This document shows positions 1 to 53,123 of a stretch of 53,123 bases of DNA, piece by piece. The DNA comes from an uncultured Pelagibacteraceae bacterium (GTDB lineage: Bacteria > Pseudomonadota > Alphaproteobacteria > Pelagibacterales > Pelagibacteraceae), in contig CACHLB010000007.1 in assembly GCA_902580505.1 (NCBI GenBank), positions 1 to 53,123 on the forward strand, read 5' to 3'. Positions within the stretch are counted from its first letter, which is position 1; each line of letters opens with the position of its first letter. The position numbers and the translations under genes are program-made. A model generated the notes under the pieces. It did no database searches. It had not been told where the DNA came from and was given only the letters and a program-made list of their open reading frames with translations.

Positions 1-410
1 GATCCATGGGTCACGGCGAGAAAATTATTCTTGCTGATGCTAATTTTCCCGCAAATTCTATGAATAAAAACGTAATTCGATTGGATGGGGTAGACATTAA
101 AAGTGCAGCAAATGCAATTTTATCTGTTTTTCCATTAGATAGTTTTACCGTATCACAAGGGGGCTCACCTGCACTTAGAATGGAAGTAGATGATAAACCA
201 GACGAACTAACTGAAACCCATAAAGAATTTATTGAAGCAGTAAAAAATAATTCTGGTCCCCATTGGAAAGTTGGATCAATTTCAAGACAAAATTTTTATG
301 AAGAAGCAAAAAAAGCATATTGTATTGTAACCACTACAGATGCCCGACCTTTTGGATGTTTTATTATTACTAAAGGAGTTATTCTTCCTGATGGTAAAGT
401 CTGGTCTTAG
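1..410 (+). CDS. fucU: FucU/RbsD-family sugar mutarotase, 5' end outside window
   Basis: This is a mutarotase of the RbsD/FucU family, which interconverts the alpha and beta anomers of sugars such as L-fucose or D-ribose so that the downstream kinase or isomerase gets its preferred form. The family motif GHGEKIILADANFP lies right at the left edge. The tail FYEEAKKAYCIVTT...GCFIITKGVILPDG matches the usual C-terminus. E. coli FucU has about 19 residues before the GHG motif, so the open frame at bases 3-5 probably continues upstream and the true start is outside the window; the ATG at 6 is likely internal. The gene ends four bases before the kinase fragment at 415, suggesting one operon. Which sugar it acts on cannot be told from the sequence. 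Confidence 0.85.
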   Translation, partial: SMGHGEKIILADANFPANSMNKNVIRLDGVDIKSAANAILSVFPLDSFTVSQGGSPALRMEVDDKPDELTETHKEFIEAVKNNSGPHWKVGSISRQNFYEEAKKAYCIVTTTDARPFGCFIITKGVILPDGKVWS

Positions 411-414
411 TTAA

Positions 415-762
415 ATGAAATCTATATGTGTACTTGGAGTATTTGTTGCAGATCTATGTTTTATCGGTGAAAAAATTCCTGAAGTTGGTCAAACTATTTT
501 AGGAACAAAACACTTAATAGGACCTGGTGGAAAAGGATCTAACCAAGCAATTGCTGCAGCAAGACTTGGCGGAAACATAAGTTTTATTACAAAAATAGGT
601 GATGATAATAATGCTGAAATGGCACTAAATTTATATAAATCCTCTGGAGTAAATACCGATTATATTATTAAAGACAAAAATCACTCAACTGGTGTTGCTG
701 GTATTATGATTAATGCTAATACAGGTGATAATGCAATAAACATTATACCAGGCGCTGCATAA
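415..762 (+). pseudogene. Ribokinase-like PfkB sugar kinase, N-terminal fragment only
   Basis: The 115 residues match the N-terminal third of a PfkB-family kinase such as ribokinase (about 300 residues). The start MKSICVLGVFVADL and the substrate-binding GPGGKGSNQAIAAARLGG motif are intact, followed by FITKIGDDNNAEMA and STGVAGIMINANTG. The reading stops just after NIIPGAA, where ribokinases normally continue with GAN and about 190 more residues. The catalytic GAGD motif and the ATP-binding region are therefore missing and the product should be inactive. The stop arises where the sequence runs into a gene on the other strand (about 750-760). Pairing with fucU suggests a sugar import and phosphorylation operon before the break. 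Confidence 0.85.
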
Positions 763-1538
763 ATATCACCTTTTTTAAGCCTATTTTTTAAATCTTTAAA
801 GTTAACAACTGCAGCTCTACTCATTAGTATAAAAAGTGAGTTTGATTTCATAAGATTGAGTAATTTTTTATCAATCAGTCCTTTGTTTTTTGTAGTAATT
901 GCAGCGAGCACATAAATAACTTCACATTCTTTAAACATTTTTTTTAAAGTAATTGGTTTAAATCCTTGATTAATAATTTTTTTGTTTGGTATCCAAGGAT
1001 CATAGATATTTATTTTGCTCGAAAATGGTTTTAATAATGGAACCAAAGCTTTTCCTAGGTCTCCAAATCCCAATAATCCAATTCTTTTGTCTGATAACAA
1101 TGAAGACTTAAGATTTCCATCTAATCCGTACTTTTCCTTTTTATTAATGAAATCCTGATTTGCTCCATGAATATTTCTAAGAAGAGAGAGTGTAAATCCA
1201 AGTGCAATTTCTGCGACTGGTTTCGAGAAAACGGGTGAAGTTGCAATAACATGAATGCCTTTATCAAAGCAATAATTATAATCCATATTATCTAGAAAGT
1301 TACTTTCAACGTTTATTACTGCTTTCAACTTTTTTGCTTTCATTAACAAAAATTTAGGAAGATCAGGCTGTCCAATTATAAATTTCGCTTTATGAATATT
1401 ATTAATATAAAATTTTTGTTTATTTGTTTTTGGTGCGAAAATAAGCTTAAATTTATTTTTTAACTCATTTAATTTTGGTTTTGAAAAAATAAGCTCCATA
1501 GTTCTTGGATACGGATCAACAATTGCAATATCTTTCAT
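756..1538 (-). pseudogene. D-2-hydroxyacid dehydrogenase, truncated at 3' end
   Basis: This is a D-isomer-specific 2-hydroxyacid dehydrogenase, NAD-dependent. The substrate domain is N-terminal, the nucleotide motif GLLGFGDLG lies near residues 154-162, and the active-site Arg is in SRAAVV (R241). After GDIYAA (residues 258-262) the family normally continues into a Glu-bearing segment (DVF.EEP) and a His-bearing one (SPH.AG). Both are absent. The open frame instead runs on to 681 as antisense of the ribokinase fragment, giving a 285-residue chimera with a meaningless tail. Two of the three catalytic residues are lost, so it should be inactive. It starts three bases after the stop of the upstream Gfo/Idh gene and was probably the last gene of that leftward operon. 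Confidence 0.8.
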
Positions 1539-1541
1539 GAT

Positions 1542-2696
1542 CTATAAGAGAATTTTTTTTACTTCTTCTTCCGTAAATCTTTTTGGCTTTTCACAATTAG
1601 TTTTTATTTTTTGAGGTACTCCAGTTGTTGCAGCTTTCATAGTAGACTCAATTATATCTAAAACATGAAGAGATAGCTCTCCAGAACATCGATGTTTTTT
1701 CTTTTTTTCGATTGAATATAACATCTCAGACATTCCAACACTTCTATAGTTTGCATTTGTTGGTGACTCATTAGATCTACCGCTGGCAGATGTAATATTT
1801 ATTTTTCCTAAATGCATTTTATCAGTTTTATGTTCACCCCAACGACCACCCTCTGTAACAGAAATATAAACAGATCCACCAAACATATTCGGATCAGGAA
1901 CGATAATTGATCCTTTAGTTCCATAAAGTTCCATATGATTTCTTTGATGATTAATAACATCAAAGGATAGAGTAACTTGAATAATTGCTTCATTATGAAA
2001 TTGAATTGTTGCTAAATAAGTAGTTGGTGTTTCAACCTTAAATGTTTTTCCTTTATTTGGACCTGCTCTATAATTTCTTCTTTTAAAAGCCGTTAATGTT
2101 CTTCCTTGTACCTGTTTAGCTGGCCCTAAAAGATTAACAAGCGTTGTAAAAAAATAAGGACCCATATCTATTACTGGACCTCCCTCTTTTTTATACCAAG
2201 ACTCTGGTTTAGGATGAAAGTTTTCAACACCAGGAAATGCAAAGATTGCATTTCCAAGTTTGATTTGTCCAATCAAATCAGAGTCAATTAATTCCTTTGC
2301 TTTTTGTCCACCTCCTCCAAGAAAAGTATCCGGCGCATTACCAATGTATAATTTTTTTTGTTTTGCCAAAGCCACTAGCTCTTTTCCTTTTTGAAAGTAT
2401 GTTGCTAATGGTTTTTCTGAATAAACATGCTTACCTGCATTTAATACTTTTTTTGATACAGAATAATGTGATTGAGGAATTGTTAAATTTAAAATTACCT
2501 CAATATCTTTATTTTTTAGTATTTCATTAACAGTCATTGATTTGATGTTGTATAATTTCGCACATTTTTCAGCTGCTTTTTGATTAATATCTGCACAAGC
2601 AACGATTTTGAAATTATTAAAATATTGGTGTCCCCTAAAATATGTTTCTGCGATATGGCCACATCCTATGAGACCAACCTTAAAAACTTTATTCAT
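1542..2696 (-). CDS. Gfo/Idh/MocA family NAD(P)-dependent oxidoreductase
   Basis: A 384-residue Gfo/Idh/MocA oxidoreductase. These enzymes oxidise or reduce a hydroxyl of sugars, cyclitols or their derivatives with NAD(P). The N-terminal Rossmann motif is GLIGCGHIAE (residues 8-17) and the conserved Glu-Lys-Pro is at 94-96 (VYSEKPLA), with the Lys as the usual catalytic residue. The middle DMGPYFFTTLVNLLGP is the family's substrate-domain helix. It sits five bases downstream of iolD on the same strand, so a role on inositol or an inosose isomer is likely, but the substrate cannot be assigned. It is not the best iolG candidate, which is the gene at 10378. Confidence 0.85.
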   Translation of the reverse strand: MNKVFKVGLIGCGHIAETYFRGHQYFNNFKIVACADINQKAAEKCAKLYNIKSMTVNEILKNKDIEVILNLTIPQSHYSVSKKVLNAGKHVYSEKPLATYFQKGKELVALAKQKKLYIGNAPDTFLGGGGQKAKELIDSDLIGQIKLGNAIFAFPGVENFHPKPESWYKKEGGPVIDMGPYFFTTLVNLLGPAKQVQGRTLTAFKRRNYRAGPNKGKTFKVETPTTYLATIQFHNEAIIQVTLSFDVINHQRNHMELYGTKGSIIVPDPNMFGGSVYISVTEGGRWGEHKTDKMHLGKINITSASGRSNESPTNANYRSVGMSEMLYSIEKKKKHRCSGELSLHVLDIIESTMKAATTGVPQKIKTNCEKPKRFTEEEVKKILL

Positions 2697-2701
2697 GAAT
2701 T

Positions 2702-4546
2702 TTAGACACCTTGTCTTTGCTTTGATTTTCCTTCTTTATGAAGTTTTAATGCCTCTTCATTTTCTTTTGTTGATGGCATTTCTAAAGTAGGACTTTCCCA
2801 GTAAGCAGAACCTTCTAGCCACTCATAAGAATGAGTTTTTATTGAAATTAAATAAGTCACATCAGATTTTTTAGCTCTTTTAAATGCTTCTTCTAATTCA
2901 GAAATAGATGATACCTCCTCAGATTTTGCACCCATACTCTCTGCATGTTTAGCAAAATTAACAGGTACAAGATTTGGAGCTTTTGAACTATTAAATAGAC
3001 AATTAAATTCTTTGCCACCTTTAAATAATTGTAGCCTATTAATAACGGCATGACCTCCATTATCACATAAAACTATTATTAATTTATTATTTGTTATAAC
3101 TGATGAATAAATATCTGAATTAAAAAGCAAATAAGATCCATCTCCTACAAAAGCTATTACTTCTTTATCTGGGTTTGCCATTTTAACTCCTAATGCACCA
3201 GAAATTTCATAACTCATACAGCTAAAACCCCATTCGGTTTCATGTGTATTTAATTCTTTTGGCCTCCAAATTTGTACAACTTCTCCGACCAATCCACCTG
3301 CTGCAGTAACAGCAATGTCTGTTGGATCTGAATTACGATATATTGCTCCTACAGCGTGTGCATAACTAGGTAGTTCTTGATTAGTTGGACCGCTTTCTTT
3401 ATCTACATAATCATTCCAATTTTTTAATTCATCTCTTGATTTTTTATGCCATTCATCAGGTGCTTTCCAATCTCCCAAAGCATTTGATAGCTCTTGTAAG
3501 CTTACTTTTGCATCACCTATTACTGATTGCGCCAAATGTTTGCTAGCATCAAATCTAGAGACATTAACACTAACAAGTGAAAAGTCTGGGTTCTCAAAAT
3601 TTGCCCACGAACCAGTTGTGAAATCAGCTAACTTTGTTCCAACAGCAATAGCTAGGTCAGTTTGTTTTGCTAAATTATTTGCTGCTTTGCCACCAAGACC
3701 ACCTATTGGACCTAAAAAATGAGAGTGATCTCTCTTCATAGTAGAGTAACCCATAACTGTTTGTGTAACTGGTATATTGTGTTTAATTGCAAAATTACCT
3801 AGATCTTCCATTGCATCAGAGTAGAAAACCCCTCCACCTGAAATCAATAAAGGATTTTTAGATTTTTTAATTTGCTCAGCTGCTTGTTTTATTTGAAAAT
3901 CATCAGGTCTTGGTCGTCTAATATTATGAACTCTCTCTTTAAAAAATTCCTCAGGATATTCATATGTTTCACCTTGGACATCTTGTGATAATGATAAGCA
4001 AGCTGGTCCGCAATCTGCTGGATCTAACATTGTTTGGATTGCTTGAGGTAATGTTTGTAAGATTTGTTCAGGTCTTGTAATTCTATCAAAATATTTTGTT
4101 ACTGGTTTGAATGCATCATTCTGAGTAATGCCAGGATTATTAAAATGCTCAACTTGTTGTAGAACCGGGTCAGGCATTCTGTTTGCATATGTATCTCCAG
4201 GTAAAAATAAAATTGGAAGTCTATTGCTCATAGCAACTGCCGAGGCTGTAACCATATTTGTAGATCCTGGTCCAACTGAACTAGTTGCAACAAAAAATTG
4301 TTTTCTTCTTTTAGCTCTAGCATATGCTATTCCAGTCAGAGCCATATTTTGCTCATGATGCCCTCTATAAGTTGGTAATTTATCTTGATTTTCTTGTAGA
4401 GCTTGTCCTAAACAAGCAACATTGCCATGTCCAAAAATACCAAAAGCTCCAGCAAATAACTGCTCTTTTTTACCATCTATTAAAATTTTTTGAGCAATAA
4501 GATGTTTTATTATTGCATGTGCACAAGTGAGCTTTATTTTTTTCAT
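2702..4546 (-). CDS. iolD: 3D-(3,5/4)-trihydroxycyclohexane-1,2-dione hydrolase (IolD)
   Basis: IolD is a thiamine-diphosphate enzyme that opens the ring of trihydroxycyclohexane-1,2-dione to give 5-deoxyglucuronate, step three of myo-inositol breakdown. At 614 residues it has the normal family length. The ThDP-activating Glu is E65 in YRGHHEQNMA, the SSVGPGSTNMVTA segment (89-101) is typical of IolD, and the metal/ThDP motif is GDGSYLLFNSD (468-478) with Asn near 496. An ordinary acetolactate synthase lacks the long RGHHEQNMA and GPGSTNMVTA signatures. It is divergent from the aldehyde dehydrogenase across 52 bases and heads a leftward operon with the Gfo/Idh gene. Confidence 0.92.
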   Translation of the reverse strand: MKKIKLTCAHAIIKHLIAQKILIDGKKEQLFAGAFGIFGHGNVACLGQALQENQDKLPTYRGHHEQNMALTGIAYARAKRRKQFFVATSSVGPGSTNMVTASAVAMSNRLPILFLPGDTYANRMPDPVLQQVEHFNNPGITQNDAFKPVTKYFDRITRPEQILQTLPQAIQTMLDPADCGPACLSLSQDVQGETYEYPEEFFKERVHNIRRPRPDDFQIKQAAEQIKKSKNPLLISGGGVFYSDAMEDLGNFAIKHNIPVTQTVMGYSTMKRDHSHFLGPIGGLGGKAANNLAKQTDLAIAVGTKLADFTTGSWANFENPDFSLVSVNVSRFDASKHLAQSVIGDAKVSLQELSNALGDWKAPDEWHKKSRDELKNWNDYVDKESGPTNQELPSYAHAVGAIYRNSDPTDIAVTAAGGLVGEVVQIWRPKELNTHETEWGFSCMSYEISGALGVKMANPDKEVIAFVGDGSYLLFNSDIYSSVITNNKLIIVLCDNGGHAVINRLQLFKGGKEFNCLFNSSKAPNLVPVNFAKHAESMGAKSEEVSSISELEEAFKRAKKSDVTYLISIKTHSYEWLEGSAYWESPTLEMPSTKENEEALKLHKEGKSKQRQGV

Positions 4547-4598
4547 TATTCTATATATAAATCTTTAACTTTTAACAATTAAACACAATTTAAAAAAT

Positions 4599-6041
4599 AT
4601 GTATAGCAATTTTGGTCAATTCATTGATGGTCAGTGGCAACAAGCAGAAAAAAAAGAAACTTATAAAGTTATCAATCCAGCAACAGAAGAAGTTTTAGGA
4701 GAAGCATCAAAAGCGTCCTCTGTTGACGTTCAAAAAGCATTAAAATCAGCAGAGAAAGGACTCGAAACTTGGAAAAATACCACTCCATGGCAGAGGTCTT
4801 ATGTAATAAGAAAAATTGCAGATTTGATGCGTGAAAGAAAAGATGTATTGGCTAAATGGCTTACACTTGAAGTTGGAAAACCTCTTAAAGAAGCAATTGG
4901 AGAAGTTGGTGGTGGAGCAGATATATTTGAATGGAATGCAGAAGAAACTAAGAGAATTTATGGTGAAACATTACAAAGTAGATTTCCAGAAACAAGAGTT
5001 CATGTTTACTATCAGCCAGTAGGTGTTGTAGCAGCACTTGTGCCATGGAATTTTCCCATAGTTTTAGCATCTAGAAAAATTTCAACTGCACTGGCTGCTG
5101 GTTGTTCAGTTATTTGTAAACCAGATGTAATTACGCCTGGAGCAGTTATGGAACTTGTAAATATTTGTAAAGATGCTGGAGTACCTGATGGAGTAGTCAA
5201 TTTATTATCTGGAGACCCGGCTGAAATATCAAATGAATTACTTGAATCAGATATAATAAAAAAAGTTTCTATAACTGGCTCAACACGTGTTGGAAAATTA
5301 ATACTTAAAAAAGCTGCAGATAAAGTTCAAAGAGTTACAATGGAATTAAGTGGTCATTCTCCATTTATAGTATTTGACGATGTTGACATGAATAAAGTTG
5401 CAGATATGGCAATAACAGCAAAATTTCGAAACAATGGTCAAGTTTGTATATCCCCAAATAGGTTTTACATTCAAGAAACAAGAAAAGAAGAATTTGTAAA
5501 TGCTTTCGTTGATAGAGCAAAAAAATTAAAAATTGGAAATGGTATGGATGAAGGTACTGACTTAGGACCTTTAACAACAGCAAAACGTTTGGAGGAGATT
5601 GAAAAATTAGTTGAAACGACAAAGAGTGAAGGCGCAAAAGTTGTTTTAGGTGGGGGTAGACCTTCAGGATTTAATAAAGGTTATTATTTTGAACCAACCG
5701 TATTTGATGATGTGCAGGATAATTTTACAATTATGAAAGAAGAACCTTTTGGTCCCTTAGTGCCTGTTTTAACTTTCAAGGATTTTGACGAAGTAGTAGA
5801 GAGAGCAAATAATAATGACCTGGGACTTTGTAGCTATTTATATACAAACTCAATGGACAAAGCTAATAGAGCATCAGAAATGATGGAAACCGGTTGTGTA
5901 GCAGTAAATACAGCTGCAGTCGCAGTTGCTGAAGCTCCATTCGGTGGAATAAAACAAACCGGTTATGGTCGTGAAGGTGGATCTATGGCTATAAAAGATT
6001 ATCTTAATATAAAGTATACCCATATGGGTCTAAAAACCTGA
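4599..6041 (+). CDS. NAD(P)-dependent aldehyde dehydrogenase (succinate-semialdehyde type)
   Basis: A full-length (480 aa) aldehyde dehydrogenase. The catalytic Cys is C283 in NNGQVCISPNRF, the general base is E249 in MELSGHSPFIVFDD and the oxyanion Asn is N151 in VPWNFP. The ELSG.SPFIVFDD and C-terminal PFGGIKQTGYGREGG patterns place it with succinate- or glycolaldehyde-type enzymes. The CoA-acylating methylmalonate-semialdehyde dehydrogenase (IolA) usually ends the inositol pathway and carries different signatures. It starts the operon with the aldolase four bases downstream. That pairing suggests it oxidises an aldehyde made by the aldolase or the ring-cleavage product, but the true substrate is unknown. 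Confidence 0.88.
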   Translation: MYSNFGQFIDGQWQQAEKKETYKVINPATEEVLGEASKASSVDVQKALKSAEKGLETWKNTTPWQRSYVIRKIADLMRERKDVLAKWLTLEVGKPLKEAIGEVGGGADIFEWNAEETKRIYGETLQSRFPETRVHVYYQPVGVVAALVPWNFPIVLASRKISTALAAGCSVICKPDVITPGAVMELVNICKDAGVPDGVVNLLSGDPAEISNELLESDIIKKVSITGSTRVGKLILKKAADKVQRVTMELSGHSPFIVFDDVDMNKVADMAITAKFRNNGQVCISPNRFYIQETRKEEFVNAFVDRAKKLKIGNGMDEGTDLGPLTTAKRLEEIEKLVETTKSEGAKVVLGGGRPSGFNKGYYFEPTVFDDVQDNFTIMKEEPFGPLVPVLTFKDFDEVVERANNNDLGLCSYLYTNSMDKANRASEMMETGCVAVNTAAVAVAEAPFGGIKQTGYGREGGSMAIKDYLNIKYTHMGLKT

Positions 6042-6045
6042 GTAA

Positions 6046-6837
6046 ATGAGAAAAAATAAAGCCAAAGAAATAATTAAAAATGGCAAAGCTGTAATCAATG
6101 GTTGGTTACAAATTCCAAGTACTGTTTCGGCAGAAACAATGGCTCAACAAGGATGGGACTCATTAACAATTGATATGCAACACGGGCTCGTTGATTACTC
6201 GAATGCAATGCCAATGATGCAAGTGATTTCAGCGACTGAAGTCGTGCCTTTGGCAAGAGTTAATTGGAATGAACCTGGTCAAATTATGAAAATTTTAGAT
6301 GCTGGATGTTATGGAATAATTTGCCCAATGGTAAGTAATCGAAATGAGGCAGAAAGATTTGTTCAAGCATGTAAATATCCACCAGATGGATATAGAAGTT
6401 TCGGTCCAATGAGAGGGTTAATCTATGGAGGGCCTGATTATGGAGATCATGCAAACGATGAAATATTAAAAATGGCTATGATTGAAACTAAAGAAGCTTT
6501 AGAAAATCTTGATGAAATTATGAGTACCCCAGGCCTTGATGGTATCTATATAGGGCCTGCTGATTTAAGTTTGGCTATAGGAGAAAAGCCTGGTTTTGAC
6601 AAAGGTGAAGATACTAAAGCTTATTCAGAAATACTTAGAATATTAGAGCATGCAAAAAAAAACAATATATTTGCTGGAATTCATAACGGAAGCACTGACT
6701 ATGCAAAAAAAATGATTGAAAAAGGTTTTCAATTTGTAACAGTTGGAGCAGACTCCAGATTTATAAGTGCGGGTGCGAAAAATACAGTTGAAAATTTAAA
6801 AGGCACAGTGAAATCAGAATTATCTAAAGCCTATTAA
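6046..6837 (+). CDS. HpcH/HpaI-family class II 2-keto-3-deoxy acid aldolase
   Basis: A 263-residue metal-dependent aldolase of the HpcH/HpaI/RhmA family, which cleaves 4-hydroxy-2-oxo acids into pyruvate and an aldehyde. Visible signatures are IDMQHG with the base His46, PLARVNW with Arg71, metal ligands Glu147 (MAMIETKEALEN) and Asp173 (YIGPADLS), and DGYRSFGPMRG. The length matches the family. Its start follows the aldehyde dehydrogenase stop by four bases, so the two are almost surely co-translated. In an inositol-type cluster this is unusual, because the textbook aldolase (IolJ) belongs to the fructose-bisphosphate aldolase family and acts on a phosphorylated substrate. Confidence 0.9.
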   Translation: MRKNKAKEIIKNGKAVINGWLQIPSTVSAETMAQQGWDSLTIDMQHGLVDYSNAMPMMQVISATEVVPLARVNWNEPGQIMKILDAGCYGIICPMVSNRNEAERFVQACKYPPDGYRSFGPMRGLIYGGPDYGDHANDEILKMAMIETKEALENLDEIMSTPGLDGIYIGPADLSLAIGEKPGFDKGEDTKAYSEILRILEHAKKNNIFAGIHNGSTDYAKKMIEKGFQFVTVGADSRFISAGAKNTVENLKGTVKSELSKAY

Positions 6838-6861
6838 TAAATAAAGTATAAACTTTTACGT

Positions 6862-7821
6862 ATGAAAAAAATCTTAATAATAGGATCGATACATAATCAT
6901 GGTATTGATTTACTAAAAGGAAATAAAAAATTTGAGTTTGAAGTTGTAGACAATACAGATACAGAATTTTTGAAAGATAAAATAAAAGACTGTGATGGAA
7001 TAAGTATTAGAACATCTAAATTGTCAAAAGAAATTATAGACTCAGCTAAGAATTTAAAAGTGATATCTAGACATGGTGTAGGCTATGACAATATAGATCT
7101 TAAAGCAACCAAGCAAAACAATATCACATTAGCAATAACAGCTACAGCAAATGCTCAAGCTGTAGCAGAACATGTTTTATTCATGCTATTCAGTATTGCA
7201 AAAAGAAATAATATGTACAACGAGACTGTAAAAGCTGGAAAGTTCAGTGATAGAACTAAGCTTCCTAAAACAATTGAGTTATGGAATAAAAGTATCTTAA
7301 TTGCAGGTTTTGGTCGTATTGGAAAATGCTTACTTAAAAAATGTAAGGGTTTAGAAATGAACATTTTTGTTTATGATCCTTTTGTCAGCGAAGAGGAAAT
7401 TAAAAAAGTTGGTGGCACTAAAATTAATGATTTAAATGAGAGTTTAAATAAAATGGATGCAATTTCAATTCATATGCCTTTAAACGAAAATACAAAACAT
7501 TTAATCAATTATGAAATGATAAAAAAAATGAAAAAAAATTGTATTTTAATTAATGCTGCAAGAGGTGGTATTATTAATGAGGAAGATCTTAATAAGGCTT
7601 TAAATGAAAATTTAATTTTTGGTGCAGGGCTTGATGTTTTTGAAAAGGAGCCTCCATCTTTAGATAATCCATTGCTAAAAAATGAGAAAGCATTTTTAAG
7701 CCCTCATTCAGCGGTATTTACCGAAGAATGTTTGTCTAGAATGGGTATTGAAACAGTTCAAAATATTATTGATTTTTTTGATAATAAATTGGAAAAGTCA
7801 AAAATAGTAAAAATCTCATGA
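6862..7821 (+). CDS. D-2-hydroxyacid dehydrogenase (SerA/GhrB-like)
   Basis: An intact 319-residue NAD(P)-dependent 2-hydroxyacid dehydrogenase. The nucleotide motif is GFGRIG (149-154) and the catalytic triad is complete: Arg234 in NAARGGII, Glu263 in DVFEKEP and His282 in SPHSAV. It lacks the C-terminal ACT regulatory domain of many 3-phosphoglycerate dehydrogenases, so a catabolic role on a 2-keto or 2-hydroxy acid such as tartronate, glycerate or lactate is more likely than serine synthesis. It lies in the operon with the aldehyde dehydrogenase and aldolase (24-base gap) and overlaps the next gene by four bases (ATGA). Confidence 0.88.
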   Translation: MKKILIIGSIHNHGIDLLKGNKKFEFEVVDNTDTEFLKDKIKDCDGISIRTSKLSKEIIDSAKNLKVISRHGVGYDNIDLKATKQNNITLAITATANAQAVAEHVLFMLFSIAKRNNMYNETVKAGKFSDRTKLPKTIELWNKSILIAGFGRIGKCLLKKCKGLEMNIFVYDPFVSEEEIKKVGGTKINDLNESLNKMDAISIHMPLNENTKHLINYEMIKKMKKNCILINAARGGIINEEDLNKALNENLIFGAGLDVFEKEPPSLDNPLLKNEKAFLSPHSAVFTEECLSRMGIETVQNIIDFFDNKLEKSKIVKIS

Positions 7822-8318
7822 GCTTAAAATTAAAAAATTTTGGATTGTTAGAGTTTATTATCATTATATCAGCTGTTTATGTTGTAGGAATGTTGATTTG
7901 GACAGCGAGTACAAGGCCTGAAGTTGAAGCTCGTGCAAATTTAGTAAAAGAAAATCATAAAAAAGTTGTCGATTTTATTAATGGCGAAATTAATAATTGT
8001 GGAAATAATGATGAAGGGAAGATAACAGTTTGGGGTGATCCATGTAATGCTGAATGGATAGCTGAAAAGGTTGTTAATCACATAAATGATAATCTTAAAA
8101 TTGAAAATCCATTTTCAGATGACAATAAAGTTAAAACAGACCCTGACCCGAGAATAAAAGCAGAAGGAAAAGCTGGTCAGTCAGTAGAAATGGGTGTTAT
8201 TTTTATAATGTCATCAAATTTTCTAGCAGAACCAGGATCAGAATGGATTGTTGGTACTTGTTTTAAATCTCCATGTGTGGCTGCTGGTAATAATGAATTA
8301 ACTTCTTTATATAGATAG
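7818..8318 (+). CDS. Unknown membrane-anchored protein with pilin-like N-terminus
   Basis: A 166-residue protein I do not recognise. A hydrophobic segment at residues 11-30 (LLEFIIIISAVYVVGMLIW) carries a Glu near its start and is followed by a charged amphipathic stretch (ARANLVKENHKKVVDF). That layout resembles type IV pilin or pseudopilin N-terminal helices. The spacing is not canonical: Glu is three residues after Gly rather than five. The rest is predicted to lie outside the membrane and has two cysteine pairs, NNCG with DPCN and GTCF with SPCV, which could form disulfides. Its ATG overlaps the dehydrogenase stop, implying translational coupling, and it ends flush against convergent iolE. 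Confidence 0.6.
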   Translation: MSLKLKNFGLLEFIIIISAVYVVGMLIWTASTRPEVEARANLVKENHKKVVDFINGEINNCGNNDEGKITVWGDPCNAEWIAEKVVNHINDNLKIENPFSDDNKVKTDPDPRIKAEGKAGQSVEMGVIFIMSSNFLAEPGSEWIVGTCFKSPCVAAGNNELTSLYR

Positions 8319-9221
8319 CTAATTATTTTCAATTTCTAAATTTGCACTTTTTAAAGTTTCAATTAGATATTTGTATCCAATTTTAGCATATTCAAAAGGA
8401 TTTGCCTTTGCTGGATCTTGCTCCGCTTCTACAACTAACCATCCAGAATAATTTTGTTGTTTTAACAGTTCAAAAAAAGGTTTGTAATCAATGCAACCAT
8501 CTCCAGGAACAGTGAAGGCTCCTTCCAAAAAAGCCTGTCTAAAACTATAATCGTGATTTAACGAATTATCTAAAACATTTTTTCTCATATCTTTGCAATG
8601 TATATGAATTATTCTTTCTTTAAATTCTTTATAAATTTTCAAACTATCTCCTTTTGCAAATAACATGTGTCCAGTATCTAAAGTTAGTTTGACACTACCA
8701 TCTGTGTTTTCTAATAATCTTCTTGTATCTTCTTCACTTTCAATGCAAGTTCCCATATGATGATGGTAAGCAAGAGGCATGTCTTGATCTTCTAGATATT
8801 TTCCCATTTCTGAAATTTTTTTATAATATTTTTTAGACTCTTCTAAATCCATTCTAGGTCTTTTAGACAAATTTATATTTGGATCACCTTGAATAGAACC
8901 ATAAACTTCGGCAAAAACCATGCAGGGTGCTTTACAATCTTGAAATAGTTTCAATTGTTTTTGAATTTTTAATTTTTCCTCCTCAAAAGTATTTTTTCTT
9001 AAATTTGCTCCATACCAACCTGAGCATAATTTTAAATTATATTTATTTAATATAGGAATTAATTCTTTTGATGTTTTTGGAAATTTTCCACCAGACTCTA
9101 TTCCTTTAAATCCTGCTTCACTAGCTTCAGAAAGACATTGTTCAAGCGAAGTATCACCACCAAGCTCAGGCATGTCATCATTGCTCCAAGCTATTGGGGC
9201 TATACCTAATTTTACTGACAT
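8319..9221 (-). CDS. iolE: Myo-inosose-2 dehydratase (IolE)
   Basis: IolE dehydrates 2-keto-myo-inositol (scyllo-inosose) to 3D-(3,5/4)-trihydroxycyclohexane-1,2-dione, the substrate of IolD. At 300 residues it has the family length and the TIM-barrel fold of the xylose-isomerase-like superfamily. The opening GIAPIAWSNDDMPELGG is a hallmark of IolE. Later segments LTLDTGHMLFAKGD, HIHCKDMR and WLVVEAEQDP hold the metal-binding Asp, His and Glu expected for the family. It is read leftward, divergent by 26 bases from a Gfo/Idh gene. This supports inositol as the substrate of the whole island. Confidence 0.93.
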   Translation of the reverse strand: MSVKLGIAPIAWSNDDMPELGGDTSLEQCLSEASEAGFKGIESGGKFPKTSKELIPILNKYNLKLCSGWYGANLRKNTFEEEKLKIQKQLKLFQDCKAPCMVFAEVYGSIQGDPNINLSKRPRMDLEESKKYYKKISEMGKYLEDQDMPLAYHHHMGTCIESEEDTRRLLENTDGSVKLTLDTGHMLFAKGDSLKIYKEFKERIIHIHCKDMRKNVLDNSLNHDYSFRQAFLEGAFTVPGDGCIDYKPFFELLKQQNYSGWLVVEAEQDPAKANPFEYAKIGYKYLIETLKSANLEIENN

Positions 9222-9247
9222 AAATAATAGTTTTGTTATGATATTAG

Positions 9248-10393
9248 ATGCTTCAAAAAATTAAACCTAAAAAATTTAAACTTGGAATTGTTGGAGGAGG
9301 ACCTGGATCTTGGATCGGACATGTTCATAGGATTTCATCTAGATATGATGACAAATACGAAATCGTTGCAGGGGTATTTTCTAGAAGTGTTGATAAATCT
9401 AGGAAATTTGGACAAAGTATAGGCTTAGATAAATCAAGATGTTATTCAAATTACAAGGAGATGTCTGAAAAAGAAGCGAAAAGAAAAGATGGTATTAATG
9501 TTGTAGCAATAATGACTCCACCATCAAGTCATCAAATTATTGCAGAGAATTTTATAAAAAAAAATATACATGTAATTTCAGACAAACCATTTGCTGGAAA
9601 TCTTGAGCAGGGAAAAAAACTATATAAAGCGATTAAAAATAACAAAAAAATTAAATATGCGCTGACTCACAACTATTCATCTTATCCAATGGTAAGAGAA
9701 GCAAAAAATTTAGTGGAAAAAGGAAAAATTGGAAAAGTTGAATATATCAATGTTGAATATATTCAGGATTGGACAGATGGTAATAAAATTTCAAAAAAAA
9801 ATTCAAAAAAGGTTTTTAAATGGAAAGTTGATAAAAAAATTGTTGGTGTATCAGCGGTTCTCAATGAAATAGGATCACACGCATATCATCTAGCAATTTA
9901 TATTACAGGCCTTAAAGGAGAAAAACTGATTGCCGATGTAAGTAAATATTCGAAGGACGTTAATATGGATAATAACGCACAGGTTTTTGTTAATTTTAAT
10001 AATGGTGCTAAAGGAATTGTATGGACATGTGTAACGGCTAAAGGTGGTGTTTATGGTTTAAGAATTAGAGTATATGGGTCTAAAGGAAGTTTAGAATGGG
10101 TTCAAAATGATCCAAATTATCTAAAATTTAATCCAAGCAAAGGAGCAGTAAAGTTTTTAGAAAGAGGACATACAAAGGCAAATTTTTCAAAAAAATTTTC
10201 TAGAGTAAAATTTGGTCACCCTGAAGGATATTTAGATGCTTTTGCGAATATATATAAGGAATTTGCTGAATATTTAAAAACAAATACAAAAAAAAGATTT
10301 TATTTTCCTAACGAAGAAGAGGGTTTGGAGACTGCTAAATTCATTGATGCATGCAAGAAATCATCATTAAAAAAACAATGGGTAAAAATTTAA
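9248..10393 (+). CDS. Gfo/Idh/MocA family oxidoreductase, second paralogue
   Basis: A 381-residue Gfo/Idh/MocA protein with the extended nucleotide motif GIVGGGPGSWIGHVHR (13-28) and the catalytic Lys in SDKPFAG (Lys113, Asp replacing the usual Glu). Family members with GG-x-G-x-x-IG-x-VHR often occur in inositol and scyllo-inositol gene clusters. I infer oxidation of another inositol isomer or of an inosose, feeding the IolG-IolE route. Its end overlaps the iolG start by 16 bases, so the two are translated together. It is distant in sequence from the paralogues at 1542 and 10378, so a recent duplication is unlikely. Confidence 0.85.
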   Translation: MLQKIKPKKFKLGIVGGGPGSWIGHVHRISSRYDDKYEIVAGVFSRSVDKSRKFGQSIGLDKSRCYSNYKEMSEKEAKRKDGINVVAIMTPPSSHQIIAENFIKKNIHVISDKPFAGNLEQGKKLYKAIKNNKKIKYALTHNYSSYPMVREAKNLVEKGKIGKVEYINVEYIQDWTDGNKISKKNSKKVFKWKVDKKIVGVSAVLNEIGSHAYHLAIYITGLKGEKLIADVSKYSKDVNMDNNAQVFVNFNNGAKGIVWTCVTAKGGVYGLRIRVYGSKGSLEWVQNDPNYLKFNPSKGAVKFLERGHTKANFSKKFSRVKFGHPEGYLDAFANIYKEFAEYLKTNTKKRFYFPNEEEGLETAKFIDACKKSSLKKQWVKI

Positions 10394-11391
10394 TTAACGT
10401 AGCATTATTTGGTTTGGGAAGAATAGGACTAATGCATGCAAATAATTTAATAAATAATAAAAATTTTAATCTAAAATATATTTTTGATGTTAATAGAAAA
10501 CTTGCAAAAAAAGTTTCAAAAAATCTAAGTTGTCAAAATATTGAAAGTCCTCAAATAGCATATAAAGATAAAAAAATTGATTGTATTTTTATCTCTTCCA
10601 CTACATCAACTCATCTTAAATTTATATATGAAAGTATAAAAAGTAATAAAACAGTATTTTGTGAAAAACCTTTAGATTTAAATTTAAAAAAAATTCAAAA
10701 TTACGAAAAAAAAATAAATAAATTTAATCATAAAATTCAAATTGGATTTAATAGAAGATACGATCCAGGTCATAATTCTCTAAAAAATAATTTAATAAAA
10801 GGCAAGATAGGAAAGCTAGAGAAAATTATTATTACTAGCAGAGATCCAGCTGCTCCATCTATAAATTATTTAAAAGCCTCAGGTGGTATTTTTAAAGATA
10901 TGATGATCCATGATTTCGATCTAGCAAGATATTATGCGGGTAAAGATGAATTTGTTTCTATATTTGCCACAGGGAGCAATATTTCTAATAAATACTTCAA
11001 TAAACTTAGAGATTTCGAGCTTGCGACGGCAATTTTGAAAACAAAAAATGGTGTTCAATGTATTATTAGTAATTCTAGACATTGTAGTTTTGGTTATGAT
11101 CAAAGAGTAGAGCTTTTTGGAAGCAAAGGAATGATTATTTCTGATAATATCAAAGAAAATGAGATTAGTTTGTATTCTAATAAAAGTACGAATGCACGAT
11201 CAAGCTTTAAACATTTTTTTATAGAAAGATACGATCAGGCATTCAAAGAACAGTTAAATGATCTTGCCAAATTATTCAGATCAAATTTGAGACCTAAAAG
11301 TGGTTTTATTGATGGAAAGATTTCAATACAAATTGCTGAGAGTGCTATCCGGTCATTAAAATCAAAAAAGTTTGAAAAAATAAAATATTAA
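10378..11391 (+). CDS. iolG: Myo-inositol 2-dehydrogenase (IolG)
   Basis: IolG oxidises myo-inositol to 2-keto-myo-inositol with NAD, the first step of inositol catabolism. From the ATG at 10378 the protein has 337 residues, the family length. An earlier in-frame ATG at 10351 would add nine unrelated residues inside the upstream gene. The Rossmann motif is FGLGRIG (11-17), catalytic Lys97 is in FCEKPLD, and the Asp/His pair is D174/H178 in FKDMMIHDFD. GFNRRYDP and TSRDPAAPS are characteristic of IolG. With iolE and iolD in the same island the assignment is firm. Confidence 0.9.
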   Translation: MGKNLINVALFGLGRIGLMHANNLINNKNFNLKYIFDVNRKLAKKVSKNLSCQNIESPQIAYKDKKIDCIFISSTTSTHLKFIYESIKSNKTVFCEKPLDLNLKKIQNYEKKINKFNHKIQIGFNRRYDPGHNSLKNNLIKGKIGKLEKIIITSRDPAAPSINYLKASGGIFKDMMIHDFDLARYYAGKDEFVSIFATGSNISNKYFNKLRDFELATAILKTKNGVQCIISNSRHCSFGYDQRVELFGSKGMIISDNIKENEISLYSNKSTNARSSFKHFFIERYDQAFKEQLNDLAKLFRSNLRPKSGFIDGKISIQIAESAIRSLKSKKFEKIKY

Positions 11392-11402
11392 AAATCAACT
11401 TT

Positions 11403-11418
11403 AGGTTGAATACAACCT
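11403..11418 (+). other. Short hairpin after iolG
   Basis: AGGTTG and CAACCT form a six-base stem closed by the loop AATA just after the iolG stop. The following bases (GCTTCTTT) are only partly T-rich, so a weak terminator is possible but not convincing. It could equally be an operator for a dimeric repressor. Confidence 0.35.
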
Positions 11419-11460
11419 GCTTCTTTACAATCTAAATAAATTTATGTTAGCTTTAATGTT

Positions 11461-11476
11461 TAAAAGTTAACTTTTA
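11461..11476. promoter_or_regulatory. 16-bp perfect palindrome upstream of binding-protein gene
   Basis: TAAAAGTTAACTTTTA is a perfect 16-bp palindrome centred 28-29 bases before the ATG of the transporter binding protein, in a 105-base gap. The position suits an operator for a dimeric regulator of the transport genes. In such AT-rich DNA, chance palindromes of this size are not rare across the whole window, so function is an inference. Confidence 0.4.
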
Positions 11477-11496
11477 TTTAAGAGAGGAAATTAAAA

Positions 11497-12420
11497 ATGA
11501 AAACAATAAAGAACTTTATATTAGCTGTTGCTGCATGGGCAATGATGTCTGTATCAGCATTAGCGACTGATATAATTGTTGTTTCACATGGACAAGCTAA
11601 TGACCCTTTTTGGTCGGTAGCTAAAAATGGAGTTGATGCTGCTTGTAAAGATATGGGAGTATCTTGCAAATACACTGCGCCTGGAACTTTTGACATGGTT
11701 GAAATGGCAAAACTAATTGATAACGCTGTATCACAAAAACCAAAAGGTATTGTAATTACTTTGCCTGATGCAGCTGCATTAGGAAAATCTGTTAAAGCAG
11801 CAATAGCTGCTGGTATACCAGTAGTTTCTATGAACTCTGGTTCGGATGACTATGCGTCATTAGGAATTAGTGCACACGTAGGTCAAACTGAATTTGAAGC
11901 TGGCGTTGGTGGTGGACAAAAAATGAAAGCTGCTGGAGGAAAAAAAGCGTTATGCGTTAACCACGAAGTTGGAAACGTAGCACTTGATAGAAGATGTGCA
12001 GGTTTCAAAAAAGGTTTTGGTGGATCTGTTGATATTCTTGGAACATCAAATGACCCAACTGAAATTCAAAAAGCTGTTGCTGCAAAATTAGGTGGTGGAT
12101 ATGACACTATTCTAACTTTAGGAGCTGGTTTATCTGGTGAAGCAGCACTAAAAGCTTTAGAAGCTGCTGGTAAAGTTGGAAATGTTAAATTAGGAACATT
12201 TGATATGTCACCTAATATGTTAAAAGCTGCTGCTGCAGGTAAAGTAGAGTTTTTAATTGACCAACAACAATATCTACAAGGTTATTTGCCTATAGCTATT
12301 TTTGCTCAGTACATGAGATGGGGAACAATGCCTGCAGGTGTAGTTATGACTGGACCTGGATTTGTTACTCCTGATAATGCTGCTAAAGTAATTAAATGGG
12401 CAGCTCAAGGTTATAGATAA
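11497..12420 (+). CDS. Periplasmic sugar/inositol-binding protein of ABC importer
   Basis: The periplasmic receptor of a ribose/inositol-type ABC importer (RbsB-like, type I fold, 307 aa). A signal peptide covers residues 1-23 with cleavage after SALA. The mature start TDIIVVSHGQANDPFW, the PDAAALGKSV and VVSMNSGSDDYA segments and LGTFDMSPNMLKAA are typical of this family. A good Shine-Dalgarno (GAGAGGA) precedes the ATG. The gene is richer in G+C and Ala codons than its neighbours, as expected for a highly expressed binding protein. A strong hairpin terminator follows it, before the permease gene. Its place after iolG makes myo-inositol the most likely ligand, but a related polyol or sugar is possible. 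Confidence 0.88.
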   Translation: MKTIKNFILAVAAWAMMSVSALATDIIVVSHGQANDPFWSVAKNGVDAACKDMGVSCKYTAPGTFDMVEMAKLIDNAVSQKPKGIVITLPDAAALGKSVKAAIAAGIPVVSMNSGSDDYASLGISAHVGQTEFEAGVGGGQKMKAAGGKKALCVNHEVGNVALDRRCAGFKKGFGGSVDILGTSNDPTEIQKAVAAKLGGGYDTILTLGAGLSGEAALKALEAAGKVGNVKLGTFDMSPNMLKAAAAGKVEFLIDQQQYLQGYLPIAIFAQYMRWGTMPAGVVMTGPGFVTPDNAAKVIKWAAQGYR

Positions 12421-12433
12421 AATCTATATATTT

Positions 12434-12468
12434 AAGGCCTGACTAAATTTAATAGTCAGGCCTTTTTT
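12434..12468 (+). terminator. Strong intrinsic terminator between binding protein and permease
   Basis: AAGGCCTGACTA (12434-12445) pairs perfectly with TAGTCAGGCCTT (12453-12464) across a seven-base loop, giving a 12-bp stem that runs into a T tract (12463-12468). It is the only strong intrinsic terminator I saw in the window. It lies 10 bases before the permease ATG inside the transporter operon. It likely sets a high ratio of binding protein to membrane components through partial termination and 3'-end protection. Confidence 0.88.
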
Positions 12469-12478
12469 CAAAATTTGA

Positions 12479-13606
12479 ATGTCATTAAAATCAAAAAGTA
12501 TTTCATCAAAAAGTAGTCTTAATGAAGACGAACGTCTAAAAAAAATATCACCGCTAAGAGTTTTATTGAATAGGCCTGAGCTAGGTGCATTAGGTGGCTC
12601 GATACTTGTATTTATATTTTTTGGAATAGTTGCTGGCGATACTGGTATGTTTAGCGCCTATGGAATGCTTAATTTCCTCGATGTTTCAGCTAATTTAGGA
12701 ATTATAGCAATAGCAGCAGCGATGTTAATGATTGGTGGTGAATTTGATTTGTCAATTGGATCAATGATTGGTTTTGCTGGAATTTGTATTGCAATTCCTG
12801 CGATTTACTGGGGTTGGCCTTTATGGATGAGTATAGTTTTTGCTTTCGCTATGGCAGTATTGGTTGGATACTTTAATGGCATAATGGTTGTCAAAACTGG
12901 TTTGCCATCTTTTATTGTAACACTTGCAATGCTTTTTATTTTAAGAGGTTTGACATTAGCAATAACAAGATTGATTACTGGTAGAACTCAAGTTCCAGGA
13001 CTAAGAGTATTAATTGAAGATGATCCATTAGCTTGGTTATTTGCTACAGATACTTTTAAATGGTTTTTTACTTGGTTGGGATCATTAAAATTAATTGAAC
13101 TGAGAACTGATGGAACTCCTCTTGCAACTGGAATACCTCCATCAGTTATTTGGTTTATTGCATTAACATTGTTTGCAACATGGATATTGATGAAAACAAG
13201 ATACGGGAATTGGATCTTCGCATCTGGAGGCGATAAGGTTGGAGCAACAAATGTGGGTGTACCTGTTGGAAGGGTAAAAATAAGTCTATTTATTGGTACG
13301 GCAGTCGCTTCTACTATTTTTGCTTGTATTCAAGTATTAGATGCGGGTTCTGCAGATACTATGAGAGGTACTTTAAAAGAACTAGAAGCTATTGCAGCTG
13401 CTGTTGTTGGTGGGTGTCTCTTAACTGGAGGTTATGGATCTGCAATAGGTGCTGCTTTTGGTGCAATTATATTTGGGACTGTATCTATGGGAATATTTTA
13501 TACAGATGTTGACACTGATTGGTTTAAAGTTTTTTTAGGAGCAATGATGTTGATAGCTGTAGTATTTAATAACTATATCAGAAAGAAAGTGACTGAGAGT
13601 AAATAA
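12479..13606 (+). CDS. Sugar/inositol ABC importer permease
   Basis: A 375-residue inner-membrane permease of the RbsC/AraH family, with many hydrophobic segments. Segments such as [16 protein letters not shown] and [25 protein letters not shown] (in part) are family signatures, and the [10 protein letters not shown] region contacts the ATPase. The N-terminal 25 or so residues are polar and Ser/Lys-rich. It starts 10 bases after the upstream terminator without an evident Shine-Dalgarno, so translation may be weak. Its stop overlaps the ATPase start in TAATG. Confidence 0.9.
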
Positions 13607-14403
13607 TGTCTGACTATCTCGTTCAATTTAATAATATTAGTAAGTTTTTTGGAAAGGTAATAGCGCTTAAAGATGTCACAATGAGATTAAAAAAAGGTGA
13701 GATCATGTGCTTACTTGGAGATAATGGAGCAGGAAAGTCGACTTTAATTAAAACTTTAGCAGGTGTTCATAAGCCTGATGAAGGAGAAATTATATTTGAA
13801 GATAATAAAATTGTTTTTGACTCACCCAAAGATGCTTTAGATATTGGTATAGGAACAGTTTATCAAGATCTAGCATTAGTTCCTTTAATGAGTGTTACTA
13901 GAAATTTTTTTATGGGAAGAGAGCCTCAAAAAGGTATTCCTTTCCTTAAAACTTTTGATGTGGAGAAAGCAAATAAGATAGCAGCGGATAGAATGGGACA
14001 GATAGGTATCGATGTTAGAGATCCATCTCAGGCAGTTGGAACTATGTCCGGTGGTGAAAGACAATGCCTAGCAATATCACGGGCTATATATTTTGGAGCA
14101 AAAGTTTTAGTTTTAGATGAACCAACTTCTGCTTTAGGAGTTCATCAAGCATCAATGGTATTAAAATATATTGTAAAGGCTGCGTCTGAGGGATTGGCTG
14201 TAATTTTAATTACTCATAATGTACATCATGCGTACCCTGTTGGTAATAGTTTCACTGTACTTAACCGAGGAAAAAGCATGGGCACGTTCCAAAAAAAAGA
14301 TATTTCTAGAGAAAAACTTCTTAGTATGATGGCTGGTGGTGAAGAATTAGACAAACTTGAAGTCGAACTTCAAGAAATGGATAGAATTCACAACAAAAAT
14401 TAG
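13606..14403 (+). CDS. Sugar/inositol ABC importer ATP-binding protein
   Basis: A single-domain ABC ATPase (265 aa) energising the importer. Walker A is GDNGAGKST (38-46), the signature is MSGGERQ (146-152), and Walker B is VLVLDEPTS with D170/E171. Bacterial ribose/inositol systems often use a fused two-domain ATPase of about 500 residues (RbsA-like). This one has a single domain, so two copies should assemble per transporter. It is coupled to the permease by a one-base overlap and is the last transport gene. Confidence 0.9.
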
Positions 14404-14426
14404 ATATTACGCCATATATCTTTACC

Positions 14427-15287
14427 ATGACAAAATCATTTCCTTTGCTCTTTATATTATTATGGTCTTCGGCATTCATATCTGGGAAAGAAATTGTTCA
14501 AAATGCTTCTCCATTTGCAGCTTTAGCATTTAGGTTTGGGATTGTAACAATTGGTTTTCTTGTATTTGCTTATCTCAGTAATGATAAAATTTTCGGAAAA
14601 TTAAAAAATATTATTGAAAGTCTTTCAACAGGTATTTTATTTCATGGGATTTATTTAGGTGGATGTTGGTATGCATTTTCAATTGGGATGCCAGCTGCAA
14701 TTGTAGCTTTAATAGTTACACTTCAACCGATTTTAACAAATATTTTATCTGGTCCTATTTTTGGAGAAAAAATATCTTGGAAACAGTGGGTAGGTATCAG
14801 TTTAGGTTTCATTGGTTCTGTCACTGTCTTAGGAATTGATTTTGGAAAAGAAATTCCTCCTTTAGGATTGTTAGCTACAGTCTTAGCTTTATTTGCAATA
14901 ACAGCTGGAACATTGTGGCAAAAAAAATTAAGTGGAAATTTAGCTTTGTCAGTTAACAATGCGTATCAAGCAGTTGGTGGTTGCCTTTTTAATCTATTAT
15001 TAATGTTTATATTTGAAAATGCTTATATAAATTTTACAACTAGTTTTATATTAGGTATGTCTCACCAAATTATATTAGTTTCATTTGGGGCTTTTACTAT
15101 TCTTATGTTTTTAATCAAAAGGGGTACTGTGGGTAAAACTACTACTTTATTTTTTTTAGTACCTCCTACTTCAGCAGTGATGGCATGGATATTTTTAAAT
15201 GAACAATTAACATTTACTGACATAATTGGTTTTTTAATAACAACTGTTGGAGTATTTATAGCTACAAGGGATAAAAAAAATGGATAA
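14427..15287 (+). CDS. EamA/DMT-superfamily transporter
   Basis: A 286-residue inner-membrane protein with about ten hydrophobic segments in two repeated EamA halves, the usual build of drug/metabolite exporters (RhaT/YdcZ-like). The opening FPLLFILLWSSAFISGKEIV is typical of the first EamA helix. It starts 23 bases after the transporter ATPase and overlaps the next gene by eight bases. The two are probably co-expressed, and an exported methylated or sulfur compound is conceivable, but the substrate is unknown. A second DMT gene lies on the far side of the methyltransferase in the opposite direction. Confidence 0.82.
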   Translation: MTKSFPLLFILLWSSAFISGKEIVQNASPFAALAFRFGIVTIGFLVFAYLSNDKIFGKLKNIIESLSTGILFHGIYLGGCWYAFSIGMPAAIVALIVTLQPILTNILSGPIFGEKISWKQWVGISLGFIGSVTVLGIDFGKEIPPLGLLATVLALFAITAGTLWQKKLSGNLALSVNNAYQAVGGCLFNLLLMFIFENAYINFTTSFILGMSHQIILVSFGAFTILMFLIKRGTVGKTTTLFFLVPPTSAVMAWIFLNEQLTFTDIIGFLITTVGVFIATRDKKNG

Positions 15288-16197
15288 CAATTTTTTTAAA
15301 AAAATAAGAATATTAGATGGTGGCATAGGTCAATTATTACTTGAAAAAGGAATGGTATCTATGGGGACCTTATGGTCTGCTAGCGCTTTATTAAATGAAA
15401 AATATCATCAAATGTTAGTTGATACTCATCTATCATATATCAATGCAGGCTCAGATGTTATAGTTACAAACACTTTTAGTTGTAGAAAATTTAGATTAAT
15501 AGAAAATAAAGTTGGTGATGAATTCAAAAAATTAAACGAAATTGCATGTAAACTTGCAATCCAAGCTAAAAATTTATCAAAGAAAAATGTATTAGTAGCT
15601 GGATCAATTCCAAGCCAAAGAGACACTTATATAACTGATGATCGCGATATCAAATTAATAGAGAAAGATATGTTTGAACAAGCTGATATTTTAAGTGAAT
15701 TTACTGATTTTTTATACTTAGATGTTATTAGCAGCACTAATGAAGTTAAAGCCGCTCTTAATATATCTAAAAAATTAAACAAAAAAGTTTTAATTGGAAT
15801 ACATTTAAAAAAAAATGGTGACCTACCCTCAGAAGAAAAAATTGAGCAATTACTTAGAATTATTCAAGATGAAAATACACTTGGTGTAGTTTGTGCATGT
15901 ATTTCTCCAGAAATATCTCTATCCGTATTAGATAAATTTTTAAATTGTGAAGTACCATTTGGATTTAAAATAAATTTGTGGGGGGTTGATGAACCAGGCC
16001 CAATACAGACATTTAATACAGCAAAACCTCATGAAATTGGAGTAAATCCTAATCAATCTTTAGGAAAAAGAGATAATTTTGATGCAAATGAATTTTATAA
16101 TCTATCAAAAAAATTTATAGAAGGTGGGGCAACAATTTTAGGTGGATGTTGTGAGACAAAACCAGAGCATATTAACTCTATATCTTCTCTTAAATAA
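15280..16197 (+). CDS. Homocysteine S-methyltransferase-like protein
   Basis: A 305-residue member of the homocysteine S-methyltransferase family (MmuM/BHMT-type), which moves a methyl group from S-methylmethionine, betaine or a similar donor to homocysteine. The start ILDGGIGQLLLEKG and segment GSDVIVTNTFSCRK are typical. The zinc ligands are the C-terminal pair in GGCCETKPEHI and a Cys in VVCACISPE. The length excludes a full MetH. Its ATG lies inside the DMT gene, leaving no leader for a SAM riboswitch. It overlaps the convergent DMT gene by eight bases. The methyl donor cannot be told from sequence. Confidence 0.82.
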   Translation: MDNNFFKKIRILDGGIGQLLLEKGMVSMGTLWSASALLNEKYHQMLVDTHLSYINAGSDVIVTNTFSCRKFRLIENKVGDEFKKLNEIACKLAIQAKNLSKKNVLVAGSIPSQRDTYITDDRDIKLIEKDMFEQADILSEFTDFLYLDVISSTNEVKAALNISKKLNKKVLIGIHLKKNGDLPSEEKIEQLLRIIQDENTLGVVCACISPEISLSVLDKFLNCEVPFGFKINLWGVDEPGPIQTFNTAKPHEIGVNPNQSLGKRDNFDANEFYNLSKKFIEGGATILGGCCETKPEHINSISSLK

Positions 16198-17077
16198 TAA
16201 TTTTTGTATCTGCCTTTCTAACAAAATAAATTCCCACAACTACAGCCAATAAAGATATTAATACCTTGTAAGTTATTAATTCACTTAAAAATATATAGCC
16301 TAAAATAATTCCAAAGATTGGGATTAGGTATGAGACTTGAGATTGAAAAATTAAACCATTTTTTTTCAAAATTTTAAACCTTAAAAGCCACGCAACTCCT
16401 GTTGGTACTATACCAAGATAAATTACTGACATAGTTGAATTTAATGATGGAGTATTTTCCCAAGGAGTTTCTAATAAACACATCAAAGGAAATAAAATCA
16501 GAGTTGCCCAAATTAATATTGATCCAGTAACGTTTTCATTTTTTTTCTTACTAATTTTAAGTGTTAAAACTCCACCTATTACATAACATGTTGATCCTAC
16601 TAAAATTAATATTGCTGAAAGAAAATTATTTTCATCGATTAAAATATTATCAGAAAATAAATAAATAATTCCTGCAAATCCAATTAATATTCCAACAGTT
16701 TTGGCAAAATTAAATTTTTCGTTTTTTGTATAAAAGTGACCTAATATAGTAGAGCTCAAAGGAGTGGTAGACATCAAAATTGCTGCCAAATTACTTTGCA
16801 CAGATTTTACCCCGTAAGCAATTAAAAAGAATGGTATAACTAAATTGATTAGTCCTATTAACATGAACCAATGCCAATCTTTTGAAAATGCTTCAATTAC
16901 TATTTTTTTATAAAAACATAAAATTAATACTGGTATAGATCCAAAAAATACTCTCAAAAAAGCAATTGTCATTGGACCGAAAGATTCTGTTGCAATTTTT
17001 ATATTAAAAAAAGCAGATGCCCAAATTATTGATAATAATGTTAATAAAATATAATCTGTTAAATTAGCTTGTTTCAT
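16190..17077 (-). CDS. EamA/DMT-superfamily transporter, second
   Basis: A 295-residue membrane protein with about ten hydrophobic helices arranged as two EamA repeats. The first, IIWASAFFNIKIATESFGP, is the classic EamA opening, and the second half holds YLGIVPTGVAWLLRFKIL. It belongs to the same superfamily as the gene at 14427 but the two are clearly divergent. Its start overlaps the upstream ybaK-like gene by four bases (ATGA), so they form a leftward pair. Likely an exporter or importer of small metabolites; substrate unknown. Confidence 0.83.
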   Translation of the reverse strand: MKQANLTDYILLTLLSIIWASAFFNIKIATESFGPMTIAFLRVFFGSIPVLILCFYKKIVIEAFSKDWHWFMLIGLINLVIPFFLIAYGVKSVQSNLAAILMSTTPLSSTILGHFYTKNEKFNFAKTVGILIGFAGIIYLFSDNILIDENNFLSAILILVGSTCYVIGGVLTLKISKKKNENVTGSILIWATLILFPLMCLLETPWENTPSLNSTMSVIYLGIVPTGVAWLLRFKILKKNGLIFQSQVSYLIPIFGIILGYIFLSELITYKVLISLLAVVVGIYFVRKADTKIII

Positions 17078-17553
17078 TCTGTAATATCTTTCACATCACC
17101 TTTTGTAATTTGAATTAATTTTTCATAATTGATCTTAAAAATCGCATTAGGATGACCAGCTGCAGCAAAAATATCTTTAAACCTACTTAAAGAATTATCT
17201 ACAAATATTGGAATATCATTTATATGACCTACGGGAGATACACCTCCAATTGTATATCCTGTTTGAGACTTAACCTCATCAGCAGAAGCCATTCTTACAT
17301 TTTTTTTTTCAGAAATTTTTTTTAATTTATTTAACGAACATCTTTTGTCACCAGAAACTAAACAAAGTAAAAAATCATTTTCTATCTTAATAAGCAGACT
17401 TTTAACAATTGCTCCTACTTCACAATTTAATGAATTTGCTGCATCCAATGCTGTTTTTGCTGAGTTTTCCAATTCAACAACTGATAACTTTTCATCAAAC
17501 TCTTTAAGACACTTCTCGGCTCTTTTAACTGGTTCTTTATTTAATAAAGTCAT
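17074..17553 (-). CDS. YbaK/EbsC-type aminoacyl-tRNA deacylase
   Basis: A 159-residue protein of the YbaK/ProX family, small trans-editing enzymes that hydrolyse mischarged tRNAs such as Cys-tRNA(Pro). Conserved segments are GAIVKSLLIKIEND, FLLCLVSGDKRCSLNKL, TGYTIGGVSPVGH and IFVDNSLSRF, with GYTIGGVSPVGH the family hallmark. I take the ATG at 17553 rather than the TTG two codons upstream. Charged-tRNA specificity differs among subfamilies (YbaK, ProXp-ala, EbsC), and I cannot separate them here. It is the first gene of a leftward pair with a DMT transporter and divergent from glnA. Confidence 0.85.
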   Translation of the reverse strand: MTLLNKEPVKRAEKCLKEFDEKLSVVELENSAKTALDAANSLNCEVGAIVKSLLIKIENDFLLCLVSGDKRCSLNKLKKISEKKNVRMASADEVKSQTGYTIGGVSPVGHINDIPIFVDNSLSRFKDIFAAAGHPNAIFKINYEKLIQITKGDVKDITE

Positions 17554-17698
17554 ATTCAACTTATGATTGATAAAAAAGCACTGAAATTATTGGCATAATT
17601 ATATGTTTAAATTGCATAGGTGATATCCTCATTATATGTATTCTTTATTATAACAATATTGGTAATTAACCCAGATATTTAATTCTACAGGAGATAAT

Positions 17699-19105
17699 AT
17701 GAGCGCAAGCAAAGTTCTAAAAATGATGAAAGACAAGCAAATCGAGTTTGTCGATTTAAGATTTACAGACCCAAGAGGTAAATTACAGCACTTAACTATG
17801 GATGCATCGGTAGTTGATGGGGACATGTTAACAGATGGTGTATTTTTTGATGGATCGTCTATTGCTGGATGGAAAGCGATAAATGAATCTGACATGATAT
17901 TAAAACCAGATTTAAACAGACAAATCGTTGATCCATTTACATCTCATAATACTCTTGTTTTATTTTGCGATATTTTAGATGCAATTAAAAGAAATCCTTA
18001 TGAAAGAGATCCAAGAGGGATTGCGAAGAAAGCCGAAGCTTATTTAAAGAAGACTGGTATAGGTGATAAGGCTTACTTTGGTCCTGAACCAGAATTTTTT
18101 GTTTTTGATGACGTTAAAATCAAAAACGATATGAACGAAACAAGTTTTTCAATAGATAGTACTGAAGGTCCATATAATTCAGGAAAAAATTATGAAAATG
18201 GAAATATGGGTCATAGACCTGGAGTTAAAGGTGGATATTTTCCAGTCCCTCCAGTAGATAGTGCTCAGGATATAAGAGGTGAATACCTAAAAGGTTTAAG
18301 AGACGTAGGTATTACAGTTGAAAAACATCACCATGAAGTTGCTCCAAGTCAGCACGAACTTGGAATGCTTTTTGGTACATTAGTTGATCAAGCAGATAAT
18401 GTTCAATTATACAAATATGTAGTTCAAATGGTTTCACATTCATTTGGTAAAACTGCTACGTTTATGCCTAAACCTGTAAAAGGTGATAATGGATCAGGAA
18501 TGCACGTTCACCAATCAGTTTGGAAAGGAAAAACTCCAGTTTTTTCTGGAAATAAATATTCAGGTTTGTCACAAACTGCGCTTTATTATATTGGTGGAAT
18601 ACTTAAACATGCTAAGGCGATTAACGCGTTTTCAAATGCTACAACAAATAGTTACAAAAGATTAATTCCAGGCTTTGAAGCTCCAGTATTACTTGCTTAT
18701 TCTGCAAGAAACAGATCAGCATCTTGTCGAATTCCGATAACGCTAAGCAAAAAAGGTGCAAGATGTGAAATTAGATTCCCAGACGCATCTGGTAATCCAT
18801 ATTTAACATTTGCATCTATGTTAATGGCTGGAATTGACGGTATCAAAAATAAAATTGATCCAGGCAAATCCTTTGATAAAGATCTTTACGCTTTATCAGA
18901 GAAGGAAGTTAAAAAAGTTCCAACTGTTTGTGGATCATTAAGAGAAGCAATGGAAAGTTTAGATAAGGATAGAAAGTTTTTAACTCAAGGTGGAGTATTT
19001 ACTGACGATCAAATTGATGCTTATATTGCTTTAAAATTTGAAGAGATACACAACTTTGAACATACACCTCATCCTATTGAGTTTGATATGTACTATAGTT
19101 GTTAA
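17699..19105 (+). CDS. glnA: Glutamine synthetase type I
   Basis: Glutamine synthetase joins ammonia to glutamate using ATP and is the main ammonium-assimilation enzyme. The 468-residue length and motifs FFDGSSIAGW, the NGSGMHVHQS ATP/metal segment and APVLLAYSARNRSASCRIP are typical of GSI. Tyr397 in KDLYALSEKE matches the adenylylation site of E. coli GlnA, so covalent control by GlnE is possible. A strong Shine-Dalgarno (AGGAG at 17689-17693) precedes the ATG. The 145-base leader region contains a possible promoter, TTGCAT (17612) with TATGTA (17635) at 17-base spacing, but I see no sigma-54 site. No glnB is adjacent. Confidence 0.96.
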   Translation: MSASKVLKMMKDKQIEFVDLRFTDPRGKLQHLTMDASVVDGDMLTDGVFFDGSSIAGWKAINESDMILKPDLNRQIVDPFTSHNTLVLFCDILDAIKRNPYERDPRGIAKKAEAYLKKTGIGDKAYFGPEPEFFVFDDVKIKNDMNETSFSIDSTEGPYNSGKNYENGNMGHRPGVKGGYFPVPPVDSAQDIRGEYLKGLRDVGITVEKHHHEVAPSQHELGMLFGTLVDQADNVQLYKYVVQMVSHSFGKTATFMPKPVKGDNGSGMHVHQSVWKGKTPVFSGNKYSGLSQTALYYIGGILKHAKAINAFSNATTNSYKRLIPGFEAPVLLAYSARNRSASCRIPITLSKKGARCEIRFPDASGNPYLTFASMLMAGIDGIKNKIDPGKSFDKDLYALSEKEVKKVPTVCGSLREAMESLDKDRKFLTQGGVFTDDQIDAYIALKFEEIHNFEHTPHPIEFDMYYSC

Positions 19106-19114
19106 ATAACTTTT

Positions 19115-19279
19115 TTATTTTTTAGCTATTTTATTTTTTCCTAAACCTTTTTTAACCACGTAGTTGAGGGTGCCATGTGCGCCCGCTTCTACTGGCTTAA
19201 TCAAACTTCTGAATAAAGATTTTCTTTTTTGGGTTTTAACTTCAGAGTTAATTAGGTTTTTATGTTCAAAAGTGTTCAT
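19115..19279 (-). CDS. Small basic protein of unknown function
   Basis: A 54-residue frame from the ATG at 19279 (a TTG 12 codons upstream is possible). The product is rich in Lys and has the stretch KPVEAGAHGTLNYVVKKGLG near its end. The DNA encoding that stretch is markedly more G+C-rich than its surroundings, which favours a selected coding sequence. I do not recognise the family and see no membrane segment. It lies nine bases from the convergent glnA stop and 60 bases from sufA. TATGATAGAAT-like bases just upstream could be its own -10 region. It could also be an untranslated regulatory RNA. Confidence 0.5.
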   Translation of the reverse strand: MNTFEHKNLINSEVKTQKRKSLFRSLIKPVEAGAHGTLNYVVKKGLGKNKIAKK

Positions 19280-19338
19280 ATCAATGATTCTATCATAGAT
19301 ATGCAATAAACGCAATGCTGATATGCGTATATTAAATA

Positions 19339-19674
19339 CTATATTTTAAAGGACTCCCCACATCCACATCTCTCCGTTTCATTCGGGTTATTAAATACAA
19401 ATTGTGAAGAAAATTTCTCTTTTTTAAAATCCATTTCTGTTCCAAGTAAATACATTACTGCTGCAGAATCTATAAATACTTTTACACCTTTATCCTCTAT
19501 TACTTCGTCATTTGGGTTCGCTTCTTTTGTGTACTCCATAACATAGGACATCCCTGCGCAACCACCAGACTTAACACCAACTCTAACTCCTAAAGAGTCT
19601 TTTTCAGCATTAGACATGATTTCTTTTATTCTTTGAGCTGCGTTATCGCTTAATGTTATAATTTGTTTTGTCAT
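19339..19674 (-). CDS. sufA: A-type iron-sulfur carrier SufA
   Basis: An HesB/IscA-family protein (111 aa) that receives Fe-S clusters from the SufBCD scaffold and passes them to target enzymes. The three cluster-binding cysteines are present: C39 in KSGGCAGMSY and C103/C105 in ERCGCGESF. It is the last gene of the leftward SUF operon, overlapping sufT by four bases. The length and cysteine spacing fit both SufA and ErpA; context favours SufA. Confidence 0.92.
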   Translation of the reverse strand: MTKQIITLSDNAAQRIKEIMSNAEKDSLGVRVGVKSGGCAGMSYVMEYTKEANPNDEVIEDKGVKVFIDSAAVMYLLGTEMDFKKEKFSSQFVFNNPNETERCGCGESFKI

Positions 19675-19973
19675 AAATTTAATTCAAGTTTTGCAGCTTC
19701 AGACATCATTGATTTGTCCCATGGTGGTTCCCAGACCAAATCAAGATCTACTTTTGAAACTTCTTTAATTTCTAATATACTGTCTTTAACTTCTTTAGGC
19801 AAACTTTCAGCTACTGGACAATTTGGTGTGGTTAAAGTCATTTTAACCTTAACTTCAGAATTATTAACGATGATATCATATATCAATCCTAATTCATATA
19901 TATTAACAGGTATCTCTGGGTCATAAATTTTTTTTATTTCAGCAATTACTTTTTCTTTAAGATCCATTTTCAT
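19671..19973 (-). CDS. sufT: MIP18/DUF59-family Fe-S assembly protein SufT
   Basis: A 100-residue DUF59 (MIP18-like) protein. Members in SUF operons help Fe-S maturation when demand is high. The hallmark stretch begins DPEIPVNIYELGLIY, and the conserved Cys is in TTPNCPVAE; the end DLVWEPPWDKSMMSEAAK is typical. The same fold occurs in PaaD of phenylacetate catabolism, but the position between sufU and sufA decides the call. It overlaps both neighbours by four bases. Confidence 0.9.
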   Translation of the reverse strand: MKMDLKEKVIAEIKKIYDPEIPVNIYELGLIYDIIVNNSEVKVKMTLTTPNCPVAESLPKEVKDSILEIKEVSKVDLDLVWEPPWDKSMMSEAAKLELNL

Positions 19974-20434
19974 TCCTCTGTTTTTACAATTTGATCTGAA
20001 TTATCTAATGCTGATGTAAGAGTATGCCAAGATAAAGTTGCACACTTTACTCTCATAGGATATTGTTTTACACCCGACAAACTCATTAATTTAGTTTTTT
20101 CGTCATCTTTTAAAATATTGGTTTCTAAAGAATCTTTTTCTTTTATCATTCCTAAAAAATCAGTTACAATTTCTTTTACTTCTTTCTCTTCTTTGCCTCT
20201 AACCATATCAGTCATAATTGATGCTGAAGCCATTGAAATAGCACAGCCATGCCCCTCAAATGCAATGTCTTCGACTTTTTTATTTTCATTTAATCTGAGA
20301 TAAACATGAACGTTATCACCACATAAAGGATTATTTCCCTTTGCATCTTTATTATAATTATCAAACTTTCCTAAATTCCTTGGATTTTTTCCATGGTCTA
20401 ATATTATCTCTTGATATAAATCTTTTAAGTCCAT
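19970..20434 (-). CDS. sufU: NifU-like sulfur transfer/scaffold protein SufU
   Basis: A 154-residue IscU/SufU-fold protein. Three conserved cysteines are present, C38 in NPLCGD, C64 in GHGCAISMAS and C131 in RVKCATLSWH, with Asp40 after the first. The insertion between Cys64 and Cys131 is longer than in IscU and fits SufU, which accepts sulfur from SufS and delivers it to SufB. E. coli uses SufE for this; no sufE is seen here. Its start overlaps the sufS stop by one base. Confidence 0.9.
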   Translation of the reverse strand: MDLKDLYQEIILDHGKNPRNLGKFDNYNKDAKGNNPLCGDNVHVYLRLNENKKVEDIAFEGHGCAISMASASIMTDMVRGKEEKEVKEIVTDFLGMIKEKDSLETNILKDDEKTKLMSLSGVKQYPMRVKCATLSWHTLTSALDNSDQIVKTEE

Positions 20435-21651
20435 TATAAGTTAAAAATTTTTTTACATTTGTTTATTGCTTCATCAAGTTTATCAATATCATCTTTTGTA
20501 TTGTAAACTCCAAACGAAGCTCTTGCGGTTGCAGGTAAATTTAATTTATCATGTAATATTTGACAGCAGTGATGCCCTGCTCTAATGGCTACTCCATCCT
20601 CATCAAGAATGGTTGCAATATCATGAGGATGAACACCTTCAATAGTAAATGATATAACTCCACCCTTTTCTTTTGGATTTCCTATAATATTAACTGAATT
20701 ATTTTTTCTCAACTTTTCTAATCCGTAGTCTAATAATTCTTTTTCATGTTTTTCGATATTTTGAATACCAATTTTTTCCATAAATTTTATGGATTCATTA
20801 AAAGCTATAACTTGAGCTGTAGCCATTGTGCCAGCCTCGTATTTATTAGGTAATTCGCCATATGTAATACCTTCTTTTTTAACCTCATTTATCATTCCTC
20901 CTCCACCTTGATACGGGGGTAAATCTTCAAGCCATTTTTTTTTAGCATATAGAACACCTATTCCAGTTGGACCGTACATTTTATGTCCAGATATTGCATA
21001 GAAATCACAATCAATTTCTTGCATATCTAATTTTAAGTGTGGAGCTCCTTGGCAACCATCAATCAGAACAGGTATATTTTTTGAATGTGCTAATTGCACA
21101 ATTTCTTTGATTGGTAATATTGCGCCTGTTACATTCGATAAATGACTTACACTAATAATTTTTGTTTTGTTTGTAATTTTTTTTTCTATAGCTTCTAATG
21201 TAACTTCACCATCATTATTAATTTCAGCAAATTCTATTTTAATATTTTTTGCTTTTCTGAGAAAGTGCCAAGGCACATAATTTGAATGATGTTCGAGTTC
21301 GGTCAATAATACTTCGTCACCTTCAGACAAATACTTTTGACCAAAAGTATTCGCGACTAAATTAATTGCTTCTGTAGCACCTTTAGTAAATACGATTTCA
21401 TCTTTATCTTTAGCATTAATATATTTTTGAACTGAAACTCTTGTTTGTTCATATAAATTAGTAGCAGCAACCGCCAAATAGTGAACACTTCTACCTACAT
21501 TAGAAAACTCTTTTGTATAAAAATCATAAATTCTATCTACAACAACTCTTGGTTTTTGAGATGAATTAGCACTATCTAAATATACTAAATCATTATTTTG
21601 AATTTTATCGTCAAAAATTGGAAATTCTCTTTTTATATCATCTATGTTCAT
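20434..21651 (-). CDS. sufS: Cysteine desulfurase SufS
   Basis: A class V aminotransferase-fold, PLP-dependent cysteine desulfurase of 405 residues that strips sulfur from L-cysteine for cluster building. The PLP Lys is K224 in AISGHKMYGPTG. The catalytic cysteine is in RAGHHCCQ (C362, with C363 next to it), and ARASFGVYNT follows as in SufS group II enzymes. PLP contacts in TELEHHSNYVPW and IDGCQGAPH are present. It sits between sufD and sufU with overlapping ends. Confidence 0.95.
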   Translation of the reverse strand: MNIDDIKREFPIFDDKIQNNDLVYLDSANSSQKPRVVVDRIYDFYTKEFSNVGRSVHYLAVAATNLYEQTRVSVQKYINAKDKDEIVFTKGATEAINLVANTFGQKYLSEGDEVLLTELEHHSNYVPWHFLRKAKNIKIEFAEINNDGEVTLEAIEKKITNKTKIISVSHLSNVTGAILPIKEIVQLAHSKNIPVLIDGCQGAPHLKLDMQEIDCDFYAISGHKMYGPTGIGVLYAKKKWLEDLPPYQGGGGMINEVKKEGITYGELPNKYEAGTMATAQVIAFNESIKFMEKIGIQNIEKHEKELLDYGLEKLRKNNSVNIIGNPKEKGGVISFTIEGVHPHDIATILDEDGVAIRAGHHCCQILHDKLNLPATARASFGVYNTKDDIDKLDEAINKCKKIFNL

Positions 21652-22895
21652 TAATTTAATCCAATCATTTTTTTTATTAATTTTTTAATTTCTTCATCTG
21701 TAATTTTTTCAACAACATCTAAAAGGAAACCGTTAATTAACAATTTTTTTGCTGTTTTTTGGTCTAATCCTCTAGACATTAAATAAAAAATAGAAGCTTC
21801 ATCTAAACTACCTGATGCGGAACCATGTGAACATTTAACGTCATCAGCATAAATTTCTAGTTCAGGCTTTGCATTAAATTCTGCTTGTTCATTTAAAAGC
21901 ACCGCTTTACTTAATTGATAACCATCAGTTTTTTGAGCTTTAGAATCCACATATATTTTTCCTTGATAAACAGACTTTGAACTGTCATCAATTACGCTTT
22001 TTATTAACTGATAACTTTTCGTGTTTTCATACGAATGATTAGTATTAGTTCTTATTTCGTGATGTTTATTTTTAGACAATGAGTGTATTCCATTAATAAA
22101 TGCTGACGAATATTGACCTTCAAGATTACAGCTGACTTCATTTTTTATGTAATCTGAACCGGATGAAAATATAAATGTTTCAGAAATACTATTTTCTTTT
22201 TGAGCAATACTAGAATAATCATACTTAATATTTGTATTATTTTTTTTATCTATTTTATAATTCTTAAGAATTGCATTTTTACCAAGATTAAAATTAAATA
22301 AATTGTTAATGAAATTCTTTTCTGAATTATCATCAGAAAGATTAATAATTTTTATTGAGCTACTTTCTTCTAAATCAAAGTTTAATTGAAAATTAATATT
22401 AGTATTGCTCACTTTCTTATTTGTTATTTGATATATAATTAAAGGCTTTTTGAATGAATAATTTTTTTTAACTAAAATATTGTATATTTTATTAGAAAAA
22501 GAATTATTTAGACTTAAAAGAGAATTATCATCATTTGAGATTTGGTTAAAATTATCTAAAGTAGTTAAATTAATTTTATCACTTTCCTCATATTCGAAAC
22601 TTAATTGCTGAACTTTGCCGTTAACAATAACAATTTTATTATGCTCAATTTCCTTTATAAAAATATCGTCATTAATTTTATTTTCTATATTATAATCATT
22701 ATAAAATTCTAGTTCTCCAATATTTTTTTGGATTATCTGTTTTATATCTGAGAATTTCCAGTTTTCTAATTTTCTACTAGGAAATCCATTTTTCAAAAAA
22801 TTATCAAGAGCTTCTTTTTTAAATTTAATCTCTTGGTTTGAGAAATTAGAAGTACTTATAAATTTATCAAAATCTGTTTTTAATTTTTGTTCCAT
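21651..22895 (-). CDS. sufD: SUF scaffold subunit SufD
   Basis: SufD forms the SufB-SufC2-SufD scaffold complex on which Fe-S clusters are assembled. The 414-residue protein is poorly conserved in its Asn/Lys-rich N-terminal half but has the beta-helix C-terminal part, with FNAKPELEIYADDVKCSHGS as the diagnostic segment, including the conserved His after CS. ASIFYLMSRGLDQKTAKKLL then matches the C-terminal helices. It is flanked by sufC and sufS with essentially no spacing. Confidence 0.93.
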   Translation of the reverse strand: MEQKLKTDFDKFISTSNFSNQEIKFKKEALDNFLKNGFPSRKLENWKFSDIKQIIQKNIGELEFYNDYNIENKINDDIFIKEIEHNKIVIVNGKVQQLSFEYEESDKINLTTLDNFNQISNDDNSLLSLNNSFSNKIYNILVKKNYSFKKPLIIYQITNKKVSNTNINFQLNFDLEESSSIKIINLSDDNSEKNFINNLFNFNLGKNAILKNYKIDKKNNTNIKYDYSSIAQKENSISETFIFSSGSDYIKNEVSCNLEGQYSSAFINGIHSLSKNKHHEIRTNTNHSYENTKSYQLIKSVIDDSSKSVYQGKIYVDSKAQKTDGYQLSKAVLLNEQAEFNAKPELEIYADDVKCSHGSASGSLDEASIFYLMSRGLDQKTAKKLLINGFLLDVVEKITDEEIKKLIKKMIGLN

Positions 22896-23630
22896 TTAAT
22901 TAAAATTTTCATATCCTTTTTTTTCTAACTCTAAAGCTAATTCTGCGCCTCCTGATTTAATAATTTTTCCACCCATAAGTACATGCACAAAGTCAGGTTT
23001 TATATAATCAAGTAGTCTTTGATAGTGTGTGATTATAAGAAAAGAATTATTTCTTTTTCTTAGTGCATTAACCCCATCTGCAACTATTTTAAGAGCATCT
23101 ATATCTAATCCAGAGTCTGTTTCATCCAGTATAGATAATTTTGGATCTAAAATTGACATTTGTAAAATTTCGTTTTTCTTTTTTTCACCTCCAGAGAAAC
23201 CTACGTTTAATTGACGATTTAATTTTTCTTCATCAAATTTAAGTTCTTTTGCTTTTTCTTTAACTAATTTTAAAAATTCTAATGCGTCTAATTCTTTTTC
23301 ACCTCTTGCCTTTCTAATTGAATTTAAGGATGTTTTTAAAAATATATTTGTATTGACCCCAGGTATTTCTAATGGATATTGGAATGCTAAAAAAATACCT
23401 TCATGTGCTCTTTCTTCAGTCTCAAGATCAAACAAATTTTTATTTTCATATAATATTTCCCCTGATACTTCATATCCCTTTTTACCTGATAGAATATTTG
23501 ACAAAGTGCTTTTTCCTGATCCATTGGGTCCCATTATTGCATGCACCTCACCAGGTTTTATTTCAAGATTAAAACCATTTAATATGGATTTTTCCTGAAT
23601 TTTTGCATTTAAATTATTTATTTTTAACAT
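22896..23630 (-). CDS. sufC: SUF ATPase SufC
   Basis: A 244-residue ABC-type ATPase that drives structural changes of the SufBCD scaffold. Walker A is GPNGSGKST, the signature is FSGGEKKKNEILQM, and Walker B is LSILDETDSGLD, in which Asp after Glu is the usual SufC variant. FLAFQYPLEIPGV is another SufC hallmark that separates it from transporter ATPases. It lies directly between sufB and sufD. Confidence 0.96.
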   Translation of the reverse strand: MLKINNLNAKIQEKSILNGFNLEIKPGEVHAIMGPNGSGKSTLSNILSGKKGYEVSGEILYENKNLFDLETEERAHEGIFLAFQYPLEIPGVNTNIFLKTSLNSIRKARGEKELDALEFLKLVKEKAKELKFDEEKLNRQLNVGFSGGEKKKNEILQMSILDPKLSILDETDSGLDIDALKIVADGVNALRKRNNSFLIITHYQRLLDYIKPDFVHVLMGGKIIKSGGAELALELEKKGYENFN

Positions 23631-25067
23631 TTAACCAACACTTCCCTCTAAACTTATTCCAACTAGTTTTTGAGCCTCTACAGCAAACTCCATAGGTAAT
23701 TGTTGTAAAACCTCTTTACAAAAGCCATTAACAATAAGTCCTACAGCTTCTTCTTGATTTAGTCCCCTTTGCTGACAATAATGTAGTTGGTCTTCACTTA
23801 TTTTAGATGTTGTCGCTTCATGAGCAATATTAGAATTTGAATTTTTATTCTTAATATAAGGCACTGTGTGTGCTCCACACTTGTTGCCCATTAATAATGA
23901 ATCACATTGAGTATAATTTGTTGAATTAGATGCATTTTTTGAAATATCTACCAAGCCTCTGTAAGTCATATCTGATTTACCTGCACTTATACCTTTTGAG
24001 ATAATTTTACTTTTTGTATTTTTTCCTAAATGTATCATCTTAGTTCCAGTGTCAGCTTTTTGATGATTATTTGTTATTGCGATTGAATAAAACTCTCCAA
24101 TTGAGTTATCACCTTTTAAAATACAACTTGGATATTTCCAAGTAATTGCAGAACCTGTTTCTACTTGTGTCCATGAAATTTTTGAATTTTTACCTTTACA
24201 TAAACCTCTTTTTGTTACGAAATTATATATTCCACCATTTCCGTCTTTATCTCCTGGATACCAGTTTTGCACTGTAGAATATTTAATCTCTGCATCATCC
24301 AAAGCAATTAGTTCAACATTTGCTGCATGTAATTGATTTTCATCTCTCATCGGTGCTGTACATCCTTCTAAATAACTTACATAACTACCTTTATCAGCAA
24401 TGATTAAAGTTCTCTCAAATTGTCCTGTATCGGACGCATTAATTCTAAAATAAGTTGATAGTTCCATTGGACATTTAATATTTGGTGGAATGTAAACAAA
24501 TGATCCATCAGTGAAAACTGCTGAGTTTAATGTTGCAAAAAAATGATCAGTGATTGGGATAACTGAACCTAAATATTTTTTTACTAAATCCGGATATTTT
24601 TGTATAGCTTCAGAAATTGAACAAAAAATAATTCCTTTTGCTGTTAAAGTATCTTTAAAAGTTGTTGCAACAGACACTGAATCAAATACTGCATCAACAG
24701 CAATGCCATTTAATCTTTTTTGCTCTTGTAAAGGTATACCTAATTTTTTATAAGTCTCTAACAATTTAGGATCTAAATCTTCCAAATTTTTTGGTTTTTC
24801 TTTAAAACTTTTAGGCGCAGAATAATAATATAAATCTTGATAATCTATTTTTGGATATTTTGGCTTTTGCCAATTAGGTTCTTTCAATACTTTTAATCTT
24901 TCAAAAGCTTTTAATCTCCATTTAAGCAGCCAATCTGGTTCTTTTTTAATATTTGATATAAATCTTATCACTTCTTCATTTAAGCCTTTAGGAGCTTTGA
25001 AACTTTCTATATCAGTCGAAAAACCATATTTATAATCTTTCAAATCTTCAATTTGTTTATCTCTCAT
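23631..25067 (-). CDS. sufB: SUF scaffold subunit SufB
   Basis: The core scaffold protein (478 aa) where the nascent Fe-S cluster is built. The SufB region [12 protein letters not shown] and the segment [18 protein letters not shown] are visible, as is [14 protein letters not shown] and the ending [19 protein letters not shown]. The length and absence of intein insertions are normal. It is the first structural gene after iscR, joined to it by a TAATG overlap. Confidence 0.96.
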
Positions 25068-25489
25068 TATATTCTGTTTTCAGTTTTATTTATTAAGTCT
25101 CCAAGATTTTTTTCTCGAAAAAATATGTTTATATGTGTCTCCAGCTCGTCCCATAAATTGTGGGTGATGCATTTAGCAGATTTTCCATTGCACCCTTTTT
25201 TTGAATGTTTTTGGCATCCAATAGTTTTGACCTTTTCTTCTACAGCTGAAAGAATATCGGAAATTTTAATTTCATCTGGAGTTTTGTTTAAAGTATATCC
25301 ACCCTTCTTTCCTCTAATACTTTTAACAATTTCATTTTTTTTTAATTTCAAAAATAACTGTTCTAGGTAAACTAATGATATTCCTTGTCTGATAGATATA
25401 TCTCTGAGTGATATTGGCTCGTTATTTTTAAATCTCGCTATGTCAGCTAAAGCCATTACAGCGTATCTGCTTTTTGTTGATAGTTTCAT
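25067..25489 (-). CDS. iscR: Rrf2-family Fe-S-sensing regulator IscR
   Basis: A 140-residue winged-helix regulator that represses Fe-S assembly genes when carrying a 2Fe-2S cluster. The N-terminal helix-turn-helix starts [18 protein letters not shown] and the Rrf2 hallmark RGKKGGYTL lies at 59-67. Cluster ligands C92, C100 and C107 with His110 ([17 protein letters not shown]) match E. coli IscR C92/C98/C104/H107 with two-residue and one-residue longer loops. It heads the SUF operon and lies next to a near-perfect IscR operator. Confidence 0.92.
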
Positions 25490-25509
25490 ATTTTCCGCAA
25501 TCCACGGGC

Positions 25510-25537
25510 TTTATATATACCTGACTAAATTAGTCAA
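25510..25537 (-). promoter_or_regulatory. Promoter of iscR-suf operon
   Basis: On the minus strand a -35 TTGACT (25537-25532) and a -10 TATAAA (25515-25510) are separated by 16 bases, upstream of iscR. The -35 lies inside the IscR operator, so bound IscR should block RNA polymerase. Confidence 0.7.
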
Positions 25538-25541
25538 GATT
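25517..25541. promoter_or_regulatory. IscR type 1 operator
   Basis: The 25 bases at 25517-25541 match the E. coli IscR type 1 consensus (ATASYYGACTRWWWYAGTCRRSTAT, from memory) at 23 positions. The core TGACTAAATTAGTCA is a perfect inverted repeat about a central A. It predicts autorepression of the SUF operon by cluster-loaded IscR. Confidence 0.82.
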
Positions 25542-25619
25542 ACGTGTGTTTAAAACACTTGCATTTTGTCGCTCAATTTTGATAGAAAAATATAATTTTT
25601 TTTTTGAGACTGATAATCA

Positions 25620-26285
25620 ATGCCATCTACAGATACAAAAATTACTGAAATTTTTATTCCTGGGCCCGCTGGAAGATTGGAAGCCAAATATTACAAAAGT
25701 AAAAAGAATACATCACCAATTGCTTTAGTACTTCATCCTCATCCTCAGTACGGAGGAACTATGAATAACAAGGTTGTAGTAGATACTTTCCAAACATTTG
25801 TTGATAACAATTTTTCAGTTTGTAGAGTAAATTTTAGAGGAGTTGGAAAAAGTGATGGAGAATTTGATAATGGTCAAGGTGAACTTGCAGATGCAGCTGC
25901 TGCTTTAGATTGGCTAGAGAGAGAAAATTTTGATAATTCACAATGTTGGATTTCAGGCTTTTCATTTGGTTCATTAATTGCAATGCAACTATTAATGCGA
26001 AGACCAGAAATAAATAGATTTATTGCAATATCACCTCAACCAAATGTTTATGATTTTTCATTCTTATCACCATGCCCAACATCAGGTTTAATAATTCATG
26101 GTAAAAAAGATGAACTTGTTCCTTTTGGAGATATAAATGAATTAAATAAAAGATTAAGTGATCAAAAAGGTATCAAAGTTGAATTTGATATTATTTCAGA
26201 AGCAAATCATTTTTTTTCTAAAGCTGATATCTCATTAATAAAATCCTTAAACAAATATATTAAAAAAGAAACTGCATTATATTAG
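25620..26285 (+). CDS. Alpha/beta hydrolase
   Basis: A 221-residue alpha/beta hydrolase. The nucleophile elbow is GFSFGS (Ser in GFSFG) and the oxyanion HPHPQYGG and FRGVGKSDGEFDNGQGE patterns are typical of a conserved bacterial family of uncharacterised small esterase-like hydrolases. The acid Asp in HGKKDELVPFGD and the base His in EANHFF complete the triad. It has no signal peptide and should be cytosolic. It is divergent from iscR, so the IscR operator might also affect it, but its function and substrate are unknown. Confidence 0.82.
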   Translation: MPSTDTKITEIFIPGPAGRLEAKYYKSKKNTSPIALVLHPHPQYGGTMNNKVVVDTFQTFVDNNFSVCRVNFRGVGKSDGEFDNGQGELADAAAALDWLERENFDNSQCWISGFSFGSLIAMQLLMRRPEINRFIAISPQPNVYDFSFLSPCPTSGLIIHGKKDELVPFGDINELNKRLSDQKGIKVEFDIISEANHFFSKADISLIKSLNKYIKKETALY

Positions 26286-27379
26286 TAATTTATTTTAATT
26301 TCACCACCCGTCACAGGAGTTTTTACATTTGTAGTGCTTGGATAAGTTATTGGTTTTTTAAGATATGATCTTATAGATAGATAAGCAAAAGCTTGTGACT
26401 CTATAAAATCTCCATCTATATTAAAATTATCTATTAAATTAATTTCATAGTTTAATAATTTTTTTAGATGATTAACTAATGTTAAGTTTTTTCTTCCACC
26501 CCCGCTTAAAATAATATTAATTTTATTTTTAAAATTTTTTTTTATATTTTGTGATATTAATAATGCGGTAAAATACGTTAATGTTGCAACAGCATCTTCA
26601 AACTCAAGTCCTTTCACAAAACCGAAATCGAATTCTTTTCTATCATAAGAGTGTTTTTCTTCTACGTTATAAAATTCATGCTCATAAAATTGATTAATTA
26701 TATCTAAATTAATATTTCCAGATAAAGCGATTTCCCCACTTTTGTCATAATTTATTCCTTTCGTTTTTTCTAGGTAAGTGTCGATTAATACATTGCCTGG
26801 CCCAACATCTTTTGCTGTCATTTTATGATTAAAATAATATGTATAATTTGAAATTCCTCCAATATTTAAAATTAATGTGGGATTTTTTATCTTAAATTTT
26901 TTTATTAAGAGTTTATGATATACTGGTGTTAATGGAGCTCCTTCTCCATTATTTTTAATATCGTTGGCTCTAAAATTATAAATTACCTTTTGTTTCAATT
27001 CTTGAGAGAGTAAATTTGCATCTCCCATTTGTATAGAAAATCCATCCTTAGGTTTGTGTATAATTGTTTGTCCATGGAAACCGATTAACTGAATTTTGTA
27101 ATTATTGTCTTTAATGATATTTTTAGATATTTTTGCATGAAAAAAAGTTAAATCTCGTTCTAAGGATTTATAAGTATTTAAATTTTCTTTTATATCGCTT
27201 TTTTTATTTATTTTGCTAATAAAAGAGGACAGTTTTTTTTTAAATTCTTTAGGATAAATAAAATATTTATTGCCTATTATCTCCAAACTATCCTGACCAT
27301 CTGATTTGATAATACTTGCATCAATCCCATCTAATGATGTTCCACTCATTAAACCTAGCGCAATAAAAGAATTATCCAT
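26282..27379 (-). CDS. anmK: Anhydro-N-acetylmuramic acid kinase
   Basis: AnmK phosphorylates and opens 1,6-anhydro-MurNAc released from peptidoglycan, allowing its recycling. The opening GLMSGTSLDGIDA (9-21) and DVGPGNVLIDTYL are hallmarks, together with GFHGQTIIHKP and LSGGGRKN. The 365-residue length is normal. It is divergent from tyrS across 46 bases, an arrangement frequent in alphaproteobacteria. Confidence 0.93.
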   Translation of the reverse strand: MDNSFIALGLMSGTSLDGIDASIIKSDGQDSLEIIGNKYFIYPKEFKKKLSSFISKINKKSDIKENLNTYKSLERDLTFFHAKISKNIIKDNNYKIQLIGFHGQTIIHKPKDGFSIQMGDANLLSQELKQKVIYNFRANDIKNNGEGAPLTPVYHKLLIKKFKIKNPTLILNIGGISNYTYYFNHKMTAKDVGPGNVLIDTYLEKTKGINYDKSGEIALSGNINLDIINQFYEHEFYNVEEKHSYDRKEFDFGFVKGLEFEDAVATLTYFTALLISQNIKKNFKNKINIILSGGGRKNLTLVNHLKKLLNYEINLIDNFNIDGDFIESQAFAYLSIRSYLKKPITYPSTTNVKTPVTGGEIKINY

Positions 27380-27425
27380 TGTTGATTATTATTTTTATTT
27401 AAATATGTATATTAAAATATCACTT

Positions 27426-28649
27426 ATGAATGATTTTTTAAAAGAATTTAAGGATAGAGGATACTTTTATCAGTGCACAGATGAAGAATCTTTATCAAAA
27501 AAGTTAAATGATGAAAGTATTAAAGGATATATAGGTTTCGATTGTACAGCTCAAAGTTTGCATGTAGGTAGCCTGGTCCAAATCATGTGTTTAAGATTAA
27601 TGCAAAAACATGGTCATAAACCAATTGTTCTCTTAGGTGGAGGAACGACTAGAATAGGAGACCCATCTGGAAAAGATAAAACAAGAAAAATTTTAGAAGA
27701 AAATGAAATAGAAAATAATATAAAAAGTATAGAAAATATTCTAAAAAAATTTTTAGAAACTGAAGATGAAAAAGTTTCTCCAATTTTTGTTAACAACTAT
27801 ACATGGCTAAAAAATTTAAAATATATATCTTTTTTAAGAGATATAGGGAAACATTTTACAATAAATAAAATGTTAAGCTTTGATAGTGTAAAGTTAAGGT
27901 TAGAGCGAGAGCAATCGTTAAGCTATATGGAATTTAACTATATGATTTTACAGGCCTACGATTTTCTAGAACTAAATAATAAAGAGGATTGCAAGTTACA
28001 AATAGGAGGGTCAGATCAATGGGGCAATATTGTTAATGGAGTTGAATTAATCAAAAGATATTCATCTAATGAGGTTTATGGTTTAACAACAGAACTTATC
28101 ACTTTAGCATCAGGTGCCAAGATGGGAAAAACAGAAAGCGGCGCTATTTGGTTAGATAAAAAATTATTTTCAGTATTTGATTACTGGCAATTTTGGAGAA
28201 ATACTAACGATAAAGATGTAATAAAATTTCTTAAAATGTTTACAGATTTAAAATTAAGTAAAATTGAAGAAATAAGTAATAAAGATATAAATGAACAAAA
28301 AATTATTTTAGCGAATGAAGCTACTTCTATTCTTCATGGCACTGGTGAAGCAGCCAAAGCTGAAAAAATAGCAAAAAATTCCTTTTCTGAAAATTCATCT
28401 GGAGAAAATTTGCCAAATACGAAAATTGACATCTCTAACATTGGTAATGATATAGTTAATTTAATTTCAAATATTAATAAAAACTTATCTAAAAGTGAAA
28501 TTAGGAGATTAATAAAATCTGATGGAATTAAAATAAATAATGAAATTATTTCAGATGACAAATTTATAATTTCGAATGAACTTATAAAAAAAAATAACTT
28601 TATTAAGGTCTCAATTGGAAAAAAAAAACACTATAAAGTGGTTGTTTAA
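27426..28649 (+). CDS. tyrS: Tyrosyl-tRNA synthetase
   Basis: Charges tRNA-Tyr. From the ATG at 27426 the protein has 407 residues; an in-frame start at 27306 would overlap anmK and add 40 non-family residues. The HIGH motif appears as HVGS (46-49), the KMSKS loop as KMGKT, and tyrosine-binding YMILQAYDFLEL and GGSDQWGNI are present. A C-terminal S4 RNA-binding domain is visible in SEIRRLIKSDGIKINNEII. It overlaps the convergent AsmA-like gene by four bases. Confidence 0.96.
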   Translation: MNDFLKEFKDRGYFYQCTDEESLSKKLNDESIKGYIGFDCTAQSLHVGSLVQIMCLRLMQKHGHKPIVLLGGGTTRIGDPSGKDKTRKILEENEIENNIKSIENILKKFLETEDEKVSPIFVNNYTWLKNLKYISFLRDIGKHFTINKMLSFDSVKLRLEREQSLSYMEFNYMILQAYDFLELNNKEDCKLQIGGSDQWGNIVNGVELIKRYSSNEVYGLTTELITLASGAKMGKTESGAIWLDKKLFSVFDYWQFWRNTNDKDVIKFLKMFTDLKLSKIEEISNKDINEQKIILANEATSILHGTGEAAKAEKIAKNSFSENSSGENLPNTKIDISNIGNDIVNLISNINKNLSKSEIRRLIKSDGIKINNEIISDDKFIISNELIKKNNFIKVSIGKKKHYKVVV

Positions 28650-31228
28650 TTAGAAATTTTTTCCAAAGTTCTAGTTATAAATCTTGGAGTTAATGTTTTA
28701 ATTGGATTCACGGTAGTTTTAAGTTTTTTAGGTGGACCTTTAATTTTAAAACTCACACCAAAAACTCCTTCACCAATTTTTTTTCCAACTAATATTTCGC
28801 CTAACATTGGTATTTTTGAAATTGTTTTATTAATAGTTGTTGCTGGCACAAGAGTTCCTCTCAAACTAGTTAGTTCGTTTTTTACAACATAACCTTCCAT
28901 CATAATTGAAATTGCTGGGCCTATCGCATACATTTCTTTTATTTTTGTATTATTTGCTGAAGTCTCATAATCCATCTCAAAATCAGAAAATCGTATACCT
29001 TCGCCAGTTAGAAGATCAGCTATACCTTGCAGTGATGCCAATGTAAGAAGCTTTGCGAGAACAGGTACTTCTTGTACTTTAAAATCGATAATTTTTAAAT
29101 TTGATTTTGTTTTACCCTCATCATTAACCGCCTCATATATCAATTTACCTTCTTTAAAACCCTTTATAAATTTGAAATTTTTAATAAAAGGTTCTGGTTC
29201 TTCGATTTCTAAATTTGTAATTTTTTGTTTTTTATCATTAGTAAAAATGCTTAAAGCAAATTTTCTCTTATTATCTAATTTTGCATTTATATTTGAACTA
29301 AAAACTTTGTTATTCTTTAATTGTATTTGACCTTTAACATTTGATAAATAGGAAAGGCTATCAACATAATATTTTCCAATATCTAAATAAATATTAGTAT
29401 TCAAATTTTTGAAACTTGAAAAAATCGATTGAGAGGAATTTTCTAACAAATTTTTTATATTTTTAGATCCATCAAATTGACCACCGGTTAAGTAATAATT
29501 GTTGTTAACTTTCTTAAATTCTAAATTATTTTCTTTACTGTTTTTGTTGACTATATCGATTTTAAATAAATCTAGATTTTTAATTTTATCGTTTTTTCCT
29601 ATTTCAAGATTTTCAACATTAATACTTTTTTCTTCTTCATTAAAATTTATTTTTTTGAAAATTATTTCATTATTTTCTTTGTAAATTCCATTTATATTCA
29701 ATTCAGATTTTATATCTGCTTTTTTTTGATAATCTAATTCTTCAAGATCTATTTCTGCGCTATCTAGGTCTAAAGCTAAATCAAAAAAGTACTTATTATC
29801 TTTTTTTTCGACATTTAAAAAAATATTTTCATTTATATTATTAATTGAATATTTGCTTTTTAAGTTAAACTTAAATTTTTTATTTTTATAATCTAAATCT
29901 AAATTACTGTTGCTAAATTTTATTTGGTTTTTGAAATTGCTAAAATATTTTTTTATTCTTTGTGATTTGTAGTCAACTAAAATACTTTCAGAATTTAATT
30001 TAGATTTAATATTAAAATTTTGTATTTCATTTTTTTTATTTAATTTAAAATTAATGAAATTCTCTGATGCAAATATGATATCTTGGTCTTTAAGACTAAA
30101 GTTTTTAAATTGTACAAATTTTTTAAATTCTTTAGAGCTAATTATACTTTTTGTATTACTTAAATCTATATTGACTGAAGCACTTTTGTTTTGTTTTTTT
30201 TTATAAATTATATTAATTAAATTTTTTGTTTGATTATTATTGTATTTATTATTTTGAAATAAAAACTTACTATTTAAAACAATTTTTAATTCTTCTTTAA
30301 TATAATTAATTAAAATGTTCCCGTTTTTTAAATATATCAAATCTTGATATTTTGAATTAGTAAATAACTCATCAAAATTTAATTTTGATATAATACTTAA
30401 ATCTTTAATATTAAGTTTTTTATTAATTTTAAATGATAATTCATTATCTGAGCTTAAACTTATAGGTCTATCATCTATTAAGTCTAAATTAGTATTTATT
30501 AATTTTGTATAATTTTTTAAATTTATTTTAGTCTTATTTGTTTTAAAATTTCCTGAAATATTGAAATAATTATTAATTTTTTTAATATTTACTTTTTCTG
30601 AAGTAACAAAGAATTTATCAAATGCTAATTCTATTTTATTTAGGTTTATAAAATCCTGATCTACAAAAAAATTAAATTTAATATTTTCAATTTTTGATTG
30701 GTTGAGTAATTTTATTTCTGCATCTTTTACGTATCCATTTATAATATATTTAATATTTTGGGGATTATTTTCATTAAAATTTATGTTGGAAATTATTTTT
30801 ACTTTCCCCTTTTTAATTTGTTTGAAAATTAAATTCCTAGCTAAATTAAAGTCATATTCATTGATAAAATCAGTAAATTGATCAATATTACTTTCTTTTG
30901 AGATTATAGATATCTCGGAAATTGGACTTTTATTATTTAAATAGTCTAAAAGATTTAAATCAGACTTTATAATTTCTAAGTCAACTTTTTTTTCATTAAC
31001 TAATAATTGTGGGTCTATAGTAAAAATTTCAAATTCAAATGTAGATGGATTTAATTTAAAATTTACTTGATTTAATTTTAATTTTATCTTTGGATTAATC
31101 TCTTTAACTTTTTCATTTATTAAACTATTAAAAATATCGGTTTTAATTCCTGCAGTTGTTAGAAATATTAAAATTGCGATTAAGATGGTTATAATTGTTA
31201 TTATAATTATAGAAGTTATTTTACGCAT
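28646..31228 (-). CDS. AsmA/YhdP-like inner-membrane protein
   Basis: An 860-residue protein with one N-terminal membrane anchor (residues 5-27) and a very long Asn/Lys/Ile-rich periplasmic region. The C-terminal part, including LLTGEGIRFSDFEMDY and RGTLVPATTINKTISKIPML, matches the C-terminal domain of YhdP/DUF3971-type AsmA family proteins. These are thought to form lipid-conducting bridges between the inner and outer membrane. The middle is so diverged that only composition and beta-strand-like periodicity can be seen. It overlaps the prfB stop by eight bases. Confidence 0.75.
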   Translation of the reverse strand: MRKITSIIIITIITILIAILIFLTTAGIKTDIFNSLINEKVKEINPKIKLKLNQVNFKLNPSTFEFEIFTIDPQLLVNEKKVDLEIIKSDLNLLDYLNNKSPISEISIISKESNIDQFTDFINEYDFNLARNLIFKQIKKGKVKIISNINFNENNPQNIKYIINGYVKDAEIKLLNQSKIENIKFNFFVDQDFINLNKIELAFDKFFVTSEKVNIKKINNYFNISGNFKTNKTKINLKNYTKLINTNLDLIDDRPISLSSDNELSFKINKKLNIKDLSIISKLNFDELFTNSKYQDLIYLKNGNILINYIKEELKIVLNSKFLFQNNKYNNNQTKNLINIIYKKKQNKSASVNIDLSNTKSIISSKEFKKFVQFKNFSLKDQDIIFASENFINFKLNKKNEIQNFNIKSKLNSESILVDYKSQRIKKYFSNFKNQIKFSNSNLDLDYKNKKFKFNLKSKYSINNINENIFLNVEKKDNKYFFDLALDLDSAEIDLEELDYQKKADIKSELNINGIYKENNEIIFKKINFNEEEKSINVENLEIGKNDKIKNLDLFKIDIVNKNSKENNLEFKKVNNNYYLTGGQFDGSKNIKNLLENSSQSIFSSFKNLNTNIYLDIGKYYVDSLSYLSNVKGQIQLKNNKVFSSNINAKLDNKRKFALSIFTNDKKQKITNLEIEEPEPFIKNFKFIKGFKEGKLIYEAVNDEGKTKSNLKIIDFKVQEVPVLAKLLTLASLQGIADLLTGEGIRFSDFEMDYETSANNTKIKEMYAIGPAISIMMEGYVVKNELTSLRGTLVPATTINKTISKIPMLGEILVGKKIGEGVFGVSFKIKGPPKKLKTTVNPIKTLTPRFITRTLEKISN

Positions 31229-32319
31229 TTAATTTATATAAAGAACTTTCTAAAAAATTATCTATTTCTCCATCTAATACTTTTTCAGGACTTGAACTTT
31301 CAAAATTAGTTCTATTATCCTTTACCATTTTATAGGGGTGTAATACATATGATCTGATTTGATGACCCCATCCAATCTCTGACTTTGAATTTTCAAGATT
31401 TTCATTTTCTTTTTCCTTTTTTTTTAATTCATAATCATAAAGTCTTGCTCTTAACATATTCATACAGGTTTCTTTATTTTTATGTTGCGACCTTTCATTT
31501 TGACATTGTACCACAATTTTTGTAGGCAAGTGTGTTATTCTTACTGCACTATCTGTGGTGTTAACATGTTGTCCTCCTGCACCACTAGATCTATATGTGT
31601 CTACTCTTAAATCTTTTTCTAAAATTTCAATATCAATATTTTCAGATATTACTGGATATACCCAAACGCTAGCAAAACTTGTGTGTCTTCTGGCACCAGA
31701 ATCAAAAGGAGAAATTCTCACAAGCCTATGTATTCCTGACTCGTTCTTTAATAACCCATTTATATAATCTCCACTTATTTTAACTATAGATGATTTTATG
31801 CCTGCTTCATCGCCTTTATGTTCACTAATAATTTCAATTTTGAAGTTTTTTTTAGTTGCCCATTTCATATACATTCTTCTTAACATATCGGCCCAATCTT
31901 GACTTTCAGTGCCACCAGCACCTGCATGGAATTCCAAATAACTATCAAATGTATCATTATCATTTGATAGAAAACATCTAATTTCAATTTGTTTAATTTT
32001 ATTAAAGAGTATTTTTATATTTGAGGTCGTCTCTTTAATCATTTCATCGTTATGTTCCTCAATAGCTAAATTATAAATATCAAATAAATCTTTACTTTCA
32101 TTTGATGTTATTTCGTAATTATTTAATAATTTTTCTAAATTAGTTTTTTCACGTAAAACTTTTTCAGCATTTTTTTTATCCTGCCAAAAATCTGGTTTTT
32201 CTATTAAATTCGATAGATTAATTATTTTTTCTGAAATCTTAGTCTTTTCAAAGAAACTCCTTTATTCTTTGATTTATTTTTTCTATTTCTGATTTAATAT
32301 TTAATATTTCCTGATCCAT
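31221..32319 (-). CDS. prfB: Peptide chain release factor 2, with programmed +1 frameshift
   Basis: RF2 ends translation at UGA and UAA. The gene is split between two frames: 23 codons from the ATG at 32319 end in CTT TGA, and reading continues in the +1 frame to 31221, giving 365 residues like E. coli RF2. The bridging part contains EKPDFWQDKKNAEKV, typical of the RF2 N-terminus. Stop recognition SPF lies in RISPFDSGARR and the catalytic GGQ in SSGAGGQHVN. The internal ATG at 32042 would give only a truncated product. The start overlaps the ponA stop in TAATG. Confidence 0.96.
32248..32262 (-). promoter_or_regulatory. RF2 programmed +1 frameshift site
   Basis: Read on the minus strand: AAGGAG (32262-32257), a spacer TTT, then CTT TGA (32253-32248). 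The Shine-Dalgarno-like element sits three bases from the slippery CTT, as in E. coli. Low RF2 stalls at TGA and lets the ribosome slip +1, so RF2 controls its own synthesis. Confidence 0.95.
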
Positions 32320-34655
32320 TAATAAAATTTTAATATATTTGTTGTATTTAATCTACTATCAAAATTGTTAGATATATTATCTAGTTTATTATCATTTTTT
32401 TTAAATGACTCGATTATGGCTAAATTGGTTTTAGGATTTGCTTTTTTTCCAGTTTTTGCGTCTACCACCATCATTATAATATTATCTGCAGCTTTAAAAG
32501 GTCTTGCGTTAAAAGTATTCGCTGTTTTTTTTATAAACTCTTTAAAAACAGGCATAGCGGTTTTTGAACCTGTTTCAAATTTGCCTAAACTCCTTGGATT
32601 ATCATAGCCAATGTATACTCCAACCACTAAATTTGATGTAAATCCTATAAACCAAGTATCTGTATTTTTATTTGTTGTTCCTGTCTTGCCGGCTAACTCA
32701 AGTTTTAAATCTCTCAAACCTTTTCCAGTCCCACGTTCTATTACGCCTTTTAACATAGAGGTAATTTGATAGGCTGTTTGTGGAGAAAAAATCTGTTGAT
32801 ATTTATTTTTAATAATTGGGTTACTTGTTCCGTCATATGAAATTAAATCACAATTTTCACAATATCTTTTTTCATTATTGAAAATCGTTTTTCCCTCACT
32901 GTCTTGAATTCTATCAATTAATATTGGGTTAACTAATTTTCCACCATTTAAAAAAGAACAATAAGCACTTGTAATTTTTAATAGAGTTGTTTCAGCTGAA
33001 CCCAAAGATACTGACATAAGTTCATCTGGATTTTCATAAATATTTAATTTTTTTGAAAAATTTATAATTTTGTCTATACCTAATTCTTGAGCTATTCGCA
33101 CAGTCATTAGATTTCTTGATTTCTCAATGCCTGTTCTTAAAGTTGAAGGTCCATAGAATTTTTTACCATAATTTTCTGGTTTCCACATTTTTAAATCATT
33201 TCCTTGATCTAATACTATAGGTGCGTCTAATACTAATGTTGTTGGAGAAAAATTATTTTCTAATGCTAAAGCATATATGAAAGGTTTAAATGCAGATCCA
33301 GGCTGACGTTTTGCTTGAGATGCTCTATTAAATTCACTTTGTTTAAAACTAAATCCTCCTGACAATGCTAAAACTCTTCCACTATATGGATCCATCACAA
33401 CAATACCTCCGTTAGCTCTTGGAAGTTGTTTTAAACTATAATTTCCGTCAGACAGTTTTTTGACATAAATTATATCACCAATTTTAAATAGTTTTTTAAA
33501 TTCCTGTCTTGTCCAATCAATATCATTAAAATTAATTGTTCCAATATTTTCATCTTGAGTTTCGATGACTGTTTCAAATTTATCAATTCTAGTGACAACA
33601 GCTAATTCCCATCCTAAAGATTTTTCTAAATTTAGATCTTTAAGATCATTTTTCCAATTTTTGTGTTTTTTTTTGTTGGATAGAGGTCCTCTCCATCCTT
33701 TTCTTTTATCAAATTCTTGCAAACCGTTCCTAAGTGATTGGGTTGCAATTTTTTGTAGCTTTATATCCAAGGGAGTCTTAATATTGAAACCTTGTTTATA
33801 AACTTTATCAAAACCATATTTATCAATTACATCTTTTCTAACATCTTCCACATAATATCTTGAGTCCTCTAAATAAATTCTTTTTCTTTTCTTTAATTTA
33901 ATCTGAGAATTAATTAATTTAATATGTTGGTTTTTGTTAATAAATCCATTCTCCAATATGTTATTTAAAACTAAATTTCTCCTAAATTTTGCAAGTTCTG
34001 GATTTTTGTAAGGATTATATTTGCTTGGTGCTTTTGGGAGGGCTGCTAGTAGTGCTGCTTCAGCAAAATTAAGCTCACTTATTGGTTTATTAAAATATCT
34101 TAAACTAGCGGAAGCTATTCCATAACTACCTTCACCAAGATAAATTTGATTTAGATAAAGCTCTAGAATTCTTTTTTTTGATAAAACTCGCTCAATTCTA
34201 AAAGCTAATATTGCTTCCTTTATTTTTCTATCAATACTTACCTCATTAGTTAACAAAAAGTTTTTTGCTACTTGTTGGGTAATAGTAGAGGCACCTTCTA
34301 ATCTTTTTGAGTAAAGTAGATTAAATATGTTATTTTTAATTGCTCTTATTACTCCTTTAGCATCTACTCCTGGATGGTCAAAAAAGTTTTTATCCTCTGC
34401 AGATAAAAATGCGTTTATCACAGTTTGTGATATTGCAGAATATGGAACAAAAATTCTTTTTTCAGATGAAAAATCGCTTACTAATACTCCGTTTCCTGAA
34501 TATAACTTGCTTGATACTGGAGGTTTGTAATTTTTAAGATATTTATAATCAGGCAATTTATTAGAATATGTCCAAAGAATAGATATTATTGATAATAATA
34601 TTAGAAGAGATGACAATATTCCAAATATTAGTAATCTTTTAAAGAACTTTTGCAT
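32319..34655 (-). CDS. mrcA: Penicillin-binding protein 1A (transglycosylase/transpeptidase)
   Basis: A 778-residue bifunctional peptidoglycan synthase. An N-terminal anchor spans about residues 8-30. The GT51 glycosyltransferase domain follows with Glu87 in AEDKNFFDHPG and GASTITQQVAKNFLL. The transpeptidase has SAFK (S454/K457), SRN (513-515) and KTGTT (657-661), all intact. It is the first gene of the leftward ponA-prfB-asmA operon, and is divergent from rne by 81 bases, a conserved alphaproteobacterial order. Confidence 0.94.
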   Translation of the reverse strand: MQKFFKRLLIFGILSSLLILLSIISILWTYSNKLPDYKYLKNYKPPVSSKLYSGNGVLVSDFSSEKRIFVPYSAISQTVINAFLSAEDKNFFDHPGVDAKGVIRAIKNNIFNLLYSKRLEGASTITQQVAKNFLLTNEVSIDRKIKEAILAFRIERVLSKKRILELYLNQIYLGEGSYGIASASLRYFNKPISELNFAEAALLAALPKAPSKYNPYKNPELAKFRRNLVLNNILENGFINKNQHIKLINSQIKLKKRKRIYLEDSRYYVEDVRKDVIDKYGFDKVYKQGFNIKTPLDIKLQKIATQSLRNGLQEFDKRKGWRGPLSNKKKHKNWKNDLKDLNLEKSLGWELAVVTRIDKFETVIETQDENIGTINFNDIDWTRQEFKKLFKIGDIIYVKKLSDGNYSLKQLPRANGGIVVMDPYSGRVLALSGGFSFKQSEFNRASQAKRQPGSAFKPFIYALALENNFSPTTLVLDAPIVLDQGNDLKMWKPENYGKKFYGPSTLRTGIEKSRNLMTVRIAQELGIDKIINFSKKLNIYENPDELMSVSLGSAETTLLKITSAYCSFLNGGKLVNPILIDRIQDSEGKTIFNNEKRYCENCDLISYDGTSNPIIKNKYQQIFSPQTAYQITSMLKGVIERGTGKGLRDLKLELAGKTGTTNKNTDTWFIGFTSNLVVGVYIGYDNPRSLGKFETGSKTAMPVFKEFIKKTANTFNARPFKAADNIIMMVVDAKTGKKANPKTNLAIIESFKKNDNKLDNISNNFDSRLNTTNILKFY

Positions 34656-34736
34656 TTTAGTTTAAATATCTTGCGAATTTGTTATTCTTAAGGCACAGAA
34701 TTTATTAAATTAACTTATGAAAAAATCAGCAATATT

Positions 34737-36503
34737 ATGTCAAAAAATTTATATATCGATGCATCGCATCCTAATGAAACAAGAGTTGTTCTTAAAAGTA
34801 ATAATCATATCGAAGACTATGAATATGAAAGTATAAATAATACTTTAATTAAGAATAATATTTATCTCGGAAAAGTAAGTAGAATTGAACCTTCTTTACA
34901 AGCAGCGTTTGTTGACTTTGGAAGAGAAAGACATGGTTTTCTATCTTTTAATGATATCCAGTCTGATTATTATCAACTACCTTTAAGCGATTTAGAAAAA
35001 ATAAAACAAGAAGAAGAGAAGGTTCGAGAGGAACTTTCAAAACAAAGTGAAAATATAGAAGATAAAATTCTTGAAGGTAAAGAGGAAATTAAAATTGATG
35101 ATCCTGTTGAAAAAAAAGAGGAAAATGAAAAAGATAAAATAAATGCTCAAAAAAAATTTCCATCAAAAAGATATAAAATCCAAGAAGTAATAAAACCAAA
35201 TCAAGTAATTTTGGTTCAAGTGTTAAAAGATGAAAGAGGATTAAAAGGAGCAGCGCTTAGTACTTTTATTTCCATTGCTGGAAAATACATAGTCTTAATG
35301 CCTAACACAGCAAAAGGTGGTGGGATATCAAGAAAAATTTTTAATCCTGGGGATAGAAAAAAAATTAGAAATATTTTGAATGAAATTACAATTCCTAAAG
35401 AAATGGGAATTATTGTAAGAACAGCAGGATCAAATAAAACCAAGAATGAGATTGAAAATGATTTAAAAAATTTAATTAAAGTATGGGATCAAATTAAAGA
35501 AAATGCGTTAAATTCAATCGCTCCATCTCTTATACATCAAGAAAGTGATATAATTAAAAGATGTATTAGAGATATGTATGATGACGATACTCAAAATATT
35601 TTTGTTGAGGGTAACGAAGGATATCAAAAGACAAAAAATTATTTAAAGTTAATGATGCCAAATCAATTAAAAAAGGTAAAAAAATACAGAGATAAAGTGC
35701 CTCTTTTTTATAAAGAGAATATTGAAAAAAAATTATTTGAGATATTTGAAACAGAAGTAAAATTAACATCTGGTGGATATTTAGTAATAAATCCTACTGA
35801 AGCATTGGTATCAATAGATGTTAACTCTGGTAAATCAATAAAGCAAAAAAATGTTGAAAGTACTGCTTTTGATACAAATATTGAAGCTGCTGAAGAAATT
35901 GCAAGACAAATTAAGATAAGGGATTTGTCCGGGCTAATAATAATTGATTTCATAGATATGTTGAATTTTAATAACAGAAGACAAGTTGAAAGAAGATTAA
36001 AAGAGAAATGCAGAAATGATAGAGCTAGAATTCAAATTGGTAGAATAAGCAATTTTGGACTTCTTGAAATGTCTAGGCAAAGATTAAGAGAGAGTAATGT
36101 CAAATGGCATATGAAATTAACTGATGAAACATTTGTTTTAAAAATTCTAAAATTAATTGAAATTAAATCATTAGAACATAATGCCAAACTAGTTGAATTA
36201 ACTATTAATGATAAAATTGAAAACCATATAAATGATAATTACCTAGACGTGGTAAAATATTTTGAAAAAAAATATAAAGCAAAAATTGAGTTGATTAATA
36301 ATAATAATTTAAATTTAGAGGATTATATAATTGAATTTAAATCAAAAACAAAAAAAGTATTAGACAAAGTTGAAAAAGTAGAAAGACTTGAAGCAATAAA
36401 AACTGATAACAAGCAAGAGGAAAAAGTTAAACAGAGCAAAAGTAGAAAAATATTTAAAAAACGAAAATTTAGAAAGAAATTTTATAAAAAAAAAACTAAA
36501 TAA
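34737..36503 (+). CDS. rne: Ribonuclease E/G, lacking zinc-link cysteines
   Basis: An endoribonuclease of the RNase E/G family (588 aa) that starts mRNA decay and RNA processing. The S1 domain begins at GKVSRIEPSLQAAFVDFG and is split by an acidic Glu/Lys insertion at about 85-140. The catalytic Asp residues are D361 in SIDVNSG and D404 in IIDFIDM, followed by FGLLEMSRQRLR. The CPxCxG zinc-link that normally follows about 50-60 residues after the second Asp is absent; only two cysteines exist in the protein and neither lies there. The short C-terminal tail is very Lys/Arg-rich, with no long degradosome scaffold. Confidence 0.93.
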   Translation: MSKNLYIDASHPNETRVVLKSNNHIEDYEYESINNTLIKNNIYLGKVSRIEPSLQAAFVDFGRERHGFLSFNDIQSDYYQLPLSDLEKIKQEEEKVREELSKQSENIEDKILEGKEEIKIDDPVEKKEENEKDKINAQKKFPSKRYKIQEVIKPNQVILVQVLKDERGLKGAALSTFISIAGKYIVLMPNTAKGGGISRKIFNPGDRKKIRNILNEITIPKEMGIIVRTAGSNKTKNEIENDLKNLIKVWDQIKENALNSIAPSLIHQESDIIKRCIRDMYDDDTQNIFVEGNEGYQKTKNYLKLMMPNQLKKVKKYRDKVPLFYKENIEKKLFEIFETEVKLTSGGYLVINPTEALVSIDVNSGKSIKQKNVESTAFDTNIEAAEEIARQIKIRDLSGLIIIDFIDMLNFNNRRQVERRLKEKCRNDRARIQIGRISNFGLLEMSRQRLRESNVKWHMKLTDETFVLKILKLIEIKSLEHNAKLVELTINDKIENHINDNYLDVVKYFEKKYKAKIELINNNNLNLEDYIIEFKSKTKKVLDKVEKVERLEAIKTDNKQEEKVKQSKSRKIFKKRKFRKKFYKKKTK

Positions 36504-37269
36504 TACCTTCGTTTGTAGTGGATGCTGATCCAAATAAATTTGGATTAATTCGTCCAGATAAAAAAGACTTTCTTCCTGAAATTACAGCCAATCGCATTGC
36601 ATCAGCCATTTGAATTGGATTTTTTGCTTTTGCAATTGCAGTATTTATTAATACTCCATCGCAACCCAATTCCATTGCAATACTTGCATCTGAAGCTTGA
36701 CCAATTCCAGCATCTATTATTAAAGGTAATTTGGTTTGTTGTCTTATAATTTTGATATTAACTTTGTTTTGTATTCCTAGCCCCGAGCCAATTGGAGCAG
36801 CAAGAGGCATAATCGCTACAGCACCTGCATTTTCTAATCTTTTTGACATTAAAGGATCGTCATTACAATACACCATTACTTTAAAACCCTCTTTTGTTAA
36901 TAGTTCGGTAGATCTTAAAGTTTCAATCATTTCAGGAAAAAGGTTTCTTTTGTCGCCCAATACCTCTAATTTTACTAATTTCCATCCACCTATTTCTCGT
37001 GCTAATCTTAAAGTTCTAATTGCATCTTCTGCAGTGAAACATCCGGCTGTATTTGGTAAGTATGTTATTTTTTTTGGATCAATATAGTCCATCAATCTAG
37101 CTTTATTCTTATTAGATATGTTTACCCTTCTAACCGCAACTGTAACTATGTCTGCACCAGAAGTCTTAATGGCTTTAGCGCATTCACTGAAACTTTTATA
37201 TTTTCCAGTACCAACTATTAAGCGTGATTTAAAAATCTTATTTGCTATCTTAAATTTTTTGTCAATCAT
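36496..37269 (-). CDS. thiG: Thiazole synthase ThiG
   Basis: ThiG builds the thiazole phosphate of thiamin from deoxyxylulose phosphate, ThiS-thiocarboxylate and dehydroglycine. The 257-residue length fits. Visible features are SRLIVGTGKY, the Schiff-base Lys in LVKLEVLGD, YLPNTAGCFTAEDA, MPLAAPIGSGLGI and DAGIGQASDAS. It is joined to thiS by TAATG and ends overlapping rne by eight bases. thiC is not in the window. Confidence 0.95.
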   Translation of the reverse strand: MIDKKFKIANKIFKSRLIVGTGKYKSFSECAKAIKTSGADIVTVAVRRVNISNKNKARLMDYIDPKKITYLPNTAGCFTAEDAIRTLRLAREIGGWKLVKLEVLGDKRNLFPEMIETLRSTELLTKEGFKVMVYCNDDPLMSKRLENAGAVAIMPLAAPIGSGLGIQNKVNIKIIRQQTKLPLIIDAGIGQASDASIAMELGCDGVLINTAIAKAKNPIQMADAMRLAVISGRKSFLSGRINPNLFGSASTTNEGII

Positions 37270-37487
37270 TATCCACCGCCAATAAAATGAACAATTTCTA
37301 TTTTATCTCCTTTTTTTAATTTAATTTTAGAAATTCTTTTTTTGTCTATAATTTTTTTGTTTAGTTCAATAGCTATTTTATTTAGTGGCATTTTTAATTT
37401 TGTAATCAAGTCCCTCAGTAAAAATTTAGGAATTATTTGCATTTGCTTGCCATTTACAGTTATTTTTATTTTATTTTTAATATTCAT
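37269..37487 (-). CDS. thiS: Sulfur carrier ThiS
   Basis: A 72-residue ubiquitin-like sulfur carrier for thiazole formation. The C-terminus ends in Gly-Gly-Gly (HFIGGG) where GG is required for adenylation and thiocarboxylation. The core LRDLITKLKMPLNKIAIELNKKII matches the fold only loosely, so the call rests on the GG end and its link to thiG. It is divergent from aroQ with a 16-base gap, so no TPP riboswitch can fit in front. Confidence 0.9.
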   Translation of the reverse strand: MNIKNKIKITVNGKQMQIIPKFLLRDLITKLKMPLNKIAIELNKKIIDKKRISKIKLKKGDKIEIVHFIGGG

Positions 37488-37503
37488 AGATTATAAGGAT
37501 TTC

Positions 37504-37947
37504 GTGAGTAAAATATTAATCATTAATGGGCCTAATCTTAATCTAATAGGTGAAAGAGAACAATCACAATATGGTAGCAAAGATTATAAATACCTAGAGG
37601 ATATTTGTAAGAAAAAATCAAAAGAATTAAATTTAACTCTTGAAATGAAACAATCGAATGTTGAAGGAGAAATTGTTGATATTATTCAAACAGCCAGAAA
37701 CGAATTCGATGGAATTATAATTAATGCAGGTGGATACAGCCATACATCAATTGCAATAAGAGATGCTCTAGATATATTTAAAGGCAAAATAATTGAACTT
37801 CATATATCAAATATCTATAAAAGAGAGGAATTTCGTCATAAATCTATAATAAGTGGTGTTGTTACAGGAATAATTTGTGGATTAGGGATAAATGGATATA
37901 TTTTGGCCATAAATTCTATGCATGAAATGTTGAATGAAAATAAATAA
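37504..37947 (+). CDS. aroQ: 3-dehydroquinate dehydratase type II (GTG start)
   Basis: Third enzyme of the shikimate pathway. I place the start at GTG 37504, with AAGGA four bases upstream; the longer frame from 37342 runs through thiS and is not family-like. The 147-residue product has ILIINGPNLNLIGERE, the catalytic Tyr in QYGSK, NAGGYSHTSIAIRDAL with the active His, and ELHISNIYKREEFRHKS. Its end overlaps accB by 14 bases, as in many proteobacterial aroQ-accB-accC operons. Confidence 0.95.
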   Translation: MSKILIINGPNLNLIGEREQSQYGSKDYKYLEDICKKKSKELNLTLEMKQSNVEGEIVDIIQTARNEFDGIIINAGGYSHTSIAIRDALDIFKGKIIELHISNIYKREEFRHKSIISGVVTGIICGLGINGYILAINSMHEMLNENK

Positions 37948-38356
37948 AAATATAATTAAAGAGCTTACTGAATATTTAAATGAATTTAATCTTACCGAAA
38001 TAGAATACACAGAAAAAGATATAAAAGTAAAAGTATCAAAATTATCTGGAGCAAATTTAACCTCTGTTAAAGAGATAAAATCAGAAATAAAATCAGAAAA
38101 TGTAAAATTAGATAATATCAGCGGTACTGAAGTTCCATCACCTATAATAGGAACAGCTTATTTGGCGCCAGAACCAGGTGGTAAAAAGTTTGTAGAGGTA
38201 GGAAAAAAAATTAACAAAGGTGATACAATTATGATTGTTGAAGCTATGAAAACAATGAACCATGTGCCCTCACCAATAGCTGGTACAATAAAAAAAATTT
38301 GTGTTGAGGATGGTCAACCAGTTGAATATGGACATACCATTGCAATAATTGAGTAA
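37934..38356 (+). CDS. accB: Biotin carboxyl carrier protein of acetyl-CoA carboxylase
   Basis: AccB carries carboxybiotin for malonyl-CoA formation, the first committed step of fatty-acid synthesis. Length is 140 residues. The biotinylated Lys is K106 in VEAMKTMNHV, inside the C-terminal lipoyl/biotinyl domain that starts near VPSPIIGTAYLAPEPG. The linker between residues 35 and 65 is short and Lys/Glu-rich. It overlaps aroQ and is two bases from accC. Confidence 0.96.
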   Translation: MKINKNIIKELTEYLNEFNLTEIEYTEKDIKVKVSKLSGANLTSVKEIKSEIKSENVKLDNISGTEVPSPIIGTAYLAPEPGGKKFVEVGKKINKGDTIMIVEAMKTMNHVPSPIAGTIKKICVEDGQPVEYGHTIAIIE

Positions 38357-38358
38357 TA

Positions 38359-39696
38359 ATGTTCAAAAAAATTCTTGTTGCAAATAGAGGTGAGATAGCT
38401 GTTAGAGTTATTAGAGCCTGTAAGGAATGGGGTATTCAAACAGTCGCTATTCATTCCGACGTTGATAGAGACAGCATGCATGTTCGATTAGCTGATGAAA
38501 GTATATGTGTTGGACCTCATCAAGCTGCAAATAGCTACTTAAACATTCCAGCTATTATGTCAGCTATTGAATTGACAAATTCTGAAGCTGTTCATCCAGG
38601 TTATGGTTTTTTATCTGAAAATTATGAATTTGCAAAAATCCTTGAACAAAACAAAATTAAATTTATTGGGCCGTCTTCCTCATTGATTAAAATGATGGGT
38701 GATAAAATTGAAGCAAAAAAAATTGCAAAAAAATACGGTCTTCCAGTAATTGAAGGATCTGATGGAGGTGTATCTGATTTTGATGAAGCAAAAAAAATAT
38801 GTAAAGAAATTGGGTATCCAGTACTGATAAAAGCAGCTGGTGGTGGTGGTGGAAAAGGTATGAAAGTTGTTACAAAAGAGGATGAGTTTGAAAACTTATT
38901 TTTGACTGCAAAAACTGAGGCAAAAAAATTTTTTGGGAATGATGAGGTATATATTGAAAAATTTTTTCAAAATCCAAGACATATCGAAGTTCAAGTATTG
39001 TCTGGTAAGAATAGAACTGTGCATCTTCATGAAAGAGATTGCTCTATTCAAAGAAGACATCAAAAATTAATTGAGGAGACGCCCAGTCCTTTACTAAATG
39101 ATCAAATAAGAAAGGATCTTTTTGATAAAACTGTAAAAATGGTAAACCAAATTGGATATGAAGGTGCAGGGACAGTAGAATTTATTTTTGAGGATGGAAA
39201 ATTTTATTTTTTAGAAATGAATACTAGAATACAAGTTGAACATCCAGTAACAGAAGTAGTAACTGGAATAGATTTAATAAAAGAGCAGATCTGGATCGCA
39301 TATGATGGCAATACTGCCTTAAAACAGGAAGATATTAAGCCAAGAGGTCACGCAATTGAGTGTAGAATAAATGCCGAAGATGTGAGTAAAAATTTCCAAC
39401 CCTCACCAGGAGAAATTACCATGTGTCATCAACCTTCAGGTTTTAGAACAAGGGTAGATGGAGCTATATTTCAAGGCTATAGAGTAACCCCATATTATGA
39501 CAGCATGATTTGCAAAGTAATATGTCATGGAAGGAATAGAACTGAAGCAATTCAAAGAATGCGAAGATCCCTTGATGAATTTGTTATAGAGGGCATCAAA
39601 ACAACAATAGATTTGCATAAAATACTTTTAAATCACAAAAAATTTTTAGATTCAGATTTTAATGTGAGTTGGCTTGATAAAGAAAAATTACTCTAA
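38359..39696 (+). CDS. accC: Biotin carboxylase subunit AccC
   Basis: ATP-dependent biotin carboxylase (445 aa), partner of AccB. ATP-grasp features are visible: KAAGGGGGKGMKVV, HLHERDCSIQRRHQK, and EMNTRIQVEHPVTEVVTG with the catalytic Glu/Asn/Arg. FKKILVANRGEIAVRVIRAC starts the N-terminal domain. Length and motifs are standard, with no fused carboxyltransferase or carrier domain. It meets DUF2155 tail to tail, overlapping by four bases. Confidence 0.97.
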   Translation: MFKKILVANRGEIAVRVIRACKEWGIQTVAIHSDVDRDSMHVRLADESICVGPHQAANSYLNIPAIMSAIELTNSEAVHPGYGFLSENYEFAKILEQNKIKFIGPSSSLIKMMGDKIEAKKIAKKYGLPVIEGSDGGVSDFDEAKKICKEIGYPVLIKAAGGGGGKGMKVVTKEDEFENLFLTAKTEAKKFFGNDEVYIEKFFQNPRHIEVQVLSGKNRTVHLHERDCSIQRRHQKLIEETPSPLLNDQIRKDLFDKTVKMVNQIGYEGAGTVEFIFEDGKFYFLEMNTRIQVEHPVTEVVTGIDLIKEQIWIAYDGNTALKQEDIKPRGHAIECRINAEDVSKNFQPSPGEITMCHQPSGFRTRVDGAIFQGYRVTPYYDSMICKVICHGRNRTEAIQRMRRSLDEFVIEGIKTTIDLHKILLNHKKFLDSDFNVSWLDKEKLL

Positions 39697-40100
39697 GAAT
39701 AACATTTTTTTAACCAAATATCATACACAGGATGATCAAAAGGTCTAATTGATGGAGACGAGGCGAATGTCCAATCATTAAAAATGAACACCTTGTTGTC
39801 ATCTTTGTTTACTGTATCTCTTACTTGCATGTATGCTGTAACTTCCGGATCATCATCAAATTTTGAATTATTACATTTAAGAATGTTTAAAGATAAATTT
39901 TTAAATTTATATTCCTTCCCAACCTCAATCTCTATAATGTCACTCTGAGAGTTTACTTTGTCTAATATTATTAAAACAGCATAATTTTCTGTTAGTGATT
40001 TATTTTCACTTAAAGAATTAATCATAAAAAAATAATAAGAAAAAAAAACAAGTATAAAAACTTTAGCTTTTCCAAGAAGTATATTTTTTATTTGAAGCAT
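39693..40100 (-). CDS. DUF2155 family periplasmic protein
   Basis: A 135-residue protein of the alphaproteobacterial DUF2155 family, function unknown. A signal or anchor helix occupies residues 13-31. The mature part contains YAVLIILDKVNSQSD, the Cys in SLNILKCNNSK, and the family ending FNDWTFASSPSIRPFDHPVYDIWLKKC. Two cysteines, one mid-protein and one near the end, could pair. It overlaps ndufA12 by 38 bases, and this order is conserved among alphaproteobacteria. Confidence 0.85.
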   Translation of the reverse strand: MLQIKNILLGKAKVFILVFFSYYFFMINSLSENKSLTENYAVLIILDKVNSQSDIIEIEVGKEYKFKNLSLNILKCNNSKFDDDPEVTAYMQVRDTVNKDDNKVFIFNDWTFASSPSIRPFDHPVYDIWLKKCYS

Positions 40101-40419
40101 TTTTACTTTTGTTTTTATTTGGATGATAGGAATTTTCTGTTCCTGTTTGATTTGGCATATGCTCTTTTTGCCAACTATATTTGTCTAATTCGTGACTATT
40201 TTCAATTTTATTTCCCGTATGATGCATCCAAGAATACCATTCGCTTGGTATTTTTGATGCTTCAACTTCCCCGTTGTAAATAACCCATCTTTTTCCTGAC
40301 TTGCTCTCATAGTATTTATTACCTGAATTATCTTCGCCAACTAATTTTCCAAATAAAATTGTATTTAGCCTTGTGCCAAATGTTTGTTTGTTCCACCAAG
40401 TAAAAATTTCTTTAATCAT
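40063..40419 (-). CDS. NDUFA12-family complex I accessory protein
   Basis: A 118-residue relative of the mitochondrial NDUFA12/B17.2 subunit, an alphaproteobacterial accessory protein of respiratory complex I. I start at ATG 40419; a TTG three codons upstream is possible. Hallmarks are FGKLVGEDNSGNKYYESKSG, RRW-like KRWVIYNGEVEASKIPSEWYSWMHH, and a polar C-terminus that follows. The main NADH dehydrogenase operon is not in the window. Confidence 0.88.
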   Translation of the reverse strand: MIKEIFTWWNKQTFGTRLNTILFGKLVGEDNSGNKYYESKSGKRWVIYNGEVEASKIPSEWYSWMHHTGNKIENSHELDKYSWQKEHMPNQTGTENSYHPNKNKSKNASNKKYTSWKS

Positions 40420-40443
40420 TTTATTCAAATTATTTTCAATTTA

Positions 40444-40463
40444 TAATTGTAAATTTACAATTA
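40444..40463. promoter_or_regulatory. 20-bp perfect palindrome in divergent promoter region
   Basis: TAATTGTAAATTTACAATTA is a perfect 20-bp palindrome between ndufA12 and the RNR-like gene, 24 bases from the ATG of the first and 64 from that of the second. Position and symmetry suit an operator of a dimeric regulator. It does not match an NrdR box or other motif I can name. Confidence 0.5.
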
Positions 40464-40527
40464 GACTATAATCGAAAAATGTATATATATTAATCTTACC
40501 AAGATTCAATTTACAAATAGGATTAAA

Positions 40528-41349
40528 ATGGCAAAATATTTAGTTGAAACGTATTATACGTGTAGTTTTAAAGTATCTAATTATTTAGATGATATAAATG
40601 AGGAAAACCTTAACAATTTAGAGAAAAATGAGGATGGAAAATTTGAAATTATTGATGTCAAATTAGATAATAGAAAAACAAAAAACCTTCAAGATACTAA
40701 AAGTAGTAAAGTCGAAATTGTTTCACAACCAATTACTAATAAAGATATTAAGAGTAGTAATAAATCCAAACTAATTGATGAGAATTTTAAAAAAAATTTA
40801 ACTGAAAATATAGGTAAAAGATTTAGTATGCCTGATAGAAGAAAAGGTTATATCCAAAAAGCCTCAATAGGTGATCATAAAGTATATTTGCATACTGGTG
40901 AATATGAAGATGGTAAAATAGGAGAAATTTTTATCGATACCAGTAAAGAAGGTGAGTTAGTAAAGGCTCTTATGAATAATTTTGCAATAGCAATATCATT
41001 AGGTCTTCAATATGGTGTTCCATTAGATGAATTTGTAAATGCATATTTAGATACGAAATTTGAACCTTCTGGTAAAGTATATGGAAATGATCGAATAATG
41101 AGTGCAAGTTCAATATTAGATTATATTTTTAGAGAGTTAGCGATATCCTATTTAAATAGAGAAGATTTAGCACACACCCCATCTATAACTGGCAATTCTG
41201 ACACAAGTGAAAGTCAAGAAAGTGAAGATCAGAATCAATTAATCAAACTTGTAAAAGATATTACAAGTAAAGGATTTGTTAGAAATGATTATAAAAAGAA
41301 ATTGGTGGATTTATCAGATATAAGAATAAATCTTAAAGGAAAAAAATAG
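40528..41349 (+). CDS. Stand-alone protein with class II RNR (NrdJ) C-terminal-type domain
   Basis: A 273-residue protein whose residues 92-216 resemble the C-terminal domain of alphaproteobacterial B12-dependent ribonucleotide reductase Nrd[53 protein letters not shown] and [17 protein letters not shown]. The catalytic barrel and radical machinery are absent. The N-terminal part ([25 protein letters not shown]) is a separate module, followed by a Lys/Ser-rich linker. No nrdJ or nrdAB is in the window. It may be a free accessory or regulator of reductase or nucleotide metabolism; this is inference. AGGA lies seven bases upstream of the start. Confidence 0.75.
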
Positions 41350-43131
41350 TTATTTTTTTCTTTTTGAAATATTAAGTTCTTTTAGTTGATTTTCGTCTAC
41401 TTCAGATGGTGCATTCATCATTAAATCTTGTGCGTTTTGATTCATTGGAAACATAGTCACTTCTCTAATATTTTTTTCTTCTGCTAATAACATCACGATC
41501 CTATCTATTCCGGGTGCAATGCCCCCATGCGGAGGTGCACCATAGCTTAAAGCATTAATCATACCGCTAAACTTTTCATCCACTTCTTCCTTAGAATAGC
41601 CAGCGATTTCAAATAATTTATACATTAAATCAGGTTTATGGTTCCTGATAGCTCCTGAAGACAATTCAATTCCGTTACATACAATATCATATTGAAAAGC
41701 TTTTAGTTTCAGGGGTTCTGAAAGATCCAAATTATCAGTGTCCCCTTGCGGCATAGAAAAAGGATTGTGACTAAATTCGATCTTTTTTGTATTTTCATCT
41801 ATTTCAAACATTGGATAGTCAACTACCCAACAAAATGAAAAAACATTTTCGTCAATTAAGTTTAATTCATTTGCTATTTTACTTCTCGCATTACTTAATA
41901 ATTTTTCAACTTCAGATTTATTTCCACAAGACATAAATATTGTGTCACCTATTTCAGCATTCATTTTTGTCATTATCTCTTTAAGGGATTTATCAGAAAA
42001 AAATTTTCCCACAGGACCTTTTGCACTCAATTTGCCAGAATTTTCTATAGAAAAGTAAGCAAGACCCGACGATCCTTCATCTTTTGCCCATTTATCAATT
42101 CCGTCAAAAAAACTTCTTGGTTTTTCAGATGTATTTTTTGTAACTATTCCTCTAACTATCGATCCTTTACTTACTAATTTTTTAAATATTTCAAAATTAA
42201 CATCATCTCTTTTAAAAATTTCAGTAATATCTGCTATTTCCAAAGGATTTCTCAAATCTGGTTTGTCAGAACCGTATTTAAGCATAGCTGTATCAAAAGG
42301 AATTCTTGGAAATTTTTCATGGAGTAACTTTTTAGAGGAAAATTTTTTGAATAAATTTACAAATAACTCCTCAACTATTTTGAATACATCTTCTTGTTCT
42401 ACAAAAGACATTTCCAAGTCAAGTTGATAAAACTCACCTGGACTTCTGTCCGCTCTTGCGTCCTCGTCTCTAAAACACGGTGCAATTTGAAAATATTTAT
42501 CAAAACCAGATACCATGATTAATTGTTTAAATTGTTGTGGCGCTTGAGGTAAAGCATAAAATTTACCAGGATTTAATCTGCTTGGTACTAAAAAGTCTCT
42601 AGCACCCTCTGGGCTAGATGAAGTTAATATAGGTGTTTGATATTCTAGAAAACCATATTTTTGCATTTCAGATCTAATAAATGAAATAATTTTGGATCTT
42701 AAAATAATATTATTATGAATTTTGTTTCTCCTTAAATCTAAGAATCTGTATTTTAATCTAATTTCTTCAGAATATTCTTGATCTGAAAAAACAGGTAGTG
42801 GTAATTCCTTAGTCCTTGCAAGAATTTTAAATTTTTCAATTCCTACCTCAATTTCTCCAGTATTTAAATTTTTGTTAATTGTATCTTTTTCTCTAGCTAA
42901 AACTTTACCTTCAACTTGTAGTACAGTTTCTAATGGAAGTTTTTCTATTTCTTTGAAAATTTTTTTACCCTCATCAATCACACACTGAGTTAGTCCATAG
43001 TGATCTCTCAAATCTAAAAATAATAGATTTCCATGATCTCTTTTCTTATTTATCCAGCCTGATAACTTTATTATTTGATCTTTGTTATTTAAAGTTAGTT
43101 CTCCACAAGTGTGTGTTCTATATTTACTCAA
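41350..43131 (-). CDS. aspS: Aspartyl-tRNA synthetase (TTG start)
   Basis: A bacterial-type AspRS of 593 residues, with N-terminal OB-fold anticodon domain (KLSGWINKKRDHGN), motif 2 FRDEDARADRSPGEFYQLD and motif 3 GGIAPGIDRIVML. The GAD insertion domain lies between. The start is TTG at 43131, overlapping the hda stop as TTGA. No in-frame ATG precedes it, and the first residues line up with the family N-terminus. Whether it also charges tRNA-Asn cannot be judged here. Confidence 0.95.
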   Translation of the reverse strand: MSKYRTHTCGELTLNNKDQIIKLSGWINKKRDHGNLLFLDLRDHYGLTQCVIDEGKKIFKEIEKLPLETVLQVEGKVLAREKDTINKNLNTGEIEVGIEKFKILARTKELPLPVFSDQEYSEEIRLKYRFLDLRRNKIHNNIILRSKIISFIRSEMQKYGFLEYQTPILTSSSPEGARDFLVPSRLNPGKFYALPQAPQQFKQLIMVSGFDKYFQIAPCFRDEDARADRSPGEFYQLDLEMSFVEQEDVFKIVEELFVNLFKKFSSKKLLHEKFPRIPFDTAMLKYGSDKPDLRNPLEIADITEIFKRDDVNFEIFKKLVSKGSIVRGIVTKNTSEKPRSFFDGIDKWAKDEGSSGLAYFSIENSGKLSAKGPVGKFFSDKSLKEIMTKMNAEIGDTIFMSCGNKSEVEKLLSNARSKIANELNLIDENVFSFCWVVDYPMFEIDENTKKIEFSHNPFSMPQGDTDNLDLSEPLKLKAFQYDIVCNGIELSSGAIRNHKPDLMYKLFEIAGYSKEEVDEKFSGMINALSYGAPPHGGIAPGIDRIVMLLAEEKNIREVTMFPMNQNAQDLMMNAPSEVDENQLKELNISKRKK

Positions 43132-43787
43132 TTTATTATCTCTTTTATTATTTTAAAGTTAATAGATTTTTTTTTCTTTAAACTCAATTCATCAATTTTA
43201 TATATAAATTCATGCATTTTGCTATATGATCTGGCAATTCTTTTTATTATATAATCTATAATTTTGTTATCTAACTTAATTTGCCTATCAGAGAAACTTT
43301 TTAAAATTATTGCGTAAATCAACTCATCATCTGGTTGTTCTATATTAGCTATTATGCAATTCTTTAATCTTGATAATAAATCTGGAAGTGTAAATTTCAT
43401 TGTATCTATTGGTTTTTTTGAAGAGATCAACAAATATTTATTGTCTTGTTCAACTAAGTTAAATAACGAATAAAGAAGTTTTTCGTCAAAACTTTCATCT
43501 AAGTCTTCAATTATTATATTGTTTGAAAGTTTAACTTTTTTTAAAATCTTATCATCGATATTCTTGCTATATAAATACAACGCATTACTTTTTTTTTTAA
43601 ATATATTTGATAGATGTGTTTTACCAGAATATTTATCTCCGGTTAAATTGACAATTTTTTTTTCCCATTTAGGCCATGCTTCTATGATATTTTTTGCAAA
43701 ATAATTACTTTTAGACACATAATAATCATTTTCATCAAAACTTTCAGTAATTCCAAAGTCTAAGAGTTTTTGATCTAATTCTCTCAT
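43128..43787 (-). CDS. hda: DnaA-related replication regulator (Hda/HdaA)
   Basis: A 219-residue AAA+ protein similar to the DnaA ATPase domain without its DNA-binding domain, as in Hda/HdaA, which stimulates ATP hydrolysis on DnaA after initiation. The phosphate-binding segment is NLTGDKYSGKTHLSN and a Walker B-like segment is NIIIEDLDE. LPDLLSRLKNC and the sensor region IARSYSKMHEF follow DnaA. I use the ATG at 43787, which overlaps the DUF2066 stop as ATGA, rather than one four codons upstream. Confidence 0.82.
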   Translation of the reverse strand: MRELDQKLLDFGITESFDENDYYVSKSNYFAKNIIEAWPKWEKKIVNLTGDKYSGKTHLSNIFKKKSNALYLYSKNIDDKILKKVKLSNNIIIEDLDESFDEKLLYSLFNLVEQDNKYLLISSKKPIDTMKFTLPDLLSRLKNCIIANIEQPDDELIYAIILKSFSDRQIKLDNKIIDYIIKRIARSYSKMHEFIYKIDELSLKKKKSINFKIIKEIIN

Positions 43788-44860
43788 TCTATATACCAAA
43801 TATCGCTGGATGAATTTATATTTATATTATTTGCTTTTAAAGTATTTAGAAATTTTTCAGGATTATTATTATAAATTATTTTGTATATAATTTCTTCACT
43901 ATTCATTTTCTCTATTTCATATTCATATACAAAATCAGATTGATTTAATATATTTTCTAATTTGTCAGATGTTATGAAATTGGTGTTTTTTATTGAAATT
44001 TTTACAGGTATTGTAATTGAAGTATTGATTTTATTAATTAACTTCCACTTATCTTCGTATAAATTTTTTAAATTTAAAATAATTTGGTCTAAGGTTTTAT
44101 TATCTTCATAATTGATATTATTTTTATTTAAATTAAATTTGAAGTTTGAATTTGAAAAACTAATTTTGGAAAATATTTGTAAATTTTTTTTATTTTTGTA
44201 AAATATTATTACAAAAATATTTTCGAAGTTATACTTATTTGTAATTTCAGATAAATCATTGTTTTCAATATTATTTTTTATCCTTTGAAAAAAACGAAAA
44301 TTTTCAATATTTTCATCTGGTAAATTATAATTTAATAAAAAATAATCTTTATTAACATTATTCCAATTGTTATAAAAATAATTTTGATCAAAAAACTTAA
44401 TCTCATTACTTTGTGTATCAATTAAAATTGGTATAAAAAGAACATCTGTATCTTTTGGAACAGAGGAAATAACATTTTTTTCTCTAATAAATGATAATAA
44501 TTTTTTCTTATCAAACTTAACCTCAAAATCAACCTCATAATTATTGTTTACAAACTTTTCATTTGTTATGGAAAAATTATCAATCAATGAACTAATTTTA
44601 CTATTTGGTATATCTTTAAATAATTTTTTATCTTTACTTTCTACAATTTTAAAAATTAACGTTTTAAATCCTTTTTCAAAACCCTTATTTATTACTTTAT
44701 CTTTATTAAAATTTATGTCGTATTGTTCTTCAATTTTAATATTTTTAATTATGTAATTATCTGCAAGAACTATAGCTGTGGAAAACTTGATAAAAACTAA
44801 AATGAAAAGTAAAAAAAAAAAGTATAAGTAAATATTAATTTTATTTTTGACTAAAAACAT
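43784..44860 (-). CDS. DUF2066-family secreted protein
   Basis: A 358-residue protein with a hydrophobic signal segment (residues 9-33, cleavage plausible after VLA) and a very Asn/Lys-rich mature domain. The first mature part, with NFNKDKVINKGFEKGFKTLIFKIVE and FEVKFDKKKLLSFI, resembles the DUF2066 domain found next to purM and hda in alphaproteobacteria. Function is unknown. Its start is only nine bases from the divergent purM start. Domain assignment rests largely on context. Confidence 0.68.
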   Translation of the reverse strand: MFLVKNKINIYLYFFFLLFILVFIKFSTAIVLADNYIIKNIKIEEQYDINFNKDKVINKGFEKGFKTLIFKIVESKDKKLFKDIPNSKISSLIDNFSITNEKFVNNNYEVDFEVKFDKKKLLSFIREKNVISSVPKDTDVLFIPILIDTQSNEIKFFDQNYFYNNWNNVNKDYFLLNYNLPDENIENFRFFQRIKNNIENNDLSEITNKYNFENIFVIIFYKNKKNLQIFSKISFSNSNFKFNLNKNNINYEDNKTLDQIILNLKNLYEDKWKLINKINTSITIPVKISIKNTNFITSDKLENILNQSDFVYEYEIEKMNSEEIIYKIIYNNNPEKFLNTLKANNININSSSDIWYIE

Positions 44861-44869
44861 AATTTAAAC

Positions 44870-45892
44870 ATGAGATCGAAAAATTTTACATATGAGAAAA
44901 GTGGCGTAAGCATAAAAAAAGCAGATAAATTTATTAAATTTATATCCTCAAGCACAAAAAAATCAAAAAAAAGTGGTGATTTTAAGAATATTGGGGGATT
45001 TGGAGCACTTACAAAACTACCAAGTAATTTAAAGAATCCATATCTTGTAACTAGCACAGACGGAGTTGGTACAAAAATTGAAATTGCTAATCAGCTAGGT
45101 AAATTTGATACAATTGGGGTAGATCTTGTGGCTATGTGTGTAAATGACATAATAGTTCAAGGAGCAAAACCTTTGCTTTTTTTAGATTATATATCAGTCG
45201 AAAAAATCGATACTAAAAAACTAAAAAGTATAATTAGTGGAATTATTAAAGGCTGCAAATTAGCTGACTGTGAATTAGTTGGTGGGGAAACTGCAGAAAT
45301 GCCTGGAACTTATTCTAAAGGGAAATTTGATATTGCAGGATTTTCCTTGGGCCTTGTAGATAAAAATAAAATATTAATGAATAAAATTAAAAAAAATGAT
45401 TTGGTAATAGCAATACCATCTAGTGGTCTCCACTCTAATGGATTTTCATTAGTAAGACATATTATTAAAAAAAAGAGAGTTAACTTAAAAAAAAATTCAT
45501 TTTTAAAAAAAGAATTATTAGTACCAACAAAAATATATGTAATGTATGTATTAGAATTAATTAAAAAAAAGTATTTGAATGCTTGCGCAAATATTACTGG
45601 AGGTGGATTAAAGGATAATATTAAAAGAATAATACCTGATAATTATTGTGCTGAAATAAATTTAGAAAAAATAAAAACACTAAAAATATTTAGATGGCTA
45701 AAAAGACAAGGTGTCAGCGATCAAGAAATGTTAAAAACTTTTAATTGCGGTGTAGGTTTTTGTTTAATAATAAAACGTTCAAACTACAAAAAAATAATTA
45801 GATTTTTTCCGAAAAAATATAAACCATATATTATTGGAAAAATTACAAAAAATTCAGAAAAAGTAAAGTTGAGTGGAAAAGTTATCTGGTAA
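44870..45892 (+). CDS. purM: Phosphoribosylformylglycinamidine cyclo-ligase
   Basis: PurM forms aminoimidazole ribotide (AIR) in purine synthesis using ATP. The 340-residue length fits. Hallmarks are YEKSGVSIKKAD at the start, GGFGALTKLP, STDGVGTKIEIA, DLVAMCVNDIIVQGAKPLLFLDY and GGETAEMPGTYSKG. purN follows with a 20-base overlap. Confidence 0.95.
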   Translation: MRSKNFTYEKSGVSIKKADKFIKFISSSTKKSKKSGDFKNIGGFGALTKLPSNLKNPYLVTSTDGVGTKIEIANQLGKFDTIGVDLVAMCVNDIIVQGAKPLLFLDYISVEKIDTKKLKSIISGIIKGCKLADCELVGGETAEMPGTYSKGKFDIAGFSLGLVDKNKILMNKIKKNDLVIAIPSSGLHSNGFSLVRHIIKKKRVNLKKNSFLKKELLVPTKIYVMYVLELIKKKYLNACANITGGGLKDNIKRIIPDNYCAEINLEKIKTLKIFRWLKRQGVSDQEMLKTFNCGVGFCLIIKRSNYKKIIRFFPKKYKPYIIGKITKNSEKVKLSGKVIW

Positions 45893-46451
45893 AAAAAATA
45901 CGGCAGTATTAATAAGTGGTAGAGGTAGCAATCTAAGATCATTAATAAAATATTCAAAAACGAAAAAATCTTTAATTAGAATTGTGCTAGTTGTCTCTAA
46001 TAATTTTAGTGCAAAAGGATTAGATTATGCAAATAAATCTAAAATCAAAAATATCTTTATCAAATATTCTAATAAAAAAAATTTTGAAGATCGTATGTTA
46101 AAATTATTAAAAAGAAACAATGTTGATTTAATTTGTTTAGCAGGATTTATGAAAATACTTTCAGGTAATTTTATAAGAAAATTCTATAAACCTATACTTA
46201 ATATTCACCCTTCTCTTCTACCTAAGTATAAAGGACTAAATACACATAATAAAGCAATTCAAAATAAAGACAAATACTCTGGAGCTACAGTACATATTGT
46301 TAATGAAAAATTAGATTCGGGAAAAATAATATTACAAAAGAAAGTAAAAATTCTAAAATCTGATAGTGTAAAGAGTTTAGAAAAAAAAGTTTTAAAAATC
46401 GAGCATAAAATATACCCAAAAGCAATTATTAAATTATTAGCTACTGATTAA
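45873..46451 (+). CDS. purN: Phosphoribosylglycinamide formyltransferase (GTG start)
   Basis: PurN transfers a formyl group from 10-formyl-THF to GAR in purine synthesis. It starts with GTG at 45873 inside purM; the product has 192 residues. The opening VLISGRGSNLRSLI and the catalytic NIHPSLLPKYKGLNTH with Asn, His and later Asp (EKLDSGKII) are present. It meets ndk tail to tail, overlapping by 11 bases. Confidence 0.94.
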   Translation: MEKLSGKKNTAVLISGRGSNLRSLIKYSKTKKSLIRIVLVVSNNFSAKGLDYANKSKIKNIFIKYSNKKNFEDRMLKLLKRNNVDLICLAGFMKILSGNFIRKFYKPILNIHPSLLPKYKGLNTHNKAIQNKDKYSGATVHIVNEKLDSGKIILQKKVKILKSDSVKSLEKKVLKIEHKIYPKAIIKLLATD

Positions 46452-46851
46452 AAAAAAAATCTAGTTCAATCTTAGCATTTTCAGGACTGTCTGAACCATG
46501 AACAGAGTTTTTATCAATTGAAATACCGTATTTTTTCCTCAAAGTGCCCTCCTCTGCGTCAACTGGATTTGTTGCTCCCATTAACTTTCTATTTTCCGCA
46601 ACTGCATTTTCTCTTTGTAAAGTCATGACAATAATAGGACCTGAAGACAAGTAAGTGCATAGATCGTTATAAAATGGTTTGGACTCGTGTACTTTATAAA
46701 ATTTTTCGGCTTCCTCTTTAGATATATGAATTTTTTTTTCTTTTATTATTTCAAATCCTTTATTTATAAATTCGTGCTTAATCTGATCTTGAAGATTTCT
46801 TTCAACTGCATCTGGTTTAATTATTGATAGAGTTTGTTCAATATTACTCAT
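46441..46851 (-). CDS. ndk: Nucleoside diphosphate kinase
   Basis: Balances nucleoside triphosphates through a phospho-His intermediate. The active His is in NSVHGSDSPENA near the C-terminus, and SIIKPDAVERNL and GATNPVDAEEGTLR are typical. I choose the ATG at 46851, preceded by TTGAGG, giving 136 residues, over a TTG four codons upstream. Its start overlaps the pepA stop by eight bases. Confidence 0.96.
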   Translation of the reverse strand: MSNIEQTLSIIKPDAVERNLQDQIKHEFINKGFEIIKEKKIHISKEEAEKFYKVHESKPFYNDLCTYLSSGPIIVMTLQRENAVAENRKLMGATNPVDAEEGTLRKKYGISIDKNSVHGSDSPENAKIELDFFFNQ

Positions 46852-48280
46852 AGTTATCCTCAATTAATTTATTTAACAATCTAACTCCATAACCAGTTGC
46901 ACCACCAGAGTTAAGTGCTCCTCCATATTTTGAAAATGCCATGCCTGCAATATCTAAGTGGGCCCAGGGTGTTTTATTTATTATGAACCTCTGCAAAAAT
47001 TGTGCTGCTGTGGTCGAACCTGCTCCACCAACATAATTAATATTTTGCATATCTGCATTTTTAGAATTTATTAATTTATCAAAGTTTTTGTTTAAAGGCA
47101 TTCTCCACAGTTTTTCTTCAACACTTTCACCTGCATCAATTAGTTGTTTAGATAATTTATCATTATTTGAAAATAAGCCTGCATACTCAGAGCCTAGAGA
47201 AACAATTATAGCCCCGGTCAATGTTGCTAAGTCAACTATAAATTGTGGCTTAAATTTTTCTTCTGTAAATGTTAATGCATCTGCTAAAACTAATCTTCCC
47301 TCAGCATCAGTATTTAAAACTTCAATTGTTTTTCCACTATAAGATTTTACGATGTCTCCAGGTCTTTGAGCATTTCCACTTACCATATTTTCTACAAGTC
47401 CAACAACTCCAACAGCATTAATTTTTGATTTTCTTAAAGCAAGAGTTTTCATTAATCCAACAACAGTGGCAGAGCCTGCCATATCATATGTCATATCTTC
47501 CATAAATTTTGCTGGTTTTAAAGAATAACCACCTGTATCGAAGCACACTCCTTTTCCAACAAATCCTAAGGGTTTGGATTTACTCTTTGCACCTTTCCAT
47601 TCTATAGTTACTAAATATGAACCTTTGTCACTTCCTTGGCCTACACCCAATAAAGCATTCATACCCATCTTTTTTAATTTTTTTTGATCATATACAGTGA
47701 CTTTTAATCCAAATTTTCTTAGTTTAACTATACGTCTTGCGTATTCATCTGGATGTAGAACATTTCCTGGCTCTGATACAAGATCTCTGGTAAGAAATAC
47801 GCCTTCTAAAAGTGAATTTAATTTATTTCTCAATAAATTTGTTTTTTTTGATTTTAGTCCAACTACACTTAGGTATGTAATTATGTTTTTTGATTTATCA
47901 GTTTTATAGACATCAAATTCATACGATTTAAGTTGTGCACCATGTAAAAACTTTTCTAGTTGTAAATTAGTAATATTAGATAAATTTGTTTCAAAAAAGG
48001 ATTTTTCAATTTTATTGTTTTTTAAAAAAACAAATAAATTAGATCCAAGTTTCTCGAAATCTAACGAAGTTTTAGAATTAATACAATTTACAAAAATATA
48101 AGTTTTGCCATCTATGTTTTGAACAAAGAATTTTTTCTCCAAAAATAATTTATTAGCAAATAAAGATTTATTTAAAGATTTAACAATTTTACTTTTAGTA
48201 TTTTTATCCTTTACTAAAATAATCTCGTTATCTTTAGCTACTTTGGGAACTTTTATTACAAAATCTAATTTTAGCTTCAT
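46844..48280 (-). CDS. pepA: Leucyl aminopeptidase (M17, cytosol aminopeptidase)
   Basis: A two-metal aminopeptidase of 478 residues in the M17 family. The hallmark NTDAEGRLVLADAL is intact, as are VGKGVCFDTGGYSLKP and DMTYDMAGSATVVG, which hold metal ligands. The N-terminal domain is variable as usual. It is divergent from the lptF operon across 54 bases, a conserved alphaproteobacterial arrangement. Confidence 0.95.
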   Translation of the reverse strand: MKLKLDFVIKVPKVAKDNEIILVKDKNTKSKIVKSLNKSLFANKLFLEKKFFVQNIDGKTYIFVNCINSKTSLDFEKLGSNLFVFLKNNKIEKSFFETNLSNITNLQLEKFLHGAQLKSYEFDVYKTDKSKNIITYLSVVGLKSKKTNLLRNKLNSLLEGVFLTRDLVSEPGNVLHPDEYARRIVKLRKFGLKVTVYDQKKLKKMGMNALLGVGQGSDKGSYLVTIEWKGAKSKSKPLGFVGKGVCFDTGGYSLKPAKFMEDMTYDMAGSATVVGLMKTLALRKSKINAVGVVGLVENMVSGNAQRPGDIVKSYSGKTIEVLNTDAEGRLVLADALTFTEEKFKPQFIVDLATLTGAIIVSLGSEYAGLFSNNDKLSKQLIDAGESVEEKLWRMPLNKNFDKLINSKNADMQNINYVGGAGSTTAAQFLQRFIINKTPWAHLDIAGMAFSKYGGALNSGGATGYGVRLLNKLIEDNYE

Positions 48281-48334
48281 TTTTTTGAAATATTTTATAG
48301 ATAATGTTGTATATTTATTAAATTAGTAATTTCA

Positions 48335-49465
48335 ATGAATAAATTAATATTCCGCAAACTATCTTTAGATATTTTATCATTTTTTTTGCTTTCTTCTATT
48401 GCTTTAACTTCCATAGTTTGGGTGATACAAGGTGTAAATCTATTAGATATAGTTACCGAAAGGGGACATGCTATAAATGTTTATCTTATTTTTACTATTT
48501 TAAATTTACCTAAGATTTTCAGTAAACTGCTGATTTTTAGTTATTTTTTAACTTTATTTGTCGTTTTAATAAAATACGAAGAAAATAATGAAATTCTGGT
48601 TTTTTGGACAAATGGAATAAAAAAAATAACATTTATAAATTTCATAGCAAAATTATCAATTTTGTTTCTAATAATACAATTATTTCTTAGTTTATTTTTA
48701 GTACCTCAGTCTCAAAATTTAGCTCAAAAATATTTAAAAAATTCATCAATGGATTTTTTTCCGAAGCTAATAGAAGAAAAAAAATTTTCAAATGTTATGA
48801 GGAACTTAACAGTATTTGTTGAAGAAAGAAATGATAATGGAGAATTAAAAGGTATATATATAAAAGAACAGTTGGGTGATGAAGAATACAAAATAATAAT
48901 CGCAAATACAGGAATGCTAATTCAAGATAGTGAAGGATTTAAATTTAAATTAAAAAAAGGAAAAATTACAAATATCGACAAGAAAAGTAGTTTTAATCTT
49001 GGATTTAATGAAACCTCTTATAATTTATCTAAGCTAACAGCAAAAACTAGGAAATATGTGAAGATAAATGAAACACAAAGTTTAATATTAATATCATGTC
49101 TAAGTAAAAATTTTAATAAACGTAAAGACAAAGAATTTAGGTGTGTAGAAGCAAACTCCTTTTTATTAAAAGATATTTATGAAGAAACTTTTAAAAGATT
49201 TATTAACCCAATATACATTGTTATCATATCTCTTGTTAGTTCATTGGTAATTCTTAAAACGAAATCAAATATTCTGCAAAATTATTATAAGTTTTTTTTA
49301 TTTATTTTAGGGTTTATAGTAATTTTATTTTCTGAATTAAGTCATAAATTATTAATTTCAGAAATATACTTGGAAATATTTTCTCTATTATTGCCAGTTA
49401 TTTTTATAATATTTTTTTATTTGTACATTTTAATTAAATCAAAATTTAACTTGAGATATTTATGA
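48335..49465 (+). CDS. lptF: LPS export permease LptF
   Basis: An inner-membrane permease (376 aa) that works with LptG and the ATPase LptB to pull lipopolysaccharide out of the membrane. The fold shows three N-terminal helices, a periplasmic beta-jellyroll region (about 130-275) and three C-terminal helices. KYEENNEILVFWTNGIKK is the family segment that contacts LptB. Its stop overlaps lptG by four bases (ATGA). Confidence 0.9.
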   Translation: MNKLIFRKLSLDILSFFLLSSIALTSIVWVIQGVNLLDIVTERGHAINVYLIFTILNLPKIFSKLLIFSYFLTLFVVLIKYEENNEILVFWTNGIKKITFINFIAKLSILFLIIQLFLSLFLVPQSQNLAQKYLKNSSMDFFPKLIEEKKFSNVMRNLTVFVEERNDNGELKGIYIKEQLGDEEYKIIIANTGMLIQDSEGFKFKLKKGKITNIDKKSSFNLGFNETSYNLSKLTAKTRKYVKINETQSLILISCLSKNFNKRKDKEFRCVEANSFLLKDIYEETFKRFINPIYIVIISLVSSLVILKTKSNILQNYYKFFLFILGFIVILFSELSHKLLISEIYLEIFSLLLPVIFIIFFYLYILIKSKFNLRYL

Positions 49466-50544
49466 CATTAAAGAAATACCAAACATATATATATTCCGTT
49501 TTTCTAAAAAAGTTTTTTTTAACAAGTTTTATTTTTTTATGCACAATCGTAATTATTAATTTTTTTGAAGAGATAAGATTTTTTGAAAAATATAATACTG
49601 AAATATACTACACAATTTATCTTTCATTAATAAACGCACCATCTTTGATGTTTGAAATATTTCCTTTTATTTTTTTAATCAGTGTGAAATTTTTTTATTT
49701 ATTTCTAATTGATAAAGACGAAATTGCAATATTACACTCCAATGGAATAAGTAATTTTAAAATTATTTATCACCTAGCTATAATAACAATGTTTGTAGGA
49801 GTTTTAATATTATTATTTTTTTATTCTTTATCTTCCAGCCTAAAAAGTAAGTATTTAGATATAAAGAATAGTTTTTCTAACACAAATGAGTATTTAGCTG
49901 TTGTAAATGATGATGGATTATGGATTAAAGAAGAAATTGATAATTATCTATATATAATTCATGCGAAAAAATTTGATAAGAACAAACTTGAGCAAATCAC
50001 TCTCACACAAACAGACAAATATTATAATAATGAAAAAACTATTTTAGCAGGTCAAGCAAATATCGAGTCAAAAAATTGGCAATTAAAAAATGTTTCTATT
50101 TTAGAAAATAACGGAATTAGAAGAAATTTAAAAAGTTTTGTATATAATTCATCTTTTAATGGTGAAATTATATCTAATTTATTTTCTAATTTGAATTCCC
50201 TAAATATATATGAGTTACATAAGTTATCAAAAAATTATTTAAATATAGGTTATTCAAATACAGAAATAAAAATTCAACTTAATAAAATTTATAGTATGCC
50301 TTTTTTCTTTGTATTAATGACAATTTTAGGATTTCTGGTAATTACTAAACTAAAAAAAGTGAAATCAAAGTTTTTTATAATAGTTTTAGGAATTCTTGTT
50401 TCAGTTATTATTTATTATCTAAATTATTTTTCAAGTATATTAGGTAACAAAGGAGCTTTGCCGATTTATTTATCAGTATGGATACCACTAGTCATATTAT
50501 TTTTAATTTGCAATATTGGGTTAATTAAAATCAATGAAAATTAA
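49462..50544 (+). CDS. lptG: LPS export permease LptG
   Basis: The partner permease of LptF (360 aa) with the same six-helix plus periplasmic domain layout. The coupling segment KDEIAILHSNGISNFKII is the counterpart of the one in LptF. C-terminal helices lie beyond residue 270. It overlaps lptD by 11 bases. The N-terminus KKYQTYIYSVFLKKFFLTSF is typical of LptG. Confidence 0.9.
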   Translation: MTLKKYQTYIYSVFLKKFFLTSFIFLCTIVIINFFEEIRFFEKYNTEIYYTIYLSLINAPSLMFEIFPFIFLISVKFFYLFLIDKDEIAILHSNGISNFKIIYHLAIITMFVGVLILLFFYSLSSSLKSKYLDIKNSFSNTNEYLAVVNDDGLWIKEEIDNYLYIIHAKKFDKNKLEQITLTQTDKYYNNEKTILAGQANIESKNWQLKNVSILENNGIRRNLKSFVYNSSFNGEIISNLFSNLNSLNIYELHKLSKNYLNIGYSNTEIKIQLNKIYSMPFFFVLMTILGFLVITKLKKVKSKFFIIVLGILVSVIIYYLNYFSSILGNKGALPIYLSVWIPLVILFLICNIGLIKINEN

Positions 50545-52918
50545 AAAAATAATTTTTAATATTTTATTATTTGTATTTATAAATACGTATGTTTATTCTA
50601 ATGAAATCGTATTTGAATCGTCTGATTTAGAAATTAAAGATAATGGAAATATTATTTTTGCAAAAAAAGCATATGTTAAGTTTCCAAATAAAAAAATTGA
50701 AATAAAGTCAAAAAATGCTGAATATTACAAGTTAAAAAAAATAATTATTTTTAAAGATGATGTTTATTATAAAGATATAGAGAACAACATTGAAATTTTT
50801 AGTAATGAAATAACATTTAATGAAAATGAAAATATTATATTCAGCAATGCGCCAACTAGATTTTATATAGATAATAAATTTAAAATTAAAACAACAAATA
50901 TTCTTTATGACAGAGATAAACAAAAAATTTATAGTCAAAATGATGGATTAATTGAAGATGATAAAGAAAATATTTATGAATTAAAAAATAAGTTTACTTT
51001 TAATTTAAATGATGAAGTAATTAAATCAAAAAAATCAATTATAACTGACAAAAATAAAAATGAATATATATTTGAAGACATAATAATTAATATTAAAAAG
51101 AATGAAATAGTTGGGAAAGAAATTCAGGTAAATTTTGAGAATTCATACTTTGGAAATAGTAAAAATGATCCAGTTTTAAAAGGTAGAGCGGCTATCTCAA
51201 ATGAAAATGAATTTAGACTATATAAAGCAGTATTTAGTACTTGTAATATTGAAAATAAAAATTGTAGAGGTTGGGAATTAAATAGTGATGAGTTTAACCA
51301 CGATAAAGATAAGAAAATATTTGAATACAAAAATTCCTGGATAAAACTGTTTAACAAAAAAATATTTTACTTACCATATTTTAATCACCCTGACCCATCT
51401 GTAAAAAGAAGATCAGGATTTTTAACACCTTCATATTCTAGTTCAGACAATCTAGGAACTTCAATAAATTTGCCATACTTCAGAGTAATTGACATAGATA
51501 AAGATATTACTTTTAAACCTATGTATTATGCAGATAAAAGCTTTTTACTACAAAATGAATATAGACAAGCCTTTAAAAAATCTAATTTACTAACAGATTT
51601 TAGCTTTTTAGTTGGAAGTGATGGAACTAAGGGTCATTTTTTTTATAATCAAATAGGTAAAACAAACTTTTCTAAAAATTATGAATTAAACTTACAAACT
51701 GTTAAAGGAGACAGTTATCTAAAATCACATAGTTTATTAAATACCTCGCCATTAATAAAAAGCGAGACATTATTAACTTCAAATTTAGATCTAGGATGGG
51801 AATTTTCAGACGCAAAATTAGATACTTCGTTTAAAATTTACGAAGATCTATCAAGAAATTATCATGATAGGTATCAATACATTTTTCCAGATTTTAACTT
51901 CTCTAGGAGAATTGATATACCCGAAAATTATAATGTTAGTTTTAATTTTAACTCCTATGGGTATAACAAGCATTATAATACAAATGTGAATGAAAGTGTT
52001 ATTACTAACGATTTCTTATTTTCATCTATGGATTTTATTAATTCAAATGGATATTTAACAAATTACAATTTCCTTTTAAAAAATAATAATAATTATTCTA
52101 ATAATTCAAAATACTATGAGGACAATACCCAATATGATTTATTTGGTGTTTTTAAAATTGATACCAGTTTACCTTTGCAAAAAAGGTTTGATGAAATAAC
52201 TCATTATTTAAAACCTATTGTATCTTTAAGATACAGCCCAAACTCAAATAGCGATTTGTCTGCCAAAGATATTCTTTTGAATTATGATAGTGTTTTTAAT
52301 CTAAATAGAATTGGAACAAATACTGAGGTAGAGGGTGGAGAATCTTTAAGTTTAGGCTTGGAATTTAAGAGGAAAGATATTTCAGGTCTTGATATTATTG
52401 ATTTTAAAGTTGCTAATGTTTTAAAAAAAGACCAAAATAAAAATCTTCCATCTAAATCTAAACTAGATCAAAAAAGGTCAGATATTTTTGGAAATTTAGA
52501 TTACAAAATTAATCAGAATATAAATATTGGTTATGATTTTTCATACGATAATAATCTCAAACACTCCAACCTTGAAAAGTTAGACTTGGATTTAATTTTG
52601 AACAATTTATTTACGAATTTTTCATATTATCATGAGGATAATGATTTAGGTAGCAAAGAAAATTTAACGAATAGAAGCGATTTTAATATAGATGAAGAAA
52701 ATAAATTAAGTTTTGAAATCTCTAAAAATCTAAAAGATAACTTCACAGAGTATTATAATCTAGTTTATGGTTATGAAACAGACTGTTTAACTATAAATTT
52801 AAGTTACAATAAATCTTTTTATAGAGATGGAAATCTAGATCCAAATAAAAGTATATCTTTTTTAATAAAAATGGTTCCTTTTACTGAGTTAGGAGTTTCT
52901 AATATAGATAATTTATAA
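50534..52918 (+). CDS. lptD: Outer-membrane LPS assembly protein LptD
   Basis: LptD (794 aa) is the beta-barrel that inserts LPS into the outer leaflet. A signal peptide ends near residue 22 (VYSNE). An N-terminal OstA-like jellyroll (about 25-225) precedes a large barrel, which begins near FYLPYFNHPDPSVKRRSGFLTP, the family hallmark. Only three cysteines are visible, two close together in STCNIENKNCRGW and one near the C-terminus in ETDCLTI, so the E. coli four-cysteine disulfide pattern is not preserved. Confidence 0.9.
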   Translation: MKIKKIIFNILLFVFINTYVYSNEIVFESSDLEIKDNGNIIFAKKAYVKFPNKKIEIKSKNAEYYKLKKIIIFKDDVYYKDIENNIEIFSNEITFNENENIIFSNAPTRFYIDNKFKIKTTNILYDRDKQKIYSQNDGLIEDDKENIYELKNKFTFNLNDEVIKSKKSIITDKNKNEYIFEDIIINIKKNEIVGKEIQVNFENSYFGNSKNDPVLKGRAAISNENEFRLYKAVFSTCNIENKNCRGWELNSDEFNHDKDKKIFEYKNSWIKLFNKKIFYLPYFNHPDPSVKRRSGFLTPSYSSSDNLGTSINLPYFRVIDIDKDITFKPMYYADKSFLLQNEYRQAFKKSNLLTDFSFLVGSDGTKGHFFYNQIGKTNFSKNYELNLQTVKGDSYLKSHSLLNTSPLIKSETLLTSNLDLGWEFSDAKLDTSFKIYEDLSRNYHDRYQYIFPDFNFSRRIDIPENYNVSFNFNSYGYNKHYNTNVNESVITNDFLFSSMDFINSNGYLTNYNFLLKNNNNYSNNSKYYEDNTQYDLFGVFKIDTSLPLQKRFDEITHYLKPIVSLRYSPNSNSDLSAKDILLNYDSVFNLNRIGTNTEVEGGESLSLGLEFKRKDISGLDIIDFKVANVLKKDQNKNLPSKSKLDQKRSDIFGNLDYKINQNINIGYDFSYDNNLKHSNLEKLDLDLILNNLFTNFSYYHEDNDLGSKENLTNRSDFNIDEENKLSFEISKNLKDNFTEYYNLVYGYETDCLTINLSYNKSFYRDGNLDPNKSISFLIKMVPFTELGVSNIDNL

Positions 52919-52929
52919 AATTTAAATAC

Positions 52930-53123
52930 ATGAAAAATATTAAATTTTCATTTTTTATTGTTTTGTTCATATTAATTTCAAATAGCTTAGCTGCTAAAAT
53001 AGAAATTAAGTATAAAATTGATGATAAAATTATAACAAACATCGATATTTATAATGAAATGAAGTACATTACTTTTTTAAGGCCGAGTCTAAGTAAAATT
53101 TCTGATGAAGAAATCATTAAATT
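52930..53123 (+). CDS. surA: SurA-like periplasmic peptidyl-prolyl isomerase, 3' end outside window
   Basis: The first 64 codons of a secreted protein: signal peptide MKNIKFSFFIVLFILISNSLAA, then KIEIKYKIDDKIITNIDIYNEMKYI, which matches the N-terminal chaperone region of SurA. The position directly after lptD is where surA lies in most proteobacteria, before pdxA and ksgA. It is cut off by the window end. Domain assignment rests on this fragment and its position. Confidence 0.8.
   Translation, partial: MKNIKFSFFIVLFILISNSLAAKIEIKYKIDDKIITNIDIYNEMKYITFLRPSLSKISDEEIIK

Follow-up and report, generated by a model that had tools for sequence, protein, structure and literature searches.

An inositol locus of Pelagibacteraceae with a possible new kinase-free lower half

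The classical inositol pathway of the Bacillus subtilis type comprises IolG, IolE, IolD, IolB, IolC, IolJ and IolA. The Thermotoga-type inositol pathway is another route that departs from the classical lower half, and it is not known to use IolE and IolD, both of which are present in the locus described here. An IolC-DUF2090 variant of the classical pathway has also been reported (PMC9007349). The GarL/YfaU-type 2-keto-3-deoxy sugar-acid pathways, which combine a dehydratase with an aldolase, resemble the present locus in having a related aldolase and, as proposed below, an oxidised sugar acid as its substrate. They differ in that no dehydratase among the MR_MLE and IlvD/Edd types tracks the locus, the constant partner here being a 2-hydroxyacid dehydrogenase.

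The locus lies at the start of a 53,123-nucleotide stretch of DNA from an uncultured Pelagibacteraceae bacterium (contig CACHLB010000007.1), which was analysed as a whole and is referred to as the window. It is like the classical pathway in IolG, IolE, IolD and an importer, as well as in an MMSDH/IolA-type enzyme that is encoded elsewhere in the genome. IolB and IolC were not found, and the locus instead carries an aldehyde dehydrogenase (ALDH), an HpcH/HpaI aldolase and a 2-hydroxyacid dehydrogenase. Because these three travel with inositol genes while the usual enzymes are missing, the locus is suggestive of a route, not described before, that completes inositol breakdown without a kinase. 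A large survey asked for three or more of the four genes iolB, iolC, iolD and iolE (PMC9430895), and the locus would escape it, as it holds only two of them (iolD and iolE). In a literature search that had most subscription journals outside its reach, no paper was found that combined iolD, hydroxypyruvate and inositol, or three of iolD, 2-hydroxyacid dehydrogenase, inositol and HpaI. Among the matches listed, 5-deoxyglucarate and two variants of the name did not occur, and titles and abstract starts for inositol with SAR11 or Pelagibacter held no description of the route.

Gene content of the locus

The features assigned are as follows, with scores in bits and model cut-offs in brackets.

681–1538, minus strand: 2HADHa, a second 2-hydroxyacid dehydrogenase, truncated (profile matches, relatives' loci)
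1542–2696, minus strand: GFO1, a Gfo/Idh/MocA oxidoreductase forming a tandem pair with IolD (IolG model, 63 bits)
2702–4546, minus strand: IolD, trihydroxycyclohexane-1,2-dione hydrolase, 5-deoxyglucuronate-forming (TIGR04377, 798 bits, cut-off 715)
4599–6041, plus strand: ALDH, succinate-semialdehyde-dehydrogenase-like, non-CoA (PF00171; TIGR01780, 498 bits, cut-off 646)
6046–6837, plus strand: HpcH/HpaI-family class II aldolase (PF03328, 114 bits, cut-off 25)
6862–7821, plus strand: 2HADHb, D-2-hydroxyacid dehydrogenase, PGDH/glyoxylate-reductase-like (profile matches)
7818–8318, plus strand: hyp166, conserved protein with an N-terminal hydrophobic segment, in the same strand run as 2HADHb
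8319–9221, minus strand: IolE, myo-inosose-2 dehydratase (TIGR04379, 397 bits, cut-off 290)
9248–10393, plus strand: GFO2, a Gfo/Idh/MocA oxidoreductase (profile matches)
10351–11391, plus strand: IolG, inositol 2-dehydrogenase (TIGR04380, 351.6 bits, cut-off 355)
11497–12420, plus strand: importer substrate-binding protein, CUT2-type (PF13407)
12479–13606, plus strand: ABC permease (named by eye from the translation)
13606–14403, plus strand: ABC ATPase (named by eye from the translation)

The original prediction, made from the window alone, had placed iolG, iolE and iolD here together with an importer, an HpcH/HpaI aldolase and a non-CoA aldehyde dehydrogenase, and all of these were confirmed, the upper-pathway genes by curated profile models and the importer as CUT2-type. 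The IolG match to TIGR04380 spans nearly the whole length and scores marginally below the cut-off. GFO1 was ruled out as IolG by its 63 bits, and is a possible lactone-forming or C2 dehydrogenase. The solved chain closest to the binding protein is 4ru1 (152 bits), which we take to be a structure holding myo-inositol; the genes of binding protein, permease and ATPase are kept together in relatives' loci. More than one 2-hydroxyacid dehydrogenase had been predicted and two are indeed present, but 2HADHa is cut by an inverted junction at approximately 754–758, and in relatives it adjoins a ribose-type cluster. An RbsD-like gene (6–410) and a ribokinase fragment (526–714) belong to a ribose-type cluster and enter on the wrong strand via the inverted junction; they were excluded from the inositol locus. 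No Pfam or NCBIfam model matched hyp166, which has a mean column identity of 75% over 11 aligned sequences (the window copy among them) and occurs in 11 of 20 relatives' loci; GFO2 occurs in two of the 20 (L037, where it is cut, and L038).

Co-occurrence with IolD and the missing lower half

IolD scored above its cut-off in 102 of 247 sampled Pelagibacteraceae genomes. The aldolase and IolD were found together in 100 genomes, IolD only in two, the aldolase only in eight and neither in 137 (Fisher p ~1e-56, a value that overstates independence as the genomes are related). Similarly, an ortholog of 2HADHb was present in 42/42 genomes with IolD and 1/38 without it in a hand-chosen set of 80 (Fisher p ~4e-22, likewise overstating the independence of related genomes). 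The order GFO1-IolD-ALDH was kept in all 20 loci taken from the 102, with GFO1 adjoining IolD and ALDH divergent from it in every one, and the aldolase adjoins this arrangement in 19 of them.

The predicted absence of iolB and iolC holds in the genomes of the clade that were searched. The IolB model TIGR04378 gave no match at E 0.001 in any of the 247 Pelagibacteraceae genomes (3/14 control genomes gave a match), the IolB family PF04962 gave none in the own genome, and the IolC model TIGR04382 exceeded its cut-off in 0/54 Pelagibacteraceae genomes (best score 118 against 300 bits), IolC being also the protein to which a DUF2090 aldolase is usually fused. The own genome is 86.5% complete, and its absences rest on these clade-wide counts. 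The original prediction had been staked on intact iolB, iolC and iolJ not turning up elsewhere: of these, iolB and iolC did not in this clade, and in some other lineages both gene sets coexist. A CoA-dependent iolA had also been listed as not seen, which is true of the window, but a CoA-acylating MMSDH/IolA-type enzyme is encoded outside it (contig C2, 69855–71288, 708 bits, unlinked), and 51 of 54 genomes, the own genome included, have an MmsA/IolA-type enzyme. The CoA-acylating malonate semialdehyde dehydrogenase also serves valine catabolism. In the tested IolD-bearing genomes of Pelagibacteraceae, which are small, no outlet for the IolD product was seen other than ALDH-aldolase-2HADHb.

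Predicted reactions after IolD

The presence or apparent lack of genes, their co-occurrence and their shared location are seen directly, and from these we infer every substrate and product after IolD. We tentatively propose, at a little less than an even chance, that an oxidative, kinase-free lower half finishes inositol via hydroxypyruvate and malonate semialdehyde; it is supported by the missing IolB and IolC, by the co-occurrence of aldolase and IolD and by a similar gene order elsewhere. IolG, IolE and IolD would convert inositol to 5-deoxy-D-glucuronate as in the known pathway. ALDH would then oxidise C1 to give 5-deoxy-D-glucarate, and 2HADHb (or GFO1) would oxidise C2 to give (3S,4R)-3,4-dihydroxy-2-oxoadipate, which the aldolase would split into hydroxypyruvate and malonate semialdehyde. 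The latter may be converted to acetyl-CoA by the MmsA/IolA-type enzyme of the genome, and hydroxypyruvate may go on to D-glycerate by a reduction for which 2HADHb could again be responsible. Such a route would need no IolB isomerase, IolC kinase or dehydratase. Thus, of the kinase-free route first put forward, the predicted oxidation of 5-deoxyglucuronate by ALDH and release of malonate semialdehyde by an HpaI-type aldolase are retained, whereas its dehydration step is not.

The solved structures nearest to the aldolase are those of SwHKA (7o5i/6r62), with 200 bits against 141 for HpaI, and the HpaI equivalog TIGR02311 (4-hydroxy-2-oxoheptanedioate aldolase) was not reached (163 bits, cut-off 369). 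The aldolase shares PF03328 and the catalytic residues with SwHKA (6r62) but differs in its inositol gene context and in having a His in the column of the presumed hydroxypyruvate-contacting Phe, a His that is found in 81/84 inositol-linked and 55/57 other homologues; the active-site residues thus do not set the two groups apart. Residues H46 and R71, which from the family literature we take to be the catalytic His and Arg, and E147 and D173, presumably the metal Glu and Asp, are invariant in 141/141 homologues (L099 and the PDB row excluded).

SwHKA has been crystallised with hydroxypyruvate (PMC10099721), and when 571 class II aldolases were screened, 19 HpcH/HpaI-family enzymes accepted hydroxypyruvate, C3 always having the S configuration (PMC7610986). 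Derivation by hand gives S for C3 of the predicted substrate, matching this configuration, and a D-configured C2 for 5-deoxy-D-glucarate, as required by the 2HADHb family. On the other hand the predicted 3S,4R configuration corresponds to the GarL outcome, whereas SwHKA-type HpcH1 forms 3S,4S products with hydroxyaldehydes (PMC7610986). As a further counterpoint, the proposed route leaves GFO1 and hyp166 unexplained.

It is conceivable, if still somewhat doubtful, that this is a further bacterial inositol route, with two oxidations of 5-deoxyglucuronate and an ATP-independent cleavage that gives hydroxypyruvate and malonate semialdehyde. If true, the products of the kinase-free branch would be NADH, acetyl-CoA and a C3 acid. 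The branch would then be at work in the 102 of 247 sampled Pelagibacteraceae genomes with IolD while being missed by present annotation, and would point to a natural function for an HpcH/HpaI aldolase that uses hydroxypyruvate. The route is directly testable in culturable strains carrying the cluster.

The module in other bacteria and alternative explanations

The core of the cluster, in which IolE-IolD and ALDH-aldolase-2HADH diverge, is shared by Rhizobium, Paracoccus, Acidiphilium, Komagataeibacter, Pantoea and other bacteria; it was seen in many Alphaproteobacteria as well as Pantoea, on chromosomes and on plasmids, four annotated plasmids of four genera among them. IolD or IolE stands in 59 of 80 aldolase loci from named genomes. 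Query-matched genes followed the order ALDH-aldolase-2HADH in 50 of these 59 inositol-linked loci, a 2HADHb homologue lay no more than 3 kb from the aldolase in 55 (6/21 of the other loci) and ALDH did so in 51 (2/21). In another sample, counted by hand, a 2HADH homologue was found approximately 0.5 kb or less from the aldolase in 15 of 40 loci, and because 14 of these pairs stand outside inositol loci, the pairing of aldolase and 2HADH is not special to inositol.

As some bacteria hold the module beside iolB and iolC, the branch may run in parallel or be specific to one isomer. In Paracoccus alcaliphilus a single stretch contains the module, iolB, iolC-DUF2090 and one iolD; one genome (G276) has an ALDH-GFO1 pair and, after it, IolC, a divergent IolB and an IolJ-like aldolase, and another (G580) an ALDH-GFO1-IolB-like arrangement. 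IolB is present in two genomes with the aldolase beside IolD (G316, G261), and pieces of IolB or IolC occur in 7/59 inositol-linked loci, which reach only approximately 9 kb each way. That the module serves another inositol isomer or derivative, or works beside the classical branch and does not replace IolB and IolC for myo-inositol, is nevertheless unlikely, since in Pelagibacteraceae, with IolB in 0/247 and IolC over its cut-off in 0/54 genomes, it is the only outlet seen, and two further genomes (G592, G330) gave no IolB match although the aldolase stands with inositol genes. The broader notion that the aldolase replaces IolB everywhere is weakened by Paracoccus and by 8/21 IolB-less genomes with IolD that are without the aldolase at E 1e-60 (hand comparison). 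Similarly, the occurrence of GFO1 in G276 lessens its value as a marker peculiar to the proposed route.

The dehydration of the original prediction, in which ALDH would form 5-deoxyglucarate, an unlinked dehydratase (e.g., a moonlighting IlvD) would convert it to 4-hydroxy-2-oxoadipate and the aldolase would release pyruvate and malonate semialdehyde, is chemically sound, and the usual substrates of the aldolase family are 3-deoxy-2-keto acids. An IlvD-type protein (>400 bits) is present in 48/54 genomes, a related aldolase on an Agrobacterium plasmid lies beside an enolase-superfamily dehydratase, and two further plasmid hits (H47, H48) are labelled as such a dehydratase. Enolase-superfamily MR_MLE proteins (21/30 genomes with IolD, 11/24 without) and Edd-type dehydratases (8/30 and 4/24) do not track IolD and 9/30 genomes with IolD have neither, which leaves the dehydration unsupported. 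Three dehydratase queries had matches near the aldolase in 1/59 inositol-linked and 1/21 other loci, a comparison that does not discriminate. The scheme is quite unlikely, and the route without a dehydratase is preferred. Dehydration would leave 2HADHb, constant in 42/42 genomes with IolD, without a role. An enolase-superfamily gene, c19, found in 3/20 relatives' loci (the nearest relative among them), was rejected as the missing dehydratase as 9/30 genomes with IolD are without such an enzyme at 100 bits.

It is very unlikely that GFO1 carries out the C2 oxidation (or lactone formation) while 2HADHb only reduces hydroxypyruvate to D-glycerate, the rest being as in the proposed route. The constant position of GFO1 next to IolD (20/20 loci), a Gfo enzyme, GFOx, in 53 of the 80 named-genome loci, and the closeness of 2HADHb to PGDH and glyoxylate reductases would agree with this, but GFO1 has little similarity to GFOx (25% by BLAST) and also accompanies IolC-IolB-IolJ in G276. 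A classical pathway with very divergent IolB and IolC proteins is most improbable, for although the IolC model has below-cut-off matches in 54/54 genomes (generic PfkB kinases) and 10/20 relatives' loci have a ROK kinase close to IolD or to the importer, the same models give good scores to divergent proteins from other lineages (IolB, 140–168 bits; IolC, 296 bits), and in the clade the best IolC score is 118 bits and IolB is without any match at E 0.001.

A careful tree of 63 aldolase rows placed the Pelagibacteraceae aldolases apart from those of the other operons. A quick tree of 51 of the same rows, which left out the PDB row, four long-branch rows and seven near-copies, held the inositol-linked aldolases together (p 0.61); an aldolase from another locus (L099) was rejected as sister of the Pelagibacteraceae ones (p 0.018). 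The two trees disagree on a single origin of these aldolases.

Gene content and conservation of the locus

The first 14.4 kb of the window carry the inositol genes IolD, IolE and IolG and a CUT2-type importer, together with an SSADH-like aldehyde dehydrogenase, an HpcH/HpaI aldolase, a D-2-hydroxyacid dehydrogenase, two further Gfo/Idh/MocA oxidoreductases and one small conserved protein without assigned function.

1542-2696 (-), Gfo/Idh/MocA oxidoreductase (GFO1)
2702-4546 (-), IolD
4599-6041 (+), aldehyde dehydrogenase (ALDH)
6046-6837 (+), HpcH/HpaI aldolase
6862-7821 (+), 2-hydroxyacid dehydrogenase (2HADHb)
7818-8318 (+), conserved protein of 166 aa (hyp166); hydrophobic segment at the N-terminus, four invariant cysteines
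8319-9221 (-), IolE
10351-11391 (+), IolG

The genome is 1.09 Mb in size (36 contigs, 86.5% complete); its size and genes, together with a G+C content of about 30%, suggest a SAR11/Pelagibacter-like bacterium. Eleven of 20 relatives' loci have the hyp166 protein, which gave no Pfam or NCBIfam match, adjoining 2HADHb and IolE.

IolD exceeded the cut-off in 102 of the 247 family genomes and aldolase orthologs (at least 300 bits) were found in 108; both were present in 100, IolD only in two, the aldolase only in eight and neither in 137, and adding four genomes with sub-cut-off IolD changed the first three counts to 102, four and six. Similarly, among 80 hand-picked genomes of the 247, a 2HADHb ortholog was found in 42/42 with IolD vs. 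1/38 without. Twenty of the 102 IolD loci, hand-picked and including near-copies, all showed GFO1-IolD-ALDH, with the aldolase adjoining in 19. The locus is genuine and conserved, it is linked to inositol genes, and the unusual lower half singled out in the original prediction is borne out.

Ten of 20 relatives' loci have a ROK-family kinase close to IolD or the inositol importer (e.g., L046:18278-19180); none was seen in the window's first 18 kb, the part read. At 15280-16197 an ORF resembling, by eye, a homocysteine S-methyltransferase directly follows an EamA-type transporter-like ORF. Window 1-758 aligns with 16038-16795 of L038, a stretch of a relative's genome, on one strand, and 754-3000 with L038 12849-10603 on the opposite strand, skipping an ABC importer (both 96-97% identity, 5-bp overlap); from the alignments, this inverted junction at 754-758 looks like an amplification or an assembly chimera close to the contig start.

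IolB, IolC and IolA

The predicted lack of iolB and iolC held when the search was extended beyond the window: IolB had no match at E 0.001 in the 247 family genomes, of which 102 reach 90% completeness or more (a different set from the 102 IolD carriers, equal by chance), and IolC did not exceed the cut-off of 300 in any of 54 (30 with IolD, 24 without), the best score being 118 for a generic PfkB. Insensitive models are an unlikely cause, because the same models give another lineage's divergent IolC 296 bits and divergent IolB 152 bits. In this family the ALDH-aldolase-2HADH module is the only outlet seen for the IolD product. The CoA-dependent iolA, also reported as not seen, is a different case genome-wide: an IolA/MMSDH-type enzyme occurs in 51/54 family genomes, this one included, and malonate semialdehyde therefore has an outlet, leaving the locus ALDH free for another substrate.

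Elsewhere, Paracoccus alcaliphilus has the module, iolB, iolC-DUF2090 and the sole iolD seen on one stretch (38 kb of plasmid viewed), IolB or IolC pieces occur in 7 of 59 inositol-linked loci, and in genome G276 IolC, a divergent IolB and an IolJ-like aldolase come after an ALDH-GFO1 pair, the HpcH/HpaI aldolase being located elsewhere with IolG, IolE and an importer. The module can therefore run in parallel in other genomes, which speaks against its replacing IolB and IolC there. Another inositol-type cluster (L146, L148, L150) combines IolD with a below-cut-off IolB-like protein and IolE-like proteins about 25% identical, with a PfkB kinase between IolD and the IolB-like protein in L146; it perhaps serves another cyclitol.

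Distribution and ancestry of the module

Among 385 alphaproteobacterial genomes 79 carried the aldolase (E 1e-60), 77 of them outside the family. Forty stretches of at most 20 kb, from 40 of these 77, placed it beside inositol genes in three (L099, L122, L123) and mostly in different contexts otherwise; IolD-centred stretches added L136 and L137, and two separate, unjoined contigs of one genome (G330; L121, L135) carry two parts that could together give this arrangement. In 15/40 stretches (hand count), 14 of them without inositol genes, a 2HADH homologue was no more than about 0.5 kb from the aldolase, so this pairing is wider than inositol. IolD exceeded the cut-off in 56/385; in 54 of these (G000 and G003 left out) IolB gave some match in 33, exceeded the cut-off in 20 and was unmatched in 21. 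Eight of the 21 also lacked the aldolase at E 1e-60, and IolB loss thus occurred in more than one context. High-scoring IolD with neither an IolB match nor the aldolase at E 1e-60 was seen in G333, G445, G536 and G613.

In a scan of named genomes, 59 of the best 80 loci (of at least 487 relatives) contained IolD or IolE; among query-matched genes the order ALDH-aldolase-2HADH held in 50 of the 59. Inositol genes of the other 21 may lie beyond contig ends. The common layout in these best 80, IolE-IolD divergent from ALDH-aldolase-2HADH, frequently with IolG ahead of ALDH and a Gfo gene behind 2HADH, was found in Rhizobium, Mesorhizobium, Paracoccus, Rhodobacter, Komagataeibacter, Thalassospira and a Pantoea MAG. 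The core is on annotated plasmids in Acidiphilium multivorum, P. alcaliphilus, Rhizobium leguminosarum and Pantoea sp. At-9b, the last two with no iolG-named gene beside ALDH.

Family IolDs cluster with those of G276, G580 and G406 (100% SH-aLRT), nested in a 44-row set that also contains aldolase-operon IolDs; ten other IolDs, with the iolB-linked L153 and L154, stand apart in this tree, which was built by a quick method, has a long branch and is midpoint-rooted. The groups do not separate cleanly, as the L140 IolD, adjoining IolB, falls inside the 44-row set, and the two aldolase trees conflict with each other.

Proposed fate of the IolD product

HpcH/HpaI aldolases require a 2-keto acid bearing a 4-hydroxyl, and 5-deoxy-D-glucuronate must therefore come to carry a C1 acid and a C2 ketone. 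Both could be introduced by oxidation with the genes present: 5-deoxy-D-glucarate would be oxidised at C2 to (3S,4R)-3,4-dihydroxy-2-oxoadipate (configuration derived by hand from the Fischer projection), which the aldolase would cleave to hydroxypyruvate and malonate semialdehyde. C2 of 5-deoxy-D-glucarate is D-configured, the configuration on which D-2-hydroxyacid dehydrogenases act; the structure matches of 2HADHb are first PGDHs and glyoxylate reductases, then 9m0t, named probable 2-ketogluconate reductase. According to PMC7610986, 3S, as in the predicted product, is the centre that HpcH/HpaI enzymes set; the predicted 4R is like the outcome of GarL and unlike the 3S,4S obtained by Sphingomonas wittichii HpcH1 with hydroxyaldehydes. 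The aldolase is nearest to SwHKA forms among solved structures (200 bits; HpaI 141, GarL 120, YfaU 106), and 6R62 is described in PMC10099721 as SwHKA with hydroxypyruvate. The column taken to hold the Phe that contacts hydroxypyruvate in SwHKA has His in the window aldolase and most homologues, so the residues leave substrate choice undecided.

The original prediction instead reached the aldolase substrate by dehydration of the diacid to 4-hydroxy-2-oxoadipate, giving pyruvate and malonate semialdehyde. IlvD-type proteins are found in 48/54 family genomes, enolase-superfamily enzymes (at least 100 bits) in 21/30 with IolD vs. 11/24 without, and Edd-type copies in 8/30 vs. 4/24. Neither of the latter two types is present in 9/30 IolD carriers; these tested dehydratases behave unlike the aldolase and 2HADHb, which track IolD, and the dehydration step finds no support from the families tested. 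The proposed dehydratase-free, oxidative route agrees better with the genes present than dehydration does. On an Agrobacterium cucumeris plasmid (L287) a related aldolase outside inositol clusters adjoins an enolase-superfamily dehydratase, with an L-arabinonate dehydratase nearby; this is the arrangement expected of a dehydratase-type pathway.
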